From Flavisolibacter longurius (GTDB lineage: Bacteria; Bacteroidota; Bacteroidia; Chitinophagales; Chitinophagaceae): a DNA stretch of 64,000 nt. The DNA lies in assembly GCA_014163555.1 (NCBI GenBank), contig JACJGO010000006.1, positions 124,001 through 188,000 on the forward strand, in the 5' to 3' direction. Each line of letters opens with the position of its first letter. The first letter of the stretch is position 1. The translations under genes and the position numbers were made by a program. The notes beneath the pieces are model-generated. The model searched no databases, had not been told where the DNA came from, and was given only the letters and a program-made list of their open reading frames with translations. This document shows, one piece after another, positions 1 through 64,000 of this stretch.

Positions 1-786
1 ACCATTCACCCACGTCCATTCGGCTGTTAAGGGGTCATATCGCCATAGAACGTTCTCCAACAACCAAAGCTTGCCATTGGCATCTGTCCAGGTCAGGTCA
101 GGATCGAAGATGGTAGAGCCGTAGGTGTTAGAGCTATGACCCTGTGGCGCCGGGAAGTTTTCGGTTGAAGGCACCCCTTTAGTTCCGTATCGAGGATCTA
201 TGTAGGTCTGAAACCCGCCTGCCATACCTCCACCATACACCAAACCGCCGCCCATCCAGGTCCATTTTAGTGTGGCCGGGTTGAATCTCCAAAAGTCGTT
301 ATATAGCGCATAATAGCGTTCCCTGCCATATCCTCCCATCAGCCACAAGTAACCATCTTTATCTGTCCAACTAAGGGCTCCTCTTCTTGGACCAGGACTT
401 GACCCACCCGTAGCACTTTGCGAAAACACAAAGTGTCCCTGTCCACCGCTCACCCAGGTCCACTCATTGGTTTTTGGATTATACTTCCACATATCGCCGT
501 AATACCCATCTGCATAAAACCCCGAGGCAGCTACATAGCCACCAAACATCCACAGGTTCCCTTCTTTGTCTGTCCACTCGGCCGCATCAATTCTTGCAGG
601 TGGTTTGTTGTTCACAGAAGGCACCCCTCGGGTACCATACACATCCAACGGCCCTAATGGTATTTGTTCATTGAAGCAGCATTGGGCCACAGAGTCGCCA
701 CTCATCCAGGTCCACTGGTTATCCTGCGGCAAAGCAGTGGCAAATGCACTAGATGCGAGCAGCAGCAAAAAGTAGATCTTTTTCAT
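1..786 (-). CDS. Secreted kelch-type beta-propeller protein, 3' end cut by window
   Basis: An open frame of 262 codons without a stop runs off the left edge, beginning at ATG 784-786. The first 20 residues (MKKIYFLLLLASSAFATALP) are a clear signal peptide. After it come repeating pairs of motifs: a WTW(M/V)xG strand (NEWTWVSGG, LKWTWMGGG, AEWTWVNG) and a D(K/A)xGxLW(M/L)xGGY strand, with MWKYNP / FWRFNP / LWRYDP turns between them. This spacing is typical of kelch or galactose-oxidase-type propeller blades. About three to four blades are visible. Function is unknown; in this phylum such proteins are exported and often carry a type IX sorting tail, which would lie outside the window. Confidence 0.85.
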   Translation of the reverse strand, partial: MKKIYFLLLLASSAFATALPQDNQWTWMSGDSVAQCCFNEQIPLGPLDVYGTRGVPSVNNKPPARIDAAEWTDKEGNLWMFGGYVAASGFYADGYYGDMWKYNPKTNEWTWVSGGQGHFVFSQSATGGSSPGPRRGALSWTDKDGYLWLMGGYGRERYYALYNDFWRFNPATLKWTWMGGGLVYGGGMAGGFQTYIDPRYGTKGVPSTENFPAPQGHSSNTYGSTIFDPDLTWTDANGKLWLLENVLWRYDPLTAEWTWVNG

Positions 787-1485
787 GTATGGATTGTTTA
801 TGATTAAGGGGAGAACTATATATAATACCAGTTGCAATTACCTATAAAACATCGGTTTCAGGCAATTTGCAAATTGCTTTCAGGAAATTGACCGGGCCGC
901 AGGCTTATACATTGGCCTTTCGTTTTAGATATGAAAACTTTACGAAGCAGCAGCGAAATTGGAGGCTTATGATTTATCCAGGGAAGTTGGTAAAAACACA
1001 TGGTTATATATTTGAGAATTACAAGAAATGAGTCTGTATCAAAAATGAATGTTCCGGTGCTATGCAGATGGTATTCGCCTTAACTAGAGAATAGAGTGGT
1101 TAATTTCACTGGAGATGGAAGCAAGAATGTTGGAATCGAATATCCTTAATTTTTCGAATAAGAAAAAATATTTATAGCAGATAGCAGGTTACAGCACCTT
1201 CTCCAGAAGAATTATTTCCAACATATTAGCCGTTGAAAATAGTATGGCTACCATACTATAATTTAAGATGAAGTTACTTTCTTCTACTGAGAATACTTTA
1301 AAACGCAGCTAATAAAATCTATGTCCTTTTACAATATGACTGTACAGAGTAAAAGAATGAAGCGTAGAATTTTTTTTAGTATGGTTCATGGTCAAATCTT
1401 CTATAGAAGAGAAGTCCTTGTTGCCGTTTAGGAAAATTTACACCATCCGGAAAATGAGTAGAGAGAATTGCCTGATTTCTCGTTA
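787..1485. other. Gene-free, AT-rich gap of 699 bases
   Basis: No convincing gene is seen on either strand. The base composition is visibly richer in A+T than the flanking genes. A perfect 9-base inverted repeat lies at 1239-1259. Around 930-1010 one short frame reads KLYEAAAKLEAYDLSREVG before a stop, which looks protein-like, but it is closed on both sides and could be a gene remnant or chance. Confidence 0.5.
1239..1259. repeat. Perfect inverted repeat (hairpin)
   Basis: ATAGTATGG, loop CTA, then CCATACTAT: nine paired bases with a three-base loop. It has no T-run on either side, so it is not an obvious terminator. It could be an operator or a remnant of a mobile element end. Confidence 0.5.
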
Positions 1486-2142
1486 CTACATATCTGCCGC
1501 AAGCAATTGTTTGTTAAACCCTGCAGCGACCAGCTTTTCATAAGCCTCCCATACATTTTGCGGAATTTCCTGGTAGGTCTGAAAGCCTTTTGCGGGGTAA
1601 AGTTTAATGCGTTGCAGATCTCCCACCATAATATTGATTACATGTTCCATTGGAATTTCATCGGTGGGATAGTCTTCAAAAGAAATCTGCGGTGAGGTCA
1701 CAACAAAGTTTTTTCCCGGCCAGGCTTTTTCAAACGTGGCTAAGCTGCGCCGCTCCATGTAAGGCTTTTGCACAACAATAAACGATTGCAGATCGAGGCC
1801 TTTTTCCTCCAGCAACTGGCGCACAAACCGAATATTTTCCCCGGTATTGGTGGAGCGGTTTTCTACAAGTATCGCTTCCCGGGGAACACCCTTTTGCACG
1901 GCGATGTTGGCAAAAAGCTCCGCTTCTGTTTGCGTCCACATGTTTTCGGTAAGGCGGCCAAGCCCTCCGGAAAATATCAGCAGCGGGGCCCAGCCTTCAT
2001 GATACAGCGCAGCAGCCCTTTCGGCTACACGGGTGTCATGACTGCCCAATGTCAGAATGCAATCAGAAGGTACCAGGGTATGGTTCACATGATGGTAATC
2101 CCAAATGATTTTAGCCAGCGAAAGAACGTCTATGTTGTGCAT
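1486..2142 (-). CDS. YdcF/DUF218-family protein
   Basis: 218 residues, ATG start, full length for the family. The order of motifs fits DUF218: an early segment CILTLGSHDTRVAERAAALY, then LLIFSGGLGR, then NIAVQKGVP and the ENRSTNTGENIRF helix, then a hydrophobic strand SFIVVQKPYMERRS. It lacks the N-terminal membrane segments of the long SanA-type members and so is probably cytoplasmic, like E. coli YdcF. The family binds nucleotide-like ligands, but no reaction is settled. It is 82 bases downstream of an unknown gene on the same strand and may share its transcript. Confidence 0.85.
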   Translation of the reverse strand: MHNIDVLSLAKIIWDYHHVNHTLVPSDCILTLGSHDTRVAERAAALYHEGWAPLLIFSGGLGRLTENMWTQTEAELFANIAVQKGVPREAILVENRSTNTGENIRFVRQLLEEKGLDLQSFIVVQKPYMERRSLATFEKAWPGKNFVVTSPQISFEDYPTDEIPMEHVINIMVGDLQRIKLYPAKGFQTYQEIPQNVWEAYEKLVAAGFNKQLLAADM

Positions 2143-2224
2143 AACCCGAATGTAAGGGCAATTCCGTTTTCTTTGAAAGGCTCTGACTATGCCAGAAAAC
2201 AGAATCCAGAAGAAATGAAACGTT

Positions 2225-2704
2225 TTATCCTGCCGCCATATTGGTTTTTATAGCCTGCGTGTAGATATCCTGGTGCTGGCCAGCCACCGGTTTGGTGTGG
2301 CAGATAGAGGCGTATTCGTGCAGGGCTTTCGTCTTCTGCAGCATGGCTGACTTATTTGATTCTGCCAAATGCGTCAAAAATGAAACCATCACATCTTCAA
2401 ACGGCTTCCAGTTGGTGGTGCGGATAGCGCTGTGATTATCCTGGCTCATTTTAATCTCGGAAAGCTGCAGTGAACCCATTTCTCCTCTTTTGAAATAAGC
2501 TGTAAACAGCCTGAAGCCGTCAAAGTAAAAATCTACTGCAGTGGGAAAATAAAACTGGAAACGGATGCGCGGCTGTGGATGCAGCAAGATCCACTGATCA
2601 AATTCTTTTTTATTCAGAATAAAAAGTTCAAGGATTTCTTTTTCAGCTTTCGTAACGGTAAGCCGGTGGGAAGCAGGCTGAAAAAAACGTTTCAGGTTGA
2701 TCAT
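2225..2704 (-). CDS. Hypothetical protein, 159 residues
   Basis: Not recognised. ATG start at 2704; no signal peptide or membrane segment. The N-terminal half is rich in aromatic residues and beta-prone (IRFQFYFPTAVDFYFDGFRLF); the C-terminal half is predicted helical. It probably acts in the cytoplasm. It sits upstream of the YdcF-like gene on the same strand, and a strong terminator separates it from the oxidoreductase gene upstream, so transcription should start in the short gap between them. Confidence 0.65.
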   Translation of the reverse strand: MINLKRFFQPASHRLTVTKAEKEILELFILNKKEFDQWILLHPQPRIRFQFYFPTAVDFYFDGFRLFTAYFKRGEMGSLQLSEIKMSQDNHSAIRTTNWKPFEDVMVSFLTHLAESNKSAMLQKTKALHEYASICHTKPVAGQHQDIYTQAIKTNMAAG

Positions 2705-2778
2705 AGCAGAGGATTTGGATTGGCTGTAAATATAGCAGCGGGACCGGAAAATGTCAAACAGAAAATCACCGATAAAAA

Positions 2779-2808
2779 AAGAGGCTCAAAGCTGAGCCTC
2801 TTTTTTCT
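2779..2808. terminator. Bidirectional rho-independent terminator
   Basis: GAGGCTCA, loop AAGC, TGAGCCTC at 2781-2800, flanked by an A-run on the left and a T-run on the right, so it works in either direction. It lies directly after the stop codon of the minus-strand oxidoreductase gene. Confidence 0.85.
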
Positions 2809-4339
2809 ATTCCTTTGCCAGGGATTCTACTTCCACTTTCTCCAATCCCCTGTGTGCAGGTCCTGTGATCACATCGCCATTAATGTTGTACCGTGCGCCA
2901 TGGCAGGGACAATCCCAGGATTTTTCTGCACTGTTCCAGTCCACAACACATTTAGCATGGGTACATACAGGATTCAGTGCGTAAATAGCGCCGGTTTCAT
3001 CTTTGTACACCGCCAGCGTTGATCCTTCGTACTTAACAAGCCTGCCTTCGCCGGCAGCAATTTCTGCCAGTCCTTCGATCTTTTCGGCCCCAAGCCGCTT
3101 GCCTACAAACTGCGCCACCACATCGGCATTTTCTTTTACAAACTCCATAAATCCGGCAACCGGTTTCACCCGGCCTGGCCGGAAGAGGTCTGCGTATTCG
3201 CTTTCCCCTTTTGTAATCAGATCGGTTAACGTAATGGCAGCAATATGGCTGTAGGTAATGCCGTTGCCGCTGTAGCCCGTAGCTACGTAAACATTTTCCG
3301 AACCGCCCGGCAAGTGACCGATATAGGCCAATCCATCCGAAGGTTCAAAATATTGCGACGACCAGCGGTGGGTAACGGCTTCTACATCAAAATGCTGGCG
3401 GGCATGGGCAATCAGGTTATTGAAACAGGCATCCGTATTTTCCTTATGCGCCGTTTTATGATCTTCGCCACCGATGATCAGGTACTTGGTTCCGTCGATT
3501 TCCTGCGAACGATAATAGTGATACGGATCATACATATCGTAAGCGAGTGAATTTGGATAACGGTTATCGGCAAGCTTTACCGCAATGGCATAACTGCGAT
3601 AAGGTGCATTGCGAAAATGCAGCAGGTTAATGTGTGGCGGAATATGCGTAGCATATACAAGGTGCTTTGCCCGGATGTTTCCCCCTGTTGTTTTTACTTC
3701 ATGCCAGTCATCTTGTTTATCAGAACTTTCAACGCGACAGTTTTCCAGAACGGTTCCTCCCAGGTCGGTAAAGGCTTTGGCCAGCGCTGCTACATATCGC
3801 GTTGGATGCACCTGGGCCTGCCGCCGGAAAAGAGCTGCTTTTACAAAAGGCACCGGCACAGTGATCTTATCTACCCATTCCACTTCCACACCGGCTTTTT
3901 TGGAAGCTTCGTAAATTTTTTCCAGTTCTTCCGCCTGTTGTTCATCAACGGCAAAGAGATAGCCGTTTTTTTCTTCAAAACCACAGTCGATGTTGTACTC
4001 CAGTACGTGTTGCTGAAAAAGGTCCCTCGCCCTATTCGTAGCGCTGGCAACCAGCTTAGCGGCATCTGCACCAAAATCACTTTCGATCTGGTCGTAACTG
4101 GTGTCGAAGAATGTATTGATGTGCGAGGTGGTGCCTCCGGTGGTGCCAAAACAAAGTGTATGCGCTTCGGCAACGGCACATTGTAAACCCTTTTTTTGTA
4201 ACAGCAATGCGGTAGTGACACCGGTAATGCCACCGCCTACGATCAGTACGTCAAAACTATTTCCCATTTGTCCTGCGGGAAGGCTAACGCCCCCAACGGT
4301 ATCCTGCCATAAGCTAATGGTTGCCCCGTCTCTTTTCAT
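2807..4339 (-). CDS. FAD-dependent oxidoreductase with C-terminal Rieske [2Fe-2S] domain
   Basis: 510 residues from the ATG at 4339. A longer frame to 4414 exists, but its extra 25 residues (many C, Y, R) look non-coding. Near residue 30 lies the dinucleotide-binding strand VLIVGGGITGVT, followed by a DadA/glycine-oxidase-type fold with the GTTGGTTSH segment and a late ATGYSGNGITY motif. The last ~90 residues are a Rieske domain: Cys459-Thr-His461 and Cys477-Pro-Cys-His480, giving the two Cys and two His cluster ligands. Such fusions are known in bacteria and are thought to be amine or amino-acid oxidases that pass electrons through the cluster; the substrate is unknown. No signal peptide, so cytoplasmic. 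Divergent from a small secreted protein gene. Confidence 0.9.
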   Translation of the reverse strand: MKRDGATISLWQDTVGGVSLPAGQMGNSFDVLIVGGGITGVTTALLLQKKGLQCAVAEAHTLCFGTTGGTTSHINTFFDTSYDQIESDFGADAAKLVASATNRARDLFQQHVLEYNIDCGFEEKNGYLFAVDEQQAEELEKIYEASKKAGVEVEWVDKITVPVPFVKAALFRRQAQVHPTRYVAALAKAFTDLGGTVLENCRVESSDKQDDWHEVKTTGGNIRAKHLVYATHIPPHINLLHFRNAPYRSYAIAVKLADNRYPNSLAYDMYDPYHYYRSQEIDGTKYLIIGGEDHKTAHKENTDACFNNLIAHARQHFDVEAVTHRWSSQYFEPSDGLAYIGHLPGGSENVYVATGYSGNGITYSHIAAITLTDLITKGESEYADLFRPGRVKPVAGFMEFVKENADVVAQFVGKRLGAEKIEGLAEIAAGEGRLVKYEGSTLAVYKDETGAIYALNPVCTHAKCVVDWNSAEKSWDCPCHGARYNINGDVITGPAHRGLEKVEVESLAKE

Positions 4340-4458
4340 GGTTTTTTGCCGGTACCTGTAAAAAAACAATGCCCGCTTTTGTGCACAAATTGGGTAATGG
4401 CACAGAGTATGCACTTTAGTAAATGTGAAGATGATTTTTTAATGATAAATGTGAAGCG

Positions 4459-4854
4459 ATGAAAAAAGTGTTGGTAGCGTTGGCGTTCTTTCTCACGATG
4501 CATACGGCCGTAGAAGCGCAGAAGAAATATGATTTTGAAAACCTGAAAGGCAGTTGGCGAAACAAGCAGGGTGCAGGATTGGATATTGTGGACAGCAACA
4601 CGATCTACATTGTGTATGGCGAGCAGAAAAGAAAAGTAACAGACAGTCGTGCCGATTTCAGCAAGTCGCCTGTATGGCTTGATCTGGCAGTAAAAGATTC
4701 TACGCAGGTGATCACCTTAAAAAGCCTTTTGCTCTTTGTAAGCGATGACCTGATCCAGTGGCAGGTGTTTGACAGCGAAACCAGGCCTGCCTACTTCAGC
4801 ATGGACCGCGGTGATATGTTCTTTCTGAAGCGGGTATCGGAAATGATCAACTGA
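4459..4854 (+). CDS. Small secreted hypothetical protein
   Basis: 131 residues. Residues 1-21 form a signal peptide ending at VEAQ. The mature part is about 110 residues, beta-rich, starting FENLKGSWRNKQG and ending with a charged tail; the lipocalin-like 'LKGSW' opening suggests a small barrel, but no known family is certain. It stands alone between a divergent oxidoreductase gene and a convergent hypothetical gene. Confidence 0.75.
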   Translation: MKKVLVALAFFLTMHTAVEAQKKYDFENLKGSWRNKQGAGLDIVDSNTIYIVYGEQKRKVTDSRADFSKSPVWLDLAVKDSTQVITLKSLLLFVSDDLIQWQVFDSETRPAYFSMDRGDMFFLKRVSEMIN

Positions 4855-5070
4855 TAATCCTGCAGGCACACCTTTTACAAACAGCCATGGAATCGTGGAA
4901 GAAAGTCCGTTTGTTACCTTGTAAAGTGAAAGCGCTTGAATCGAAGACCTGAAAGGTTGTTGTAGATTATACGATCGATGTTTTCTTCGTTATCAAAATG
5001 CCGGATTGATTAGAACAGTAGAGAAGGGTAATGTAGATGCAGCCTTACCTTTCATCTGGTATCGGCACAA

Positions 5071-5376
5071 TTACCATTTTTCCTCATCTGATTGTGCAGG
5101 AGGACTTTGAAAGCTTGCAAACGTTTTTCTTTTTTCTTCCTGACGCTGAATAAGCAGATCAGCCAGCAGGTCGCCGGCATCCGTGCCGGGATGTTGCTGC
5201 AACATATTTTTGACCTTTGCTTCGGATACATCTACCCGGTAGAGAATCTGTACCAGTGCACCAAAATCATTGAGCAGGAATTGATTGAGAACCTGCGACA
5301 GCCGGGTCCTGATAGCATCTTTCCGCTCAGCAGGCATTGTTTCCTGCCATTGCTCTAAAAGGGGCCAAACTTCCAT
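5071..5376 (-). CDS. Hypothetical helical protein, 101 residues
   Basis: Not named with certainty. It is a compact helical cytoplasmic protein (VLNQFLLNDFGALVQILYRVDVSE, VKNMLQQHPGTDAGDLLADLLI) with a charged C-terminal tail. The pattern resembles short uncharacterised proteins common in Bacteroidota. It starts at ATG 5374-5376 and runs divergent from the outer-membrane protein gene at 5482. Confidence 0.7.
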   Translation of the reverse strand: MEVWPLLEQWQETMPAERKDAIRTRLSQVLNQFLLNDFGALVQILYRVDVSEAKVKNMLQQHPGTDAGDLLADLLIQRQEEKRKTFASFQSPPAQSDEEKW

Positions 5377-5481
5377 ACGACAAAGCTAACCCTACTTATC
5401 CCGGTATAAGACCGTTAATCCTGAAAAAAAGCAAAAGTCTACGAAGGCTGCCGTATCATTGGCGATCTGAAACAACTGTGC

Positions 5482-8268
5482 ATGAAGAAGCTTGTCTTTA
5501 TTTTTTTACTGGGGCTTAGCAGCCTCTTTGGTTTTTCCCAAGGGAGCATCAAGGGAAAACTGGTGGATTCGTCGGGAAAGACCCCGCTTGCTCTGGCCAC
5601 TGTCACTGTGTTTGAAGCCGCCGATACTACACTTGTTACTTATCGTTTAAGCAATCCGGAAGGTGAATTCAAAGTACCGGGTATTCCGCTCAACAAAGCG
5701 TTTCGTGTTGTGGTAACTTTTTCCGGCTACGAAGCCTTCCGCAAAGAATTTACTCTCACCGGCGAAGAACCCCTGGATATGGGCAACATCCGCATGGAAC
5801 CAACCTCTAAATCCCTGGATGAGATCATCTTGGTGGCGGAACGGCCTCCCGTCACCGTACGAAGAGATACCATTGAATTTAATGCCTCTTCTTTTAAAAC
5901 ACTTCCTACCTCGCTGGTAGAAGACCTTTTGCGCAAACTGCCCGGCGTGCAGGTTGACCGCGATGGCAACCTCACTGCTAATGGCCGCCGTGTGAACCGC
6001 ATTATGGTGGACGGAAAATCTTTTTTTGGTGATGATCCCAAAATGGCTACCCGCAACCTGCCGGCCAATGTAATCGACAAGGTTCAGGTAACGGAAGACA
6101 AAGATGAAATTGCCCGCAACAGCGATGGTGATTTGACCAACGTGGGCCAGGTAATCAACCTCACCCTTAAAAAAGGCGTAAAAAAGGGCTGGTTTGGAAA
6201 GCTCTACGCAGGTGCCGGCACCAAGGACCGCTACGAATTGGGCGGAATTGCCAACATCTATCGCGATACGCTGCAGCTAAGTGTGATTGGCTTTAGCAAT
6301 AATATGAACCGCAGCGGCTTTTCGTTTAAAGAAGTGCAGGACATCGGCGGCTTTAACCGCAGCGGGGCCCAGTCTATCATGATCTCGAACCGCGGTGGCC
6401 AAACGGGTTTTGCTTTGAACGGCATTTCCTTTGGCGGGCTGGATGCCGGTATTGCCCGAACCACCGGTGGCGGCTTCAATCTGAATCATGCACCGAACCG
6501 CAACAAATCATTTTTCCTGCAATACTTTTTCGGCAATTCGGTAAACAATGTTATTCAGACCAACAACGTGCAACAGTTTTTTAACGATACCACGGTTAAC
6601 ATCCTGACCCGCACCAACAACAACCGCGAAGCGCAAACGCATAATGTGGGTGCCGGCGCCAACCTGAAACCCGATTCGCTGACCGATATTAACTTCCGGG
6701 CCAGCTATGCGTATTCTTCCAGCGCCGATCATATCAATGCACTGGTGAATGTTGTCAACAATAAAACCGGGCAACTTAGCGAAGGCGAAGGTGTGCAGCG
6801 CAACCGCAATTTTACCAACAACTACAACCACAACATTTTTATTACGCGTCGCTTTCGGGCAAAAAAGGGCCGGACGCTGAATTTTTCCAATTACGCTTAT
6901 TACAACAGCAACCTGCAGCGCTACATTACTGAAGCGCAGAATAATTATTTTTATCCGCTGGCATACGACAGCGATTTCAGCCAGTTGCGCCGCCAGGAAG
7001 TGCCTTCGCTCTCGGTGAACACCAACCTAAATTTCAGCGAGCCATTGAGCAAAGCGCTGACCTTCCGCTTCAACAACCAATACCAGTACCTGCAGGATAT
7101 CCAGGACGTAGGTATCTATTACCGCGATGCCAAAAACAATTACGACCTGTTGGACGAAGCCCAGGCCCGGGGTTTTGAACGTGACCAGCACCGGGTGAAT
7201 TCATACGTGGGCCTGTCGTACAAAATAAAACAGGTAACGCTTTCAGCCGGTGTAAACAACCTGTGGCAATCGATCAACAACGAGTTTAAAAAAGTGGCGG
7301 CACCAACGCGTACAACATTGTTTGATGTGCTGCCTTCGTTTTCGCTCAACTGGAAACAACTTTCTGCCCAGGTGAACCGCAGTGTAACGGCGCCTTCCAT
7401 CAACAACCTGATACCGGTTCCTGACAGTACCAATCCATTTTTTATTCGTTACGGCAACCCGGATCTGAAACCGGCCCGTCGCACCTCTTTTTATGTGAGC
7501 AATTTCAACTTTCTGCAGGGCTCCGGTACCAGTTACAACATCTATTTGAACGGAACCTTTACCGATGACGATGTGGTGATGAGCCGCACGGTATTGGCCA
7601 ACGGCGTGCAGGTAACGAAACCGGTCAACGCCAGTGGCAGCTTTAATCTGTATGCGGGAATCGGCTTTGGCAAAGAGTTTAAGAACCAGCAGAAATTTAT
7701 TTTCTCGTTCCGCTTTTCGCCCTACATGAATTACGACAGGCGCAAGCTGATTGTGAACAACAATGTAAGCACGGCTTCTACGCTGGGCATAGGCCCCAAT
7801 TTCAACCTGAGTTTTAACTGGAACGATAAAGTGGAAATGCGCCCGATGTACAATCCCAGCATTAACCGCACTACCTACACTGATCCTGCCTTTAAAAACA
7901 TCCAAGCCATTACGCATTACCTCGAAAATGAGCTGATCATTCGCCTGCCGGCCAAACTGGTTTGGGAAACGAATATTGCTTACCGTTATAACAGCGAAGT
8001 GGCTCCGGGGTTGCCGAAAGAAAACCTGCTTTGGAACGCTGCCGTTACACTGCTTATGCTGAAAGATGAGGTGGGTATGCTGAAGTTGGGTGTATTTGAC
8101 ATTCTCAACCGCAACAATGGGTTTTACCGCTTCACCTCACAAAACCAGATCACCGATCAGCAAACCAATGTGCTGCAGCGGTACGCATCGCTATCCTTTA
8201 CCTACAACATCCGCAACATGGGTGCCGGTAAAAAAGTGGGAGGGAGAGACCGGTTGTTTATTTTCTAG
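5482..8268 (+). CDS. TonB-dependent-receptor-like outer-membrane barrel (OMP_b-brl_3 type)
   Basis: 928 residues. Residues 1-19 are a signal peptide. Residues 20-110 form a carboxypeptidase-regulatory-like beta sandwich (GSIKGKLVDSSGKTPLALAT). Residues ~115-220 form a plug-like region with LLRKLPGVQVDRDGNLTANG and IMVDGKSFFGDDP. The rest is a barrel rich in alternating aromatic and Asn/Ser strands, ending RDRLFIF. No SusD partner follows, unlike the SusC gene at 44.9 kb, so this is the stand-alone type and its cargo is unknown. The C-terminus ends in an aromatic residue, as expected for BAM-dependent insertion. Confidence 0.9.
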   Translation: MKKLVFIFLLGLSSLFGFSQGSIKGKLVDSSGKTPLALATVTVFEAADTTLVTYRLSNPEGEFKVPGIPLNKAFRVVVTFSGYEAFRKEFTLTGEEPLDMGNIRMEPTSKSLDEIILVAERPPVTVRRDTIEFNASSFKTLPTSLVEDLLRKLPGVQVDRDGNLTANGRRVNRIMVDGKSFFGDDPKMATRNLPANVIDKVQVTEDKDEIARNSDGDLTNVGQVINLTLKKGVKKGWFGKLYAGAGTKDRYELGGIANIYRDTLQLSVIGFSNNMNRSGFSFKEVQDIGGFNRSGAQSIMISNRGGQTGFALNGISFGGLDAGIARTTGGGFNLNHAPNRNKSFFLQYFFGNSVNNVIQTNNVQQFFNDTTVNILTRTNNNREAQTHNVGAGANLKPDSLTDINFRASYAYSSSADHINALVNVVNNKTGQLSEGEGVQRNRNFTNNYNHNIFITRRFRAKKGRTLNFSNYAYYNSNLQRYITEAQNNYFYPLAYDSDFSQLRRQEVPSLSVNTNLNFSEPLSKALTFRFNNQYQYLQDIQDVGIYYRDAKNNYDLLDEAQARGFERDQHRVNSYVGLSYKIKQVTLSAGVNNLWQSINNEFKKVAAPTRTTLFDVLPSFSLNWKQLSAQVNRSVTAPSINNLIPVPDSTNPFFIRYGNPDLKPARRTSFYVSNFNFLQGSGTSYNIYLNGTFTDDDVVMSRTVLANGVQVTKPVNASGSFNLYAGIGFGKEFKNQQKFIFSFRFSPYMNYDRRKLIVNNNVSTASTLGIGPNFNLSFNWNDKVEMRPMYNPSINRTTYTDPAFKNIQAITHYLENELIIRLPAKLVWETNIAYRYNSEVAPGLPKENLLWNAAVTLLMLKDEVGMLKLGVFDILNRNNGFYRFTSQNQITDQQTNVLQRYASLSFTYNIRNMGAGKKVGGRDRLFIF

Positions 8269-8280
8269 TATCCCACTGTT

Positions 8281-8545
8281 CCCCTGAAGGGGAGACTTAG
8301 GTTTGTTAGACTGTTTATTCTTCAGTCTTTCAATAAGCAATAACTTTCAATCAATAAAAAATGCCTGTTCTATGTATAGGCATTTTTCTTTTTTTGTCCT
8401 AAGCTTTAGTGATATTATGTATCATCCGTTGCGTCGCACTCTTGTGCGACCGGTAATTCTATTCAGCAAGAAGGCAAAAAAATTCTTCTGTCAGAAATAT
8501 TGAAACATAAAAAGGTTTAATCGATCTAAGTCTCCCCTTCAGGGG
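8281..8545. repeat. MITE-like element bounded by 20-base perfect inverted repeats
   Basis: The left arm at 8281-8300 (CCCCTGAAGGGGAGACTTAG) is the exact reverse complement of 8526-8545. Each arm also contains its own CCCC/GGGG mini-hairpin. Between them lie a strong hairpin terminator (8356-8387) and a 7-base GTCGCAC/GTGCGAC hairpin (8433-8450). No transposase is present. The right arm overlaps the 3' end of the minus-strand gene and supplies its last codons and stop. Confidence 0.7.
8356..8394 (+). terminator. Rho-independent terminator after the barrel gene
   Basis: AAAAATGCCT (8356-8365) pairs with AGGCATTTTT (8378-8387), followed by CTTTTTTT. Strong on the plus strand, and the first good stop signal after the gene ending at 8268. 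Confidence 0.8.
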
Positions 8546-9318
8546 GATAGGGGGACTTTCATCACCCCTAAACTAAACAGCGCAAAATCATATTTCGCCG
8601 GGTCTTCGGGGTCAAATCCTCTCAGGTGTTCAGTCAGTTCAAGTGCTGTCAGCCAATCGGTTTGTTTGCGGGTGATCAGTCTAAACTGCCGGGCCACACG
8701 GGCTACATGCAGGTCAACAGGGCAAACCAGTTGTGCCGGCGAAATGGTTTTCCAAAGTCCGAAGTCTACGCCGCAGGTATCTCTGCGTACCATCCAACGC
8801 AGGAACATGCAAAGCCGTTTGCAGGTAGCGCCGCGGGCCGGCGTGGCAATGTGTTTTTTGGTGCGCTGCGGGGCATCTTCCAGTGAAAAAAAGTAGTTAT
8901 GAAAACCCGTCAGTGCGTTTTCGATGGTTTCATCTCCGGGCTGCATCCACCGGCTGAAAGCTGTTTCCAGCGATGCCTGTGTTGTATAATGCTGGCGCAA
9001 AAAATGGACAAAATAAAGCAGGTCGGTGGTGTTGAAGGTACGGTGTTTAAAATGCAGCAGTCGTTTCAGGTCCTCGTCACTGTGTTCGGTACAAAACTGG
9101 TAGGGCGCATTGTCCATCAACTGCATCAGTTCTGTTGTTTTGTTGATGATGATGGTACGATTGCCCCAGGCAAAAACAGCCGCAAACAAAGCCGCAATTT
9201 CAATATCCTGTAGCCGGGTAAACTGGTGTGGAATGGATATGGGGTCGTGCGGGACAAATGAAGGTTGGTTGTACGCTTCTACCTTTTCGTCCAGGAATTC
9301 TTTCAGCTTTTCATTCAC
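8539..9318 (-). CDS. TIGR02757 / DUF2400 family protein
   Basis: 259 residues, using a GTG start at 9318 (MNEKLKEFLDEKVEAYNQPSF); no in-frame ATG lies close. Family marks seen: IEIAALFAAVFAWGNRT near residue 40, RLCMFLRWMVRRD in the middle, and PVDLHVARVARQ ... EHLRGFDPEDPAKYDFALFSLGV near the end. The last part resembles the helix-hairpin-helix/DTH region of DNA-glycosylase-like folds, so nucleic-acid work is possible but unproven. The end of the protein is odd: after FSLGV the codons for KVPLSP and the TGA stop lie inside the right arm of the inverted-repeat element, so the original C-terminus has probably been replaced. Confidence 0.88.
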   Translation of the reverse strand: MNEKLKEFLDEKVEAYNQPSFVPHDPISIPHQFTRLQDIEIAALFAAVFAWGNRTIIINKTTELMQLMDNAPYQFCTEHSDEDLKRLLHFKHRTFNTTDLLYFVHFLRQHYTTQASLETAFSRWMQPGDETIENALTGFHNYFFSLEDAPQRTKKHIATPARGATCKRLCMFLRWMVRRDTCGVDFGLWKTISPAQLVCPVDLHVARVARQFRLITRKQTDWLTALELTEHLRGFDPEDPAKYDFALFSLGVMKVPLSP

Positions 9319-9414
9319 GCCACAAAGCTAGTCCATACTGTTTATGAGAACCATTTTTACGATTGGCTTTGTATAACAGCAAACGTTCGCATTGAACCTG
9401 GCCAGCAAGTGCCA

Positions 9415-10323
9415 TTAAAGTTTAGCAGCAAATGCAAGAATCTTCTCCGCGTACCACTGCGGCTCTTCCTGGAAGGGTGCGTGTCCGCCGGCATAGTGCA
9501 CAACGGTTTGATTGGAGAAGCGAAAGCTTTTGTAGTGCTGTACGCCAACCGCATAATCTTTATCACCCGTCATAACAAATACCGGGCAATGAATAGCGGC
9601 GGTCTGCGCTGAATAATCTTTCCAGTATTCAGCAACGTTCCAGCACTGCGTAGCAAAATCGCGGTTGAACCGGCCGGCTGACAAGGTAACCGAATCGTTG
9701 AATTTCTTTTCCTGCGCATTCCGGTACATCAGCTTGTACCAGCTATCTTTTTCCGAAAGCAGGTTGTGTACAATGCCCACCCGTTGCATGAGTGGTTTGC
9801 TTTCATCGTTCAGGCCTTTGTGGTTCTGAAGTCCCAGTTCCTGTTTGCCAAAATCCACATGGCTTTGCATAGAGGCTTGCATGTTGACAGTAGCATTGAT
9901 GTAGAACAGTGCCGAAACAGAACTGGCATATTGCAGGGCATAATTGGTGATCAGAATGCCGCCGAATGAGTGCCCCATCACTGCCCATTTTTGAATGCGG
10001 AGGTGGCGGCGCAGTTCGTCCATATCCTCCAGCATGCGGCCCAGCGAATAGTTGCGGTTGGCTGCCGAATCGGAACGGCCGCTTCCCCGCTGGTCGAAAT
10101 AAATCATCTTCAGTTTTTGTTCGATCACTGGTGCACCGGCCATGGCTTCGTAATAATAAGCGTTGGAGCCGGGGCCGCCGTGAACAAAAAGACAAGGTTT
10201 GCCGGTTCCGGCTATTCGAACATACAGCTTTACGCTATCAGAAGTAGTGAAGTAAAAGGTAGAGTCAATTGCCAGCAAGGGCTTTGTAATTAGCAGCAGC
10301 AAAACCGGAAACAAATATCTCAT
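9415..10323 (-). CDS. Secreted alpha/beta hydrolase, proline-iminopeptidase-like
   Basis: 302 residues from ATG 10323, chosen because the signal peptide MRYLFPVLLLLITKPLLA begins exactly there; the longer frame to 10356 would bury it. Fold marks: oxyanion segment HGGPGSNAYYY (residue 48 on), FDQRGSGRSD near 77, nucleophile elbow GHSFGG with Ser119, acid in TGDKDY, and the catalytic His in GGHAPFQEEP. HGGPG plus DQRGSG is the S33 (prolyl aminopeptidase) pattern. It probably acts in the periplasm on peptides or small esters. It is monocistronic by position. Confidence 0.88.
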   Translation of the reverse strand: MRYLFPVLLLLITKPLLAIDSTFYFTTSDSVKLYVRIAGTGKPCLFVHGGPGSNAYYYEAMAGAPVIEQKLKMIYFDQRGSGRSDSAANRNYSLGRMLEDMDELRRHLRIQKWAVMGHSFGGILITNYALQYASSVSALFYINATVNMQASMQSHVDFGKQELGLQNHKGLNDESKPLMQRVGIVHNLLSEKDSWYKLMYRNAQEKKFNDSVTLSAGRFNRDFATQCWNVAEYWKDYSAQTAAIHCPVFVMTGDKDYAVGVQHYKSFRFSNQTVVHYAGGHAPFQEEPQWYAEKILAFAAKL

Positions 10324-10466
10324 CCTGAATTTTGCATTATAAGACGCGGAAACCAATTCTGAGGTTACAGCTGTTTGAAAAAGGTAAGGAACAAAATGCG
10401 GAAGGGAATAACATGCATTAGTTGTGTAAAGGCAAGTAAACAGACTAGCAGTCGTTTCGTTGCGTT

Positions 10467-10604
10467 CTAGGGATTTAATACAAGTATGGGACTGCCGGTA
10501 ATGACCGGGCGGCCAATGTCGATGCCGTTGTTATTTTCCTGGCAGGAAGCAAAGAGTACAGCGAGGATAACAATCAGCAGGAGGCCTTTGGTTAATTTGT
10601 ACAT
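10467..10604 (-). CDS. Small lipoprotein, 45 residues
   Basis: A short gene easily missed: ATG at 10602-10604, stop TAG at 10467-10469. The first 20 residues are a hydrophobic export signal ending in a lipobox LFAS|C with Cys21. The mature part is only 25 residues, beginning CQENNNGIDIGRP and ending LVLNP. It would be tethered to a membrane face. No family is recognised. It lies upstream of the hydrolase gene on the same strand, with 143 bases between them. Confidence 0.65.
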   Translation of the reverse strand: MYKLTKGLLLIVILAVLFASCQENNNGIDIGRPVITGSPILVLNP

Positions 10605-11045
10605 ATCCTTTCGTTTAACAGTACAAAATTGGCCCGATGGCATCATCGTCGAAAACAGATGTGACGAATAACGGTTTTAACGTGACGAAAATGTTGCTAC
10701 GTCTTCGGGTCCATTAAGACAGCGTTTTATCTCCATTTGTGGCAATGCTGAAAACGGCTGATTGTGAACGATATCTGATGAATCCGAATAATGGCCAATC
10801 CGGATTGACTAGAATATTCGCCTGATTTCAAACAGGAAAGTGTGCCAGGAGACAAAATAATTGCCTCGGGACGAGGAAATGAAAATGGAATTCAATCTTT
10901 TTGTTGAAGGTTATCAGAGGAGGATGTACATTGCTAAACAGCCCGAAATAACTGTTGGTGACTGGTTATATGCACATTAAAATGAATGTGTTATGCGCCT
11001 CTTGTTTTGTTTGTATAAAAACTTTACTTAACTTATCTGAGTTTT
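10605..11045. other. Divergent intergenic region of 441 bases
   Basis: It lies between the minus-strand lipoprotein and the plus-strand HD gene. It is AT-rich in its right half. The only coding candidate is a 33-codon frame at 10879-10980, listed separately. No repeats or strong hairpins were seen. Confidence 0.5.
10879..10980 (+). CDS. Possible small protein, 33 residues
   Basis: ATG 10879, TAA 10978-10980, preceded by GACGAGGAA, which could act as a ribosome site. The peptide (MKMEFNLFVEGYQRRMYIAK then QPEITVGDWLYAH) has a protein-like composition, with an amphipathic strand and a Trp/Tyr end. It is 65 bases ahead of the HD-domain gene and could be its leader. No homolog is known to me. 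Confidence 0.3.
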   Translation: MKMEFNLFVEGYQRRMYIAKQPEITVGDWLYAH

Positions 11046-11639
11046 ATGAACCTTTCTACCCAAAATACACAGAAAACATTTGAGGTCATCCGTACGCATG
11101 TATGTGAAAAGCTGAAAGGTTTAAGCACCTATTTGACTTACCACAATATCGATCATACGCTTGATGTGCTGCGGCAAAGCGAACGCATTGCCCGAGAAGA
11201 AGGCATCCAAGATGAATACAGGATTTACCTGTTAAAAGTGGCTGCAATGTACCACGATACCGGCTTCCTGGTAACGTATTCCAATCACGAAAAAGCGAGC
11301 TGTGAGATTTTTCGCAGCGAGGCTGCTTTGTTTGATTTTACGGTGGAAGAGCAGGCCTTTATTACCCGGCTGATCATGGCCACAAAACTGCCGCAACAAC
11401 CAACAGATCTTTTTGAACGTGTCATCTGTGATGCCGACCTGGATTACCTGGGCCGCCCCGATTTTTTCCGGATTGGCGACGGGCTGCGGAAAGAGTTTTT
11501 GCACTTTGGTGTTGTGTCCTCCGACGAAGAATGGGACAAACTGCAGATGAAATTTCTGGCCAGCCATTACTACCACACGAATAGTTGCCGCAAAAGTCGC
11601 GAAAGTGAAAAACAGGCGCACATGGCGCAACTCCGTTAA
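11046..11639 (+). CDS. HD-domain phosphohydrolase
   Basis: 197 residues. The metal-binding pattern of the HD superfamily is present: YHNIDHT (His33, His37) near the start, YHDTGF with His70-Asp71, SNHEKASCE with His81, and CDADLDYLGR with Asp131. HD enzymes cut phosphomonoesters or phosphodiesters of nucleotides; many act on cyclic nucleotides or dNTPs. The exact substrate is not visible. Its stop codon shares the TTAA at 11636-11639 with the stop of the convergent cyclic-nucleotide-binding gene. The setting next to a cNMP sensor and near an adenylate cyclase makes a role in nucleotide signalling plausible, by inference only. Confidence 0.85.
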   Translation: MNLSTQNTQKTFEVIRTHVCEKLKGLSTYLTYHNIDHTLDVLRQSERIAREEGIQDEYRIYLLKVAAMYHDTGFLVTYSNHEKASCEIFRSEAALFDFTVEEQAFITRLIMATKLPQQPTDLFERVICDADLDYLGRPDFFRIGDGLRKEFLHFGVVSSDEEWDKLQMKFLASHYYHTNSCRKSRESEKQAHMAQLR

Positions 11640-12085
11640 GAAGTTTTCAACTGCTTTTTTTTCATCTCTACGGTAATCTGGTCCTGTTCCCGCAACCGGC
11701 GGCAAAGTGTTTTCATGATGCCTTTTAAAATATCGGTGCTGGTGGCAATCACATCGTAAAAATCTTCCTGTTCAATTTTCAGCAAAATGCATTCGGTAAG
11801 GGTGGTGGCTGAGGCCGACCGGGTATCCGAATCCAGAACGGAGAGTTCACCAAAAATTTCATTTTCGGAGAGTACGGCCAGTTCGTGTTCGCCGTCATGA
11901 ATGGAAACCTGTCCTTTGTAGATAAAATAAATGCAATTGCCCTGATCTCCTTTTTCAAAAAGCGAGACGTTGGCATCCACCGTTTCTTCCTGACAGATAG
12001 AGGCAATTTCCACCAGGTCCACTTCTTTACAGGCCTGGAAAATAGAGGAGTTTTTCAGCAACAATACTTTCTCAATTATCAGCAT
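11636..12085 (-). CDS. Cyclic nucleotide-binding domain protein (CNB only)
   Basis: 149 residues containing one CNB domain and no DNA-binding helix-turn-helix. The jelly roll runs from about residue 10 to 115 with the phosphate-binding cassette FGELSVLDSDTRSASAT: Glu80 and Arg89 are the ligands expected to hold the ribose and cyclic phosphate, so binding should be intact. The C-terminal helix ends in a Lys-rich tail. The start codon lies inside the 3' end of the upstream transporter gene (14-base overlap), so the two are translationally coupled. The product may work as a detached regulatory domain of that transporter. Confidence 0.88.
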   Translation of the reverse strand: MLIIEKVLLLKNSSIFQACKEVDLVEIASICQEETVDANVSLFEKGDQGNCIYFIYKGQVSIHDGEHELAVLSENEIFGELSVLDSDTRSASATTLTECILLKIEQEDFYDVIATSTDILKGIMKTLCRRLREQDQITVEMKKKQLKTS

Positions 12086-14822
12086 ATCGCGGTTCAGTCA
12101 TTTGGGATAAAACAAAGGATCTTGTTTCACTAAAAGCCGTATTGGTTTCTGCCACCGGCACTGTTTTCAATTCGCTGAGCAAGCCCGAAAGATGGCTTTG
12201 CCAGGAGCTGTAAACACAGGCCGCTTTTGTCCAGTCGTTAAAGCCAAGGCGGTCGTTTACAACAATGGCTCTGAAAAACTGTTGCTCCGAAGCAGGTGCC
12301 GTATGCTTTTTCTTTAAAACAGGGTCCAGCAGGAAATCAAACAATTCGTTCAATCCCCTGGCAATTTTTTTGGGGAGGATCATCTCCAGCATTTCCATGC
12401 TGTTGTAAAGCTTTTGCTGCTCTTTGTTCTCGGTCAGTTCAATGATTCGGTTAACCTCTTTTTTAGCGTACAGGATTACGCATATTTTCAGGGCCACGGC
12501 CAGGTCATGCCAGATCTCTGTTTCCAGGGATCGCTGCAGGAGATGGTGATTCTTCCAGTGCGGAACGGTGTTCAGGCAACCGATTTTGCCAAGGCTATTG
12601 TCAATGAACTGCTGCAGCAATCGCCGGAACAAATGCATATCCTCTACCATTTCTGCATGAAAGCCACGGCTCCACAGCACATGAATGGCCCTGTCTTTAT
12701 TGGGTTGGTTATCCTGCAGGATGGTGAGCAAAAACCGGGTAACGCCGGCACCTTTCAGTTTGGCGGCAATCTTGATCAGTTCCGGTGTACAGTTATGCGT
12801 TAGTTGCTTCGGAAGCAACTTGAGGTCTTCAAAGAGGCGCTCGCCATATTGGAACAAACCCTGGATGGCCAGGTATTTGTCTTCGCGATGCTGCAGCTTT
12901 TCCAGGATCACCGGCAGAATGTCTTTTTTCTTCAGCTTGCAGGCGGCAACAAAGGCATTGCGTTTTACGGAGGCGTCTTCATCTTCCAGCAACTGCAGAA
13001 TAGTACGGGTAAAATCAATGTGGCTGCATTCGCTGATGATTTCAAGGGCCAGCTCTCTGTCGGCGGGATCGGCCGATTGTAACAATTGTTGAATGGCGGT
13101 GGCACCTGCATAAAACTCGCCAAACCCTTTTTGCTGCAGCAACAGCAGCACCAGACCCTTGCGCAAGGAAGGCGAAAGCGTTTGCAGTTCGTCTATATAA
13201 TGTTGTAAGTTCTCCGGGTGCATTTTGCACAAGGCAATAGCAGCCATTTCACGCAATTCGTCGTTCGGCTCTTCGCGAATCATCTTTTGCAGCAGCGGGG
13301 CGTTTAATGCGTTCAACTGGTTGAGCCGTTCGAAGGCGTATTGTTTTAATGGCAGGTCGCCGGAAAAAACCTGCTCTTTCAGGAGCTGCAGGATAGAAGG
13401 GTAGCGGCCGTTGTCCAGCAGCTTCAGCGCATAAATTTTTTCGGAAAGATTGCCGCTTTGCAAACGTTCGAGCAGAATGGCAAATGTATCGCGGTTGTAC
13501 ACCACTACACCTTCACTGTTCATCACCCCTTTCGAAATGGAGTGGTGCAGGGTTTTGGCATAGGCCTTCCGGATATAGAAAATAACACCTACCCATACCA
13601 TCAGGTTCACCAGCAATACTTTGATGATAAAATTGATGCTCAGGTCAATGTTCACCTGCTGGGCAATCACAAGGGAAGAACCAACGATCAAAAGAGAAGG
13701 CGCCAGCATGTACCCTTTGGCAATAATGTGACCTTTCAGCCGGTTGTGGGCACTCAGCGGTTGAAACAGGATAAAGAAAACCGGCTCCTGCATAGCAGAC
13801 CGAAGCACTTCGGTAAGCATAGCCATCAAACCAAATTCAATCAGTACATACCGGTCATCGGTATTGAAAATAAAAAACAGGCAGAAAATTGTCAGCATTA
13901 CCGGGGTAATGAGCAGGCAGGTTATCAGGCCCAGTTGTTCAATCATGCGGCTGGTGAAAACCAGCTTCAGCACCAGGGTAATGATTCTGCCGGCGGCAAA
14001 AAAGATGGAAGTGTAAGTGGCCAAGGTAGTCAGGTTCTGTACCCTTGCTTTTACCTCGGTAACAAACGTATAATCAATCAGGTTGAACACATTATAGCTC
14101 AATAGGGAAAGCAGCGAAATAAAAAAGATCAACTTGTTATTGAGAAGAAAGGACAGCACCGATTGTTTGTGACCGGCATGCTGGTGATCGGAGGAATGGC
14201 CTGTTTTGGTTTGAATGCCTTCCCAACGCTTTTTGGTGATTAACCGGTTCACCAGGAAAAAGCCAATACCCAGCGAAAGCACCGAAAGCAGCAACAGGTT
14301 GTCGATCCCAATCAAGGGCATTAGCAGGGGGGCTGCCATATAACCTATCAGTTTTGCCGGTATATCACCGGAGCCTACAATGGCAAACACCCGCCGGCTC
14401 TCCCGCACATTAAAAAGCAGCGAAACTAGCCCCCAGTAGGCATAGCCCGTCATCATATAAAACAAGGTGCCCCATACCAGCAGGGCAAAGATGATGGTGT
14501 TCTGGTCCATGGTCAGGAGGCCAATGCGAAAGAAAACAAGAACAAGAATAGATAAGAGGATAATGGTTCGAAACAGGTGGAGGGGCGACAGTTTTTTCTC
14601 CAGTTTCTCGTAGCCTACATTGAGAAGCAGTAAAAAACCGGCAATGATCAGGTAGGCATATGCGATGTTGGTAACGGCAAAATGGTGAATAAAAAAGGTA
14701 AACGAAACAATGTTGAGAAAGGAATGGGCAATGCCAATAAAGAGTTGAATGCTTAGGAGATCGAACACGTGGTTGGACTCGGAAGCTTTTATATTCAGAA
14801 TACGAAACAACCGTTGTTTCAT
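12072..14822 (-). CDS. NTT/MFS-like membrane transporter with C-terminal HEAT repeats
   Basis: 916 residues. The first ~430 hold about eleven to twelve membrane segments (from LLSIQLFIGIAHSFLNIVSF on) with a soluble, His-rich loop near residue 215. This layout resembles the nucleotide (NTP/NDP) translocase group of MFS-like carriers. After residue ~450 comes a long soluble domain of paired helices (KIYALKLLDNGRY, LREMAAIALCKMHPE, DASVKRNAFVAACKLKK), typical HEAT repeats, to about residue 700, then more helices. Related fusions often end in a CNB domain; here that domain is encoded by the next, overlapping gene. Transported substrate unknown. It sits in the inner membrane with the HEAT part in the cytoplasm. 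Confidence 0.8.
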   Translation of the reverse strand: MKQRLFRILNIKASESNHVFDLLSIQLFIGIAHSFLNIVSFTFFIHHFAVTNIAYAYLIIAGFLLLLNVGYEKLEKKLSPLHLFRTIILLSILVLVFFRIGLLTMDQNTIIFALLVWGTLFYMMTGYAYWGLVSLLFNVRESRRVFAIVGSGDIPAKLIGYMAAPLLMPLIGIDNLLLLSVLSLGIGFFLVNRLITKKRWEGIQTKTGHSSDHQHAGHKQSVLSFLLNNKLIFFISLLSLLSYNVFNLIDYTFVTEVKARVQNLTTLATYTSIFFAAGRIITLVLKLVFTSRMIEQLGLITCLLITPVMLTIFCLFFIFNTDDRYVLIEFGLMAMLTEVLRSAMQEPVFFILFQPLSAHNRLKGHIIAKGYMLAPSLLIVGSSLVIAQQVNIDLSINFIIKVLLVNLMVWVGVIFYIRKAYAKTLHHSISKGVMNSEGVVVYNRDTFAILLERLQSGNLSEKIYALKLLDNGRYPSILQLLKEQVFSGDLPLKQYAFERLNQLNALNAPLLQKMIREEPNDELREMAAIALCKMHPENLQHYIDELQTLSPSLRKGLVLLLLQQKGFGEFYAGATAIQQLLQSADPADRELALEIISECSHIDFTRTILQLLEDEDASVKRNAFVAACKLKKKDILPVILEKLQHREDKYLAIQGLFQYGERLFEDLKLLPKQLTHNCTPELIKIAAKLKGAGVTRFLLTILQDNQPNKDRAIHVLWSRGFHAEMVEDMHLFRRLLQQFIDNSLGKIGCLNTVPHWKNHHLLQRSLETEIWHDLAVALKICVILYAKKEVNRIIELTENKEQQKLYNSMEMLEMILPKKIARGLNELFDFLLDPVLKKKHTAPASEQQFFRAIVVNDRLGFNDWTKAACVYSSWQSHLSGLLSELKTVPVAETNTAFSETRSFVLSQMTEPRYADN

Positions 14823-15088
14823 CCATTAAATATAAGCTTAATCCGGTGGCAGCCAATAATTAAATGCAATAAATCATTTATATTTCGTTCTGTATATAGA
14901 AATTAAATTATCTTCAAACTACCGAACTGAATTTCCGGAACTGACGCCATCCTATCCTTCCAAAATCATTTCTTTTAAACCCTCCCTGTGCAGGCATAAT
15001 CAATTACAAGAACAGCACCGCTGCAAGCAGAGGCTATGCAGTTGGTTTATTTGAATTTCCACTATAGCCAAACCATTAAACCGTCAAC

Positions 15089-18000
15089 ATGAGAAAAATT
15101 ATTAGCCATCGGGGTAGGCCAGTTTCCCGGTTGGCTGCACTGTTCATCCTTCTGTTTGTTTTTTTCCAGCATTCCGGATCGGCACAGCAAACCACCATTC
15201 GCGACTATGTTTTATTTGGTGCCCGCAGCACACAAATCGGAACCTCTACCACTATTACCGGGGGTCGGATTGGCAGCAACCAACTGGTGCAAACCATCGG
15301 AAATACCAACATTACGGCTGATATTAACAGTGAGGGGCGGGTACAACTGGCCAACAGCAATACGATTCGCGGCAACATCACGGCAAAGAACAGCGGTAGC
15401 AGTGCCCTTGCAATTTCAGCCGGCTCCAATTTTTCGTTTCCCAATAACAAAAGCGAAATCCATGCAGGCGGAAATGTAACCATCCAAAGCGGAATGATCA
15501 GAGGGTCACTTTATATGCCGTCCACTGCTACATACATCGGCCCAAAGGTTGGTGAAAGGTTTGATGACCCGAAGTTTCCAATCATGCCCTCCCTGCCTGC
15601 GGTGACTTCATTTATGGCCCCAGGCACAGAAGATGTGACAAGTACAGGTTTGGTATCGCCAAACAAAGCGTACCGGAATCTTCAATTAAGTGGAGGCAAA
15701 ACCGTCACATTTGACGGTCCGGGTATTTATACTTTCAGTAGCATTAAAATCAGCAATTCCGATAACCGGATGATCCTGGATTTTAAGGACAACTCAACCG
15801 GGTTTATCGTGATCCATGTTCATGGCGATGTAGACCTTGATAAAATAAATGTACAATTGGTAAGAGGCGGGCATCCCAGCCGGGTATACATGGAAGTGCA
15901 TGGAAATGGCAGCACATCACCCAACGGAACGGAGGCATGGCGGATTGCCACCGGCTCATCGGGGTCAAGCGGTTCCATTTGGTATGGCGCGGTGTGGGCA
16001 CCGAACGGTGGTATTTTTGTTGGTCAGGGAGCAAGTCCTTCAAAAATTGAAGGCGCTTTGTGGAGCGGCACCGATGTTACGTTGGGAAGCGGCGTGGGTG
16101 TAACTTATGTGGCGCCACAGCCTTGTCCGCAAGTGGTAGCTGATGGCGGTGATGATAAGGTTCTTGTTTGCCCGGCAACGTCAGTGTCAATTGGTACAAA
16201 CCGGAGTAGCGGCGCCATGTATTCGTGGACGACTGTGATCGATGGAACTGAAACTGTGGTTGGCACAATACCTGTCATCAATGTAACAAAGAAAGGCACG
16301 TATAAACTAACTGTTAGCAGTGGCTGTGGCAATACAGCCACTGATGTTGTAGAAGTGGGATATGAGTCTTGCGTAGAACCTATCAACCCTAACACTGGCA
16401 AAACAGAAAACCTGATCGGGCATGAACTAACGAATCTTAGTAAAAACCTGGAAGAAGCCAAAAAACACCTGATCATTCTGGGCGAAAACGCTGACCGCGT
16501 TTTGATTGAAGCTGTCGCCAATATAGGCAAGGAAGGGCTGGCCAGGCAATTTCTTTTAGACAATGGACTGCAGAATGAAATCCCGAACGGTATTGCCTAC
16601 CAGATTATTTCCGGAAGTTTCCCAATCAACAAATTAATGGACGTAAATGAACGTTCAGACCTTTTCAACCATTGCCGTCCCGTGTTTCTCCCCCTGGGAA
16701 ATGCCGGTATTGTAACCTCAGAAGGCGACAGGGCTATTGCTGCTAACCTGGCAAGGGCAGGGTTCAATGTTGGTGGCGAAGGCATCAAAATCGGGGTCAT
16801 CTCGGATAGTTACGATAAGCTTGATCTTTTCGGCGGCAGGGCTCAACTGGATATCAACAACGGTGATCTGCCGGGTATCGGGAATCCTGATGGCAATACA
16901 TCACCCATTGATCCAAAGGAAGATTATCCCTACGGTACACGCTCTGATGAAGGAAGGGCCATGCTGCAGATTATTCACGACCTGGCGCCGAAAGCCAAAC
17001 TGGCTTTCCGCACCGGTTTTGTAAGTGCAGGCGATATGGCGCAGGGAATCATTCAACTCAAAGATGCCGGCTGTAATGTGATCGTGGATGATGTGACTTA
17101 CATCACGGAACCTTTCTTTCAGGATGGTGTGATTGCCCGTACTGTAGATGCTGTGAACAACGCAGGTGTGGCTTATTTTACGTCGGCAGGCAACTTCGGG
17201 CAAAAGTCTTATACCAGCACCTACCGCAGTGCGCCGGCGCCAGGGAACATTGCCAGTTCAGCCCATGATTTTAGCGGCACCGGTGATATTTACCAGCGAC
17301 TGCGACTGAAGGCCGGTACCTACAGCATTGTGCTGCAGTGGCAGGATGACATTTATTCGCTGGCACAAACCCGGGGCACTGTCAACGATCTTGATATTTA
17401 CCTGATAGACCAGGGCGGCGAACGGATTGGCTTTAACCGGAACAACTTGGGTGGTGATCCGTTTGAGATTCTTTCATTTTCCATCAAGCATCCCGATCCT
17501 ACACAATACATCGAGGCAGATCTTTTGATCACCAAGGCCAACACCAACAGTAGTAACCCACTGATCAAATACGTTATTTTCAGAGGCGAGGCCATTATTG
17601 ATGAATATTATGCCAACCAATCATTATTAGATAAATCCACCATTGTTGGCCATGCCAACGCAAACGGTGCCATTTCGGTAGGTGCGGTCTTATTTTCCAA
17701 TACAACTCCTTTTGGTAACACACCGTCAACAGCATCCTTCTCTTCTACTGGTGGCTCACCAGTATTTGTCAATGGTGTGCAAGAAGTGCGGCAGAAGCCG
17801 GACATCACTGCACCCAATGGCGTCAATACATCCACCACTGTGGTCATGGGGCCGGATATCGATTTCGTAAGAGATCCTGTCAATGGCTCACCGGATGGCT
17901 TCCCGAATTTCTTTGGTACTTCGGCCTCGGCTCCGCACGCAGCCGCAGCCGCGGCCTTGATTATGTCGGCCCGTAAAAAGTTTTATGGCCAGGATGTAAC

Positions 18001-21000
18001 AGCAGCCGGTTTGCGCAACTACCTGTTTGAAACCGCGGTGGACATGCAACCTGATGGTGTAGTAAACGGGTGGAATTACAAAGCAGGGCACGGCCTGGTG
18101 CAGCCTTATGCGGCCATCCGCACCTTTGCCAGCCCCACACCGCGAATTGATGAACTGGTGTATGACCGGGAGTATACACCAAGTGAAACACCTCTTACAT
18201 TACAGGTAAAAGGCGAGCATTTTACTGACAATACGGTTATTTATTTCCGTGGACAGCCGGTAGAAACCGAAGTGGTGGATGGAAATACATTGGAAGCCAG
18301 CTTAACCATCGAAGCGGCTATCCGGTCGGCTATCACGGTGTACAACACGCCTGTTCCCGGAACGATTGTTGCCAACGGGGGCTTTTCCAACACGCTTTAC
18401 CTCTTCTCGGATGCCAAACTGAAAGTGGTAGTGAAAGCAGACGACAAGCAGAAAAAATATGGGGAGGTGTTGCCGACAAACACGATGAGCATATTTGTGA
18501 ACGGCGATCCGCTGGCCGTTTTCAACCAGAAATTCAACGAAAACCTTACGGCAACAAGCCTCGGTGTGAATACAGCTACGTTACGTTATTCCGATCCCAC
18601 GGTTAATGCGCTCAGCGGCGTTGGCATATACCGGATCGACGTCATAAGGGTATTTGATCCGACCAATCCTACCGATGCGGCGTTACTGGAACTTTATGAA
18701 TACACGCTGCAAACCGGCAACCTTCAAATTACGAAGCTTCCGGTAACCATTTCGCCACAGGATTTCACTGCGAATTATGGCGATCCGCTCGATAATTTTT
18801 CGTTTAATTATGTCTTTGATCCTTCTGCCAATATCCAGGATGCACAGGCGCTGACAAATGCCATTAGAGCGGCGCACGAGTTGCACGTCGATAACACCGT
18901 ATTGGGTGTGATGAACAGTACCAGTGGCAGCGGGGCCGTGTTCTTCCAGAACCAACTGCTCCCGGTGTTTCAGAACGCCGCAATTATTTATCAAAACAAG
19001 TTGTACCCAATTGTTGCCAATGCTACTGGCGGTGCGGTGATTATTCTTAACGGTGTCATGTACGCCGTTGAAAATTCTACCCGCACAGGTGGGGCCGTCG
19101 TCATTCTGAACGGAGAGGAATATCCCGTGATCAATGGTGGTGGTGCTGTTGTAATTTTAAACGGCCAAATTTTGCCGGTCATTAACAAGGAAGGCGGTGG
19201 TGCCGTTGTTATCCTCAACGGCCAGGAAATCCCGGTAGTGAATTCCACCCGCACCGGTGGGGCTGTAATTATCCTTAACGGTGAAGAATACCCGGTTATT
19301 AATGGGGGCGGTGGTGCTGTGATCATCCTCAACGGACAATATTACCCGGTTGTAAATTCCCGTTTGACCGGTGGTGCCGTAGTGATTTTAAATGGAGAAG
19401 AATATCCTGTTGTCAACTCAAAGCTTACCGGTGGTGCCGTTGTTATACTGAACGGAGAAGAAATTCCGGTACAAAATAACCTGCGCACAGCCGTTACCAT
19501 CTTAAACGGAAAGCTTTACGAAGTCATTCCCAATGCTACCGGCGGCAGTGCGGTAGTGATCCTGAACGGGACTACACAAAGCACAACAGCACCTTACCTG
19601 AATGGGGCCGGTGGCAGCGCCGTGGTGATTCTTAACAGCGGCCAGATTCTGCCGGTTATCAACCGGTCAATAGGCGGTGCTGTGGTTATTTTGAACGGTC
19701 AGGAATATCCTGTGGTGAACTCCACACGGCTCGGTGGCGGTGCGGTTGTGATCCTCAACGGAGAAGAAGTTCCGCTGGTGAACAGCATTTCTCCGGCAAC
19801 GCTGACCAACATGAGTATGTCAGCTACGCTGAATGCAATTGCCAATGCCCGGACCATGACGGCGCAGCCGAATAAGTTCATCGACGTAGCTGCCAATTCA
19901 TTTGTTCAGTTCAATAGCAATGCATCTACATCAACACTGCTAAATGCATTTTCTTATGTCAATGCAAGAACCTTGGTGGATGCCAACAAACTTGCCAATG
20001 GCGAACTCGTTACAGTAAACCGTGGAACCACCGCTGTAACGATATTGAACGGGAGCGATGCTTACGTCAACAAATATTCTTTGGATAAAAATTCAACCGT
20101 AAAAACCCCTGTCATTTACGACCAGGCAGACCTCAATAGCGCCGTAGGCAATATATCAACAATTTCGATGGAAGGTATCAATATGATCACCGGTATCAAC
20201 AGCGGTGAGCAGTACATTATCCCGGCAACGTTATTCAGTCCAAATTTTGAAATTACCTACAATATCGGCAAGGTTACCATTCAGAAAGCGCCGCTGAACC
20301 TGCGGGCCAACAATGTTACCAAAGAGGTAGGCAACCCGTTAAGCCTGAATCCGGCTAATTTCTCCATTATTTCAGGCAGTACCAAATACACTGAAAAAAT
20401 TGCTGTTGCCAATCTTACCAGTGCGGGGGCAGAAGCGAATGCAGCGATTGGAACCTATCCCATTCAAATCAGCAATGCCATTGGCAGTTATGGTACGGAC
20501 GTTGGCAATTATGCGATAGGATATACACCGGGCTCTTTGCAGGTGGTTTCCAGTTGTCCTGTGATTGTTCACAGCCGTAACAATAGTTTTGTCAATACGG
20601 AAACAGCACCGGTTTCGTTGTGGCTGAATGTGCAGATCAAAGTGCGGGGACAATTGACAAAAGAAGGTGATTTCATTGAACTGGGGTCCGGAAAACTGGT
20701 GTTGGAAAATGTCCGATACGAAAGCAGCAACTTGCCCATCGATGTCCTGCGCGGTATTGTGATCGCCACCAGTTCTGTTACAGCGCCTGTTTCTTATTTC
20801 GATGCAGTGAGAGGTGCTTTTGTTACAAAGGTGCCACTTGGCTTTAGCAGCACGGCAGACCTCTTTATGACAGGTGCTATCATCAGTTCCAAAAACGGAT
20901 TTACCAAATCAAAAAATGCCGGTTCCGTACTGAGTGGTGCCTTCCGTTCCAATGTTGCTTTCAGCGGCCAGTGGAATTACGCTATCGCTGCTTATACCAA

Positions 21001-21526
21001 ATCGGTAACATCCGGCTATGTCCAGTACAACCAACTGGCTGAAGAGGGTTCGATCGTGGCCATGAGTACCAGTTCGCTGAAAGCCGGCACGCCCATGCCG
21101 TGGATAAGCCGTATCGCAGCCGGTGGAACCGGGAACGGCGGGTCGAATTACACAGGAAGTCCGAGCAATTACGATAACTTCTCATCCTGCGTACCAACGG
21201 CTACCAATAACCGAACATACACAACAGCCGTGGGTGCAGAAGTGGAAAACGCCGACGCTGCGCTGGAAACAGGTTTGCAGGTTTATCCCAACCCCGCCAG
21301 AAACCATGTTATACTTTCCTTCCTGCCACCGGTTGCGGGCAATGCCACCATCCGGGTCTTTAGCGCTGGCGGCACGCAGGTGGCAGAAGTTTATCGGGGT
21401 GCCGCGGAGGCTAAGCGGTTGTTTACCAAAAAGATCGATACACAACAGTGGGCTGCTGGCCTATATATTATTCAGGTGGTGTTGAATGACAGGATTATAA
21501 ATCGTAAATTAGTTATCAGTCCTTAA
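15089..21526 (+). CDS. Giant secreted multidomain protein: subtilase-like peptidase, MBG domains, tandem repeats, type IX secretion tail
   Basis: 2145 residues. 1-32 signal peptide. ~33-343 a beta-helix-like, repetitive region with Gly/Ser/Thr strands, resembling bactofilin or choice-of-anchor folds. ~344-430 an Ig/PKD-like domain (CPATSVSIGTN, TKKGTYKLTVSSGC). ~545-1010 an S8 subtilase-like domain: Asp573 (GVISDSYD), Asn702 (TSAGN), Ser945 (FGTSASAPHAA). The usual HGT histidine is replaced by Glu621 in DEGRAML. ~1015-1108 an IPT/TIG domain. ~1108-1216 MBG domain. A second MBG domain starts at 1217 (VTISPQDFTANYGDPL) and finishes at 1725-1732 (NIGKVTIQ), split by a long insertion that carries the 19-residue repeats (1281-1566). 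Third MBG to ~1820. 2063-2145 is a type IX sorting domain (VYPNPARN ... GLYIIQ). It should be exported by T9SS to the cell surface or beyond. The adenylate cyclase gene follows after 40 bases. Confidence 0.88.
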   Translation: MRKIISHRGRPVSRLAALFILLFVFFQHSGSAQQTTIRDYVLFGARSTQIGTSTTITGGRIGSNQLVQTIGNTNITADINSEGRVQLANSNTIRGNITAKNSGSSALAISAGSNFSFPNNKSEIHAGGNVTIQSGMIRGSLYMPSTATYIGPKVGERFDDPKFPIMPSLPAVTSFMAPGTEDVTSTGLVSPNKAYRNLQLSGGKTVTFDGPGIYTFSSIKISNSDNRMILDFKDNSTGFIVIHVHGDVDLDKINVQLVRGGHPSRVYMEVHGNGSTSPNGTEAWRIATGSSGSSGSIWYGAVWAPNGGIFVGQGASPSKIEGALWSGTDVTLGSGVGVTYVAPQPCPQVVADGGDDKVLVCPATSVSIGTNRSSGAMYSWTTVIDGTETVVGTIPVINVTKKGTYKLTVSSGCGNTATDVVEVGYESCVEPINPNTGKTENLIGHELTNLSKNLEEAKKHLIILGENADRVLIEAVANIGKEGLARQFLLDNGLQNEIPNGIAYQIISGSFPINKLMDVNERSDLFNHCRPVFLPLGNAGIVTSEGDRAIAANLARAGFNVGGEGIKIGVISDSYDKLDLFGGRAQLDINNGDLPGIGNPDGNTSPIDPKEDYPYGTRSDEGRAMLQIIHDLAPKAKLAFRTGFVSAGDMAQGIIQLKDAGCNVIVDDVTYITEPFFQDGVIARTVDAVNNAGVAYFTSAGNFGQKSYTSTYRSAPAPGNIASSAHDFSGTGDIYQRLRLKAGTYSIVLQWQDDIYSLAQTRGTVNDLDIYLIDQGGERIGFNRNNLGGDPFEILSFSIKHPDPTQYIEADLLITKANTNSSNPLIKYVIFRGEAIIDEYYANQSLLDKSTIVGHANANGAISVGAVLFSNTTPFGNTPSTASFSSTGGSPVFVNGVQEVRQKPDITAPNGVNTSTTVVMGPDIDFVRDPVNGSPDGFPNFFGTSASAPHAAAAAALIMSARKKFYGQDVTAAGLRNYLFETAVDMQPDGVVNGWNYKAGHGLVQPYAAIRTFASPTPRIDELVYDREYTPSETPLTLQVKGEHFTDNTVIYFRGQPVETEVVDGNTLEASLTIEAAIRSAITVYNTPVPGTIVANGGFSNTLYLFSDAKLKVVVKADDKQKKYGEVLPTNTMSIFVNGDPLAVFNQKFNENLTATSLGVNTATLRYSDPTVNALSGVGIYRIDVIRVFDPTNPTDAALLELYEYTLQTGNLQITKLPVTISPQDFTANYGDPLDNFSFNYVFDPSANIQDAQALTNAIRAAHELHVDNTVLGVMNSTSGSGAVFFQNQLLPVFQNAAIIYQNKLYPIVANATGGAVIILNGVMYAVENSTRTGGAVVILNGEEYPVINGGGAVVILNGQILPVINKEGGGAVVILNGQEIPVVNSTRTGGAVIILNGEEYPVINGGGGAVIILNGQYYPVVNSRLTGGAVVILNGEEYPVVNSKLTGGAVVILNGEEIPVQNNLRTAVTILNGKLYEVIPNATGGSAVVILNGTTQSTTAPYLNGAGGSAVVILNSGQILPVINRSIGGAVVILNGQEYPVVNSTRLGGGAVVILNGEEVPLVNSISPATLTNMSMSATLNAIANARTMTAQPNKFIDVAANSFVQFNSNASTSTLLNAFSYVNARTLVDANKLANGELVTVNRGTTAVTILNGSDAYVNKYSLDKNSTVKTPVIYDQADLNSAVGNISTISMEGINMITGINSGEQYIIPATLFSPNFEITYNIGKVTIQKAPLNLRANNVTKEVGNPLSLNPANFSIISGSTKYTEKIAVANLTSAGAEANAAIGTYPIQISNAIGSYGTDVGNYAIGYTPGSLQVVSSCPVIVHSRNNSFVNTETAPVSLWLNVQIKVRGQLTKEGDFIELGSGKLVLENVRYESSNLPIDVLRGIVIATSSVTAPVSYFDAVRGAFVTKVPLGFSSTADLFMTGAIISSKNGFTKSKNAGSVLSGAFRSNVAFSGQWNYAIAAYTKSVTSGYVQYNQLAEEGSIVAMSTSSLKAGTPMPWISRIAAGGTGNGGSNYTGSPSNYDNFSSCVPTATNNRTYTTAVGAEVENADAALETGLQVYPNPARNHVILSFLPPVAGNATIRVFSAGGTQVAEVYRGAAEAKRLFTKKIDTQQWAAGLYIIQVVLNDRIINRKLVISP
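18929..19786 (+). repeat. In-frame tandem repeat array, ~19-residue unit with GGAVVILNG core
   Basis: Thirteen clear units (residues 1314-1566 of the host protein) and two worn ones before them (from residue 1281). The consensus is GGAVVILNGxxxPVxNSxxT. Units differ mainly at the three variable positions after LNG (EEY, QIL, QEI, QYY, EEV) and in the linker (STRT, SRLT, SKLT, or a short Gly run). A stray relative (TAVTILNGSDAYVN) occurs near 20030. At DNA level the core is written with different synonymous codons almost every time. Confidence 0.9.
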
Positions 21527-21566
21527 CAGAGTCCCCTCCCCTTGAACACGACGAATTGAAAAAGCA

Positions 21567-23564
21567 ATGATCATGAAGTGTAAACAATTTCTCTGCGCCG
21601 TGCTGCTTTTAGTGATGGTCGAAACAGGGGCACAACAGGCCAATAAGGAGGATACGGCAAAGGTCAATGCCATGATCAGCCAGGTCAAGGCTACCATTAG
21701 CCAGGATCCTGCGCTTGGGCTGAAAATGGCTACCGATGCCAAGGCCGTTGCAGAGAAGATCAACTATCCTGTAGGTGTAGCTACGGCGGCCAAATGGATG
21801 GGCAACGCCAATTTTTACCTCGGACAGCCGGAAAATGCACTCCTGATCTGGCAGGATGCGCTAAAAATTTTCGAGTCAGCCAATGATAAGATGGGGCAGG
21901 CCGACCTCCTGGGAAATATTGGTGCTTTCTACTACCATAAAGGAGATGAGGTAAAAGCACTCAACCATCACCTTCGCTCCCTGCGCATTGCCGAAAGTAT
22001 CAATCACAAGCCTGGCATTGCTTCTGCGTTGAGTAATATTGGCAGCGTGTATTACATGAAGGAAGCCACCTTCGACAAAGCCCTTAGTTATTACCTGTTG
22101 GCGCTTCCGCTTTGTGAAGAATTGGGAGACCAGGCCAAGATTGGAGCCATCAATGTAAACATGGGCAATATCTACATGCGTAAAGAAGATCATGCCCGGG
22201 CAGAAGAAGCATTCAACCGTTCATTGAAAGCCTACGCTTCCAATCCTGTACAGATCCCGAATGTTTACATTTCGCTGGGTGGACTTTACCTCGAACGGAA
22301 GAATTACCAGACGGCATTGAAGCATTATCAGAAGGCCCTTGCTATTGCTCAGCAAACCAACCACCAACTGAATATTTCCAAAGCCCTGGCCGGAAAGGCA
22401 AGCGTGTATGCGCAGATGCACGATTACCAAGCGGCCATCAGCAATTACAGGGAAGCCGAAAACATTGCCAAAGACCTGAATGCCATGCTGGAACTGGAAG
22501 GTTTATACAAAGAAATGGCCACGGCCTACGGCAATACCGGCGACTATGCAAAAGCATACCAATACCAGGAACTTCTGCAACAGGTAAAAGACAGCCTGTA
22601 CAACATTGAAACCGATAAAAAACTTGCGAACATCCAGTTTGATTTTGACCTGGAGAAAAAGCAGAACGAAATCAACCTGTTGACAAAGGACAAATCGATA
22701 AAGGAACTGCAATTAAAAAAGCAGCAAACCTTTAATACCGGCCTGGCTATTGTGCTGGGGCTGATTGTTGTGCTGGTTTTCATTTTGTACCGCAGCTACC
22801 GCATTCAAAGTAGGAGCAATGTGCTGCTGGACAGAAAGAACATGGAGATCGAGCGCCTTGTCCGGAATATTCTTCCGGCAGAAATCGCCAACGAATTGCG
22901 GTCTACCGGCAAAGCTGCACCCCGCAACTATGAGCAGGTATCCGTTATGTTTGCCGACTTCAGGGGCTTCACCACAATGGCGGAAAAGTTAACCCCGCAG
23001 GAACTGGTAACGGAATTGGGGAACTGCTTTATGGCCTTTGATGACATTATTGAAAAGTATGGCCTGGAAAAAATTAAGACCATTGGTGATGCTTATATGT
23101 GTGCCGGCGGTATTCCTGTTCCAACCGACAACCATGTGTTCAATATGGTAAAGGCAAGCCTGGAGATGCAGGACTTTGTGCGCCGCAATAATCAAAAGCG
23201 GGTAGAAGCCGGGTTGGGCCCCTGGGAAATACGTATAGGCATAAATGTTGGACCTGTTGTTGCCGGCGTAGTGGGCAAAAAGAAATATGCTTATGATATC
23301 TGGGGCAGTACGGTAAACATTGCCAGCCGCATGGAAAGCAACGGCATGCCAGGCGAAGTCAATATATCATCGGCGATGTATGCACTTATCAAAGACCGGT
23401 ATGCCTGTGTGTACCGCGGTAAGATACAGGCCAAGAACGTGGGTGAGATCGATATGTACCTCATCGATCATGAACTGGATCAGCCTTCCCGCTTTAAAGC
23501 ACTGTCAGAAATCGAAGCACTGGAGGTTACGTCCAAAGCAATTCCTTCAAACCTGTTGCAATAG
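21567..23564 (+). CDS. TPR-containing class III adenylate cyclase
   Basis: 665 residues. A signal-like hydrophobic N-terminus (residues 1-22), then a periplasmic TPR array of about seven repeats (~45-370), a single membrane helix at ~392-414, a short coiled segment, and a cytoplasmic cyclase domain. Catalytic residues are complete: metal Asp464 (FADFRGF) and Asp508 (KTIGDAYM), adenine-selecting Lys504 and Asp577 (YDIWG), and transition-state Asn584 and Arg588 (VNIASR). The Lys/Asp pair argues for ATP rather than GTP. It should convert an outside or periplasmic signal sensed by the TPRs into cAMP. It lies 40 bases behind the giant surface protein and is probably co-transcribed. ATG at 21573 is an alternative start. 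Confidence 0.93.
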   Translation: MIMKCKQFLCAVLLLVMVETGAQQANKEDTAKVNAMISQVKATISQDPALGLKMATDAKAVAEKINYPVGVATAAKWMGNANFYLGQPENALLIWQDALKIFESANDKMGQADLLGNIGAFYYHKGDEVKALNHHLRSLRIAESINHKPGIASALSNIGSVYYMKEATFDKALSYYLLALPLCEELGDQAKIGAINVNMGNIYMRKEDHARAEEAFNRSLKAYASNPVQIPNVYISLGGLYLERKNYQTALKHYQKALAIAQQTNHQLNISKALAGKASVYAQMHDYQAAISNYREAENIAKDLNAMLELEGLYKEMATAYGNTGDYAKAYQYQELLQQVKDSLYNIETDKKLANIQFDFDLEKKQNEINLLTKDKSIKELQLKKQQTFNTGLAIVLGLIVVLVFILYRSYRIQSRSNVLLDRKNMEIERLVRNILPAEIANELRSTGKAAPRNYEQVSVMFADFRGFTTMAEKLTPQELVTELGNCFMAFDDIIEKYGLEKIKTIGDAYMCAGGIPVPTDNHVFNMVKASLEMQDFVRRNNQKRVEAGLGPWEIRIGINVGPVVAGVVGKKKYAYDIWGSTVNIASRMESNGMPGEVNISSAMYALIKDRYACVYRGKIQAKNVGEIDMYLIDHELDQPSRFKALSEIEALEVTSKAIPSNLLQ

Positions 23565-23633
23565 AGGCGCCTTGTCTTTCGCCAAATGCCTGCCTTTGTC
23601 TGAAAGAAGAAATACTTTATGCTCGGGTATTGA

Positions 23634-24341
23634 TCAATGGCTTAACCATTCAACCGCTAGGTTGCTCATTACCTGCGAAACGCTGTAGCAAAGCAGAAGG
23701 GCAACCAGGGACTTCAAAACGATATTTACTCTTTTACCCGTATAAAAATGAAGATTGGTAGCGAGGTTGTAAACAATAAGGAACGCCAGTTCCACGATCC
23801 TGTTTTCATAATCTGGAAATAACAATCGCACCGAAACAATGGGCACTAGCGCCAGATAAACCAGGGCCGTGTTGTACAACATCATGATCAGGGTCTCGGC
23901 ATAATTGTATCGTTCGTTTTTAAAGCAAAGCCAGGTGATGAATGTGTACAGAGGCAGAAGAAGGGCCTGGAGCAAAACAAAATAATGCCGGAAAAACCCC
24001 GTTTCGGTTTCATTCTGCAGGCCATACAGGTTGGCAATTCCAAGATTAATGAAATAATAGCCCAGCCCACTGATAGTGCCGCAAATGAAAAACATGGAAA
24101 ACGGCTTTTGATGCCGCGACCGTTCACCTTCTATATAACGTCTTTGCATGGTGCCCGGTTCTGAAATCAGTTTTTTCAGCGTGTAGCCAAAACCTTTGTC
24201 AAGGTGGGTGAAATAATGAAACACCTCGTGTACGATGCTGTGAAGCGTAATTTGCGCAACGGCTGTTTGTTGACCGCACTGTTCGCAATAGTTGCCGCTG
24301 GTGGTATAGCCACAGTTCTTACAGATGGAGGGATGCAGCAT
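23634..24341 (-). CDS. DUF3667 membrane protein with N-terminal zinc ribbon
   Basis: 235 residues from ATG 24341; an in-frame TTG at 24374 would add 11 residues but is less likely. The protein opens with CKNCGYTTSGNYCEQCGQ, a four-cysteine zinc ribbon, then an amphipathic stretch (HEVFHYFTHLDKGFGYTLKKL) and about four to five membrane helices (MFFICGTISGLGYYFI, VLLQALLLPLYTFITWLCF and others). This is the DUF3667 layout common in Bacteroidota; function unknown. Convergent with the cyclase gene, with 69 bases between their ends. Confidence 0.87.
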   Translation of the reverse strand: MLHPSICKNCGYTTSGNYCEQCGQQTAVAQITLHSIVHEVFHYFTHLDKGFGYTLKKLISEPGTMQRRYIEGERSRHQKPFSMFFICGTISGLGYYFINLGIANLYGLQNETETGFFRHYFVLLQALLLPLYTFITWLCFKNERYNYAETLIMMLYNTALVYLALVPIVSVRLLFPDYENRIVELAFLIVYNLATNLHFYTGKRVNIVLKSLVALLLCYSVSQVMSNLAVEWLSH

Positions 24342-24506
24342 GCCTGGCTGATTGAGCGGGTAAGATACAATCAAAATTTCTCCTGTCCACTTTAAAGCAG
24401 GCCCATAGCGGTTATGCTGAAAAAATACGAAGGAAGGAATCGGCGGTTAACAGCATGCCTGATTTAAAGACCTCGCTGATCCTGCAGGTTTTAGCCTGTC
24501 TTTTGT

Positions 24507-25160
24507 TTATGGCCGGTGTACCAGTTTGCCGCTACCAGAGACGGCACTTTCAATGGTAGGTGTGCCTTTGTAGTAGATATTACCGCTACCGGTAATTTCG
24601 GCTTTTAAATGCGAAAGAATGGCGAGTTCCGTTGTTCCGCTGCCGGTAATCAAAACATCCGCATCATTGGCCCGCAGGCCGAAAGCACGGATGTTTCCGC
24701 TTCCGTTTACAATAGCATTCAGCGACTGCGTTGTACCTTTTTCCAGGTCCACCTTGCCTGAACCGTTAATGGCAATGTCCATGCGGTTACCGGTGAAGTC
24801 TCCTCTTACATCCATATTGCCCGATCCATCTATCCGTGCCCCTTCCAGGGTTGGCATGGTGATATACACTTCGATGTTATCGTTGCTGATGTTGCTGCCC
24901 TGCCGGTAGCCTGTGACCAATGTGTTGTTGCTGACGATGGTTTCGAAATAAGGATGCAGGTTGGTATAGCCTTTTACCTGAACGGAAAAATCTTCGCCTT
25001 GCACAATCTGCACTTTACTGGATCCGGCCACCGTAACCCGTGTAAAATTGGAAACGGAACGCGATTCGGTGCTTACAGGTCCACTGCCATTGATTCTGTC
25101 TTTGGTACAGGAAGCCAGCAGCAGTGAACCGGCCAGAAAAAGGGATAATAGCTTGTTCAT
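24507..25160 (-). CDS. GIN-domain (DUF2807) lipoprotein
   Basis: 217 residues. The lipobox LLAS|C puts the lipid on Cys18. The mature protein is a right-handed beta-helix built from repeated (I/V)xGSGxxD/N turns: GARIDGSGNMDV, AINGSGKVDL, IVNGSGNIRA, LITGSGTTEL, EITGSGNIYY, AVSGSGKLVH. This is the 'head GIN domain' or putative auto-transporter adhesin family, common on Bacteroidota surfaces. The role is unknown; surface or periplasmic anchoring is likely. It has no partner gene. Confidence 0.9.
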   Translation of the reverse strand: MNKLLSLFLAGSLLLASCTKDRINGSGPVSTESRSVSNFTRVTVAGSSKVQIVQGEDFSVQVKGYTNLHPYFETIVSNNTLVTGYRQGSNISNDNIEVYITMPTLEGARIDGSGNMDVRGDFTGNRMDIAINGSGKVDLEKGTTQSLNAIVNGSGNIRAFGLRANDADVLITGSGTTELAILSHLKAEITGSGNIYYKGTPTIESAVSGSGKLVHRP

Positions 25161-25327
25161 ACAATGATTTTATTGGTTAATGGTGACGCAAACTTAGATG
25201 CCACCCGGGCGCCACGGTGTCAACAAAATCCTATCAACGTATGAACCGGAAAAAAAAGGATATGGACGGTTAAAATGCTGGGGAGTAGTGTATGCAGATA
25301 TTAGTGCCTGACATTCGATTTTCTCGC

Positions 25328-26380
25328 TCATTCAAGCAGTCTTCTCATGATGGCAATCCCTAGTCCATCACTAACCTGGTTTTTATTGAATTGATTGATC
25401 ACCACCACTACGGCCTGTTTTGTTCCGTTTACAAAGGCTGCAAACGTTGAAAATCCATAGGTGCCGCCGTTGTGCCAGTTGATGGTTGGCTTGCCGTTTT
25501 GTTCCAGTGTGTGCCATGCCCTGGTTACACGCATGGCAGGTGTAAGCCGTACGGTGGGCTGTAACAACTTGTCTACAATTTTGCTCCGTATTCTTTTGTG
25601 TGATGAAGGCTGGCTCATGCCGGCCAGGTATTGCAGCAAATCGCTTCCGGAACACTGTAAGCCGCCAGCCGGAAACAGCACATCCATGTTCCAGAAGGGG
25701 CGTTTAATGTCTCCAAAATAGCCCTGTGCTTTTCGGTTGTTTATAGCCGTGACATCTTTCATGTTAAACGGGCTAAACACGTAGGTTTTGAGCAGTGACA
25801 TAAAGTTTTTTCCCGCTATTTTTTCGGCCAGCCAGCCGGCAAGGCCAGCACCCAGGTTAGAATAGTTGCTTTTCCCATCAGGTGTTGGGCTGCTTTGTTT
25901 CAGGTAGGCAAATAAATCGGCAGCCGTATAGTTGTCATACGGCGCAGCACTTGCCAGCGGCAGGTTGTTGGGCAATCGCGGCAAGCCGGATGTATGGTTT
26001 AATAGTGAAAGAAAGCTGATCGATGCCAGCGCTTTGTTGGCCTGTACCGAATCGGGTAAATAGGGAAGAATGGATGTGGTGTCACTGATCATTTTTTCTT
26101 GGAGAACAGATTCCAGTACATAGGCAGTGAATGTTTTGGTTATGCTGCCAGCTTCAAAAATAGTTGATGAATCAAAAGGCGTTTTATTATCGGGATCTGC
26201 ATAGCCAAAGCTGAAGTACTGCCGGCTGTCGCCGTTCATCACACCTACAAAAATACCCGGCAGCTTTTCAGTCGAAAGTAAACTGTCGCCTTTTTGCTGA
26301 ATGAATCTCGCTATATCATTTTGTGCTTGTCCGCAAAAACTCAGCAGGGTACATAAAAAAGCAGGAAATAATTTGCGCAT
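25328..26380 (-). CDS. Secreted serine hydrolase, class C beta-lactamase / DD-peptidase fold
   Basis: 350 residues with signal peptide MRKLFPAFLCTLLSFCGQA. The three active-site motifs are present: Ser79-Ile-Thr-Lys82 (SxxK), Tyr173-Ser-Asn175 (YxN), and His303-Asn-Gly305 (HxG, in place of KTG). The HxG form is usual in esterase/DD-peptidase-like members such as EstB relatives, so true antibiotic hydrolysis cannot be assumed. It acts in the periplasm. A terminator just upstream isolates it from the metB-type gene. Confidence 0.9.
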   Translation of the reverse strand: MRKLFPAFLCTLLSFCGQAQNDIARFIQQKGDSLLSTEKLPGIFVGVMNGDSRQYFSFGYADPDNKTPFDSSTIFEAGSITKTFTAYVLESVLQEKMISDTTSILPYLPDSVQANKALASISFLSLLNHTSGLPRLPNNLPLASAAPYDNYTAADLFAYLKQSSPTPDGKSNYSNLGAGLAGWLAEKIAGKNFMSLLKTYVFSPFNMKDVTAINNRKAQGYFGDIKRPFWNMDVLFPAGGLQCSGSDLLQYLAGMSQPSSHKRIRSKIVDKLLQPTVRLTPAMRVTRAWHTLEQNGKPTINWHNGGTYGFSTFAAFVNGTKQAVVVVINQFNKNQVSDGLGIAIMRRLLE

Positions 26381-26397
26381 GATGCCAACAAAAATAA

Positions 26398-26428
26398 ACG
26401 TCAGGAGCGGTTCTATGGCTCCTGACGT
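26398..26428 (-). terminator. Terminator of the minus-strand PLP enzyme gene
   Basis: ACGTCAGGAGC and GCTCCTGACGT form an 11-base stem. Read on the minus strand it is followed by TTTATTTTTG. It ends 54 bases after the stop of the metB-type gene and abuts the start of the serine hydrolase gene. Confidence 0.8.
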
Positions 26429-26481
26429 TTGAATTCGAAATTTTTGTTTCTTGAAAGCGAAAGCATTTTTGGCCTTCCCTT

Positions 26482-27621
26482 CTACCCAATAGCCCCCTTC
26501 AAATCTTCAATCAAGTCATCCGCATCTTCCACGCCAACGCTTAACCGGATCAAAGAATCGCTCAAGCCATTTTTTATACGTTCTTCCCGAGGGATGGAGG
26601 CATGTGTCATGGATGCCGGGTGATTGATCAGCGATTCCACACCGCCCAGACTTTCCGCCAGCGAAAACAATTTCGTTGACGACAGCACACGTTTGGCCTC
26701 GTCCACGCTGTCGTTTTTTAGTTCAAAACTCATCATGCCGCCAAAATCACGCATTTGTTTTTTGGCAATGGCATAGTTGGGATGATCTTCAAATCCGCAC
26801 CAGTACACCCGTCCCACTTTAGGATGGTTGCGCAACCAGTGGGCGATGGCTCTTCCGTTTTCACTGTGCCGCTGCATGCGCAGGTGCAGGGTTTTAATGC
26901 CACGCAGCACCAGGAAACAGTCCATGGGGCCAGGCACAGCGCCGCAGCTTTTTTGGATAAAATAAAGTTGATCACGCAACTCCTGACTGTTCATCATCAG
27001 CGCACCCTGAATTACATCGCTGTGACCGCCGAGGTATTTGGTGGCCGAATGCATTACAATATCAGCGCCCAGGTCCAGTGGTGTTTGCAGGTAGGGCGAT
27101 GCAAAGGTGTTGTCCACGCAAAGCAGCAGGTTCTTTTCTTTACAGATAAGGGCCAGCGCTTCTATGTCGCAGATATTCATCAGTGGATTGGTAGGCGTTT
27201 CGGCCCACACCAGCTTTGTTTTTTCATTGATGTATTGACGGATCGATTCTGCATCCTGCATGTTTACGTAGTGAAATTTGATCCCGAATTTTTCAAACAC
27301 TTTTGTAAACAACCGGTAGGTGCCGCCGTACATATCGTTGCCGCAGATCACTTCGTCACCGGGCTGCAACAACTTGATCACTGCATCGGTAGCCGCTACG
27401 CCACTGCTGAACGCCAGTCCAAATTTCCCGTTCTCAATTTGTGCATAGGCGGTTTCCAACGCGGTGCGGGTTGGATTCTGGCTACGGGCATATTCATAAC
27501 CCTTGTGCGTTGCCGGGGCTTCCTGCACATAGGTACTCGTTTGATAGATGGGTGTCATGATAGCGCCAGTGCTCGGATCGGGTTCCATGCCAGCATGGAT
27601 GAATTTCGTTCCTGTCTTCAT
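26482..27621 (-). CDS. metB: Cystathionine gamma-synthase/lyase, PLP-dependent
   Basis: 379 residues, full length for the Cys/Met metabolism PLP family. Seen are YEYARSQNPTRTALE, FSSGVAATDAV, WAETPTNPLMN, VDNTFASPY and the Schiff-base lysine Lys195 in HSATKYLGGHSD, plus the closing RLSVGVEDADDLIEDL. The family covers cystathionine gamma-synthase, cystathionine gamma-lyase and methionine gamma-lyase. The overall pattern fits gamma-synthase/lyase, but sequence alone does not separate them, so the symbol is provisional. Cytoplasmic, methionine-cysteine interconversion. Single gene with its own terminator. Confidence 0.88.
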   Translation of the reverse strand: MKTGTKFIHAGMEPDPSTGAIMTPIYQTSTYVQEAPATHKGYEYARSQNPTRTALETAYAQIENGKFGLAFSSGVAATDAVIKLLQPGDEVICGNDMYGGTYRLFTKVFEKFGIKFHYVNMQDAESIRQYINEKTKLVWAETPTNPLMNICDIEALALICKEKNLLLCVDNTFASPYLQTPLDLGADIVMHSATKYLGGHSDVIQGALMMNSQELRDQLYFIQKSCGAVPGPMDCFLVLRGIKTLHLRMQRHSENGRAIAHWLRNHPKVGRVYWCGFEDHPNYAIAKKQMRDFGGMMSFELKNDSVDEAKRVLSSTKLFSLAESLGGVESLINHPASMTHASIPREERIKNGLSDSLIRLSVGVEDADDLIEDLKGAIG

Positions 27622-27892
27622 GTGTTGAATTTAAGCAGCAAAAGTACTGAATGGTACGGGGTGCGTAATGCGGAATGCAAACTGTTTTGAAACAGCTAGC
27701 AACAATAGGTTCGGATAGATCAGTATTCAAGTAACTAAGCATTCAAAATGATCTGCACAAATGAATAACACAACATGCGCATTGCAACCGGCCGCAACTA
27801 TTCACCTTTCCTTAACCATAGCAGCTTAAACACAACAATGGTTTTTTCTTCTTAAAACTGTATTCGTGATGTAACAATTAAAATCATCCACT

Positions 27893-28312
27893 ATGAAAAG
27901 AATCCTTACGCTTTTGCTTGCAGTGAGTACCCTTACGGTAGTGCAGGCACAATCTTCCCGCTCCCATCCAAATGACCGCAGTACAAACCGGGATGTCATT
28001 CTTGGTGATCGCAACGACAGGAACGACCGCAATGAGCGTTACGACAAACGGTATGAAAACAACACCCGCTATTCATACGCATTTAGTGCCCGTGAACGCG
28101 ACAAGCAAATTGACCGCATCAACAAAGATTACGACAAGCGCATCCGGCAGGTAGAACGGGACCGGCGTATGCGTTCTTCTGAAAAATCGTACAAGTTGCG
28201 GCAACTGGAAGCAGAGCGCCGCCAGGAGATCCGCGAGGTTTGGGATCGTTTCCAAAGCCGCAACAATTCGCACAACGACAACCGGTACAACACCGAGAAG
28301 CGCCGTTGGTAA
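27893..28312 (+). CDS. Secreted, highly charged Arg/Asp/Asn-rich protein
   Basis: 139 residues. The signal peptide (residues 1-20) ends at VQAQ. The mature part is almost wholly polar: an RNDRNDRNERYDKRYENN stretch, then a helical, coiled-coil-like part (residues ~65-120, KQIDRINKDYDKRIRQVERD ... LRQLEAERRQEIREVWDRF). It is probably periplasmic. Function unknown; the helical part resembles short periplasmic chaperone-like or DUF-type proteins seen beside stress genes. Followed by a strong terminator. Confidence 0.8.
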   Translation: MKRILTLLLAVSTLTVVQAQSSRSHPNDRSTNRDVILGDRNDRNDRNERYDKRYENNTRYSYAFSARERDKQIDRINKDYDKRIRQVERDRRMRSSEKSYKLRQLEAERRQEIREVWDRFQSRNNSHNDNRYNTEKRRW

Positions 28313-28342
28313 CCTATCGAATTTTACAAATCCTATGAAAGC

Positions 28343-28369
28343 AGCCCCGCTCTGGCGGGGCTTTCTTTT
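28343..28369 (+). terminator. Rho-independent terminator
   Basis: AGCCCCGC, loop TCTG, GCGGGGCT (28343-28362), then TTCTTTT. It lies 30 bases after the stop of the charged secreted protein gene. Confidence 0.9.
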
Positions 28370-28437
28370 ACGGCCCGAAATAAATCCGAAACAGCAAGGC
28401 TACATGTGAGCGCAGGCTTTTATGCACCTTTGTTACT

Positions 28438-29088
28438 ATGGAGTTTCCGCTACACCTGCAAACAATTCCGCTACAGTCAGCACCAGTTTCCTTATACGTG
28501 CCCGATGCGGCGGCCGTTCGTGCGGCTTATGAGGAGGGGAAGATGCCGTTTCCCTACTGGTCGCAGGTGTGGCCGGCTGCCATAGCCCTGGCGCAGTTTC
28601 TGGCGATACACCCGGAATACATTGCCAGGAAAAACATCGTTGAACTGGGAGCCGGCCTGGGATTGCCATCGCTGGTGGCCGCTTCTTATGCGGGTACCGT
28701 ACTGTGTACCGACATTGCCCCCGAAGCAGTAGCCATTGTGGAAAAATCTGTAAAGAAGATGGGGTTGGAAAACGTATGTGCGATGGCGATAGACTGGTCA
28801 AATCTTCCCAAAGAGTTTTCAGCCGATGTTTTGATCCTGAGCGATATCAACTACGAGCCGGCAGCTTTCGGGCAATTACAAAAGTTAGTGAACCGTTTCC
28901 TGCAAAACGGTTCCCTCATTTTACTCAGCACCCCACAGCGCCTGATGGCAAAAGAGTTTGTCCTGCCCTTATTGCAACATTACTCGTTTCAGGAGGAGAT
29001 TTCGGTAGAACATAACGGCAGCCTCGTACCCACTACTGTTTTGGTATTGGAAAAAGGGCTGCCCTCAGAAACAAAACAAGCGCAGTAA
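28438..29088 (+). CDS. SAM-dependent methyltransferase, lysine-methyltransferase-like (Methyltransf_16)
   Basis: 216 residues. Motif I is VELGAGLGLPSLVAAS (residues ~63-78). The acidic end of the second strand is CTDIAPEA. A later ILSDINYEP matches the (D/E)xxY motif region of METTL20/ETF-beta lysine and nicotinamide methyltransferase-like enzymes. It probably methylates a protein side chain in the cytoplasm; the target is unknown. Its stop codon sits inside the terminator hairpin shared with the convergent aldo/keto reductase gene. Confidence 0.85.
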   Translation: MEFPLHLQTIPLQSAPVSLYVPDAAAVRAAYEEGKMPFPYWSQVWPAAIALAQFLAIHPEYIARKNIVELGAGLGLPSLVAASYAGTVLCTDIAPEAVAIVEKSVKKMGLENVCAMAIDWSNLPKEFSADVLILSDINYEPAAFGQLQKLVNRFLQNGSLILLSTPQRLMAKEFVLPLLQHYSFQEEISVEHNGSLVPTTVLVLEKGLPSETKQAQ

Positions 29089-29113
29089 TCAACTGCGCTT
29101 GGAATTTATTTTA
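29077..29113. terminator. Bidirectional terminator between convergent genes
   Basis: AAGCGCAGT, loop AATCA, ACTGCGCTT (29078-29100), with TTTATTTTATT on the right and an A-rich left side. It overlaps the stop codon of the methyltransferase gene and serves both converging genes. Confidence 0.8.
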
Positions 29114-30139
29114 TTAAACCACTACAGGGTTCAACGCCGTATTCTGTCGCTGATGCCAGTAAGGATAGATAGGCCGTTGTGCACTTGCCTGGTCAAGCCT
29201 GGCTACTTGCTGCGGACTCAGGCTCCAGCCGGTTACGGCCAGGTTTTGCCGCAACTGTTCCTCTGTGCGGGCACCAATGATAATGTTGGCAACCGTGGGT
29301 CGTTGCAGCAACCAATTCAGTGCTACCTGCGGAATGGTTTTATCAACTTCTTTGCTCACTTCTTCCAGCGCATCCACCACATTGTACAGGTATTCATCTG
29401 GTACTTCGGGCCCTGTACCCGGAATGTTCTTTAGTCTTGTTCCTTCCGGTACGGTTTGCCCGCGGCGAAGCTTTCCTGTCAGGCGTCCCCAACCCAAAGG
29501 GCTCCATACCATGGTGCCGATCTTTTGATCCAACGCCAGCGGCATCAGCTCCCATTCAAACTCACGGCCGATGAGTGAGTAATAAGCCTGGTGAGCAATG
29601 TATTTACTCCAGCCATAACGCTCCGATATCGACAAAGACTTCATCAGGTGCCAGCCCGAAAAATTAGAGCAGGCAATGTAGCGCACCTTGCCACTTCGCA
29701 CCAGCGTGTCCAGTGTATTAAGTGTTTCTTCTACAGGGGTAACGCCATCAAAGCCGTGCATGTGGTAAACGTCGATGTAATCGGTTTGCAGCCGGCGTAA
29801 ACTTTCCTCGCATTGTTTGATCAGGTGATGACGGGAAGAACCAAAATCATTGGGGCCGCTGCCCATGGGAAAGGTGCCTTTTGTGGAAATAAAAACATTC
29901 TGACGGATGCCTTTCAGCGCTTCGCCCAGCACTTCCTCCGAGCCACCACGGGAATAGGTATTCGCCGTATCAAAAAAGTTAATACCCGCATCCAGGCAAA
30001 TGCCAATCAGTCGTTTGGCTTCGTCTACATCGGTACTGCCCCAGGCCTTGAAAAAATCGGTGCCGCCGGCAAATGTTGCCGTACCAAAACTGAGCGCTGA
30101 AACCCGTAAGCCTGAATTGCCGAGCTGTCTGTATTCCAT
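29114..30139 (-). CDS. Aldo/keto reductase
   Basis: 341 residues from ATG 30139; a TTG two codons upstream is less likely. It has the (beta/alpha)8 NADPH-reductase pattern: MEYRQLGNSGLRVSALSFGT, then GINFFDTANTYSRGGSEE (catalytic Asp and Tyr), STKG (Lys), YHMHGFD (His), and the late cofactor loop TVANIIIGARTEEQLRQNL. This is the Tas/YajO-like branch. It is cytoplasmic and reduces aldehydes or ketones; the substrate is not predictable. Confidence 0.92.
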   Translation of the reverse strand: MEYRQLGNSGLRVSALSFGTATFAGGTDFFKAWGSTDVDEAKRLIGICLDAGINFFDTANTYSRGGSEEVLGEALKGIRQNVFISTKGTFPMGSGPNDFGSSRHHLIKQCEESLRRLQTDYIDVYHMHGFDGVTPVEETLNTLDTLVRSGKVRYIACSNFSGWHLMKSLSISERYGWSKYIAHQAYYSLIGREFEWELMPLALDQKIGTMVWSPLGWGRLTGKLRRGQTVPEGTRLKNIPGTGPEVPDEYLYNVVDALEEVSKEVDKTIPQVALNWLLQRPTVANIIIGARTEEQLRQNLAVTGWSLSPQQVARLDQASAQRPIYPYWHQRQNTALNPVVV

Positions 30140-30233
30140 ATCCAATTCTTTCTTTCAAAAGTAAAGGCAGATCAAAAAATGTTTCGATCTGCCTTCCAAT
30201 ACAAACCTTCTTATTCAAGCCGATCTGAAAAAT

Positions 30234-30440
30234 CTAGCTGTTATTGCGGTGATTACTGCTGAGCCGGTCGCCGGATTTGCGCAGGTCTTCACTGTATTGG
30301 TCTTCTTCCTGTTCGATATTTTCGCCGCGGTTGTTCTGTGCACCGGTTTGTGTGGTTTGCTGCTGGTTGCCCACACTGCTGTTATCCTTGCGGCTGTCCA
30401 AATTGCTTTCCTGATTGCGGTTGTCATTGTTCTTTGCCAT
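30234..30440 (-). CDS. Small hydrophilic Asn/Gln/Ser/Asp-rich protein
   Basis: 68 residues from ATG 30440 (MAKNNDNRNQ). It is nearly free of hydrophobic residues and likely disordered: ESNLDSRKDNSSVGNQQQTT, then a short acidic helix (NIEQEEDQYSEDLRKSG). No signal peptide. Its composition matches another small protein at 34452-34667. Such proteins in this phylum are often stress-related, but that is inference. Confidence 0.65.
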   Translation of the reverse strand: MAKNNDNRNQESNLDSRKDNSSVGNQQQTTQTGAQNNRGENIEQEEDQYSEDLRKSGDRLSSNHRNNS

Positions 30441-30536
30441 ACACAAAAAATTTAGACAGGTATAGCCGTAAAAACAGTGCCATTGTGCAGCAAAAAAGTT
30501 GCGATGATTAGGCAGTAGAGGAGAAGATGGAAATCA

Positions 30537-31241
30537 TTAGGACAACTGTAGCCGCTTCATCAGTTCATCTTTGTATGTTGAGCCCACGGGTATTTGCTGC
30601 GGCCCTATTTCAATGATATTCCCTTGCAGGGCACTGATCTTATCCAGGGCAATGATATAGGAGCGGTGTACTCGAAGAAAACGGTCGGCCGGCAGCAAGT
30701 CTTCCATCAATTTTAAATGCGCACTGATGAGCATAGGGCGTTCCTTTAAAAAAAGTTTTGAAAAATCTTTCAAGGCCTCCACATATAGGATGTCGTCAAA
30801 CAAAACTTTTACCAACCGGTTGTCCTGTTTAAGAAAGACATGATCCGTTGTTGTCGGTGTTGTCGCTGTTGCACTGTTGGGTGCCTGCAGATGTTCCACT
30901 TTTTGTACCGCTTCCCGAAAACGCTCTTCCGTAATGGGCTTTACGAGGTAATCCACCGCCCTCAGGTCAAAGGCCTTAGCTGCATATTCGGCATAGGCTG
31001 TGGTGAACACAACCTGTGGTGGATTTTTTAAGGCCGAAAGAAATTCAATACCGGTTTTGTCTGGCATGTTGATGTCCAGGAAAATAACATCCACATCATT
31101 TTGATAAAGTGATTCATAGGCCTCGGCTACGCAGCGGCATTGCGCAGCCACTTCCCAGTTGGCAAGACGTGATACATACATCATCACCAACTCCCGGGCC
31201 AGCGGTTCATCGTCAACAACAATGCAGCGGATTTTTTTCAT
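30537..31241 (-). CDS. LytTR-family response regulator
   Basis: 234 residues. Receiver domain 1-~120 with Asp10/Asp11 and phospho-acceptor Asp56 in IFLDINMP, the TTAYAEYAAKAF segment and Lys in YLVKPITEERF. A Gln/Thr linker follows, then a LytTR DNA-binding domain (~135-234) with the FLRVHRSYIIALDKI core. It should bind direct repeats at target promoters when phosphorylated. Its ATG overlaps the kinase stop codon (ATGA at 31238-31241), so the pair is translated together. Confidence 0.93.
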   Translation of the reverse strand: MKKIRCIVVDDEPLARELVMMYVSRLANWEVAAQCRCVAEAYESLYQNDVDVIFLDINMPDKTGIEFLSALKNPPQVVFTTAYAEYAAKAFDLRAVDYLVKPITEERFREAVQKVEHLQAPNSATATTPTTTDHVFLKQDNRLVKVLFDDILYVEALKDFSKLFLKERPMLISAHLKLMEDLLPADRFLRVHRSYIIALDKISALQGNIIEIGPQQIPVGSTYKDELMKRLQLS

Positions 31242-32344
31242 GTCAGCGGAAAGCTTAATTGAAACAAATAAACACCATTTCCGGCGCTTGCTGCATAACG
31301 GGCTTTATTGCCAAAATAGTGTTGCAGCCGGCGTTGCATGTTCTGCAAGCCAATGCCGCCCACAGGGCCTTCCTGCTTTGTATCAAAACTGTTTTCGATG
31401 GTAACCTGGAGCAAGCCACCATTGGCCTTGATGTTGGTAATGATCTTGCTTCCTGCTTTATCTGTGGTGTATTTAAAAGCATTCTCCAAGGCCGGCATAA
31501 ACAGGAGGGGTGGTATGGTGTAAGCAGCATTATCACTTTCAAATTGCAGGGCTACACGGGTTTCGTTCAGGCGCAGTTTTTCCAGTTCAATATAATCTTT
31601 CAGCAATTGGACTTCCTTTTCCAACAGAATTTTTTCATCGCCTGTTTCGTAAAGTGTATAGCGCATAAATCCCGACAGGCGGGCCAGTGTAGCCGCCGCC
31701 TGCTCGTTGCGTTGCGCCACCACCAGGGCGTAAATGTTGTTGAGCGTATTGAAAAGAAAATGCGGATTGACCTGTGATTTCAGGAAGTTGAATTCCAGTT
31801 GCAGGTTGTCTTTGGCCAGTTGCAGTTGTTGCACGGCCTGCCGAAAATAACTGCGTCCGATTTTAATAGCGATAGGTAAACTAAGCTGGATAATTAAATG
31901 ATACAACAGGCCTCCGGTGACCACACGGATAAAAACAATGCTGGGAAAACTGCGTTGCAGGAACTGGTAATAGTCAGGAATGCTGGCAGCAAACCGATTC
32001 ATACAAGGTTCGCAGTTGTTCAGGATCAGGATATCGCCCCAGGAATCCAGCACCGCAATAAAAACCACCCATAGGATAAACAGGAAACCTCCCTGAATCC
32101 ATTTCCGTTTTTGGAAAAAACAGGGCACAATCCAATACATCAGCAGGTAAAACGCAACGGCAAACGTGATTGTATTTTTAATGGCCAACAGGTAAGTGCC
32201 CGGCGTTCCTTTTACCGCATTAAATGAAATGGTGTTGAAATAATAAACACTGGCAGCAAACAGCAGCCAGAACACAATGTGAATAGCAACGCGGTAGCGA
32301 ATATCCGTATACGTTTTTTCAAAAGGATCTTTTCTGCGAATCAT
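31238..32344 (-). CDS. LytS-type sensor histidine kinase (His_kinase family)
   Basis: 368 residues. Four membrane helices lie in the first ~160 residues with no large sensory domain. The phospho-acceptor region is KSQVNPHFLFNTLNNIYAL with His195, and the ATPase part has the N box PALENAFKY and the G box GGIGLQNMQRRL. Cys111 and Cys114 (NNCEPCMNR) in a short outside loop could sense redox or bind metal; this is speculation. Works with the overlapping LytTR regulator. Divergent from the CPBP protease gene. Confidence 0.93.
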   Translation of the reverse strand: MIRRKDPFEKTYTDIRYRVAIHIVFWLLFAASVYYFNTISFNAVKGTPGTYLLAIKNTITFAVAFYLLMYWIVPCFFQKRKWIQGGFLFILWVVFIAVLDSWGDILILNNCEPCMNRFAASIPDYYQFLQRSFPSIVFIRVVTGGLLYHLIIQLSLPIAIKIGRSYFRQAVQQLQLAKDNLQLEFNFLKSQVNPHFLFNTLNNIYALVVAQRNEQAAATLARLSGFMRYTLYETGDEKILLEKEVQLLKDYIELEKLRLNETRVALQFESDNAAYTIPPLLFMPALENAFKYTTDKAGSKIITNIKANGGLLQVTIENSFDTKQEGPVGGIGLQNMQRRLQHYFGNKARYAASAGNGVYLFQLSFPLT

Positions 32345-32556
32345 ACACTAAAGCTGCGACTTCTTTTTCAAGCCAAGTGCGAAGAACCGACGAATTCCAG
32401 TGCTTTTCCAACAAAGGCATGTTTTCAGCCAACCAATAAATGTTATTTCACTTCGTTGCTGTTTACGCCTCCTGTGTTGCTGTTTGTGTCCACTCTGTCG
32501 ATCTCTTTTGTACAGGTCTTTGCATTGTTTTCATTTCGTGCTTCTAAACCTGCAAC

Positions 32557-33381
32557 ATGAAAAAGGAAAATTCCCTTGTTCCCTTCCTGCTAAAAATTGC
32601 ACTGGCCCTTGTGTTGGGATTTGCTGCCATTGTGGTGAGCGGTCTGCTTTACAAGCACATTCCCATAAGGCCTTATTTTCCGTTTATTGCCGAAGCCTTG
32701 TTAATTGGTATTACGGTGTGGTTGTATGGAAAAGAAAGGCAAAAACTTTTTCCGCTGGGATTAACACCAACAGCAAAAAACCTTGGCTTTTTGTTTTTAG
32801 GACTTCTCATCGGTGTTGTTGCCATGCTGAGCGTTTCCTGGCTGCGTACCTGTTACACTGGCGAAGAATGGCAGGTTTCAACGGCAATCGATGTAGGTGC
32901 ATTGGGCAAAAGCCTTTATTATATTCTGCCCACCGTAATGGTGCAGGAGCTTATGTTCCGCGGTTATCTCTTCACCAAAACCATCAACCGCTTTGGTGTA
33001 GTTTGGTCCAATGTTATTTTCGCTTTTATATTTATGTTGGTGCACGTGTTGGACAGCAATGTGCTTCAGCAGCCGGTGCAAGCTCTTTTCCTCTCTATTA
33101 CCATACCGGTGGGTCATCTTTGGTTTGCAACAGCCTTGCTTCGTTCCAGGACCTTATTATTTCCCATCGGTTTACACTGGGGCAACAACTGGGCGGTGCA
33201 GCATCTCGTGGGCAAGTCTGACAATTCCCAAACCCTGTTTTTCCTTACAGGTGAGCCGCTGTATACAACATGGTTGCCATTTGTTATCCTGCTACTCATA
33301 TTCAACTTTTTCTTTTTATTGGTGGCGCTGGCGACTTGGAAATGGCGTTGGTCATTTCGTGCAAAACCAACAGCAGGCTAA
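32557..33381 (+). CDS. CPBP-family intramembrane protein (CAAX protease-like)
   Basis: 274 residues with about seven to eight membrane helices. The family motifs are at VMVQELMFRGYLF (residues 128-139), FAFIFMLVH with His163, and LHWGNN with His207. The first Glu of the usual EExxxR motif is Gln130 here, while Glu131 and Arg135 are kept. That may weaken or change the catalysis. Members include CAAX prenyl proteases and bacteriocin-immunity (Abi) proteins. Inner membrane. Confidence 0.85.
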   Translation: MKKENSLVPFLLKIALALVLGFAAIVVSGLLYKHIPIRPYFPFIAEALLIGITVWLYGKERQKLFPLGLTPTAKNLGFLFLGLLIGVVAMLSVSWLRTCYTGEEWQVSTAIDVGALGKSLYYILPTVMVQELMFRGYLFTKTINRFGVVWSNVIFAFIFMLVHVLDSNVLQQPVQALFLSITIPVGHLWFATALLRSRTLLFPIGLHWGNNWAVQHLVGKSDNSQTLFFLTGEPLYTTWLPFVILLLIFNFFFLLVALATWKWRWSFRAKPTAG

Positions 33382-33406
33382 TCTACCTTTCTTATCAAAA
33401 AATTAC

Positions 33407-33475
33407 ATGATGATACTTTGGGCTCTTCTAATTGTACTACTGTTTTGCTTACTACCACCTGGGCTATCGTTTTAG
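33407..33475 (+). CDS. Possible one-helix micropeptide, 22 residues
   Basis: It begins 26 bases after the CPBP gene. ATG ATG at 33407 leads to a wholly hydrophobic helix (MMILWALLIVLLFCLLPPG) and a TAG stop. It has the length of a single membrane span. It might be a small partner of the CPBP protein, or chance. Confidence 0.25.
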   Translation: MMILWALLIVLLFCLLPPGLSF

Positions 33476-33640
33476 TAGCTGCGTGGTGTAAAATTTCCGG
33501 GCAACGTCGGGCCGGTTGTACGACGAATGGTTTTCGCTTTGTCAACTAAAGCAGTGAAGCGCTCCTAACAGAATGGTTCACATAAATGTTACGAACAACG
33601 TATTCTTTCAAACCTGTTATCTTGCCGCAAACAATTCTGT

Positions 33641-34366
33641 ATGCCGGTTGCTCATCTTGAAGTTTGTGCTTTCACTATCCAGTCCTGCGCTATTGCCCAG
33701 CGTGCCGGAGCCGTTCGGGTTGAGCTTTGCGATAATCCCATCGAAGGCGGTACCACACCGAGTTGGGGAACCATCCGGCAGGTACGTGAAACCATAGCTA
33801 TCCAGCTTTATCCCATCCTTCGTCCGCGTTCAGGAAATTATTTTTATGATGAAAACGAGTTTGCTATTCTCCGGCACGATATCCAGGCTTGCAAAGATCT
33901 TGGGTGCGATGGCATCTCGGTAGGCGTGGCCACTGTGCAGGCAGAAATTGATACAGAAAGGATGAAGCGTATTGTGGAATGGGCCTACCCTATGAAGGTT
34001 ACTTGTAACCGTGTATTTGATGGGGCGCCTGATCTATTTAAAGCGCTGGAAGATATCATCACCTGTGACTGTGAACGGGTGCTGACTTCGGGCGGGAAAA
34101 CGGCTGCACCCGAAGCCGGTGCGATATTGGCAACACTGGTACAACAGGCGGCCGGTCGTATTTCCATTATGCCCGGCGCCGGCATCAACAGCCATAATCT
34201 TGCTCATTTAAAACAGGAGTGCGGTGCTCACGAATACCATGCATCGGCACGAAGGGTAGCTCCCAACCCGCTAACTTATATCAACACGGCTGTTACCGAT
34301 TATGGCGCTGTTTATATTGCTGATGAAGAGGAAGTGCAGCGAATGGTCGCCATCCTTGCCGGGTAA
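33641..34366 (+). CDS. cutC: CutC-family protein (copper homeostasis)
   Basis: 241 residues, full length for the TIM-barrel CutC family. Seen are LEVCAFTIQSCAIAQRAGAVRVELCDNPIEGGTTPSWG at the N-terminus, then PILRPRSGNYFYDENEF, GVATVQAEID, RVLTSGGK and IMPGAGINSHN. The usual TFHRAFD reads TCNRVFD here. CutC was linked to copper tolerance in E. coli, but its biochemical role remains unsettled. Cytoplasmic; single gene followed by a terminator. Confidence 0.92.
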   Translation: MPVAHLEVCAFTIQSCAIAQRAGAVRVELCDNPIEGGTTPSWGTIRQVRETIAIQLYPILRPRSGNYFYDENEFAILRHDIQACKDLGCDGISVGVATVQAEIDTERMKRIVEWAYPMKVTCNRVFDGAPDLFKALEDIITCDCERVLTSGGKTAAPEAGAILATLVQQAAGRISIMPGAGINSHNLAHLKQECGAHEYHASARRVAPNPLTYINTAVTDYGAVYIADEEEVQRMVAILAG

Positions 34367-34396
34367 AGATTCAATACATGCAGGTAAATACAAAGA

Positions 34397-34424
34397 GTTC
34401 GCAACCGGTTGCGAACCCTTTTTA
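34397..34424 (+). terminator. Terminator of cutC
   Basis: A perfect 20-base palindrome GTTCGCAACC/GGTTGCGAAC (34397-34416) followed by CCTTTTT, 30 bases after the cutC stop. Confidence 0.85.
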
Positions 34425-34451
34425 GTTAGAAAACAAATATGTCTTTACTGC

Positions 34452-34667
34452 TTACGCATTGGCATCGCCACCGGAAGCCCGCTTGCGTCCCTGGTTGGAG
34501 GTGCGGTCGGTGCTGCCCTGGTCCTGGTCGTTACGACCTTGTTTCAGGTCAGAGCGTTCAGGGTTGGGCTGCGATGAAGACGTATCCGATACACGGTCCT
34601 TGGGTTGACCTTTTCCGGAACCACGATTGTTGTTGCTTTTGTTGGCACTGTTTGGCATAGCGTTCAT
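34452..34667 (-). CDS. Small hydrophilic Ser/Asn/Gly/Lys-rich protein
   Basis: 71 residues from ATG 34667; ATG 34658 is an alternative. The frame upstream runs into the PRC-barrel gene and is not coding there. The peptide is disordered and charged (MPNSANKSNNNRGSGKGQPK ... GRKRASGGDANA), with no hydrophobic core. Composition and size match the protein at 30234-30440. Unknown function. Confidence 0.65.
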   Translation of the reverse strand: MNAMPNSANKSNNNRGSGKGQPKDRVSDTSSSQPNPERSDLKQGRNDQDQGSTDRTSNQGRKRASGGDANA

Positions 34668-34734
34668 TTTTAGAAAAAGAACTGTCGAAAAAAAAGTGCC
34701 ATACTCGTGGAAACATTCCTGCAAACCCATAAAA

Positions 34735-34759
34735 AAACGGCAGCGATGTGCTGCCGTTT
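34735..34759 (-). terminator. Terminator of the PRC-barrel gene
   Basis: AAACGGCAGC, loop GATGT, GCTGCCGTTT. On the minus strand it is followed by TTTATGG, forming a U-tract. It lies 12 bases after the stop of the PRC-barrel gene. Confidence 0.85.
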
Positions 34760-34770
34760 CTGAAATCCTA

Positions 34771-35631
34771 TCAGGCATCCTGTAAACCTTCCCTGTCGAT
34801 GCGGGAAGAGATGCTGTTATCGCCCCGGTGATGCTGCTTGTTGTCATCATGATCTGTATCCGTATACCGGTCGCGGTTAACACGATGGCTGCCCCTGCGC
34901 TCTTCATATACACGGCGACGGTTGCGTACCATCTCCATGCGGTGTTCATCGCTCATATCACGCTGCTGTTCGGCAGCACGGCTGTCACCAATAATACCAC
35001 CCTCGCTGCGGGCTTCCCAAAGGCGCAGTCCCCGTTCGTACTCTTGCCGGCTCTGTTGCTGTTCGCGGTTTTGTTGTTGTTCACGCCTGTTCTCGGCCAG
35101 TTGGGTTTCCCGCATGCGGTTGCGGTACAGGTTATCATCGTTAAACTGATCATGCCGGTAAAAATCATAATCTTCTTCTGCTGTTTGCATCGGCGCCGTG
35201 GACTGCTTGCCCTTTAATTGATCACTGTTCTGCGGGTAGTGGCGCATAGTATCCTGCTTGCGACCCAGAATGCTGCAAATGTTTCGTTCTGCTTCATCAT
35301 CCAGGTTATTCTCATCGTATTTGGGCAGGGCACGCAGTTGATCCGCTGTTACGCTACGCAGCATCACATCGTCATCTTCTTTGTCCAGTTCGGCAAGGCC
35401 AATTGGTATCAGTACCCTGCGGTCGTCCAGGTCCAGTTCATTGTCATCCATATCCACCACCATGTACCGCACTTTTTTCTTTTGTGCATCGAGGATGAGT
35501 TCCTCCACTTCACCGATCTTTTTACCGCTGCTGTTTTTTACATCCCAGCCACGGATATCGGGTTCACCTTCTACGATGGCAAAGTCTGAGCGGTCGAGTT
35601 CCTGCAACCGCCGGTGTTTCATATTATCCAT
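34771..35631 (-). CDS. PRC-barrel domain protein with charged disordered tail
   Basis: 286 residues. Residues ~15-100 form a PRC barrel (IRGWDVKNSSGKKIGEVEEL, KKVRYMVVDMDD, RRVLIPIGLAELD). The remaining ~180 residues are very polar, rich in Gln, Arg, Glu and Asp, with REQQQNREQQQSRQEYER in the middle. PRC barrels occur in RimM and photosynthetic reaction centre H subunits; stand-alone ones with such tails are common in Bacteroidota and often stress-associated. It is cytoplasmic, with 55 bases to the upstream one-helix protein gene on the same strand. Confidence 0.88.
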   Translation of the reverse strand: MDNMKHRRLQELDRSDFAIVEGEPDIRGWDVKNSSGKKIGEVEELILDAQKKKVRYMVVDMDDNELDLDDRRVLIPIGLAELDKEDDDVMLRSVTADQLRALPKYDENNLDDEAERNICSILGRKQDTMRHYPQNSDQLKGKQSTAPMQTAEEDYDFYRHDQFNDDNLYRNRMRETQLAENRREQQQNREQQQSRQEYERGLRLWEARSEGGIIGDSRAAEQQRDMSDEHRMEMVRNRRRVYEERRGSHRVNRDRYTDTDHDDNKQHHRGDNSISSRIDREGLQDA

Positions 35632-35686
35632 AATTCACTACATTTTTTTGAAAGCACTGCTTTCGGTTAAACAATCGTTTTCTTTG

Positions 35687-35896
35687 TTAACACAGGTGTA
35701 CGGTAGAAGCGGACACCACTTGCGGAAGGCTGATGGCCCCTGTTGTATTGGCGGGTACCGTTGCCGCATCCGCGTCGTTATTATTGCGGGCCACCAGGAA
35801 ATAGACAATGGCGGCGGCAATCAGCAACACCAGCACAATCCAGATCCACGAATTGTTGGAAGTATGTTTCTTGGGCTCTACATGAATTTCTGCCAT
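35687..35896 (-). CDS. Small single-pass membrane protein
   Basis: 69 residues. A short polar N-terminus (MAEIHVEPKKHTSNN) precedes one strong membrane helix (WIWIVLVLLIAAAIVYFLV) and an Asn/Asp/Ala-rich tail on the other side. It lies directly upstream of the PRC-barrel gene on the same strand and is likely in one transcript with it. Function unknown. Confidence 0.75.
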   Translation of the reverse strand: MAEIHVEPKKHTSNNSWIWIVLVLLIAAAIVYFLVARNNNDADAATVPANTTGAISLPQVVSASTVHLC

Positions 35897-36093
35897 AACA
35901 AAAATTTAGTTGTACAAAAAGGTTATCATACTTAGCGTAACAGAAATTGTGCCCGTGCAGAAATCACGCCTGGTACGTTACGGATCTGCTTGATAGCAGA
36001 ACAAAGGCGGCATTAAAATAGCAGGCATGGAAAGTGCACAGGATGATGTAGAGCTAACTGTCTGAGGCTGCTTGAAAGCAAAAACGTTTGTCA

Positions 36094-37722
36094 ATGGATG
36101 AAAGCATTAGTAAGCTGGAGGTGGAAAGTTTACAGGTAAGCGACTACCAGGAATTGGTTGCGGCCATGAAGGCTGCTTATCCCGATTGGCAGGGTGGCTT
36201 CTGGAGCCTGGCTGCCATTACCAGCCTCATAAATAAATTTCCGGAAGGACAGTTTGTGGTAAAGGCAAACGACAGGGTGGTAGGTTCGGCCTTGTCGATA
36301 ATTGTGGAATATGAAAATTTTGGTGACGATCATACCTATAAACACATAACGGGCAATTATACCTTCAATACCCACAACCCGGATGGGGATGTGTTGTATG
36401 GCATTGAAGTATTTATTCATCCCGATTACCAGGGGTTGCGATTAGGCCGCAGGCTGTACGATGCCCGCAAGGCCCTGTGCGAAAAACTGAACCTGAAAGC
36501 GATTGTTTTTGGGGGTCGGATTCCAAACTATCACCAGCACGCTGAAAGCATGAGTCCCAAGGAGTACATCGCAAGCGTAAAGCGCAAAGAGATCTATGAT
36601 CCGGTGCTCTCGTTTCAGCTTTCCAACGACTTTCATGTGAAAAAAGTGCTGACTGATTACATGCCGCATGATGTGGAAAGCAAGGAATTTGCGACGCTGC
36701 TTCAATGGGACAATATCTATTACACGGCCCCCTCGCGAAAAGCGTATGCCCCTTCCAGTTATGTAAGGCTGGGGCTGGTGCAGTGGCAGATGCGGTCGTA
36801 CAAAGACCTGGACGAGTTGTTTACGCAGGCCGAATATTTTGTGGATGCTGTTTCGAGTTACAAAAGCGATTTTGCCCTTTTCCCTGAATTTTTCAATGGT
36901 CCGCTGCTGGCCCAGTTCAACGATATGCGGGAGGCCGATGCCATGCGGGCCCTGGCGCAGTTTACCCCGGAGATCCGCGACCGGTTTCACAAAATGGCCA
37001 TTCGATATAATGTCAACATCATTACCGGCAGCCTGCCCAGTATTGAAAATGGCCGACTGCACAACATCGGGTATCTCTGTCACCGCAATGGAAAGCTGGA
37101 TAAGTATGAAAAAATTCATGTCACTCCCGATGAAGAAAGCTTCTGGGGACTGGAAGGTGGAAAGTCATTAAAAGTATTTGAAACCGACATCGGCAAAGTG
37201 GGCATTCTGATTTGTTATGATGTAGAGTTCCCCGAACTGTCGCGGCTCCTGGCCGACCAGGGCATGCAGATCCTTTTTGTGCCCTTTCTTACCGATACGC
37301 AAAATGCGTACATGCGTGTCCGTTGCACGGCACAGGCAAGGGCTATCGAAAACGAATGTTATGTGGCCATCTCAGGCAGTGTGGGCAACCTTCCCAAAGT
37401 TGAGAACATGGACATGCAGTATTCACAGGCGGCGGTATTTACACCCTGTGATTTTGCCTTTCCCTCCAATGGCATTAAAAGCGAAGCGACACCAAATACG
37501 GAGATGATCCTGGTGGCAGATGTGGATCTTTCGCTGCTGAATGAATTGCATTCCTTTGGTTCGGTGCGAAACCTGCGGGATCGCCGTACCGATGTGTACA
37601 AACTCACCCTGCTCACCAACGGCGAAGAAGCTAAAACCATCGAGCCCGAAGAAATGACTGAAATCGTATCCACAGCACCCGTTTCAAAACGCAAGGAAGG
37701 GCCGCAGCCGGCACATGGGTGA
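36094..37722 (+). CDS. GNAT acetyltransferase fused to nitrilase-family carbon-nitrogen hydrolase
   Basis: 542 residues from ATG 36094; a TTG two codons earlier is less likely. Residues ~8-200 are a GNAT domain with EVFIHPDYQGLRLGRRLYDARK as the acetyl-CoA-binding motif. Residues ~225-510 are a nitrilase domain with a complete triad: Glu265 (FPEFF), Lys340 (YEKIHVTP) and Cys374 (ICYDVEFPE). This two-domain architecture is known in many bacteria; its reaction is not settled, but amide hydrolysis coupled to acyl transfer is likely. Cytoplasmic. It is 147 bases ahead of the ABC exporter gene. Confidence 0.92.
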   Translation: MDESISKLEVESLQVSDYQELVAAMKAAYPDWQGGFWSLAAITSLINKFPEGQFVVKANDRVVGSALSIIVEYENFGDDHTYKHITGNYTFNTHNPDGDVLYGIEVFIHPDYQGLRLGRRLYDARKALCEKLNLKAIVFGGRIPNYHQHAESMSPKEYIASVKRKEIYDPVLSFQLSNDFHVKKVLTDYMPHDVESKEFATLLQWDNIYYTAPSRKAYAPSSYVRLGLVQWQMRSYKDLDELFTQAEYFVDAVSSYKSDFALFPEFFNGPLLAQFNDMREADAMRALAQFTPEIRDRFHKMAIRYNVNIITGSLPSIENGRLHNIGYLCHRNGKLDKYEKIHVTPDEESFWGLEGGKSLKVFETDIGKVGILICYDVEFPELSRLLADQGMQILFVPFLTDTQNAYMRVRCTAQARAIENECYVAISGSVGNLPKVENMDMQYSQAAVFTPCDFAFPSNGIKSEATPNTEMILVADVDLSLLNELHSFGSVRNLRDRRTDVYKLTLLTNGEEAKTIEPEEMTEIVSTAPVSKRKEGPQPAHG

Positions 37723-37728
37723 GGGGTT

Positions 37729-37763
37729 CAATTTGCAATAGACAATGGGCAAACGGCAAGGAG
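37729..37763. repeat. Heptanucleotide-periodic tract, family CAATNNN
   Basis: Five heptads in register: CAATTTG CAATAGA (first 14), then CAATGGG, CAAACGG, CAAGGAG. It starts seven bases after the stop of the nitrilase fusion gene. Related tracts occur at 37806, 39711 and 41669. Confidence 0.8.
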
Positions 37764-37805
37764 TCCTTGATCGTTGATTTGTCCTCTTCCGCCTCTTATC
37801 TGTTT

Positions 37806-37833
37806 CCAATTGCTTATTGCCAATTGCTCAGTG
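37806..37833. repeat. Heptanucleotide-periodic tract, CAATNNN family in inverted orientation
   Basis: Four heptads CCAATTG, CTTATTG, CCAATTG, CTCAGTG; on the other strand they read CANTNNG, the same family as the tract 43 bases to the left. The two tracts face each other upstream of the ABC exporter gene and could pair. Confidence 0.75.
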
Positions 37834-37869
37834 CTTCCCGCACAGGTCTGTTTTTTGTTATATTCAGGC

Positions 37870-39708
37870 ATGCAGATTTTGTGGCGATACCTGAGACCGC
37901 AACGGGCCCTTATTCTTTTTTCGCTGCTGCTGGCCGGTGTTGCACAGTTACTGAGCCTTGTCGATCCCCTCATTTTCGGAAAGATCATTGACGAATATGC
38001 CATGGCGCCGGGCAACCGTTCGCAGGACGAGTTGGTACGAGGCGTGTTGTATTGGCTGGGAATTGCCCTGGCCATTGCCTTGCTGGCGCGTATTGCCAAG
38101 GCGTTCCAGGAATACACTACACGGTTGGCTGTAGCCCGTTTTGGCATGCAGATCTTCAACGACGGACTGCGCCAAACGCTCCGCCTCTCCTTCCAGGAGT
38201 TTGAAGAAAGCCGCAGCGGCGAAACTCTCTCGGTGCTCCAAAAAGTAAAGACGGACACCGAGCGGTTTGTGAATTCTTTTATCAACGTTTTGTTTTCTTC
38301 CGTTGTAGGCATTGGCTTTCTTATCTGGTACAGCATTACCAAAAACTGGATGCTCATTCCGGTGTTTATCATTGGTATCCTGGTGTTGGGATCTCTCACG
38401 GGATTGTTGTCGAAGCGCATTAAAACCGTGCAGCGCAGCATCAACCGCGAAACCAACAAAATGAGCGGCGTGATCACCGAAAGCCTGCGCAACATTGAGC
38501 TGGTGAAAAGCCTCGGTCTCACTTTTCCGGAAATCAGGCGGCTGCGGGAGCAAACAAAAAAAATCTTCGATCTGGAAATGATAAAGGTGCGCAAGGTGCG
38601 AACGCTTTCGTTTCTACAGGGCACCACACTCAACTTTCTGCGCCAGTCCATCCTGTTTATCCTGCTTTGGCTCATCTTCCGCAATGTGCTCACCACCGGT
38701 GAGCTCATCACCATGCAGTTTATTTCCACTTCCATTTTTGGACCCTTGCAGGACCTGGGCAACATTATCCTGCAATACCGCGAAGTGGACGCCTCCATCA
38801 ACAATTTTGACACGCTGATGCACAAGCCGGTAGAGGAGCGGCCGGAACATCCTGTAGAAATTGGTGACCTGCGGGAACTGCGTTTTGAAAATGTGGTCTT
38901 TCACCATAAAACGGCCAACTACAATGCCATCGACGGCATTTCCTTTTCGGTAAAAACCGGCGATACCATTGCTTTTGTGGGGCCGTCCGGTTCGGGTAAA
39001 TCAACGCTGGTAAAGCTGCTTGTTGGTCTTTATCAACCGGTGAGCGGTGCGATCTATTTCAACAACGAACCAAGTACGGATATCCGTTATAACCAGTTGC
39101 GCCGGCAGATTGGCTTTGTAACACAGGATACCCAACTGTTTGCTGGAACCATCCGCGACAACCTTGCCTTTGTAAAGCCCGAAGCCACCGATGAAGAAAT
39201 TACCGAAGCCCTTCACAAAGCTTCGGCAACCGGGCTGCTGGCCCGGTCTTCACACGGTATTCATACCATCCTGGGCGAAAGCGGGATGAAGCTTTCCGGG
39301 GGAGAGAAACAACGCATCTCCATTGCCCGTGCCCTGCTGCGCAACCCACGGCTTCTTATTTTCGATGAGGCCACCTCCGCCCTGGATTCGCTGACCGAGC
39401 AGGAGATCACCAATACCATTCGGGAGATCTCGGCCAACCGGGAGCAGATTGTCATCTCCATTGCCCACCGCCTGAGTACCATCATGCACGCCGATACCAT
39501 TTTTGTACTGGAAAAAGGCCACATTGCGGAGATGGGCACCCACCAAAGCCTGCTGCAGCAAAAAGGCTTGTATTATGCCATGTGGCGCCAGCAGGTAGGC
39601 GAACGCCGGGAAGTAGTAACGCCGGAGGTGCGGAAAGCGGTAACATCGGCTTCGTCTCTGGATGAGCCGGTGCCTGAAAACCGGCTGGGTGGTGAAGCGG
39701 AGGTATAG
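37870..39708 (+). CDS. ABC exporter, fused membrane and ATPase domains
   Basis: 612 residues from ATG 37870 (MQILWRYLRPQRALILF). A longer TTG-started frame to 37774 is rejected because it reads through the heptad tract. Six membrane helices lie in residues ~15-310. The ATPase half has Walker A GPSGSGKST, the Q loop FVTQDTQLF, the signature LSGGEKQRIS, Walker B LLIFDEATSALD and the switch IAHRLST. This is the MsbA/LmrA-like half-transporter form that works as a homodimer in the inner membrane. The substrate may be a lipid, drug or peptide. It has heptad tracts on both sides. Confidence 0.93.
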   Translation: MQILWRYLRPQRALILFSLLLAGVAQLLSLVDPLIFGKIIDEYAMAPGNRSQDELVRGVLYWLGIALAIALLARIAKAFQEYTTRLAVARFGMQIFNDGLRQTLRLSFQEFEESRSGETLSVLQKVKTDTERFVNSFINVLFSSVVGIGFLIWYSITKNWMLIPVFIIGILVLGSLTGLLSKRIKTVQRSINRETNKMSGVITESLRNIELVKSLGLTFPEIRRLREQTKKIFDLEMIKVRKVRTLSFLQGTTLNFLRQSILFILLWLIFRNVLTTGELITMQFISTSIFGPLQDLGNIILQYREVDASINNFDTLMHKPVEERPEHPVEIGDLRELRFENVVFHHKTANYNAIDGISFSVKTGDTIAFVGPSGSGKSTLVKLLVGLYQPVSGAIYFNNEPSTDIRYNQLRRQIGFVTQDTQLFAGTIRDNLAFVKPEATDEEITEALHKASATGLLARSSHGIHTILGESGMKLSGGEKQRISIARALLRNPRLLIFDEATSALDSLTEQEITNTIREISANREQIVISIAHRLSTIMHADTIFVLEKGHIAEMGTHQSLLQQKGLYYAMWRQQVGERREVVTPEVRKAVTSASSLDEPVPENRLGGEAEV

Positions 39709-39710
39709 AC

Positions 39711-39737
39711 GATTTGCAATAGGCAATAGACAAGGTT
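39711..39737. repeat. Heptanucleotide-periodic tract, family CAATNNN
   Basis: GATTTG then CAATAGG, CAATAGA, CAAGGTT. It starts two bases after the stop of the ABC exporter gene and has the same phase and orientation as the tract at 37729. Confidence 0.7.
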
Positions 39738-39834
39738 TTGTTTATGAAGTCAGTTAGGCTTTTGGAATCGGGAAATAAAAGGCGGAAAATTATATTTTGC
39801 TTTTCTTTCTAACGGAAGAAATTATTTTTACCGC

Positions 39835-40308
39835 ATGAAAAAACTTCTTTTTACCGCAGTGGCTGCATTGAGCATGGGTGTTGTAATGGCGCAACCGCCT
39901 GCCGGCGAAGCCAAACCGGGCGACTGGTACGGGGCCAAAGTGCAAACCGCCAACGCCATTGATATTGCCCAAATCCCGGCGCAACTGGAAGCCAAAGAAT
40001 CGTTCAAAACCACGGTAAAAGCAAAGGTGCTGGACGTATGCCCTAAAAAAGGCTGCTGGCTGAAACTGGCCGTAAACGATAGCACTACTGCGTTTGTAAA
40101 GATGAAGGATTACGGGTTTTTCCTGCCCACCGCTGCCAAAGGAAAAACGATTGTACTTGACGGTGAGGTAAGCATGATCACGACACCGGTAGAAGAACTC
40201 CAGCACTATGCCAAGGATGCCAAAAAGCCGCAGGCAGAAATTGATGCCATTACCCAACCCAAAAAAGAGATCCGGTTTACCGCCAGCGGCATCACCGTTG
40301 TTGAATAG
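39835..40308 (+). CDS. DUF4920 secreted protein
   Basis: 157 residues with signal peptide MKKLLFTAVAALSMGVVMA. The mature protein is a small OB-like barrel with the VLDVCPKKGCWLKL motif (two Cys), MKDYGFFLPTAAKGK and a C-terminal KKEIRFTASGITVVE. This is the DUF4920 family. The CPKKGCW pair looks able to bind metal or form a disulphide. Periplasmic; function unknown. It lies upstream of the di-haem peroxidase gene on the same strand, but a terminator-like hairpin stands between them. Confidence 0.88.
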   Translation: MKKLLFTAVAALSMGVVMAQPPAGEAKPGDWYGAKVQTANAIDIAQIPAQLEAKESFKTTVKAKVLDVCPKKGCWLKLAVNDSTTAFVKMKDYGFFLPTAAKGKTIVLDGEVSMITTPVEELQHYAKDAKKPQAEIDAITQPKKEIRFTASGITVVE

Positions 40309-40366
40309 ACGTTTTTTCTTAAAATACTTTTTGGACGTTTACGGTTTGTAAACATTCCTCTGATTG

Positions 40367-40391
40367 CAAAACTGGCCACGAGCCAGTTTTG
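40367..40391 (+). terminator. Hairpin, probable terminator after the DUF4920 gene
   Basis: CAAAACTGGC, loop CACGA, GCCAGTTTTG: ten base pairs. The T-run lies within the stem's 3' arm (GTTTTGT), so termination may be modest. 59 bases after the stop. Confidence 0.6.
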
Positions 40392-40509
40392 TAGTTCTAT
40401 ACCTCCTGCTAAATGCATTACAGCCGGTAACTACCAGCCATGACTTTTGCCTTTCCCCCGGCAAGTGTATTTTGTGGCATCAACTGCACAGCTGTGCGTT
40501 TGACTTTTT

Positions 40510-41703
40510 ATGAAGAAATGGTTTGTCATAATCTTCCTCTGTGTGATAACGGTTTGTTGCGTTTCGCTGACGCAGCAAAAAGCTTCCGTTCTGTATCCGT
40601 CCTGGTTGCAAAGCTACGAGGACAGTCTTCGCTTTTTGTACGCCGGGCCCAAATCGCAATGGCCGGCGCCAGTTATTGATAGTGGCGTTGTATGGACGGA
40701 ATTGGACTTCCTGCCTGATAGCCCTTTGCAAGATCAGTTGGACAGTTTGATGGACAGGATCGAACTGGGCAAGGCCCTGTTTTTTGATCCAAGGCTGAGC
40801 GGCAGTAAACAAATCTCCTGCGCCAGTTGCCATAGTCCCGAACTTTCCTGGACAGATGGCCGTGCAAAATCCATCGGGCATGATCAGCAGGTCAACCGGC
40901 GGAATTCGCCCACCCTGCTCAACGTATGGTTTTACAAGCACCTGTTTTGGGATGGGCGCAGCCACAGCTTGGAAGACCAGGCCTTTAGTCCTATCAACAG
41001 CGAAATTGAAATGCACAGCAGTATGCCTGATGCCTTGCGTACGCTTCGACGGATAGAAGGCTACCCTGGGCTGTTTCAAAAAGCGTTTGGCTCACCGGAG
41101 ATATCTCCCGAAACCTTAACGGAGGCACTGGCTGCTTTCCAGCGGACCCTTGTCAGCCGCAAGGCCGATTTTGACCGTTTTTTAGAAGGGGATACCGCTG
41201 CCATGACTGCACCGGCCCTGCGGGGACTACACCTGTTTCGAACAAAAGCTCGTTGTATGAACTGTCACCACGGGGCTTTGTTTACGGATAACTCATTTCA
41301 TAATCTGGGTCTTTCCGGTTTTGGCAGTGCACAAGAGGACCTGGGCCGCTACAACGTCACGCACAAAGAAGAAGATGTGGGCAAATTCAAAACGCCCTCG
41401 CTTCGGGATGTGATGCGTACACGTCCCTGGATGCACAATGGTTCCTTCAATGATATGGAGGAGATTATCCTTTTGTACAACGCCGGCATGCCGCAGTCAA
41501 AAACACTTCCGGCGCAGTCAAAAGATTCATTGTTGCCGCAACCCGATCCGCTGATCAAAACGCTTTCGCGAACCAAACAGGAGCAGGCTGATGTCCTTGC
41601 TTTTTTAGAATCGATCAGCGCTCCGCCTTTGGATATAAGGCTGCCGGTACTGCCGGGAAGGGAAAGGTCAATGGGCAATAAACAAAGGACAATGGACAAA
41701 TAA
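40510..41703 (+). CDS. Di-haem cytochrome c peroxidase (MauG/CcpA family)
   Basis: 397 residues with an N-terminal export signal (~1-22). Two haem c sites: Cys104-Ala-Ser-Cys107-His108 and Cys249-Met-Asn-Cys252-His253. Family marks are GKALFFDPRLSGS, CHSPELSWTDGR, NSPTLLNVWF, FWDGRSHSLEDQA, KFKTPSLRDVMRTRPWMHNGSF and LYNAGMP. It is a periplasmic enzyme that reduces H2O2 or oxidises a partner. The last 11 residues (SMGNKQRTMDK) and the stop codon are encoded by a heptad tract, so this tail is probably not native. Confidence 0.92.
   Translation: MKKWFVIIFLCVITVCCVSLTQQKASVLYPSWLQSYEDSLRFLYAGPKSQWPAPVIDSGVVWTELDFLPDSPLQDQLDSLMDRIELGKALFFDPRLSGSKQISCASCHSPELSWTDGRAKSIGHDQQVNRRNSPTLLNVWFYKHLFWDGRSHSLEDQAFSPINSEIEMHSSMPDALRTLRRIEGYPGLFQKAFGSPEISPETLTEALAAFQRTLVSRKADFDRFLEGDTAAMTAPALRGLHLFRTKARCMNCHHGALFTDNSFHNLGLSGFGSAQEDLGRYNVTHKEEDVGKFKTPSLRDVMRTRPWMHNGSFNDMEEIILLYNAGMPQSKTLPAQSKDSLLPQPDPLIKTLSRTKQEQADVLAFLESISAPPLDIRLPVLPGRERSMGNKQRTMDK
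41669..41703. repeat. Heptanucleotide-periodic tract CAATNNN forming the 3' end of a gene
   Basis: Five heptads in register: CAATGGG, CAATAAA, CAAAGGA, CAATGGA, CAAATAA. The last three bases are the TAA stop of the peroxidase gene. Same family and orientation as the tracts at 37729 and 39711. Confidence 0.8.
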
Positions 41704-41927
41704 AACCTGTCAAAACTGGATATAAAAATGTAAACAGAACTTCTATAATGCTATGAAAAAATATACAAGCGTCTCATTGTTGTCCCTACATGTATAAAAC
41801 AGGTAACAAGTGTAAAAGTTGATATGAAGATCGCAAAGCGAAAGAAAACGAAACCCCACTCAAAATGAATAGAAGTGAGTGTGTAAAATGTTCTAATATC
41901 TAAATATCCCGATACCAAACTCTCCCT

Positions 41928-42689
41928 TCATACAATCGTCACTTCTATCCCCATTCCCTGCAGCGTTTCCACCATATGCTCGGAGATGTTGCTGTCGGTG
42001 ATTACCTGCTCAATGTCTTCCAGTCCGCAGATACGGCCAAAACCCCGCTTGCCAAATTTGCTCGAGTCGGCCAGTACCACCGTCTTTTGTGCCGCCCTGA
42101 TCATGGCTTTGTTCAACTGTGCTTCCATCATATTGGTGGTGGTCAGGCCAAATTCGGCGTCTATGCCATCCACGCCTAAAAACAATTTGCTGCAGGAAAA
42201 ATCATCCAGCATTTTTTCGGCATAAAGGCCTGTTACCGAAGAAGAGCTTTTGCGGATCGGCCCCGCCAGCTGAATCACCTCGATCTGTGGGTGCTGAACC
42301 AGCTCCAGTGCCACATTCAGGGCTGCGGTGATTACTGTTAAATTGCCCTTGGGCTGAATGGTTTTGGCCAGCGAAAGCACTGTGGTACCGGAAGCAATCA
42401 GGATGCAGTCATTCGGTTCGATCAGCTTTGCTGCCGCTTCGCCAATGCCGGATTTTTCCCGGGACTGTATCATCACCTTTTCATTCACGTGACGGTCCAC
42501 CGTATAAGGATTGTTCAGCGTGCCTCCGCCGTGGGTGCGATAGAGGAGCGAACGGTCTTCGAGCATTTTCAGGTCCTTGCGGATGGTTACAGATGAAACA
42601 TCCAGTTCCTTACAAAGGTCCACTACGTTTACACTGCCTTCTTTTTTCAGCCGGGCCAGAATATGCTGATGGCGTTGGGTTTGATTCAT
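41928..42689 (-). CDS. glpR: DeoR/GlpR-family transcriptional regulator
   Basis: 253 residues. N-terminal winged helix (residues 5-58: RHQHILARLKKEGSVNVVDL, SSVTIRKDLKMLEDRSLLYRTHGG), then a DeoR C-terminal sugar-phosphate-sensing domain (ILIASGTTVLSLAKTI, LAGPIRKSSSSVTG, FLGVDGIDAEFGLTTTNMMEA, ADSSKFGKRGF). It lies divergent to glpD, and glpK and glpF follow in the same region, so glycerol-3-phosphate is the likely inducer and it is likely a repressor. The symbol rests on context. Confidence 0.85.
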   Translation of the reverse strand: MNQTQRHQHILARLKKEGSVNVVDLCKELDVSSVTIRKDLKMLEDRSLLYRTHGGGTLNNPYTVDRHVNEKVMIQSREKSGIGEAAAKLIEPNDCILIASGTTVLSLAKTIQPKGNLTVITAALNVALELVQHPQIEVIQLAGPIRKSSSSVTGLYAEKMLDDFSCSKLFLGVDGIDAEFGLTTTNMMEAQLNKAMIRAAQKTVVLADSSKFGKRGFGRICGLEDIEQVITDSNISEHMVETLQGMGIEVTIV

Positions 42690-42756
42690 TCAAGCGCCAA
42701 ATTAACCCCTTGCCGTGCAGAAACCAAACTTTTACATTGAGGCCGTGTTTTTCGGT

Positions 42757-42868
42757 CGGTTTCTTTTTGTTGAAAAAAATGCTGTTTCGGTTTCGAATAT
42801 TGGAAAATAGTTTTATTATTGCTTTCGATTTATTCCTTTTCCATTTAAAAAGAAACAAAAAGAAACCG
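42757..42868. promoter_or_regulatory. Candidate GlpR operator/promoter region between glpR and glpD
   Basis: A perfect 15-base inverted repeat: CGGTTTCTTTTTGTT (42757-42771) and AACAAAAAGAAACCG (42854-42868). Between them lies GTTTCGGTTTCGAA (42784-42797) and CTTTCGATTT, further TTTCG-type direct repeats. DeoR-family operators are often spaced repeats of this sort. The reverse strand just upstream of glpK (54733-54752) carries a similar TTCGGCTTTTCGAA. The assignment is inference. Confidence 0.5.
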
Positions 42869-42876
42869 TTTGCCGC

Positions 42877-44469
42877 ATGAAAGAATTGCTTTCTCACCCG
42901 AGCACCGACAGGGGCCAGCAGCTAAAAAGGATCGCTGATCCTGCCATGCTGTGGGATGTGCTGGTGATAGGCGGCGGTGCTACTGGCCTAGGTGTTGCCC
43001 TGGATGCTGTAGCCCGTGGTTACAAAACACTGCTGGTAGACGGGGCTGATTTTGCCAAAGGAACATCCAGCCGCAGTACCAAGTTGGTGCACGGTGGCGT
43101 ACGCTACCTGGCGCAGGGCGATGTACGGTTGGTTCGGGAAGCTTCGGTAGAAAGAGGGCGCCTCTGTCGCAATGCGCCGCACCTGGTCAAAAACCAAACC
43201 TTTATTATTCCCATCTACAACCAGTGGGATAAACTGAAATACACGGTTGGCTTAAAGTTGTACGACTGGATTTCCGGTAGCCTCACCTTGGGATCTTCCG
43301 TTTTTATTTCCCGCAAAAAAACAATGGAAGCGCTGCCCGGCGTAAGACCCGAAGGTCTGCTGGGTGGTGTGCAATACCACGACGGGCAGTTCGACGATTC
43401 GCGGCTGGCCATCAATCTGGTGCAAAGTATAATCGAAGGCGGTGGTTGTGCAGTCAATTATATCCGGGTTACAGGTCTTCTGAAAACAGGAGAAGGCAGG
43501 ATTGAAGGCGCCATTCTTCGCGACGAAGAAACCGGTGCTGTATGTGGCGTAAAGGCAAAGGCCGTAGTGAACGCCACCGGCGTTTTTGTAGATGATATCC
43601 TGCAGATGGACAACGCGGCAGCACCCAAAAGCATTTGCGTCAGCCAGGGCGTACACGTGGTGCTGGATAAAAAATTCTTTCCGTCGGCACATGCACTGAT
43701 GATTCCGGAAACCAGTGATGGCCGGGTGTTGTTTGCCGTTCCCTGGCACGACAAAGTAGTTGTAGGCACCACCGACACGCCGGTGGAAGAAGCCTCTCTT
43801 GAGCCCCAGGCTCTCGAAAAAGAGATCAATTTTATCCTCGAAACTGCAGCCGCGTATTTAACGGCGAAGCCTACCCGCAACGATGTGCTGAGTGTTTTTG
43901 CCGGTCTGCGTCCGCTGGCAGCACCCAAGCAGGGCGAGCAAAAAACAAAAGAAATTTCCCGTAGCCATAAAATCATTGTTTCTGCATCCGGCCTTTTTAC
44001 CATCCTAGGTGGCAAATGGACCACCTTCCGGAAAATGGGCGAGGACATGATCAACTGCATCGAAGAAAAGCTGCAATGGAACCACCGCAAGCCGGGTACG
44101 GCGCAATTGGCCATTCATGGCTATGCCGAAAACGTAAACTGGAACGATCCGTTTTATTTCTATGGAAGTGATGCGCAACTGCTGAAGCAAAGCATGAATG
44201 GCAGTGCCGGCACCTGGATCAGCGAAAGCCTGAAAATTCATAAAATGCAGGTGAAATGGGCCGTAAAGCATGAAATGGCCCGCACGGTGGAAGATGTGTT
44301 GTCGCGAAGAACCCGTGCCCTCTTGTTGGATGCAAGGGAAAGCATCCGCATTTGTCCCGAAGTGGCCCGCCTCATGGCGGAAGCCCTGGGAAAAGATGAA
44401 CGCTGGATAGAAGCCGAAGTAGACGCGTTTACCCGGCTGGCCCAGCAGTATATTCTGGAAAAGAATTAA
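42877..44469 (+). CDS. glpD: Glycerol-3-phosphate dehydrogenase, FAD-dependent
   Basis: 530 residues, full length for GlpD/GlpA. FAD motif VLVIGGGATGLGVALDAVAR (residues ~29-48), then KGTSSRSTKLVHGGVRYLAQGD, GVQYHDGQFDDSRL, VVNATGVFVDD, HVVLDKKFFP, FAVPWHDKVVVGTTDTPV, RPLAAPKQ and GGKWTTFRKMGED. The C-terminal domain (DAO_C) ends VARLMAEALGKDERWIEAEV. It oxidises glycerol-3-phosphate to dihydroxyacetone phosphate at the inner face of the membrane and passes electrons to quinone. It is the first gene after the operator region, so regulation by GlpR is likely. It is the sink for the pathway encoded downstream. Confidence 0.95.
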   Translation: MKELLSHPSTDRGQQLKRIADPAMLWDVLVIGGGATGLGVALDAVARGYKTLLVDGADFAKGTSSRSTKLVHGGVRYLAQGDVRLVREASVERGRLCRNAPHLVKNQTFIIPIYNQWDKLKYTVGLKLYDWISGSLTLGSSVFISRKKTMEALPGVRPEGLLGGVQYHDGQFDDSRLAINLVQSIIEGGGCAVNYIRVTGLLKTGEGRIEGAILRDEETGAVCGVKAKAVVNATGVFVDDILQMDNAAAPKSICVSQGVHVVLDKKFFPSAHALMIPETSDGRVLFAVPWHDKVVVGTTDTPVEEASLEPQALEKEINFILETAAAYLTAKPTRNDVLSVFAGLRPLAAPKQGEQKTKEISRSHKIIVSASGLFTILGGKWTTFRKMGEDMINCIEEKLQWNHRKPGTAQLAIHGYAENVNWNDPFYFYGSDAQLLKQSMNGSAGTWISESLKIHKMQVKWAVKHEMARTVEDVLSRRTRALLLDARESIRICPEVARLMAEALGKDERWIEAEVDAFTRLAQQYILEKN

Positions 44470-44913
44470 GCCGATTGGCAACCTTGCTATATGCGTGTGA
44501 AAATTTTACAACCTGCGGTTCATAAAGAACATCTGCAACAGGTTCGTCCTGTTTCGCGGAAGCTGTGTACACAGTTCTTTAGCAGTAATGCCGGTGCAAT
44601 ATCTACGTATACTGCGTTTTCGCGTCTCCGTTGCATAGCAATGTTTTCCAATTTTTCACCTGGTGAACAACACCCATTCCGTATTTCGAACGATTATGGC
44701 AGCCCCCGAAAGAATGTGTTGACTGCAGGGCAGGTTTTCCAAGATTACGTTTTGGTTAACAAGCTGATAGGGTGCCGTGTGCAGGAGAATGCCAATTTAT
44801 ATTTGGCCCGTTGCGGCCGGCAGGATCGGAAGAGTACCTGTGAGTTTTTCACCTGTAATCCTGATCCCCAAAAAACGTCTTTCACACCATTCTTAAAATA
44901 CAACAATTAGCGT
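44470..44913. other. Gap of 444 bases between glpD and susC
   Basis: One frame (44491-44910) stays open across it, but its sequence (many Cys, Arg, Phe, Asn, no domain, no signal) does not look coding. No terminator or strong repeat was seen. It likely holds a promoter for the SusC operon. Confidence 0.45.
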
Positions 44914-47900
44914 ATGAGAAGCTTTGCGAATGCACCGGAAAGAATATTGAAAGTCAAGATCTGGCTTTTCATTATCCTTTTGATGGTGATGGCCATCACC
45001 AGTATGGCCCAGCAAAAATCCATTACCGGCGTTGTGCAAAATGCCGAGGACAACCAACCTATTCCGCAGGCTACTGTTTCTGTAAAAGGAATCCGTAGCG
45101 TGGTTCTGACCGACAACGCTGGCCGTTTTACCATTCAGGCGGCACCGAACCAAACCCTGGTGGTGACGGCCGTTGGATTTCAGCCGATGGAAAGAGCTGT
45201 AGGACAAGAAACGGCCCTGACTTTCCGGCTAACCAACTCCAATGCGCAAATGCAGGATGTGGTGGTAACGGCTCTGGGTATTCGTCGGGAGAAAAAAGCC
45301 CTGGCGTATTCTACTACGACCATCCAGGGAGATCAGCTTACCGATGCCGTTTCTGCTAACTGGACCGATGCCCTCTCGGGCAAGGTTGCGGGTTTGAACC
45401 TTGTGCGGTCGAACAGCGGCCCAGCCGGTTCCAACAAAATTATTTTACGGGGTGAGAACAACCTTACCGGTGACAACGAAGCCCTCATTGTTGTGGATGG
45501 CGTGGTGATCAACCAGGGAAGCGGGCGCCGGAGCGCTATCGGCGGCGAGGCGGTGTACGGTACCGGCAGCGATAACATGCCGGCTGACTATGGCAGCAGT
45601 GTAAATGATATCAATCCCGACGACATTGAGAATGTGGAAATATTGAAAGGCCCCGGTGCCGCAGCTCTTTATGGCCAACGCGGTGCCAACGGTGCCATTA
45701 TCATTACCACCAAATCCGGCAGTTCTCGGCGCAAAGGATGGGGTGTAACCTTCAACTCCAATGCATCGATGGAAAGGATCAACCGCTGGCCCGACCTGCA
45801 GTACGAATACGGCCAGGGTACGGATGGTGCCTTGCATTATTCTTTTGGCGCCGGTCCCGATGGTGCCAGCACCAGTGCCACCAGTTCGGCCTACGGCCCT
45901 CGCTTTAACGGGCAAATGTTTTACCAGTACGACCCGGCAACGGGACTTCGGGGCACCGAAAGAACCTTATGGCGCCCTTATCCCAACCAAACCCGTGAAT
46001 ACTTTGAAACCGGCCGTACGCTTACCAACAGCATCAGCCTCGATGGAGGAAGCGAAAGAACCGCTGCCCGTTTTTCCTACACAAACGTGAAGAACAACTG
46101 GATCATTCCCAACACCGGTTATGACCGCAATACGGTTGCCCTTTCGGTAAACTCCAAAGTGAACGACAGGCTGCAGATCAGCTCCAAGGTGAATTATACC
46201 AATAGGAGCAGCGATAACCTTCCCGGTGCTGGTTACGGCAACCAATCCATTATGTACTGGTATATTTTCTGGCAGCCCAGTGCTGATCTGAACTGGTTAA
46301 AGAATTACTGGGTACCCGGGCAGGAAGGCCGCAAGATCTTTTATCCTTTCAGCTCCTTTCCGGAAAACCCTTACGCAGTTGCCAATGAGTTTATCAACCG
46401 TAGTAACCGTCACGGCATGACGGGCAACGTACAGGCTACTTATAATTTCAACAAAGACCTGAGCCTGATGGTACGCACAGCACTGGATCTTTCTTACGAA
46501 CAACGGGCGCAGGAGCGTCCGTACGATGCCGGTTCGAAATTCCAGAAAGGTAGCTACCGTACACAAAGCATTTTCTCGCAAGAGGTGAATACCGATTTTC
46601 TTTTGCGCTATATAAAGAAGGTGAACACCGATTTTGATTTTAGTGTAAGCCTTGGCGGTAGTACGCTCAACAACCGGTACAACCGTGACGAAGTACGGGC
46701 CGACTCGCTGGTCAATCCCGGCTTTTATGCCATGAGCAATGCCTTGGGTACCCTGGAGACCATTCCCTGGAAAAGCCGGTACCGCATCAACAGCTTTTAC
46801 GGACTGATCACCACGGCCTTTAAAGAATTTCTCTTCCTTGACCTGACCGCCCGTCAGGACTGGAACAGCGTACTGGCCACACCGGTGCGTACGGAAAATG
46901 CTGGTTTCTTTTATCCTTCTGCCAACGTCAGCTTTATACTGTCGGAAGTGGTAAAGATGCCCTCCGCCATCTCTTTTGCCAAGCTGCGTTTTTCGGCTTC
47001 CAGTGTAGGTAGCGGTGGCACCATTCCTTACCTCACAGCGTATAACTATGCTACGGCCGGAAGCTTTTTCAGTGGTGGGCTGCAAAACCCAACTACATTG
47101 GCCAATCCTGACCTCAAGCCCCTGCGCACCATTACCTACGAAGCGGGTATGAACCTGCGTATGTTCAAAGGCCGTATGGAGTTTGACCTGGCTGTGTATA
47201 ACGGCAATACAAAAGACCAGATTCTGAACCGGATCATTGACCGGGCATCGGGCTATACCCGTGCTGTGATCAATGCCGGCCGGGTGAGCAACCAAGGTAT
47301 CGAGATCTCCCTGAACGGCACGCCGGTGAAAAAGTCCGCTGGTGGATTTAACTGGACCACCAGCCTGGTGTTTTCTGCCAACCGCAACCGGGTAGAAGAA
47401 CTCGCCGACAGTTCCGTGGTGCTGCAAACCGGTCCGGTTGGCGGCGGCCAGATCGTAGCCAAAGTAGGCGGCAGCATGGGCGACTTATATGGCCGCGGCT
47501 ACGTACGGGCCCCTGACGGGCAGATTGTGTACGACGAGGCTACCGGCTTTGCCAAGATTTCATCCGACGTGGTTTACCTGGGTAACACCATTCCCAAGGG
47601 AAAGGTGGGCTTTACCAATACATTTTCTTACAAAGGTTTTCGCCTGAACCTCCTGTTTGATGCGCAATACGGCGGTGTGGCCCACTCCCTGATGCACTAC
47701 AAACTGGCGGAGCAGGGCAAGCTGACCAAAACGCTCCCTGGTCGTTACAACGGCATTATCGGCAACGGCGTGGTGCAGGATGCCAGCGGCAAATACGTGC
47801 CCAATACCACCATTGCAATGGACATTGATGAATACTACCGTTCGCACTGGGGCATCGACAATGCCGAAGGCAGCACTTTCCGCACCGACTTTATAAAATT

Positions 47901-48129
47901 CAGGGAAGCAAGACTGGATTATACCATCAGCGCAAACCTGACCAAAAAGCTCGGGCTGCAGCGGGCCACCCTTGGTGTCTATGGCCGCGACCTGGCCATC
48001 TGGTCGCCCTGGCCAATGTTCGATCCGGAGTTTGGCACCCTGGCCGGTACCGATATCGTTCGCGGTTTTGAAGTGGGCCAGTTCCCCTCTACCCGTACTC
48101 TTGGCGTTAACCTGGTTGTTGCATTCTAA
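44914..48129 (+). CDS. SusC/RagA-family TonB-linked outer-membrane transporter
   Basis: 1071 residues. Hydrophobic export signal to about residue 32 (TSMAQ), then the CarboxypepD_reg-like domain (SITGVVQNAEDNQPIPQATV), the SusC motif DVVVTALGIRREKKALAYS, and a TonB plug (ALSGKVAGLNLV, LRGENNLTGDNEALIVVDGV, INPDDIENVEILKGPGAAALYGQRGANGAI). The long barrel ends GVNLVVAF. It is the channel half of a SusCD 'pedal bin' importer that moves oligomers across the outer membrane with TonB energy. Cargo is not encoded in the sequence; the downstream genes point to glycerophosphate-bearing material. SusD follows after 11 bases. Confidence 0.95.
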   Translation: MRSFANAPERILKVKIWLFIILLMVMAITSMAQQKSITGVVQNAEDNQPIPQATVSVKGIRSVVLTDNAGRFTIQAAPNQTLVVTAVGFQPMERAVGQETALTFRLTNSNAQMQDVVVTALGIRREKKALAYSTTTIQGDQLTDAVSANWTDALSGKVAGLNLVRSNSGPAGSNKIILRGENNLTGDNEALIVVDGVVINQGSGRRSAIGGEAVYGTGSDNMPADYGSSVNDINPDDIENVEILKGPGAAALYGQRGANGAIIITTKSGSSRRKGWGVTFNSNASMERINRWPDLQYEYGQGTDGALHYSFGAGPDGASTSATSSAYGPRFNGQMFYQYDPATGLRGTERTLWRPYPNQTREYFETGRTLTNSISLDGGSERTAARFSYTNVKNNWIIPNTGYDRNTVALSVNSKVNDRLQISSKVNYTNRSSDNLPGAGYGNQSIMYWYIFWQPSADLNWLKNYWVPGQEGRKIFYPFSSFPENPYAVANEFINRSNRHGMTGNVQATYNFNKDLSLMVRTALDLSYEQRAQERPYDAGSKFQKGSYRTQSIFSQEVNTDFLLRYIKKVNTDFDFSVSLGGSTLNNRYNRDEVRADSLVNPGFYAMSNALGTLETIPWKSRYRINSFYGLITTAFKEFLFLDLTARQDWNSVLATPVRTENAGFFYPSANVSFILSEVVKMPSAISFAKLRFSASSVGSGGTIPYLTAYNYATAGSFFSGGLQNPTTLANPDLKPLRTITYEAGMNLRMFKGRMEFDLAVYNGNTKDQILNRIIDRASGYTRAVINAGRVSNQGIEISLNGTPVKKSAGGFNWTTSLVFSANRNRVEELADSSVVLQTGPVGGGQIVAKVGGSMGDLYGRGYVRAPDGQIVYDEATGFAKISSDVVYLGNTIPKGKVGFTNTFSYKGFRLNLLFDAQYGGVAHSLMHYKLAEQGKLTKTLPGRYNGIIGNGVVQDASGKYVPNTTIAMDIDEYYRSHWGIDNAEGSTFRTDFIKFREARLDYTISANLTKKLGLQRATLGVYGRDLAIWSPWPMFDPEFGTLAGTDIVRGFEVGQFPSTRTLGVNLVVAF

Positions 48130-48140
48130 TCCCATAAAAC

Positions 48141-49673
48141 ATGAAAAAGATTTTCTGGATAAAAACACTCTTCACAATAACGCTGGTGGGCATGCTCGCA
48201 TCCTGCACCAAAGATTTTGAGGAGATCAATACCGATCCCAATAACATTCCTGGTGCCCTGCCCCAGCAGTTGCTGGCTCCGGCCCTGGTAAGTACATTGG
48301 GTTATAACATGCTTCGCAACCGCAACTTCAACAATGAGCTGATGCAGGTTTCGGTAAACATCAACGATGGCGAAGGACAGGTGTTTCGCTACGACTTCCG
48401 TTCGAACCTGGCCGACAACTTATACAACGGCTGGTACTCGGAGCTGACCAATTTTAAAGACATCTACAAAGTGGCTTCCGATACGGCATCGGGCAACTAC
48501 AACAAATCCTACATGGCCATTTCGCTGATCTGCCAGTCATGGATCTATTCCCTGCTGACAGATACCTATGGGGATGTTCCATTTGAACAATCCAATAAGG
48601 CCAAAAAAGAAGACGGCGAAATCTTTGAGCCGGCCTTTGACCGCCAGAAGGACATTTATCTCGGCATCTTCAGCATGCTGGAAGAAGCCAATACCCTGCT
48701 CGATGGCGGTCCGTCGATTGTGGCGGCCAGCGACCCGGTTTTTAGCGGTAACATCTCCCGCTGGCGCAGGTTTGGCAACTCGCTCTACCTGCGGCTCCTG
48801 CTGCGTATTTCGGGCAAGGCCGAAGTGGCAACCCAGGTAACGGCCAAGATCAAGGACATTGTGGAAACCAATGCAGCCAATTATCCGATCATGGCCAGCA
48901 ATGCCGATGCCGCTATACTCCGCTGGACCGGTACGGCGCCTTACATTTCGCCGCTGATGACTGTGCGGGAACAGGATTTCCGGGCGCCCAGCGTGGCCGC
49001 TTTCTTTATTGACAATCTGGTGAGCTGGGAAGACCCGCGGATCGATATCAGTCTTGGCGCCAATGGCATTAACCGTTGGGCCATTGCACCCTACCAGGGT
49101 GCCTATGTTGGTGTGCCGAGTGGCTATGCCCCCGGAACAGGCGTACAACGACTGTCTTATTTCTACTCAACGTCTTCTACTTCTACGCTGATGAACGAAC
49201 CGCTGGCCGGCATGATCATGAACTACGCCGAGGTGCAGTTTATCCTGGCGGAAGCCGCCCTGAAAGGCTGGATCAGCGGATCGCCGGAAACCTTTTACAA
49301 CCGGGGTGTGTTGAATAGCATCACGTTGTGGCTGCCCACCTGGAACAAGCCGATTGAAGACTTCCTGCGCAACCCCAATGGCAACGACAATCGCTTGTCG
49401 GCTGCAACTACGTTCGATGAAAAAATGGAATTCATTCACCTGCAGAAATATTATGCGCTTTTCCTGAACGACCTGCAGCAGTGGTTTGAATACCGCCGCA
49501 CCGGTCATCCAACTTTGCCCAAAGGCCCAGGACTGCGCAACGGTGGTGTTATGCCGGCGCGGATGAATTACCCGGTGTATGTACAGTCCACCAACCCTAC
49601 CAACTATAAAGAGGCTATTGCAGCGCAGGGTCCGGACCTGATCTCTACACCCGTATGGTGGCAAAAGCCCTGA
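48141..49673 (+). CDS. SusD/RagB-family surface lipoprotein (SusD-like_2 type)
   Basis: 510 residues; lipobox GMLAS|C with Cys22. After it DFEEINTDPNN, the usual opening of this SusD branch, then helical TPR-like segments (YMAISLICQSWIYSLLTDTYGDVPF), GNSLYLRLLLRISGKAE, and a late EVQFILAEAALKGWISG and QKYYALFLNDLQQWFEYRRTG. It caps the SusC barrel and binds the cargo on the outer surface. Same operon as susC, 11 bases downstream. Confidence 0.94.
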   Translation: MKKIFWIKTLFTITLVGMLASCTKDFEEINTDPNNIPGALPQQLLAPALVSTLGYNMLRNRNFNNELMQVSVNINDGEGQVFRYDFRSNLADNLYNGWYSELTNFKDIYKVASDTASGNYNKSYMAISLICQSWIYSLLTDTYGDVPFEQSNKAKKEDGEIFEPAFDRQKDIYLGIFSMLEEANTLLDGGPSIVAASDPVFSGNISRWRRFGNSLYLRLLLRISGKAEVATQVTAKIKDIVETNAANYPIMASNADAAILRWTGTAPYISPLMTVREQDFRAPSVAAFFIDNLVSWEDPRIDISLGANGINRWAIAPYQGAYVGVPSGYAPGTGVQRLSYFYSTSSTSTLMNEPLAGMIMNYAEVQFILAEAALKGWISGSPETFYNRGVLNSITLWLPTWNKPIEDFLRNPNGNDNRLSAATTFDEKMEFIHLQKYYALFLNDLQQWFEYRRTGHPTLPKGPGLRNGGVMPARMNYPVYVQSTNPTNYKEAIAAQGPDLISTPVWWQKP

Positions 49674-49714
49674 TGTTTGAAAACGAATCCAACAACAAAC
49701 TTTAAAAAGACGTC

Positions 49715-51235
49715 ATGAAAAATACGTTGCTATACAGTGTTTGTCTCCTGGCCCTGGTGCTGCTATGGGGTTGCCTGAAAGAAGATAGTACCTACCCAGG
49801 TGGCACGCCCAGTCCTTTCATTGCCGTAATGGATGTAAGGGCCATTCACGAAGGACAGGATGTTACCCTGACAAAAGAGAACATGTTTGGCGCCAACAAG
49901 ATCGCTGCAATGGTTACCTCCGACCACAGAGGCAACAATACGCCAGCCGGCTTGCTGGTTGTGCAGGACAACCGCCGCCTCGGGCAACTTCGCGGCATTG
50001 CCATCAACATTGGCTCGGCGGCAGCCGATTATCTTCCCGGCGATCTGGTAGAGATTGACGTGGAAGGCGGAATGCTGAAAAAAGTAAATGGCCTGCTGCA
50101 ACTAACGGGTATCACTACACAAAAAATAAAAAAGGTCAGCTCGGGCAATACTGTTACTCCGCTGTCTGTGAAAAGCAATGATGTATTGGCCAACCCGGAC
50201 CGTTTTGAAGGTGTGCTGATCTCCCTGACATCGGTTGGCTTTGATCCTTCGTACCCGGCCGGTTCTACCTATGCCGGCGACAAAACCATCAACGATGGTT
50301 TTGGTAATATGACCTTGCACACCGAGGCCGCCGCTTCGTGGTCGGGTAAGCTCCTGCCGTTTCTTTCCAATTTTAGTGGGATCGTATTCAGCGGTGCAGA
50401 TGGAGCGCCGCAATTGTGGCCCCGTGCTGAAAGCGATATTACCGTTCGTAGTGCCACAGCTCCCAAGATAGCACCGGTTGTCATCACAGGCTTTCTGACC
50501 GACCCCGCTGGTGGTGATGGCAATTATGAATACATCCAGTTGTTGGCCACCCGCAACATTAATTTTTCGGTGACACCCATGTCGGTGACAACCACCAACA
50601 ATGCAGGTGCCTCTACGCCAACCGGAGTTCCGGTAGAAGGCTGGGCCACCGGTGGCCTGCGTACCTATAAAATTGACATCACGGACGGTTCGGTACAGAA
50701 GGGACAATATTTTTATGTGGGGGCCAACAAAAAGATATGGGGCAGCAATTCAACCGAAATCAACCCGGCCTTTTGGGTAACCAAAATATATGGCGATAAC
50801 AACGGAGATGGCTTTGGAACCAAAACCAGCAACCTGCTGGCCAACAGCGGCAACGCTGGCGGCATTGCCGTATTTGACAAAACAGCCGTAGATGCCAGCA
50901 CCGTACCGGTGGATGTTATTTTTTACGGTGGAGCAGGAACACTTTTCAGCGCCGGCCCGCCGGCAAGAGGCTACCGCATTACCAATACTGATTATTACGA
51001 TGAGAAGCATCCGGTTAACCAAGAAGAGCAACCATTTTTTGCCATGGGTTCCAATACGACCCGGTTTACTTTTCCAACAGTAGTCAATAATGTTGGCGGT
51101 TATTTTGCCAAACTGGGCGGTACGTACAATATTGTTACCGGCCGCTGGACATCGGCCCGCCTGATGAACAACGTGTTGCTGAACAATGCGTCCACACTGG
51201 CGGAGATTGAAGGCGGAACTACTATCGAAGACTGA
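49715..51235 (+). CDS. DUF5689-domain surface lipoprotein
   Basis: 506 residues; lipobox LLWG|C with Cys20. The N-terminal part (residues ~35-250) is a DUF5689/OB-like domain (TPAGLLVVQDNRRLGQLRGI, DYLPGDLVEIDVEGG, LSVKSNDVLANPDRFEGVLI, GIVFSGADGAPQLWPRAESDI). The C-terminal ~250 residues form a lamin-tail-like region (EYIQLLATRNINFS, KGQYFYVGANKKIWG). Such proteins sit behind SusCD pairs as extra surface ligand-binding or nuclease-related lipoproteins. 41 bases after susD, same operon. Confidence 0.85.
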   Translation: MKNTLLYSVCLLALVLLWGCLKEDSTYPGGTPSPFIAVMDVRAIHEGQDVTLTKENMFGANKIAAMVTSDHRGNNTPAGLLVVQDNRRLGQLRGIAINIGSAAADYLPGDLVEIDVEGGMLKKVNGLLQLTGITTQKIKKVSSGNTVTPLSVKSNDVLANPDRFEGVLISLTSVGFDPSYPAGSTYAGDKTINDGFGNMTLHTEAAASWSGKLLPFLSNFSGIVFSGADGAPQLWPRAESDITVRSATAPKIAPVVITGFLTDPAGGDGNYEYIQLLATRNINFSVTPMSVTTTNNAGASTPTGVPVEGWATGGLRTYKIDITDGSVQKGQYFYVGANKKIWGSNSTEINPAFWVTKIYGDNNGDGFGTKTSNLLANSGNAGGIAVFDKTAVDASTVPVDVIFYGGAGTLFSAGPPARGYRITNTDYYDEKHPVNQEEQPFFAMGSNTTRFTFPTVVNNVGGYFAKLGGTYNIVTGRWTSARLMNNVLLNNASTLAEIEGGTTIED

Positions 51236-51293
51236 TAACGGCTATCTGCAAACGTGAGACTCCCAATTGGTTTTGCGTTTGCGGATACCAATA

Positions 51294-51333
51294 TCCCAAT
51301 TTCTTATTATCTCACTATCGCATTATCCCTCAC
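51294..51333. repeat. Octanucleotide-periodic tract
   Basis: Five octads in register: TCCCAATT, TCTTATTA, TCTCACTA, TCGCATTA, TCCCTCAC. It lies in the only notable gap inside the SusC-to-GDPD gene run, just before the phosphoesterase gene. Related in style to the 7-base tracts but with period 8. Confidence 0.65.
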
Positions 51334-51357
51334 CCATAAACGACATAGCAAGAATTT

Positions 51358-52794
51358 ATGGCAATGAACAGAAGACATTTCCTGGCGCAGATCGCCTGGC
51401 TCACCGGAGGACTTCTTTTTTCCCGTTGTACACCGGCCAAAGACCTGGCCCTTTCCGGTAAAGCTATTGGCGGTACGGTTACTGCCGGTAGCAAAGGCCT
51501 GAAAGACGTGGTGGTGAGCGACGGGTATTCGGTAGTGCTTACCGACAAGAGGGGCCGTTACGAACTGGCGCCGCATCCCGATGCCATCGCCCTTTTTGTA
51601 TCAACACCTGCCGGTTATGCCTTTCCGCAGGAAGGAGGCATTGCCCGGCATTACATCCTGATGCAAAATATAAGCAAGGATCAATCGAACAACTTTACCT
51701 TACAGCCCTTGCAGCGCTCCGATGACGAGCACAGTTTCATCATCTGGGCCGACCCGCAGGTAAAGAATGCAAAGGATGTGCAGAAGCTGATGAGCGAGAC
51801 CGTGCCCGATGTAAAAAAATGGGTGGCCGCACAACCGCAGGGTGCCCTGCTGCACGGTATTTCGGTGGGTGATATTGTATGGGATGAGCTGCAGCTTTTT
51901 GCGGATTACGACAAGGCCGTAGCACAGATGGGCATTCCGTTTTTTCAATGCCTGGGCAACCACGACATGGATTACCGCAAAGGCGGCGATGAAACCTCCG
52001 ATGATACATTTGCCCTGACCTATGGCCCTACTTATTATTCGTTCAACCGCGGACAGGTGCATTATGTTGTGCTTGATAACGTTCGTTATTTAGGAAAGGA
52101 AAGGGAATACGATGGCTACATCCAGCAACATCAACTGGACTGGCTGCAAAAAGATCTTTCTTTTGTACCGGCTGATAAACTGGTAGTGCTTTGTGTGCAC
52201 ATTCCGGTGCACCGCGGCACCAAGAACAACGAAGCCCTGTATGCCTTGCTGCAGGGAAGGAACGTACACATTATGTCGGGGCATACGCATTACAATGTGA
52301 ATGCCATTCGCGATAATATTTACGAACATAACCACGGCACCGTTTGCGGCGCCTGGTGGACGGGGCCTATCTGCGAAGACGGCACCCCCAGCGGTTACGG
52401 CATTTACACCGTAAAAGGAAAAGAATTGAGCTGGCAGTACAAAGCTACCGGCAAACCCGCGGATTACCAGATGACGATCTACGACAACGAAATTTCCGCT
52501 ACGGAAAAACAAGTGCTGGTGAACATCTGGAACCACGACCCCGCCTGGAAAACCGAATATTGGGTGGATGGCGTGAGCAGGGGCGCACTGGAACAAACCG
52601 AGGGCTTCGATCCGCTGGCGTATAAGAACATGCTGGGACCCGACCTGCCCAAGCCACGCGGTTTTGCCGAACCGAAAAAAACAAAACATTTATTCCGGGC
52701 GGTCGTACCCGCATCGGCCAAAGCGGTGAAGGTGGTGGCCACCGACCGGTTTGGCAAGACCTATACTGCCCAACATAGCATTGGCTCCGTTTAA
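51358..52794 (+). CDS. Calcineurin-like phosphoesterase with Metallophos_N and _C domains
   Basis: 478 residues; ATG 51364 is an alternative start. The N-terminus MNRRHFLAQIAWLTGGLLFSRC combines a twin-Arg-like start with a lipobox-like end, so export is likely. ~30-115 an N-terminal beta domain (GTVTAGSKGLKDVVVSDGYS). ~125-330 the metallophosphatase core: IIWADPQ, GDIVWDE, GNHDMDY, VCVHIPVH, MSGHTHYN, which are the metal ligands of the family. ~330-478 a C-terminal sandwich. It probably removes phosphate from a phosphomono- or diester in the periplasm. It would fit release of free glycerol from glycerol-3-phosphate, which is inference from the neighbours. Confidence 0.9.
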   Translation: MAMNRRHFLAQIAWLTGGLLFSRCTPAKDLALSGKAIGGTVTAGSKGLKDVVVSDGYSVVLTDKRGRYELAPHPDAIALFVSTPAGYAFPQEGGIARHYILMQNISKDQSNNFTLQPLQRSDDEHSFIIWADPQVKNAKDVQKLMSETVPDVKKWVAAQPQGALLHGISVGDIVWDELQLFADYDKAVAQMGIPFFQCLGNHDMDYRKGGDETSDDTFALTYGPTYYSFNRGQVHYVVLDNVRYLGKEREYDGYIQQHQLDWLQKDLSFVPADKLVVLCVHIPVHRGTKNNEALYALLQGRNVHIMSGHTHYNVNAIRDNIYEHNHGTVCGAWWTGPICEDGTPSGYGIYTVKGKELSWQYKATGKPADYQMTIYDNEISATEKQVLVNIWNHDPAWKTEYWVDGVSRGALEQTEGFDPLAYKNMLGPDLPKPRGFAEPKKTKHLFRAVVPASAKAVKVVATDRFGKTYTAQHSIGSV

Positions 52795-52806
52795 AATTCT
52801 GCCTGT

Positions 52807-53484
52807 ATGAAAAGACTCCTGTTTTTGTTTTCTGCTATTCTCGCTCTGCATGCAAACGGGCAAACACTCAAATGGGACAGCACGCACCGTCCCGGCAATT
52901 TTGCGCTGAAGGTGGACCTGTTCCGCAGTTACCCCAATTCGGCAAAAGACATCATCTTTTTGGGCAACAGCATCACGGCCGGCGTGGACTGGGTGGAACT
53001 GTTGGGAAACCCGGTTGTGCGTAACCGTGGTATTTCCGGTGACATTACGTTTGGCGTGCTGGAACGCCTGCATGAAGTAACGGAAGGCGCACCGGCAAAG
53101 GTCTTTATTCTTATCGGCATCAACGATATTTCCCGCAACATTCCAGACAGCGTCATCATCGGCAATTATGCAAAGATGATCCAGCGGATAAAAAAGGAAT
53201 CGCCCAAAACAAAGATCTATTTTCAAACCCTGATGCCGGTGAACGACAGCTTTACGCAGTTTAAAAATCATTACAACAAAGACGAGCATATTCTTTTTGT
53301 GAACGAAAGCCTGAAGGCACTGGCAGTGGCAGAAAAGGTCACCCTCATTGATCTATACCCGCATTTTTTAGACAGCGAAAAAAAGATGGACAAGCGCTAC
53401 ACCATCGACGGTCTTCACCTCAATGCCGAAGGTTACAAGGTGTGGGCCGATGTATTGAAAAAGGGTGGCTATCTCGAAAAATAA
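52807..53484 (+). CDS. Secreted SGNH/GDSL hydrolase
   Basis: 225 residues; signal peptide to about residue 19 (LHANGQ). All four blocks are seen: Ser55 in FLGNSITAG, Gly75 in NRGISGD, Asn106 in IGINDI, and Asp201/His204 in DGLHLNAEGY. The family removes acyl or acetyl groups from lipids or sugars. It is 12 bases after the phosphoesterase gene and 3 bases before the phosphodiesterase gene, so clearly in one operon. A deacylating step before phosphodiester cleavage fits the set. Confidence 0.92.
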   Translation: MKRLLFLFSAILALHANGQTLKWDSTHRPGNFALKVDLFRSYPNSAKDIIFLGNSITAGVDWVELLGNPVVRNRGISGDITFGVLERLHEVTEGAPAKVFILIGINDISRNIPDSVIIGNYAKMIQRIKKESPKTKIYFQTLMPVNDSFTQFKNHYNKDEHILFVNESLKALAVAEKVTLIDLYPHFLDSEKKMDKRYTIDGLHLNAEGYKVWADVLKKGGYLEK

Positions 53485-53487
53485 TCC

Positions 53488-54390
53488 ATGAAAGGAAAAA
53501 CGATTCTGGTGATAATGTGTGCGGCACTGCTTTCCTGCAGCGTACAAAAAAGGGCAGCAAACTTTCCCAAGGGTTTTGACAAGCAAGGCCACCGCGGCAG
53601 CCGGGGGCTGATGCCGGAGAACACCATCCCGGCGATGCGCAAGGCCATTGACCTGGGCGCCACTACGCTGGAAATGGACCTCGGAATTTCGGGCGACAAA
53701 CAGGTAGTGGTTTCCCATGACCCGCATTTTCACGAGAACATTACCACCACGCCAGAAGGCAAAACGCTGACAAAAGCCGAAGCCGGCAAACGCCTGCTGT
53801 ACGCCATGCCTTACGACAGCATTAAAAAATACGATGTCGGGCTGAAGCCGCACCCCGATTTTCCACGGCAACAAAAAATGGCTGTTCACAAACCCATGCT
53901 GGCCGAGCTGCTGACTGATGTTGAGGCCTATGCAATGGAAAAAGGCCGTACGCTTTTTTATAATATCGAGATCAAATCAAAGCCCGAAGGCGATGGCAAA
54001 AAGCATCCGCCGGTAGAAGAATTTGTTGACCTGGCCATGACCGTTGTCAAAAACAAAGGCATTAGTGCAAGAACAACGATCCAGTCTTTCGACCCAAGGG
54101 CCCTGCAGGTAGTGCGCCGCAAATATCCCGGTGTGGTGACTTCACTCCTGATCGAAGGAGCCGACAAGCGTTCGCTGGATGAACAGCTCCAGCAATTAGG
54201 GTATACGCCACCGGTATACAGTCCGCACTTTTCGCTGGTGACTGCAGCCCTGGTAGAAGCCTGTCACCAAAAAGGCATGCGGGTAATCCCGTGGACAGCG
54301 AATGCCATCGAGGAAATGAAGCGTTTGAAAGACCTGAAAGTGGATGGCATCATCACCGATTACCCTGATCTTTTTGAACAACTGAAGTAG
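53488..54390 (+). CDS. glpQ: Glycerophosphodiester phosphodiesterase lipoprotein
   Basis: 300 residues; lipobox LLS|C with Cys17. GDPD marks: His35-Arg36 in GHRGSRGLMPENT, Glu62 and Asp64 in TLEMDLGIS, His77 in VVSHDPHFHENIT, and NIEIKSKPEGDG with the metal Glu; also RTTIQSFDPRAL and the closing VDGIITDYPDLF. It cuts glycerophosphodiesters to glycerol-3-phosphate and an alcohol, outside the inner membrane. It is the last gene of the tightly packed SusC-to-GDPD run; a heptad tract begins at its stop codon. The glpQ symbol is by analogy. Confidence 0.92.
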   Translation: MKGKTILVIMCAALLSCSVQKRAANFPKGFDKQGHRGSRGLMPENTIPAMRKAIDLGATTLEMDLGISGDKQVVVSHDPHFHENITTTPEGKTLTKAEAGKRLLYAMPYDSIKKYDVGLKPHPDFPRQQKMAVHKPMLAELLTDVEAYAMEKGRTLFYNIEIKSKPEGDGKKHPPVEEFVDLAMTVVKNKGISARTTIQSFDPRALQVVRRKYPGVVTSLLIEGADKRSLDEQLQQLGYTPPVYSPHFSLVTAALVEACHQKGMRVIPWTANAIEEMKRLKDLKVDGIITDYPDLFEQLK

Positions 54391-54500
54391 TGAGTGGTGA
54401 GTGGTCAGTGGTGAGTAGTGGGACGAGCGAGTTGTAAGTGGCAAGTAGCGAGTAGTAGTTGAACAGTTTGTAGTGAATAGTTAGATGCTTGTAGTGAGAA
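54389..54500. repeat. Long heptanucleotide-periodic tract, GGTGAGT family
   Basis: About 16 heptads in one register starting at the GDPD stop: AGTGAGT, GGTGAGT, GGTCAGT, GGTGAGT, AGTGGGA, CGAGCGA and so on, decaying to the right (GTTTGTA, GTGAATA). The inverted counterpart is at 54682-54716. Confidence 0.8.
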
Positions 54501-54780
54501 ACGCTATTGATTTACTATTTGGGTTGTGAGGCTGGCAGTCGTGTAAGTGCTGGCGCTGACCGCGAAGCGGTCGAACAACAATTGCAGTGGGTGAAACCCG
54601 TGGATAAGGCATGGTGGAGAGGGCCCGACCCCGAAGTGGTCGAACAGGTAAGTGGATAGGTGGAAATAAATAATTTCTTTCTCGCTGACCACTGACCTTT
54701 CACCACTCACCACATTCGAATCTGTTCTATATTTAAGGCTTCGAAAAGCCGAACCATATTGATCACATAATCTTGCTTGC
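54391..54780. other. 390-base repeat-filled gap between the GDPD gene and glpK
   Basis: The outer parts are inverted heptad tracts (54389-54500 and 54682-54716). Inside are two copies of a hairpin unit, GACCGCGAAGCGGTCGAACA at 54558-54577 and GACCCCGAAGTGGTCGAACA at 54627-54646, both with a GAA loop. A smaller GGGT-GAA-ACCC hairpin lies at 54589-54599. Close to glpK is GGCTTCGAAAAGCC (54737-54750), a possible GlpR site. No gene is seen. Confidence 0.7.
54682..54716. repeat. Heptanucleotide-periodic tract, inverted copy of the GGTGAGT family
   Basis: Five heptads TCGCTGA, CCACTGA, CCTTTCA, CCACTCA, CCACATT. The reverse complement gives TGAGTGG and TCAGTGG, matching the tract behind the GDPD gene. 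65 bases upstream of glpK. Confidence 0.75.
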
Positions 54781-56274
54781 ATGTCCAAATTCATTTTAGC
54801 ATTCGACCAGGGGACCACCAGCTCACGGGCCATCATCTTCAACAAAAAAGGCGACATTGTTTCCGTAGCACAAAAAGAGTTCACACAGATCTTTCCGCAA
54901 CCCGGTTGGGTGGAGCATGACCCGAACGAGATTTGGTCAACACAACTGGGCGTGGCCACCGAAGCCATTCTCAAAGCCGGCCTCACGGTATACGACATTG
55001 CCGGCATCGGCATCACCAACCAGCGGGAGACCGCCGTAGTGTGGGATCGCAAAACATCGCAACCCATCTACAACGCCATTGTATGGCAGGACCGCCGCAC
55101 GGCCGCTTATTGCGACGAGCTCAAAAAGAATGGATCAGCTGCTGTAATCAAGGAGCGTAGCGGCCTGGTAACCGATGCCTATTTCTCCGCCACCAAGGTC
55201 AAATGGATGCTGGACAATGTGCCAGGCGCCCGGGCGAAAGCCGAAAACAGTGAGCTTTGTTTTGGCACCATCGACAGTTGGCTCCTTTGGAAACTCACGA
55301 ATGGCAAAGTGCATGCAACAGACGTGACCAATGCTTGCCGAACGATGCTGTTTAACATTCATACCATGCAGTGGGACGATGACCTGCTGAAGATCTTTGG
55401 CATTCCGCACAGCATGCTGCCCGAGGTTTGTTCCAGCAGCGAAATTTACGGCCATACGCAACACCTGTTGACGGCTGCCGATATTCCCATTTGCGGTATT
55501 GCCGGCGACCAGCAGGCGGCGCTTTTCGGGCAGATGTGTATTCATCCCGGCATGGTAAAAAATACGTACGGAACGGGTTGTTTTATGCTGATGAATACGG
55601 GCAATAAACCGGTTCCTTCGAGTAATAATTTATTGACCACGGTTGCCTGGAAGATAGGCAACGATGTGCAGTATGCCCTGGAAGGCAGCGTGTTCATTGC
55701 CGGTGCCGTAGTGCAATGGCTAAGGGATGGATTAAAGCTGATTCAAACCTCCGGTGATGTGGAAGCATTGAGCCTGCGGGCAGAAGATAACGGTGGCGTA
55801 TACATGGTGCCGGCCTTTACCGGACTTGGAGCCCCCTACTGGAACCAGCATGCCAGGGGACTGATTGTAGGCCTGACAAGAGGCAGCACCGATGCGCAAC
55901 TGGCAAGAGCGGCCATTGAAAGCATCGCTTACCAAACCATGGATGTGCTAAAGGCCATGGAAGCCGATGCAGGCCTGGCCATTAAAGAAGTAAGGGTGGA
56001 TGGCGGCGCTACCGTGAACAATTACCTCATGCAGTTCCAGGCCGACATCCTGAACACAACAGTCATACGGCCGCAGATCACTGAAACAACAGCCCTCGGT
56101 GCGGCTTACCTGGCCGGTCTGGCCGTAGGCTTCTGGAGCGATATAAAAGAAGTGGAAGCCTATTGGCAAAAAGGCCGCGCCTTTGAAGCGGCCATGACCG
56201 ATGGGGTAAGAACAACGCACCAAAAATTCTGGAAAAAAGCCATCCGTGCTGCACAGGCATGGGCGGAAGAATAG
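54781..56274 (+). CDS. glpK: Glycerol kinase
   Basis: 497 residues, the usual length. FGGY family marks: [17 protein letters not shown] at the N-terminus, [95 protein letters not shown] and [19 protein letters not shown]. It phosphorylates glycerol to glycerol-3-phosphate with ATP in the cytoplasm. Followed by the GlpF channel gene; with GlpD and GlpR upstream it completes glycerol use. Confidence 0.97.
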
Positions 56275-56288
56275 ATGATGGTTGGTAT

Positions 56289-56330
56289 ATGACGGATGAC
56301 AGTATTGGAAATATTCCAGTCATCCGTCAT
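56289..56330. repeat. 12-base perfect inverted repeat between glpK and glpF
   Basis: ATGACGGATGAC (56289-56300) and GTCATCCGTCAT (56319-56330), with a smaller GGAA-ATA-TTCC hairpin in the loop. It could be an mRNA stem that tunes glpF relative to glpK, or a repeat-element end. Confidence 0.7.
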
Positions 56331-56389
56331 CTCGCATCTGTCATCTCACGAAAACTACAAACCAAAAACTACCAACCACAAACTCTATC
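56320..56389. repeat. Ten heptads in register ending at the glpF start codon
   Basis: TCATCCG, TCATCTC, GCATCTG, TCATCTC, ACGAAAA, CTACAAA, CCAAAAA, CTACCAA, CCACAAA, CTCTATC and then ATG at 56390. The consensus changes half way from TCATCTN to CNACAAA while the phase is kept. The A/C-rich second half forms the glpF leader and lacks a Shine-Dalgarno sequence. Confidence 0.75.
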
Positions 56390-57100
56390 ATGAACATTTT
56401 CATCGGGGAAATTATCGGCACGTTTCTTTTGATCCTACTGGGCAACGGCGTTGTTGCGAATGTTATCCTCAACAAAACAAAAGGCAATGGCGGCGGGTGG
56501 ATCGTTATCACCTTTGGCTGGGCCATGGCCGTATTTGTAGGCGTGTTTGTGGCCTCTAAGGCCAGCGGTGCCCACCTCAATCCAGCCGTTACCCTGGCGC
56601 TGGCTGTGGCGGGAAAAATAACCTGGGGCGTGGTGCCGGAATACATTGGCGGGCAAATGATCGGTGCCATGCTGGGATCACTGGGTGTATGGGCCGCCTA
56701 CCACCGGCACTTTTTGGCAACCGACGATACCGGTATTAAACTGGCAGTGTTTTCCACGGGTCCGGCTATTCGTAGTTCGTTTCCCAACCTGCTCACGGAG
56801 ATCATCGGAACCTTTGTGCTCATTTTTGCGGTGCTTTATATCATTGCGCCGTCCAGCAGCTTGGGTGCGCTGGATGCCCTGCCCGTAGCCTTGTTAGTGC
56901 TGGCCATCGGCCTGAGTTTGGGTGGGCCTACCGGTTATGCCATCAACCCTGCAAGAGACCTGGGGCCGCGCATCATGCATGCCCTTCTTCCCATTGGTAA
57001 AAAAGGCAGCAGCGACTGGGCCTATGTCTGGATACCCATCGTAGGTCCTATGATCGGCGCTGTAGCTGCAGCATTGCTCTTTATGGCCTTGCCGAAGTAG
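56390..57100 (+). CDS. glpF: Glycerol facilitator, MIP/aquaporin family
   Basis: 236 residues, six membrane helices and the two NPA half-helices: GAHLNPAVTLAL (residue ~60) and GYAINPARDLGPR (~180). The Asp after the second NPAR (NPARDLGPR) is the mark of glyceroporins as opposed to water channels. It lets glycerol pass the inner membrane for trapping by GlpK. It is 115 bases after glpK, separated by an inverted repeat and heptad tract. Confidence 0.95.
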   Translation: MNIFIGEIIGTFLLILLGNGVVANVILNKTKGNGGGWIVITFGWAMAVFVGVFVASKASGAHLNPAVTLALAVAGKITWGVVPEYIGGQMIGAMLGSLGVWAAYHRHFLATDDTGIKLAVFSTGPAIRSSFPNLLTEIIGTFVLIFAVLYIIAPSSSLGALDALPVALLVLAIGLSLGGPTGYAINPARDLGPRIMHALLPIGKKGSSDWAYVWIPIVGPMIGAVAAALLFMALPK

Positions 57101-57128
57101 CTGGGTTTTGATTAGCGAAAGACTGTGT

Positions 57129-57731
57129 TTACACGGCACCTGCTTTCGTCAGCGGAATGTCTTCTTTTGCGGTTTTTTCCTGAGACGAGAGAAGTGAATA
57201 AACGGCTGTATCGGTAAAAGATCCGTTGTGAAAACAGTTCTGCCGAAAATAGCCTTCCTGCACAAAGCCCGCCTTTCGCAGCAGGGCTGCTGAAGCCTGG
57301 TTGCGGGGATCAATCTGTGCTTCAAGAGAATGCAGTCCCAGTTGTTCAAAACCATACGATATCACAGGTTGAATAGCTTCGTACATAATGCCCCTGCCCT
57401 GTAAAGAAGGATCGAGCATGTAACCAACCTCGCCACGGTGATTGGCTTTATCGATGCGCCAGATACCAATGTTGCCTACATGTTCGTCCGGGGATTCTTT
57501 CAGGCAGATCGCCCAGGTAATGCCCTCGTTCCGGGACACCGCATCAATGATAACATTCACCCAGCCTTCCGCTTCTTCCAGGGTTTGAGTGAGAGGCCGG
57601 TTAATGTATTGCATTACATCCTTGTTGGACCGTAGCTTGTGGAGGGCGGGTGCATCTGATAAGCGCATTTGGCGAAGCAGTAGCCGCCCGGTCTGCATGG
57701 CTGGAAAAGGAGTGAAGTTGGGAAACAGCAT
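57129..57731 (-). CDS. GNAT acetyltransferase, RimJ/RimL type
   Basis: 200 residues from ATG 57731; an in-frame TTG three codons earlier is less likely. RimJ/L marks are TGRLLLRQMRLSDAPALHKLRSN near the start, VGNIGIWRID, the acetyl-CoA loop GEVGYMLDPSLQGRGIMYEA and the LEAQIDPRNQASAALLRKAGF segment. It acetylates an N-terminal or side-chain amine in the cytoplasm; the target is unknown. It converges on glpF with 28 bases between. Confidence 0.92.
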   Translation of the reverse strand: MLFPNFTPFPAMQTGRLLLRQMRLSDAPALHKLRSNKDVMQYINRPLTQTLEEAEGWVNVIIDAVSRNEGITWAICLKESPDEHVGNIGIWRIDKANHRGEVGYMLDPSLQGRGIMYEAIQPVISYGFEQLGLHSLEAQIDPRNQASAALLRKAGFVQEGYFRQNCFHNGSFTDTAVYSLLSSQEKTAKEDIPLTKAGAV

Positions 57732-58040
57732 AAGACTCAAATTAAAAAAATTACCGGAGAATCACAGTACTCGAAAAGAGAGTAGGCCAAAGAGAGCTGT
57801 TATCCTGGTATTTTTCAAAGGCTCAACAAAAACAAAGATTGTTTGTTAAACACAGAGAGGTTTTTGGAGACACTCCCAGTTAATGAATTGTTTCTGTTTC
57901 TTGAGTTGAATCCTATCTGCTTTGCTTCCATTACCTTTGATGCCATCTTACTGTTGACAAACAAAACGGTTTCCTTTCACCCATGAATCTGTTTCGGTTG
58001 CAGCGGTTCCTTTCCCTATCAGACTGTATAAACAACCGCA
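57732..58040. other. Divergent gap of 309 bases
   Basis: Lies between the acetyltransferase and PAS genes. No gene, hairpin of note or repeat was seen; it probably holds the two promoters. Confidence 0.4.
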
Positions 58041-58439
58041 ATGGAATTGTTAGCCAAAGCCTTTGGAGCGACACTGGATGAGATGCAGAAACATGCTTTC
58101 TTTATCATCAACGCGTTTGACCATCAGCATACCATCTTGTTCTGGAATGATAAATGTGCTGCGCATTTCCGCATTCGTCCCGAAGAAGCCATTGGCAGAA
58201 AACTGGAAGAGGTTTTGCCCTGGGTGAAAGAAGACGAAAAGCTGGTCTATATCGACCGGGCCCTGTGGGGAAAAAACATGCAGGTGATCAAGGTGCCGTA
58301 CCGGATGAAAAACGGGCATTACGAACAAAACATCCTGCCGGTAAAAAACGGCCAGGGGCAAGTGATCGCAGCACTCAACATTGTGGCAGAAATGCAGGAG
58401 TCATTGTCGATACCTGCGTTCAAATCACTAAAATCCTAG
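58041..58439 (+). CDS. Single PAS-domain protein
   Basis: 132 residues, one PAS fold: AFFIINAFDHQHTILFWNDKCAAHFRIRPEEAIGRKLEEVLP then VIKVPYRMKNGHYEQNILPVKNGQGQVIAALNIVAEM. No output domain and no signal peptide. It may bind a small ligand and act on a partner by contact. No signalling gene is adjacent. Single gene. Confidence 0.85.
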   Translation: MELLAKAFGATLDEMQKHAFFIINAFDHQHTILFWNDKCAAHFRIRPEEAIGRKLEEVLPWVKEDEKLVYIDRALWGKNMQVIKVPYRMKNGHYEQNILPVKNGQGQVIAALNIVAEMQESLSIPAFKSLKS

Positions 58440-58942
58440 TGCAGCCGTAAAAGTGGTAGAACAACACCGGGCCTCATTTCACTACATCCCGGTAAAATCG
58501 AAAATCACATAACCGTAAAGAATGATAATGCATTCATTCTCCTTTTGCATCTCTAACGGTTGTTTTGCTTTCAGGTAAGATGTTGCCCTTGCCATGTTTG
58601 GGGTTGGAAGACCTCACTAACCCTCGCTAATCTCGGCACTGTTCCCCTTCTTTTTCAACAGCTTATCCCCGTTTAATAACAACAAATCCGTCATAAATAA
58701 CTGCAGGTTTTTGTAGTAAAGGCAAAAACTAAAGTTAAATAGGTAAAACTGTGTGTTGCAGGAAAAAGCTAACCTATTCATACTGAACACCAAACGGTAT
58801 AGGTAGGATAGATTTTAAGTAATTTTTCTTACAGTTATCTCCCACAGGTATAAGGGGTATGTGTAATGCGTTGCGGACTGATCCGCAATGCGTTATCTGG
58901 CGACGGTATGGTTGTTGACGCAAAAGGACAAACAGTTTCATT
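58440..58942. other. Gap of 503 bases upstream of the small barrel gene
   Basis: No convincing gene. The right end carries a long imperfect hairpin at 58863-58896, close to the start of the outer-membrane protein gene, listed separately. The rest shows nothing clear. Confidence 0.45.
58863..58896 (+). promoter_or_regulatory. Long hairpin in the likely 5' leader of the barrel gene
   Basis: GTAATGCGTTGCGGA, loop CTGA, TCCGCAATGCGTTAT: fifteen pairs including three G-T wobbles. No T-run follows, so it is not a plain terminator. It ends 46 bases before the ATG at 58943 and may sit in the leader mRNA or be a binding site. Confidence 0.5.
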
Positions 58943-59536
58943 ATGAAAAAACATCTACTCATTTTACTGGTTGCAGCAGCAATGACAGTGACAGCAAAAG
59001 CACAGATTCAGCGTGGTTATTACCTCATTGGTGGCGACCTGGCCGGTTTTAGCCTCGGCCTGAGCGATGGCAAACCTTTCAACATGAGCATTACACCCAA
59101 GGTGGCATGGTTTACAACCGATAATCTTGCCGTCGGTGGCTTTGTCGACATTGGATTATCAACAGCTGAAGGCGCCGGTACTACCTTTAACTATGGTGTG
59201 GGTCCGCTGGCCCGCTATTATTTTGGAGCGGCCGATGTCAGCACCACTACTACCAGTGCCCGCCGGAGCAGCCGTTTCTTTTTGGAAGGCACAGTGGGCC
59301 TGCAAGGGGTAAATGTATCGGGTGGCAGCAGCACCAATGGTCTGGGCATCGGCATCGGGCCGGGGCTGGCCTATTTTGTTACCGAAAACATTGCTCTCGA
59401 AGGGCTGTTGAAATACACCAAAGCCTTTGGGTTTGGCAATGATGGTGGTTCCAGTTTGCTGCAATTGGGTGTTGGCTTCCAGATTTACCTGCCCCGCGGC
59501 ACCATCCGCAACCAGGCGAATAAAATCAGCCAGTAA
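58943..59536 (+). CDS. Outer-membrane beta-barrel protein, small (OmpW/PorT-like size)
   Basis: 197 residues; signal peptide MKKHLLILLVAAAMTVTAKA. The mature part has about eight alternating strands (GGFVDIGLSTAEG, FNYGVGPLARYYF, RFFLEGTVGLQGVNVS, IGIGPGLAYFVTENIALEGLLKYT, LLQLGVGFQIYL). This fits an eight-stranded barrel of the OMP_b-brl family. Function unknown. Monocistronic with a strong terminator 66 bases later. Confidence 0.88.
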   Translation: MKKHLLILLVAAAMTVTAKAQIQRGYYLIGGDLAGFSLGLSDGKPFNMSITPKVAWFTTDNLAVGGFVDIGLSTAEGAGTTFNYGVGPLARYYFGAADVSTTTTSARRSSRFFLEGTVGLQGVNVSGGSSTNGLGIGIGPGLAYFVTENIALEGLLKYTKAFGFGNDGGSSLLQLGVGFQIYLPRGTIRNQANKISQ

Positions 59537-59997
59537 TCGGTTATACATTCCCGGTAGTGCGGTTTTAATAGCGCAGGCTATGGTTTAAATATTGTATAAA
59601 ATGCGGATGTCTCCGGCGTGAGGCATCCGCTTTTTTTGGTAAGGGTTGTGTCAATTGATGGCCTTGGGATGTTGTTTTTTGCGGTACATCCAAAAATCCT
59701 GTATCAAAAAAGGAAGTTGGAAGGCAGGAGAATTTTACTGGCTTCAGCCCGCTGGTTTCCAGTAATTTAGGTTGCAACAGCGGCCTAAGGCCTTGCTACG
59801 GGTTATGATTTACGGTTTTTTGAGGTTATGTTTGTCGCCGTTCGTCGCCGAAAACATTTTCCGACACTGAAAAACCCAAACACCGTGCCCCGGAAAATAG
59901 CTTGCGACCGCTCACCGGTATCTTCTGAAAAAAACCTCCCGATCATCCGCTGATTAACCCTTATCCAAACCCTAAGGGCCGGCATTGTTAACCTTAA
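59537..59997. other. Gap of 461 bases with terminator and REP-like sequence
   Basis: A strong terminator lies at 59603-59637. Further right, 59745-59800 holds short GC-rich palindromes (GGCCTAAGGCC; a GGCTTCAGCC segment), which look like a worn intergenic repeat. A direct repeat GTCGCCGTTCGTCGCCG is near 59835. No gene is seen. Confidence 0.5.
59603..59637 (+). terminator. Terminator of the small barrel gene
   Basis: GCGGATGTCT pairs with AGGCATCCGC (one wobble), followed by seven Ts. Confidence 0.9.
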
Positions 59998-60870
59998 ATG
60001 AAAACAATGATCCGTAGAAACCTGGCTAGGAAACTCTTTGTCGGTTATTCCTTTTTGCTGATGCTTCCGGCAGCTGCCCTGAATCCAAAAATTCAGGCTG
60101 CACCCCCGGTAAGTTTTACCGCAACTCCAGTGCTTCCCTTGCACGATTCCACCAAACGCCTTTCCCCCGACTCTACAGCCATTGCCGGCGCCACACCAAA
60201 GATTGGCTTGAATAAACACGTAAAGGGCTTCGTTACAGCCTATCTCAAAAGAGAAGACGAATTTCTGCAAAAGATGAAAGCCCTCAGCCAACGTTATTTT
60301 GGCACCATCGAAGCTGTCTTTCACAGCTATGCATTGCCGTTAGAATTGAAATACCTGGCCATTGTAGAATCAAAGCTGCAGCCAAAGGCAACATCCAGGG
60401 CCGGAGCAAGAGGTATGTGGCAGTTTATGCCGGTTACCGCAAAAGAACTGGGCCTGCGGGTTTCCGGTAAAACGGATGAGCGCCTTCATACCCATCGCAG
60501 CACGGTGGCCGCTGCCAAATACCTGCGGCGACTGTATGCCGAGTTTGGCGACTGGCTGCTGGTGCTAGCCGCTTACAACAGCGGGCCTGGTACCGTGTAC
60601 AAAGCCATCAAAAAAGCCGGCAGTAAAAACTACTGGGCCTTGCAACGTTTTCTTCCTGCCGAAAGCCGCGGCCATGTAAAGCGGTTTATCGGGGTTCATT
60701 TTTTCTTTGAAGGCGCAGGCAGTGTAACAACACAAACTGGGGCCGAAGCAAGGTCCTGGCAGAAAAAACTTGCCGAAGAAAGAGGCCTGCAGTTGGCAAA
60801 AAAAACTTTTCAGGATACAATATCTGCACAGCAACCCGATTCCCTGGGTTGGGCCCATGGTCAGAAATGA
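59998..60870 (+). CDS. Membrane-bound lytic transglycosylase (MltD-like, SLT domain)
   Basis: 290 residues with an N-terminal export signal (~1-35); ATG 60007 is a possible later start. The SLT domain covers ~100-240: LPLELKYLAIVESKLQPKAT with catalytic Glu124, then SRAGARGMWQFMPVTAKELGL, YLRRLYAEFGDWLLVLAAYNSGPGTV and the late YWALQRFLPAESRGHVKRF. It cleaves the peptidoglycan glycan strand with formation of 1,6-anhydro ends, in the periplasm. No LysM repeats, unlike full MltD. A terminator follows. Confidence 0.92.
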   Translation: MKTMIRRNLARKLFVGYSFLLMLPAAALNPKIQAAPPVSFTATPVLPLHDSTKRLSPDSTAIAGATPKIGLNKHVKGFVTAYLKREDEFLQKMKALSQRYFGTIEAVFHSYALPLELKYLAIVESKLQPKATSRAGARGMWQFMPVTAKELGLRVSGKTDERLHTHRSTVAAAKYLRRLYAEFGDWLLVLAAYNSGPGTVYKAIKKAGSKNYWALQRFLPAESRGHVKRFIGVHFFFEGAGSVTTQTGAEARSWQKKLAEERGLQLAKKTFQDTISAQQPDSLGWAHGQK

Positions 60871-60888
60871 TTTGCAGCGATACAACCT

Positions 60889-60920
60889 AAAAAACGGACT
60901 GCCGGGCAGCCCGTTTTTTT
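60889..60920. terminator. Terminator between convergent genes
   Basis: AAAAAACGG-A-CTGC and GCAG-C-CCGTTTTTT form a stem with one mismatch, with T-runs on the plus side and A-runs giving T-runs on the minus side. Serves the transglycosylase gene and probably the convergent PepSY-like gene. Confidence 0.8.
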
Positions 60921-60936
60921 AGGAAGATAAGAAGGG

Positions 60937-61524
60937 TCAATAATCGTAGGCCATTACTTTTCCACTGCTGTTGTACACGGTAAAAAGTGACGTGCCGCCA
61001 TCGATGGTTTGCACCCGGAACAGGTTTTCTTCCTTTACTGGCAGCTCAATGCGAATGATATTGCCAACCCGGATGGCTGGTCGTTTGCGGAAAATCTCCT
61101 CGATAGCACGGGGAAGTTGCGGACGGTCGATGGCCGTACGTGTATCCTTGCGCTGGCCGTTGGCATGGTAAACAGCCGTAGATCGAAGAGGGCCGTTGTT
61201 GAACGTGGCGGTCCAGTCGCCACGGTACTTGCTCCAACTTACCTGGCTGGCATGCGGATAGTCGGCAGCAAACGCCTGGCGTACTTTGGCCGGCTGGTTT
61301 TTCGAAAACCTAGGACCGCCCTTTCCTTGCGTCCCATCCCACACGGCATCACTGGTTTTGTTCTCTTTTTGTTTTTTGCTGTTTGAAGGTTCACCCAGCA
61401 CAGCCCGGCGAACTTCTTCGCGGGTTGATTCCCCATTTTGGCCCTTATTCTTTCCTTTTCCTTTTTGGGCAAAACTGCTGGCAGCAATACAGATGGCAAG
61501 GGCGCAGATCAATAGTTTTTTCAT
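60937..61524 (-). CDS. Secreted PepSY-like (DUF2874-type) protein
   Basis: 195 residues; signal peptide to residue 19 (ASSFAQ). A Lys/Gly/Asn-rich linker (GKGKNKGQNG) follows, then a C-terminal domain with two PepSY-like halves: VRQAFAADYPHASQVSWSKY then WTATFNNGPLRSTAVYHANG, and PRAIEEIFRKRPAIRVGNII then FRVQTIDGGTSLFTVYNSSGK. The DYPxAxxVxW pattern is typical of this family, related to BLIP-like folds. Periplasmic; function unknown. Confidence 0.8.
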   Translation of the reverse strand: MKKLLICALAICIAASSFAQKGKGKNKGQNGESTREEVRRAVLGEPSNSKKQKENKTSDAVWDGTQGKGGPRFSKNQPAKVRQAFAADYPHASQVSWSKYRGDWTATFNNGPLRSTAVYHANGQRKDTRTAIDRPQLPRAIEEIFRKRPAIRVGNIIRIELPVKEENLFRVQTIDGGTSLFTVYNSSGKVMAYDY

Positions 61525-61668
61525 AGTGTCGGTTTAAAGCGCACAAAGTAAACAAAAGCAGCCGGGAAGCAAATACCTGACTTTCGGGTCTAATGTTGAA
61601 ATGGTGTAAATTTAAATAGCGTTCTTTTATCCCTCCCTGATAATCCTTGTCTGCTAAATCTAACGGCC

Positions 61669-63381
61669 ATGAAAAAACGTTTTTATCTTTTTTGTCCTTT
61701 TCTTGCCTGTGGCGTTGTCTTGGTATTAAGCGGAACGGCCAGTAAGGAACAGCTTCCAATACCGTCTTCTGCTACGATCGGTTGTGCGCCGGCAGCTAAT
61801 GACGACTACAAAACGGTCAACGGCAAGTTTATTCCCGTAATGCCGGGCTGGGGAAATCATTCCTATCCCATAACCACCGGCAGCGACAGCGCCCAGTTTT
61901 ATTTTAACCAAGGGCTTACCTTTTATTATAGCTATCATGCACGGGAGGCGGTGGCTTCCTTTAAGGAAGCAGCCCGGTTCGACAGCAGCAACGCTATGGC
62001 CTACTGGGGGCAGGCCCTTGCCCTGGGGCCTACTTACAATTATGGATATGCGTACAAAATGCCCGGCAGTATTCCCGGCATTTTAGCGGCCATGAACCGT
62101 CATGCCGCCAGCGCCAGCCCTAAAGAAAAAGCCCTGATTGCAGCCATGAACTTCCGGTACAATAGCAACGATCCCGCAGACGAACAACGTCCTGCTTTGA
62201 ATGCACGCTATGCCGAAGCCCTGAAACCCCTGGTGCATGCCTATGCCGATGACCTGGACATCAAAGCCCTGTACACCGACGCTGTAATGCTGCTTCATCC
62301 CTGGGACTTTTGGTATAATGACGGACAGCCCAAAAAGTGGACACCGGAGCTGGTGAAATACTGTGAAGACATTTTGCAAAAGGATCCGCATCACCCGGCT
62401 GCCCTGCACTACTACATTCATGTAACGGAAGCGTCGCGAAAGCCCGAGGTAGCCCTGCCGGGCGCCGACTCTCTGCTGAAACTCTTTCCTGGCGTGGCGC
62501 ACATGGTGCACATGTCGAGCCATGAGTATGAGCGCATTGGTTTTTATACGCAAGGCGTGCAGGCCAATGAAAAGGCGGACCGCAGCCTGGTGGTATATGA
62601 TTCCCTGGCAAAAGGCCTGTTGCCGCAGGTACATGTGCCCCATTATTTTGCGGTAGATGCGTATTGTGCCCTCAGTGGCGCCATGCAGGAAAAAGCCTTG
62701 GCCAAATCCCTTGTACTGCGAAACAGCGTACAGCCCACCGCCGAAGCCCCCTACTTGCAATATCAGTTTATGTTCCCGCAACTGGCCATGGTGCGGTTGG
62801 GCCATTGGAACCGTCTCTTGCAGGACAATTCAGCCATTGAACCGGATTGGCAATATGCGCAGGTGCTGCACCATTTTGCAAAAGGAATGGCGCTGGCCAA
62901 AACCGGGAACAGCGCAGGGGCCGAAGCGCATTTACAACAACTCCGGGAGGCGATGAAGGGTGAAACGCTTCGCAAACGTTTTGTGCCCCATACTAGCAGT
63001 CCGGCCGAATGTGCCGTAGTGGCCGAAAACATTTTGCAGGCAACAATTTATTATGAACGAAAAGAACCGGAAGGAGCTATTCGTACGATCAAAAAAGCCA
63101 TTCTTGCCGAGGATAGCCTGATCTATTCCGAACCCAAAATATGGATGTTGCCGGCACGACAATACCTGGGGACTTATTTACTACAGGGAGGCAGGGCAAA
63201 AGAAGCCGAAGCCATTTATCGTGAAGACCTTGTGTGGAACCCCGGCAACGGCTGGTCTCTCTTGGGTCTTTATCAGGCTCTGATCGCACAGGGAAAAAAA
63301 GGTGAACTGGCTACCTTGAAAAAGGGGTACACATCTTCATTTTCGGGTGCCGAAGTGATTCCGCCACGGTCGGCTTATTGA
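61669..63381 (+). CDS. Secreted TPR-repeat protein
   Basis: 570 residues. Export signal to about residue 24, with Cys15 as a weak lipid-site candidate. TPR-like helical pairs run through most of it: AQFYFNQGLTFYYSYHAREAVASFKEAARFDSSNAMAYWGQAL at ~75-120, DILQKDPHHPAALHYYIHV at ~238, and the C-terminal pair AEAIYREDLVWNPGNGWSLLGLYQALIAQGK. Two conserved His-rich parts (HHPAALHYYIHVTEAS; HMVHMSSHEYERIG) could bind metal. Relatives occur widely in environmental bacteria; role unknown. Followed by a terminator. Confidence 0.85.
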   Translation: MKKRFYLFCPFLACGVVLVLSGTASKEQLPIPSSATIGCAPAANDDYKTVNGKFIPVMPGWGNHSYPITTGSDSAQFYFNQGLTFYYSYHAREAVASFKEAARFDSSNAMAYWGQALALGPTYNYGYAYKMPGSIPGILAAMNRHAASASPKEKALIAAMNFRYNSNDPADEQRPALNARYAEALKPLVHAYADDLDIKALYTDAVMLLHPWDFWYNDGQPKKWTPELVKYCEDILQKDPHHPAALHYYIHVTEASRKPEVALPGADSLLKLFPGVAHMVHMSSHEYERIGFYTQGVQANEKADRSLVVYDSLAKGLLPQVHVPHYFAVDAYCALSGAMQEKALAKSLVLRNSVQPTAEAPYLQYQFMFPQLAMVRLGHWNRLLQDNSAIEPDWQYAQVLHHFAKGMALAKTGNSAGAEAHLQQLREAMKGETLRKRFVPHTSSPAECAVVAENILQATIYYERKEPEGAIRTIKKAILAEDSLIYSEPKIWMLPARQYLGTYLLQGGRAKEAEAIYREDLVWNPGNGWSLLGLYQALIAQGKKGELATLKKGYTSSFSGAEVIPPRSAY

Positions 63382-63403
63382 AACCATAGGGATAAGAGAA
63401 TTC

Positions 63404-63430
63404 AAAAAGGCGGTTAGTTCCGTCTTTTTT
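63404..63430 (+). terminator. Terminator of the TPR protein gene
   Basis: AAAAAGGCGG, loop TTAGTT, CCGTCTTTTTTT (one wobble pair), 23 bases after the stop. Confidence 0.85.
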
Positions 63431-63549
63431 TGTGGCAAAGTAAAACACCAAAATGCTAGTGCTAGCAGTATTGGACAGCTTATTTAGAGCTTGCGCAGGA
63501 ACAAGCTTTGGAAAGATGAGAAAAAAGGAAAAGGAACGGCCATGCTTTT

Positions 63550-63768
63550 TCAGGCTTCAGCGCCTTTTGTGCCATACGAGCGGGAAGGAGATGATGCTGG
63601 TATTTCAAGGTAGAAAAAAGGCCGGGCAGGAATGCGTTCAATGGTATCTCTGTTTTGCAGCAGGATTTGCTGGCGAAGGGCCTGCAGGTAAAATTCATCT
63701 TTACAGCGGGATGGATTGACCGGTGTAGAGGCTACCAGGATGCCGTTGAGGGTGAGGTTAAGGCGCAT
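63550..63768 (-). CDS. Small hypothetical protein
   Basis: 72 residues from ATG 63768 (MRLNLTLNGILVASTPVNPS). A longer frame exists upstream, but the protein-like part begins here. It has a short beta start and a helix (FYLQALRQQILLQNRDTIER) and resembles short uncharacterised proteins of this phylum in layout. No signal peptide. It may be co-transcribed with whatever lies beyond the right edge. Confidence 0.5.
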   Translation of the reverse strand: MRLNLTLNGILVASTPVNPSRCKDEFYLQALRQQILLQNRDTIERIPARPFFYLEIPASSPSRSYGTKGAEA

Positions 63769-63915
63769 GGTTGTTGTTTTGAATAAAGTTCGGAATAGCG
63801 AACGGCCAGGGACAACCGCAAAACGGATCAACCGGCGATTTTGCTGCTTCAACTGTACCAGTCCGGCGGCAACAAACCCGGCGGGAAAAAGCAATGCTAT
63901 TTTTTATCTGATATT

Positions 63916-64000
63916 TCAGTAGTCATGTCCGTATTGACGGCGTGGGAGAATTGTTTCCAACGCTATTTTCGCAGGATGGTTTCCTTCTTTCGGATGGGCC
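63916..64000 (-). CDS. Possible 3' end of a gene cut by the right edge
   Basis: An open minus-strand frame enters from the edge and stops with TGA at 63916-63918; its end reads AHPKEGNHPAKIALETILPR then RQYGHDY. 27 residues are too few to name. The other two minus frames are closed in this stretch. Confidence 0.3.
   Translation of the reverse strand, partial: AHPKEGNHPAKIALETILPRRQYGHDY

Follow-up and report, generated by a model that had tools for sequence, protein, structure and literature searches.

Gene content of the locus

Most of what is known of SusCD systems concerns glycans; the locus described here has such an importer among genes of glycerol metabolism. We consider it probable that this is a locus for the utilisation of glycerophosphodiesters, linked to the glycerol (GlpR-type) regulon and not to sugar or phosphate sensing. 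In the window, that is, the whole 64 kb stretch of DNA analysed, the ten genes proposed by the first-pass annotation were all found where it had placed them, their families were confirmed with Pfam and NCBIfam, and nine of the ten lie, as it had claimed, on one strand (plus), the regulator alone being on the other:

41928-42689, minus strand: DeoR/GlpR-type regulator (PF00455, 172 bits; PF08220, 58 bits)
42877-44469, plus strand: glpD, glycerol-3-phosphate dehydrogenase (PF01266, PF16901; NF008899, 282 bits, below its cut-off of 360)
44914-48129, plus strand: SusC, TonB-dependent outer membrane transporter (TIGR04056, 540 bits, cut-off 368)
48141-49673, plus strand: SusD-like_2 surface lipoprotein (PF12771, 345 bits; lipobox then CTKDFEE)
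49715-51235, plus strand: DUF5689 lipoprotein (PF18942, 75 bits, cut-off 28.6)
51358-52794, plus strand: calcineurin-like phosphoesterase with a twin-arginine-like signal (PF16371/PF00149/PF16370, MetallophosN/Metallophos/MetallophosC)
52807-53484, plus strand: SGNH/GDSL hydrolase (PF13472, 106 bits)
53488-54390, plus strand: GDPD lipoprotein (PF03009, 131.6 bits, cut-off 23.6; PDB 3ch0, 255 bits; lipobox then CSVQKRA)
54781-56274, plus strand: glpK, glycerol kinase (TIGR01311, 743 bits, cut-off 590)
56390-57100, plus strand: glpF-type MIP channel (PF00230, 143 bits; TIGR00861, 176 bits, cut-off 171)

SusC and SusD are adjacent, 11 bases apart, which is the pairing that marks a polysaccharide utilisation locus; carbohydrate-active enzymes, its other mark, were not found by Pfam among the window's ten genes. 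SusCD beside a GDPD and a calcineurin-like phosphoesterase is the gene pairing of the PusCD phosphate loci, which are the closest known kind of system. From susC to the GDPD gene the gaps, taken from the coordinates, are 11, 41, 122, 12 and 3 bases, so the spacing of 3-41 bases originally reported for most of this run describes four of the five. The outer gaps are wider (glpD-susC, 444 bases; GDPD-glpK, 390; glpK-glpF, 115), and the first two speak against taking one transcript across the locus for granted. In F. ginsengisoli (L037), glpD to glpF form one same-strand run with a largest gap of 108 bp. F. longurius has a GDPD-glpK gap 73% identical to that of the window, and a gap of this length is therefore nothing peculiar to the window. 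Terminator-like sites show no excess in the region (22, against 21.7 in shuffles) and therefore decide nothing. None of those listed falls within the glpD-susC or the GDPD-glpK gap.

The nearest fold to the phosphoesterase is GpdQ, a diesterase (the glycerophosphodiesterase of Enterobacter aerogenes), with Rv0805 and others only a few Z units away; the release of glycerol that the first-pass annotation ascribed to the enzyme is a putative activity. The phosphoesterase motifs GD-x2-W-D, GNHD, H and GHTH are invariant in 34 relatives, and the first motif reads D-P-Q instead, its D and Q being invariant in the same number; RRxF/L occurs within the first 30 residues in 75 of the best 80 of 219 relatives. 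The nearest solved relatives of the SGNH enzyme, 7pzg and 6njc (193 and 192 bits), bear the names lysophospholipase L1 and sialate O-acetylesterase, and the part of phospholipid deacylase in which it had first been cast is likewise putative. In the DUF5689 protein Cys20 is invariant in 29 sequences, and the model resembles OB folds plus a lamin-tail-like domain, though the matches are weak (the top-ranked one has a query TM-score of 0.20). This resemblance could suggest that the system imports nucleic acid or some other phosphodiester polymer that lacks glycerol, the GDPD being an incidental side activity; a DUF5689 protein is required for transformation in Riemerella, as described in PMC8459023, and PLD-like proteins of relatives score against the nuclease NucT, if far under the cut-off. 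OB folds, however, bind many ligands, and glp genes and a GDPD would make little sense in such a locus, which makes this explanation very improbable.

Conservation of the linkage

The unit is conserved. Counting genes per stretch around the best 80 of 219 relatives of the phosphoesterase, we found a glp gene in 58, SusCD in 61, a GDPD in 66 and an SGNH enzyme in 55; SusCD and glp occur together in 42, and SusCD, GDPD and glp in 35. The relatives span Chitinophagaceae, Sphingobacteriaceae and Hymenobacteraceae, and the linkage is seen in three families with diverged SusD proteins (38-70% identity). These observations bear on whether a general SusCD-DUF5689-phosphoesterase locus merely happens to lie beside a glycerol operon, as might be thought from the abundance of SusC-type genes (this genome has 53 matches to the TonB-receptor barrel) and from the glpD-anchored stretches sampled, 38 of 40 of which are without such a SusCD and two with it. 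Against chance stand the recurrence of the linkage and the glp genes in those 58 stretches; because the linkage recurs, we set this largely refuted and scarcely credible explanation aside.

The SusCD type is nevertheless not exclusive to glp-linked loci. The wider core of SusC, SusD, DUF5689 and phosphoesterase is also present without glp genes. Among 40 stretches anchored on SusD, with SusD proteins up to 70% identical, 28 lack any glp gene, and the same is true of 20 of 70 full-length phosphoesterase loci. Another 12 of the 70 carry glp genes without such a SusCD, eight of them in Niastella or Longitalea, and on the SusD tree 23 changes are required to explain the glp label. The 28 glp-less stretches partly bear out what the first-pass annotation had said would refute its reading, homologous SusCD genes standing beside unrelated ones.

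Regulation and the comparison with PusCD loci

The regulator had been called GlpR-like. It belongs to the DeoR family (PF00455/PF08220) and an operator motif precedes glpD; all NCBIfam DeoR-family models are under their cut-offs, the best being AgaR (236.9 bits against 260), and the score of a curated GlpR equivalog is not reached, so the name rests on context and operator and not on a family model. The operator motif was trained on 46 sequences, the window's glpR-glpD region among them, and gave three sites:

41839-41854, plus strand: GlpR-type operator-like site in the convergent region 3' of glpR (22.4 bits)
42822-42837, minus strand: operator-like site before glpD (15.3 bits; inside a training sequence)
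42851-42866, plus strand: operator-like site before glpD (17.5 bits; inside a training sequence)

The first is the top-scoring site in the whole 64 kb and lies outside the region used for training; a core search also matched 41840-41854, with 2 mismatches. The core of the 42851-42866 site has 3 matches in 64 kb where 0.54 are expected, and none of 100 shuffles had as many. In the window itself, the search for an operator ahead of susC (8.8 bits) and of glpK (-0.03 bits) found none. Among relatives, GlpR-type operators of at least 14 bits precede susC in 12: in all three loci with a divergent glpR, in 4 of 16 where the stretch has no glp gene and in 5 of 43 where susC follows another recognised gene. 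The background at this threshold is 0/28 and 0/18 in the control groups and 0-0.5% of shuffles. These operators, and the way in which GDPD, SGNH enzyme, phosphoesterase and glp genes travel together, support the original reading of a coherent glycerophosphodiester locus; the arguments drawn for it from GlpT and from glycosidases are not supported as they were put.

The operators also bear on the rival view that phosphorus is the aim and that the glp genes merely recycle the glycerol. As described in PMC8115612, the PusCD loci of Flavobacterium place SusCD beside phosphodiesterases or phosphomonoesterases, not CAZymes, and are proposed to take up organophosphorus compounds, cut them in the periplasm and so scavenge phosphodiesters; the glp-less core described above fits this view too. 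Several differences separate the two: (i) PUS loci answer phosphate depletion and carry ECF sigma or FecR regulators (PMC8115612), whereas the window has a DeoR/GlpR-type regulator with glpD, glpK and glpF, and relatives have glpT. (ii) The GlpR-type operators of the glp-linked loci point away from a sigma/FecR pair and, more tentatively, from PHO control, and such ECF sigma and FecR pairs as were tested sit in three glp-less loci (L033, L061, L062). (iii) The window SusD is PF12771, PusD1 and PusD2 being pf07980/pf14322, although PusD is called polyphyletic over several Pfam types (PMC8115612). Phosphate scavenging is unlikely here. The phosphate-regulated PusCD loci are the published exception that we found to glycan-linked SusCD, and in the titles and abstract beginnings of the open-licence papers searched we found no description that links a SusCD locus with glp genes or with teichoic acid. 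If our reading is true, glycerophosphodiesters would be a carbon source with an outer-membrane door of its own in soil and plant-associated Bacteroidota.

Candidate substrates

The locus looks built for the uptake and use of glycerol-phosphate compounds, for instance fragments of teichoic acid or the headgroups of lipids. The lack of glycoside hydrolases, to which the first-pass annotation had appealed, holds for the window's ten genes and breaks down in relatives, some of which add alpha-galactosidase, alpha-N-acetylglucosaminidase or PLD-like genes: GH36 occurs in 4 distinct loci (L037=L078, L118, L127, L144) and NAGLU in 3 (L127, L142, L144), all on the same strand as the run, with GH36 -1 to 52 bp from the GDPD gene. 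These accessory genes keep glycosylated teichoic acid among the candidates. More specifically, the substrate might be an oligomeric glycosylated poly(glycerol phosphate) teichoic acid, with glycosidases and the esterase freeing C2 of substituents that would otherwise block a GlpQ-type exo-enzyme. SusCD importers would suit oligomers, and the GDPD has a likeness in the Bacillus subtilis teichoicases GlpQ/PhoD, a GDPD-family enzyme there being able to free glycerol 3-phosphate from unsubstituted glycerophosphate polymer; according to the same source, B. subtilis GlpQ needs an unmodified C2 hydroxyl and is stopped by glycosyl or alanyl groups (PMC7086022). The glycosidases are, however, confined to a minority of loci, and the GDPD-glpK gap of the window shows no GH36 relic (best tblastn E 0.19), so that we hold this specific substrate only as a tentative possibility. 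Slightly more doubtful still is the full scheme of a teichoic-acid utilisation locus wired to the glycerol regulon, in which SusCD would import fragments of the glycerol-phosphate wall polymer of Gram-positive neighbours, alpha-glycosidases and the SGNH esterase would strip its side groups, and the GDPD would yield glycerol 3-phosphate for GlpT, or glycerol for GlpF where GlpT has decayed. Such a locus would be a way to feed on dead Gram-positive neighbours.

Decay of GlpT and the route of entry

The first-pass annotation had listed no gene between glpD and susC, and had taken the lack of a GlpT-type antiporter to agree with glycerol crossing the inner membrane. The gap in fact carries a glpT relic:

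44470-44531, 44711-44829 and 44870-44913 (in 44470-44913), plus strand: decayed glpT (blastn against F. longurius glpT)

The three collinear segments are 87, 70 and 91% identical to F. longurius glpT (blastn E 6.5e-17, 2.2e-17 and 2.9e-12), tblastn gives 39.7-42.4 bits against 22.7 for the best of 500 shuffles, and a 139-codon frame (44491-44910) is open inside the relic. An intact glpT lies between glpD and susC in both Flavisolibacter relatives compared over that stretch, the F. longurius copy reaching 720 bits (TIGR00712; cut-off 632.55). Among the best 80 of 219 phosphoesterase relatives, 24 have GlpT, and every one of these has SusCD as well. A search of this genome turned up no intact GlpT (best TIGR00712 match 37 bits, same cut-off). 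Given the intact genes in relatives and the relic here, glycerol-only uptake would be a derived state: the missing antiporter had been rightly noted, but its loss is secondary.

The gene content, the recurrent linkage, the pattern of operators and the glpT relic are observed directly; for the glycerophosphodiester locus as a whole we infer the following route, including its substrate, the order and cellular sites of its steps and the ability of the phosphoesterase to free glycerol. At the outer membrane, SusCD with the DUF5689 surface lipoprotein would import a glycerophosphodiester-containing compound; in the periplasm, the SGNH enzyme would strip ester groups, while glycerol 3-phosphate would be cut from the diesters by the GDPD lipoprotein, possibly aided by the GpdQ-like phosphoesterase. 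Ancestrally, GlpT would have moved this product over the inner membrane to GlpD. With GlpT a relic in the window, the phosphoesterase or some other phosphatase would first have to remove the phosphate from glycerol 3-phosphate, and the glycerol would enter via GlpF, GlpK and GlpD. The glp regulon of E. coli (glpTQ, glpFK, glpD and glpR) likewise joins a periplasmic GDPD, GlpT, GlpF/GlpK and GlpD under a DeoR-family repressor. In contrast, the genes here form a single locus with its own SusCD importer, SGNH enzyme and phosphoesterase, and GlpT is decayed in the window. The window would thus catch the loss of GlpT part-way, and the intact F. longurius locus offers a clean comparison for the switch from glycerol 3-phosphate to glycerol uptake.

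Among 147 genomes of the family, GlpT scores above the cut-off in 3, each time within such a locus (L037, L044/L048, L060). Among 296 genomes of the phylum it does so in 2, once in such a locus (L174) and once in a glpK-glpD-GDPD-glpF-glpT run without SusCD.

The locus and its nearest relative

All ten genes that the first-pass annotation had read at this locus, from glpR to glpF, are present as described. The window sits in contig C54 of a draft genome of 5.66 Mb in 58 contigs. Among named relatives, Flavisolibacter longurius comes closest at the locus, with 95% identity in the phosphoesterase and 92% in SusD; the DNA identity of the locus genes is 80-89%, with glpR comparable over 431 of 762 bases only. 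The GDPD-glpK gap (54391-54780) is without a gene, yet is 73% identical to the equivalent gap of F. longurius; GTGAGTGGT-like repeats are present within it.

A glpT relic between glpD and susC

The absence of GlpT had been taken as a sign that the substrate enters as glycerol and not as the phosphate ester. No GlpT match over the TIGR00712 cut-off was found in the window's own genome; nevertheless, this support falls away, because the window carries a glpT relic and some of its relatives an intact glpT at the same place. The window's 444-base glpD-susC gap aligns to F. longurius glpT as three collinear pieces:

Pieces of the glpT relic aligned to F. longurius
62 bases, 87% identity, E 6.5e-17
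119 bases, 70% identity, E 2.2e-17
44 bases, 91% identity, E 2.9e-12

The protein comparison gave 39.7-42.4 bits against 22.7 for the best of 500 shuffles, and the DNA score was 69 against at most 45 among 100 shuffles. About 420 of 1,338 bases remain; in the relic a frame of 139 codons (44491-44910) is still open, begins at the former start codon and retains one weak NCBIfam GlpT match (E 8e-5).

In three relatives, the gene between glpD and susC is a true GlpT by NCBIfam TIGR00712:

GlpT scores in relatives (cut-off 632.55)
L037, the F. ginsengisoli locus (also fetched as L078): 729 bits
L060: 725 bits
L071: 720 bits

Over-cut-off GlpT was found in 3 of 147 family genomes, every one at the glpD-susC position of the locus, and in 2 of 296 phylum genomes: G264 (locus L174) and G430, whose glpK-glpD-GDPD-glpF-glpT run has no SusCD within the 20 kb read. 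As for other Flavisolibacter, GlpT is intact in F. ginsengisoli, a third contig (L077) begins within the phosphoesterase, and in G004, another genome of the genus, the glpD-glpK-glpF run is not joined by SusCD and no GlpT exceeds the cut-off. The likeliest reading is that the window's line has lost glpT recently; entry in the form of glycerol would thus be a derived fallback, and relatives that have GlpT would bring the phosphate ester itself through the inner membrane.

In genome G356 (L192:6662-11263), GDPD and SGNH genes lie near a GlpT-like transporter of 439 bits, below the cut-off, and no SusCD was found.

Linkage of SusCD, phosphoesterase and glp genes

The counts from the SusD, phosphoesterase and glpD samples show that the SusCD-glp union is a minority setting for glpD in the phylum and the usual setting for the locus phosphoesterase. 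(i) Among the best 80 of 219 phosphoesterase relatives, SusCD occurs in 61 stretches, any glp gene in 58 and both in 42; GDPD is found in 66, SGNH in 55, SusCD, GDPD and glp together in 35, and GlpT in 24, all with SusCD. Seventy of these 80 stretches span at least 19 kb: 20 have no glp gene, and 12 have glp genes but lack the window-type SusCD, one of them (L137) with a different SusD type and eight from Niastella or Longitalea. (ii) glpD is matched in 117 of 296 phylum genomes; in a sample of 40 of the 121 places besides the window's own, weighted toward the closest, window-type SusCD occurs in two (L151, L174), the phosphoesterase without SusCD in one more (L178), and an unrelated SusC (23-28% identity) in five. 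(iii) SusD is matched (E <= 1e-40) in 59 of the 147 family genomes searched. A glp gene is present in 12 of the 40 best-scoring SusD-anchored stretches, two of which (L044, L048) overlap as one cluster, and absent from 28, including some with SusD up to 70% identical; SusCD by itself is therefore not a marker of function.

Mapped onto a SusD tree of 97 rows, the glp label requires 23 changes; shuffling gives 32.7, and none of 500 shuffles came as low. The label is clustered, but does not form one single clade. SusCD modules have been swapped or re-used. In three tested glp-less loci (L033, L061, L062) the gene pair 5' of susC is ECF sigma plus FecR.

The eight Niastella and Longitalea stretches (L081-L086, L088, L089) hold glpR, glpD, phosphoesterase, glpK, glpF and GDPD together, and all but L083 also SGNH, with no SusCD; within the stretches read, this arrangement is a version of the locus without importer. 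In Pedobacter namyangjuensis (L139:3438-21226), two SusC-SusD-DUF5689 sets within a single stretch surround phosphoesterase, GDPD, glpT and SGNH genes.

The closest published kind that we found is that of the PusCD loci, which pair SusCD with phosphodiesterases and respond to phosphate (PMC8115612). The window locus differs in (i) its glycerol pathway, (ii) another type of regulator and (iii) the GlpT of its relatives.

Predicted operators

A 16-base operator motif (consensus TGAAACAAAACGAAAC) was derived from 46 glpR-glpD regions, among them that of the window, so that the two predicted sites before the window glpD (17.5 and 15.3 bits) belong to the training set. susC upstream regions were scored with a cut at 14 bits, which 0-0.5% of shuffled regions reached:

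susC upstream regions with a site of at least 14 bits
glpR divergent from susC: 3/3
stretches without a glp gene: 4/16, all four Pedobacter
susC behind another recognised gene: 5/43
small mixed group: 0/3
stretches without the locus phosphoesterase: 0/28
unrelated SusC: 0/18

The motif scan found no operator site before the window susC (8.8 bits) or glpK (-0.03 bits), so the SusC run there would rely on read-through from glpD. In F. ginsengisoli, every gap of the glpD to glpF run is at most 108 bases. The top site of the whole 64 kb (22.4 bits, 41839-41854) was not part of the training sequence: it falls on the 3' side of glpR, in the convergent region between that gene and a cytochrome-c peroxidase-like gene (ending at 41703), before no gene start.

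Accessory genes and substrate

Some related loci carry further genes: a PLD-like gene occurs in 10 stretches; four distinct loci, from three families, have GH36; NAGLU is found in three loci, all Rufibacter, and a Gfo/Idh gene in three runs. Among solved structures, the GH36 proteins match alpha-galactosidases, with 386 bits for that of F. ginsengisoli. Glycosylated or alanylated glycerol halts GlpQ-type enzymes (PMC7086022), so alpha-glycosidases and an esterase next to GDPD would suit decorated teichoic acid. The same combination is also compatible with other glycosylated glycerophosphates, and we regard teichoic acid as a possible substrate, though less likely than not.

The DUF5689 protein (49715-51235) has a predicted structure of OB folds and a lamin-tail-like domain. 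Natural transformation in Riemerella requires a DUF5689 protein (PMC8459023); that these proteins might share a role in phosphodiester handling is only a thought.
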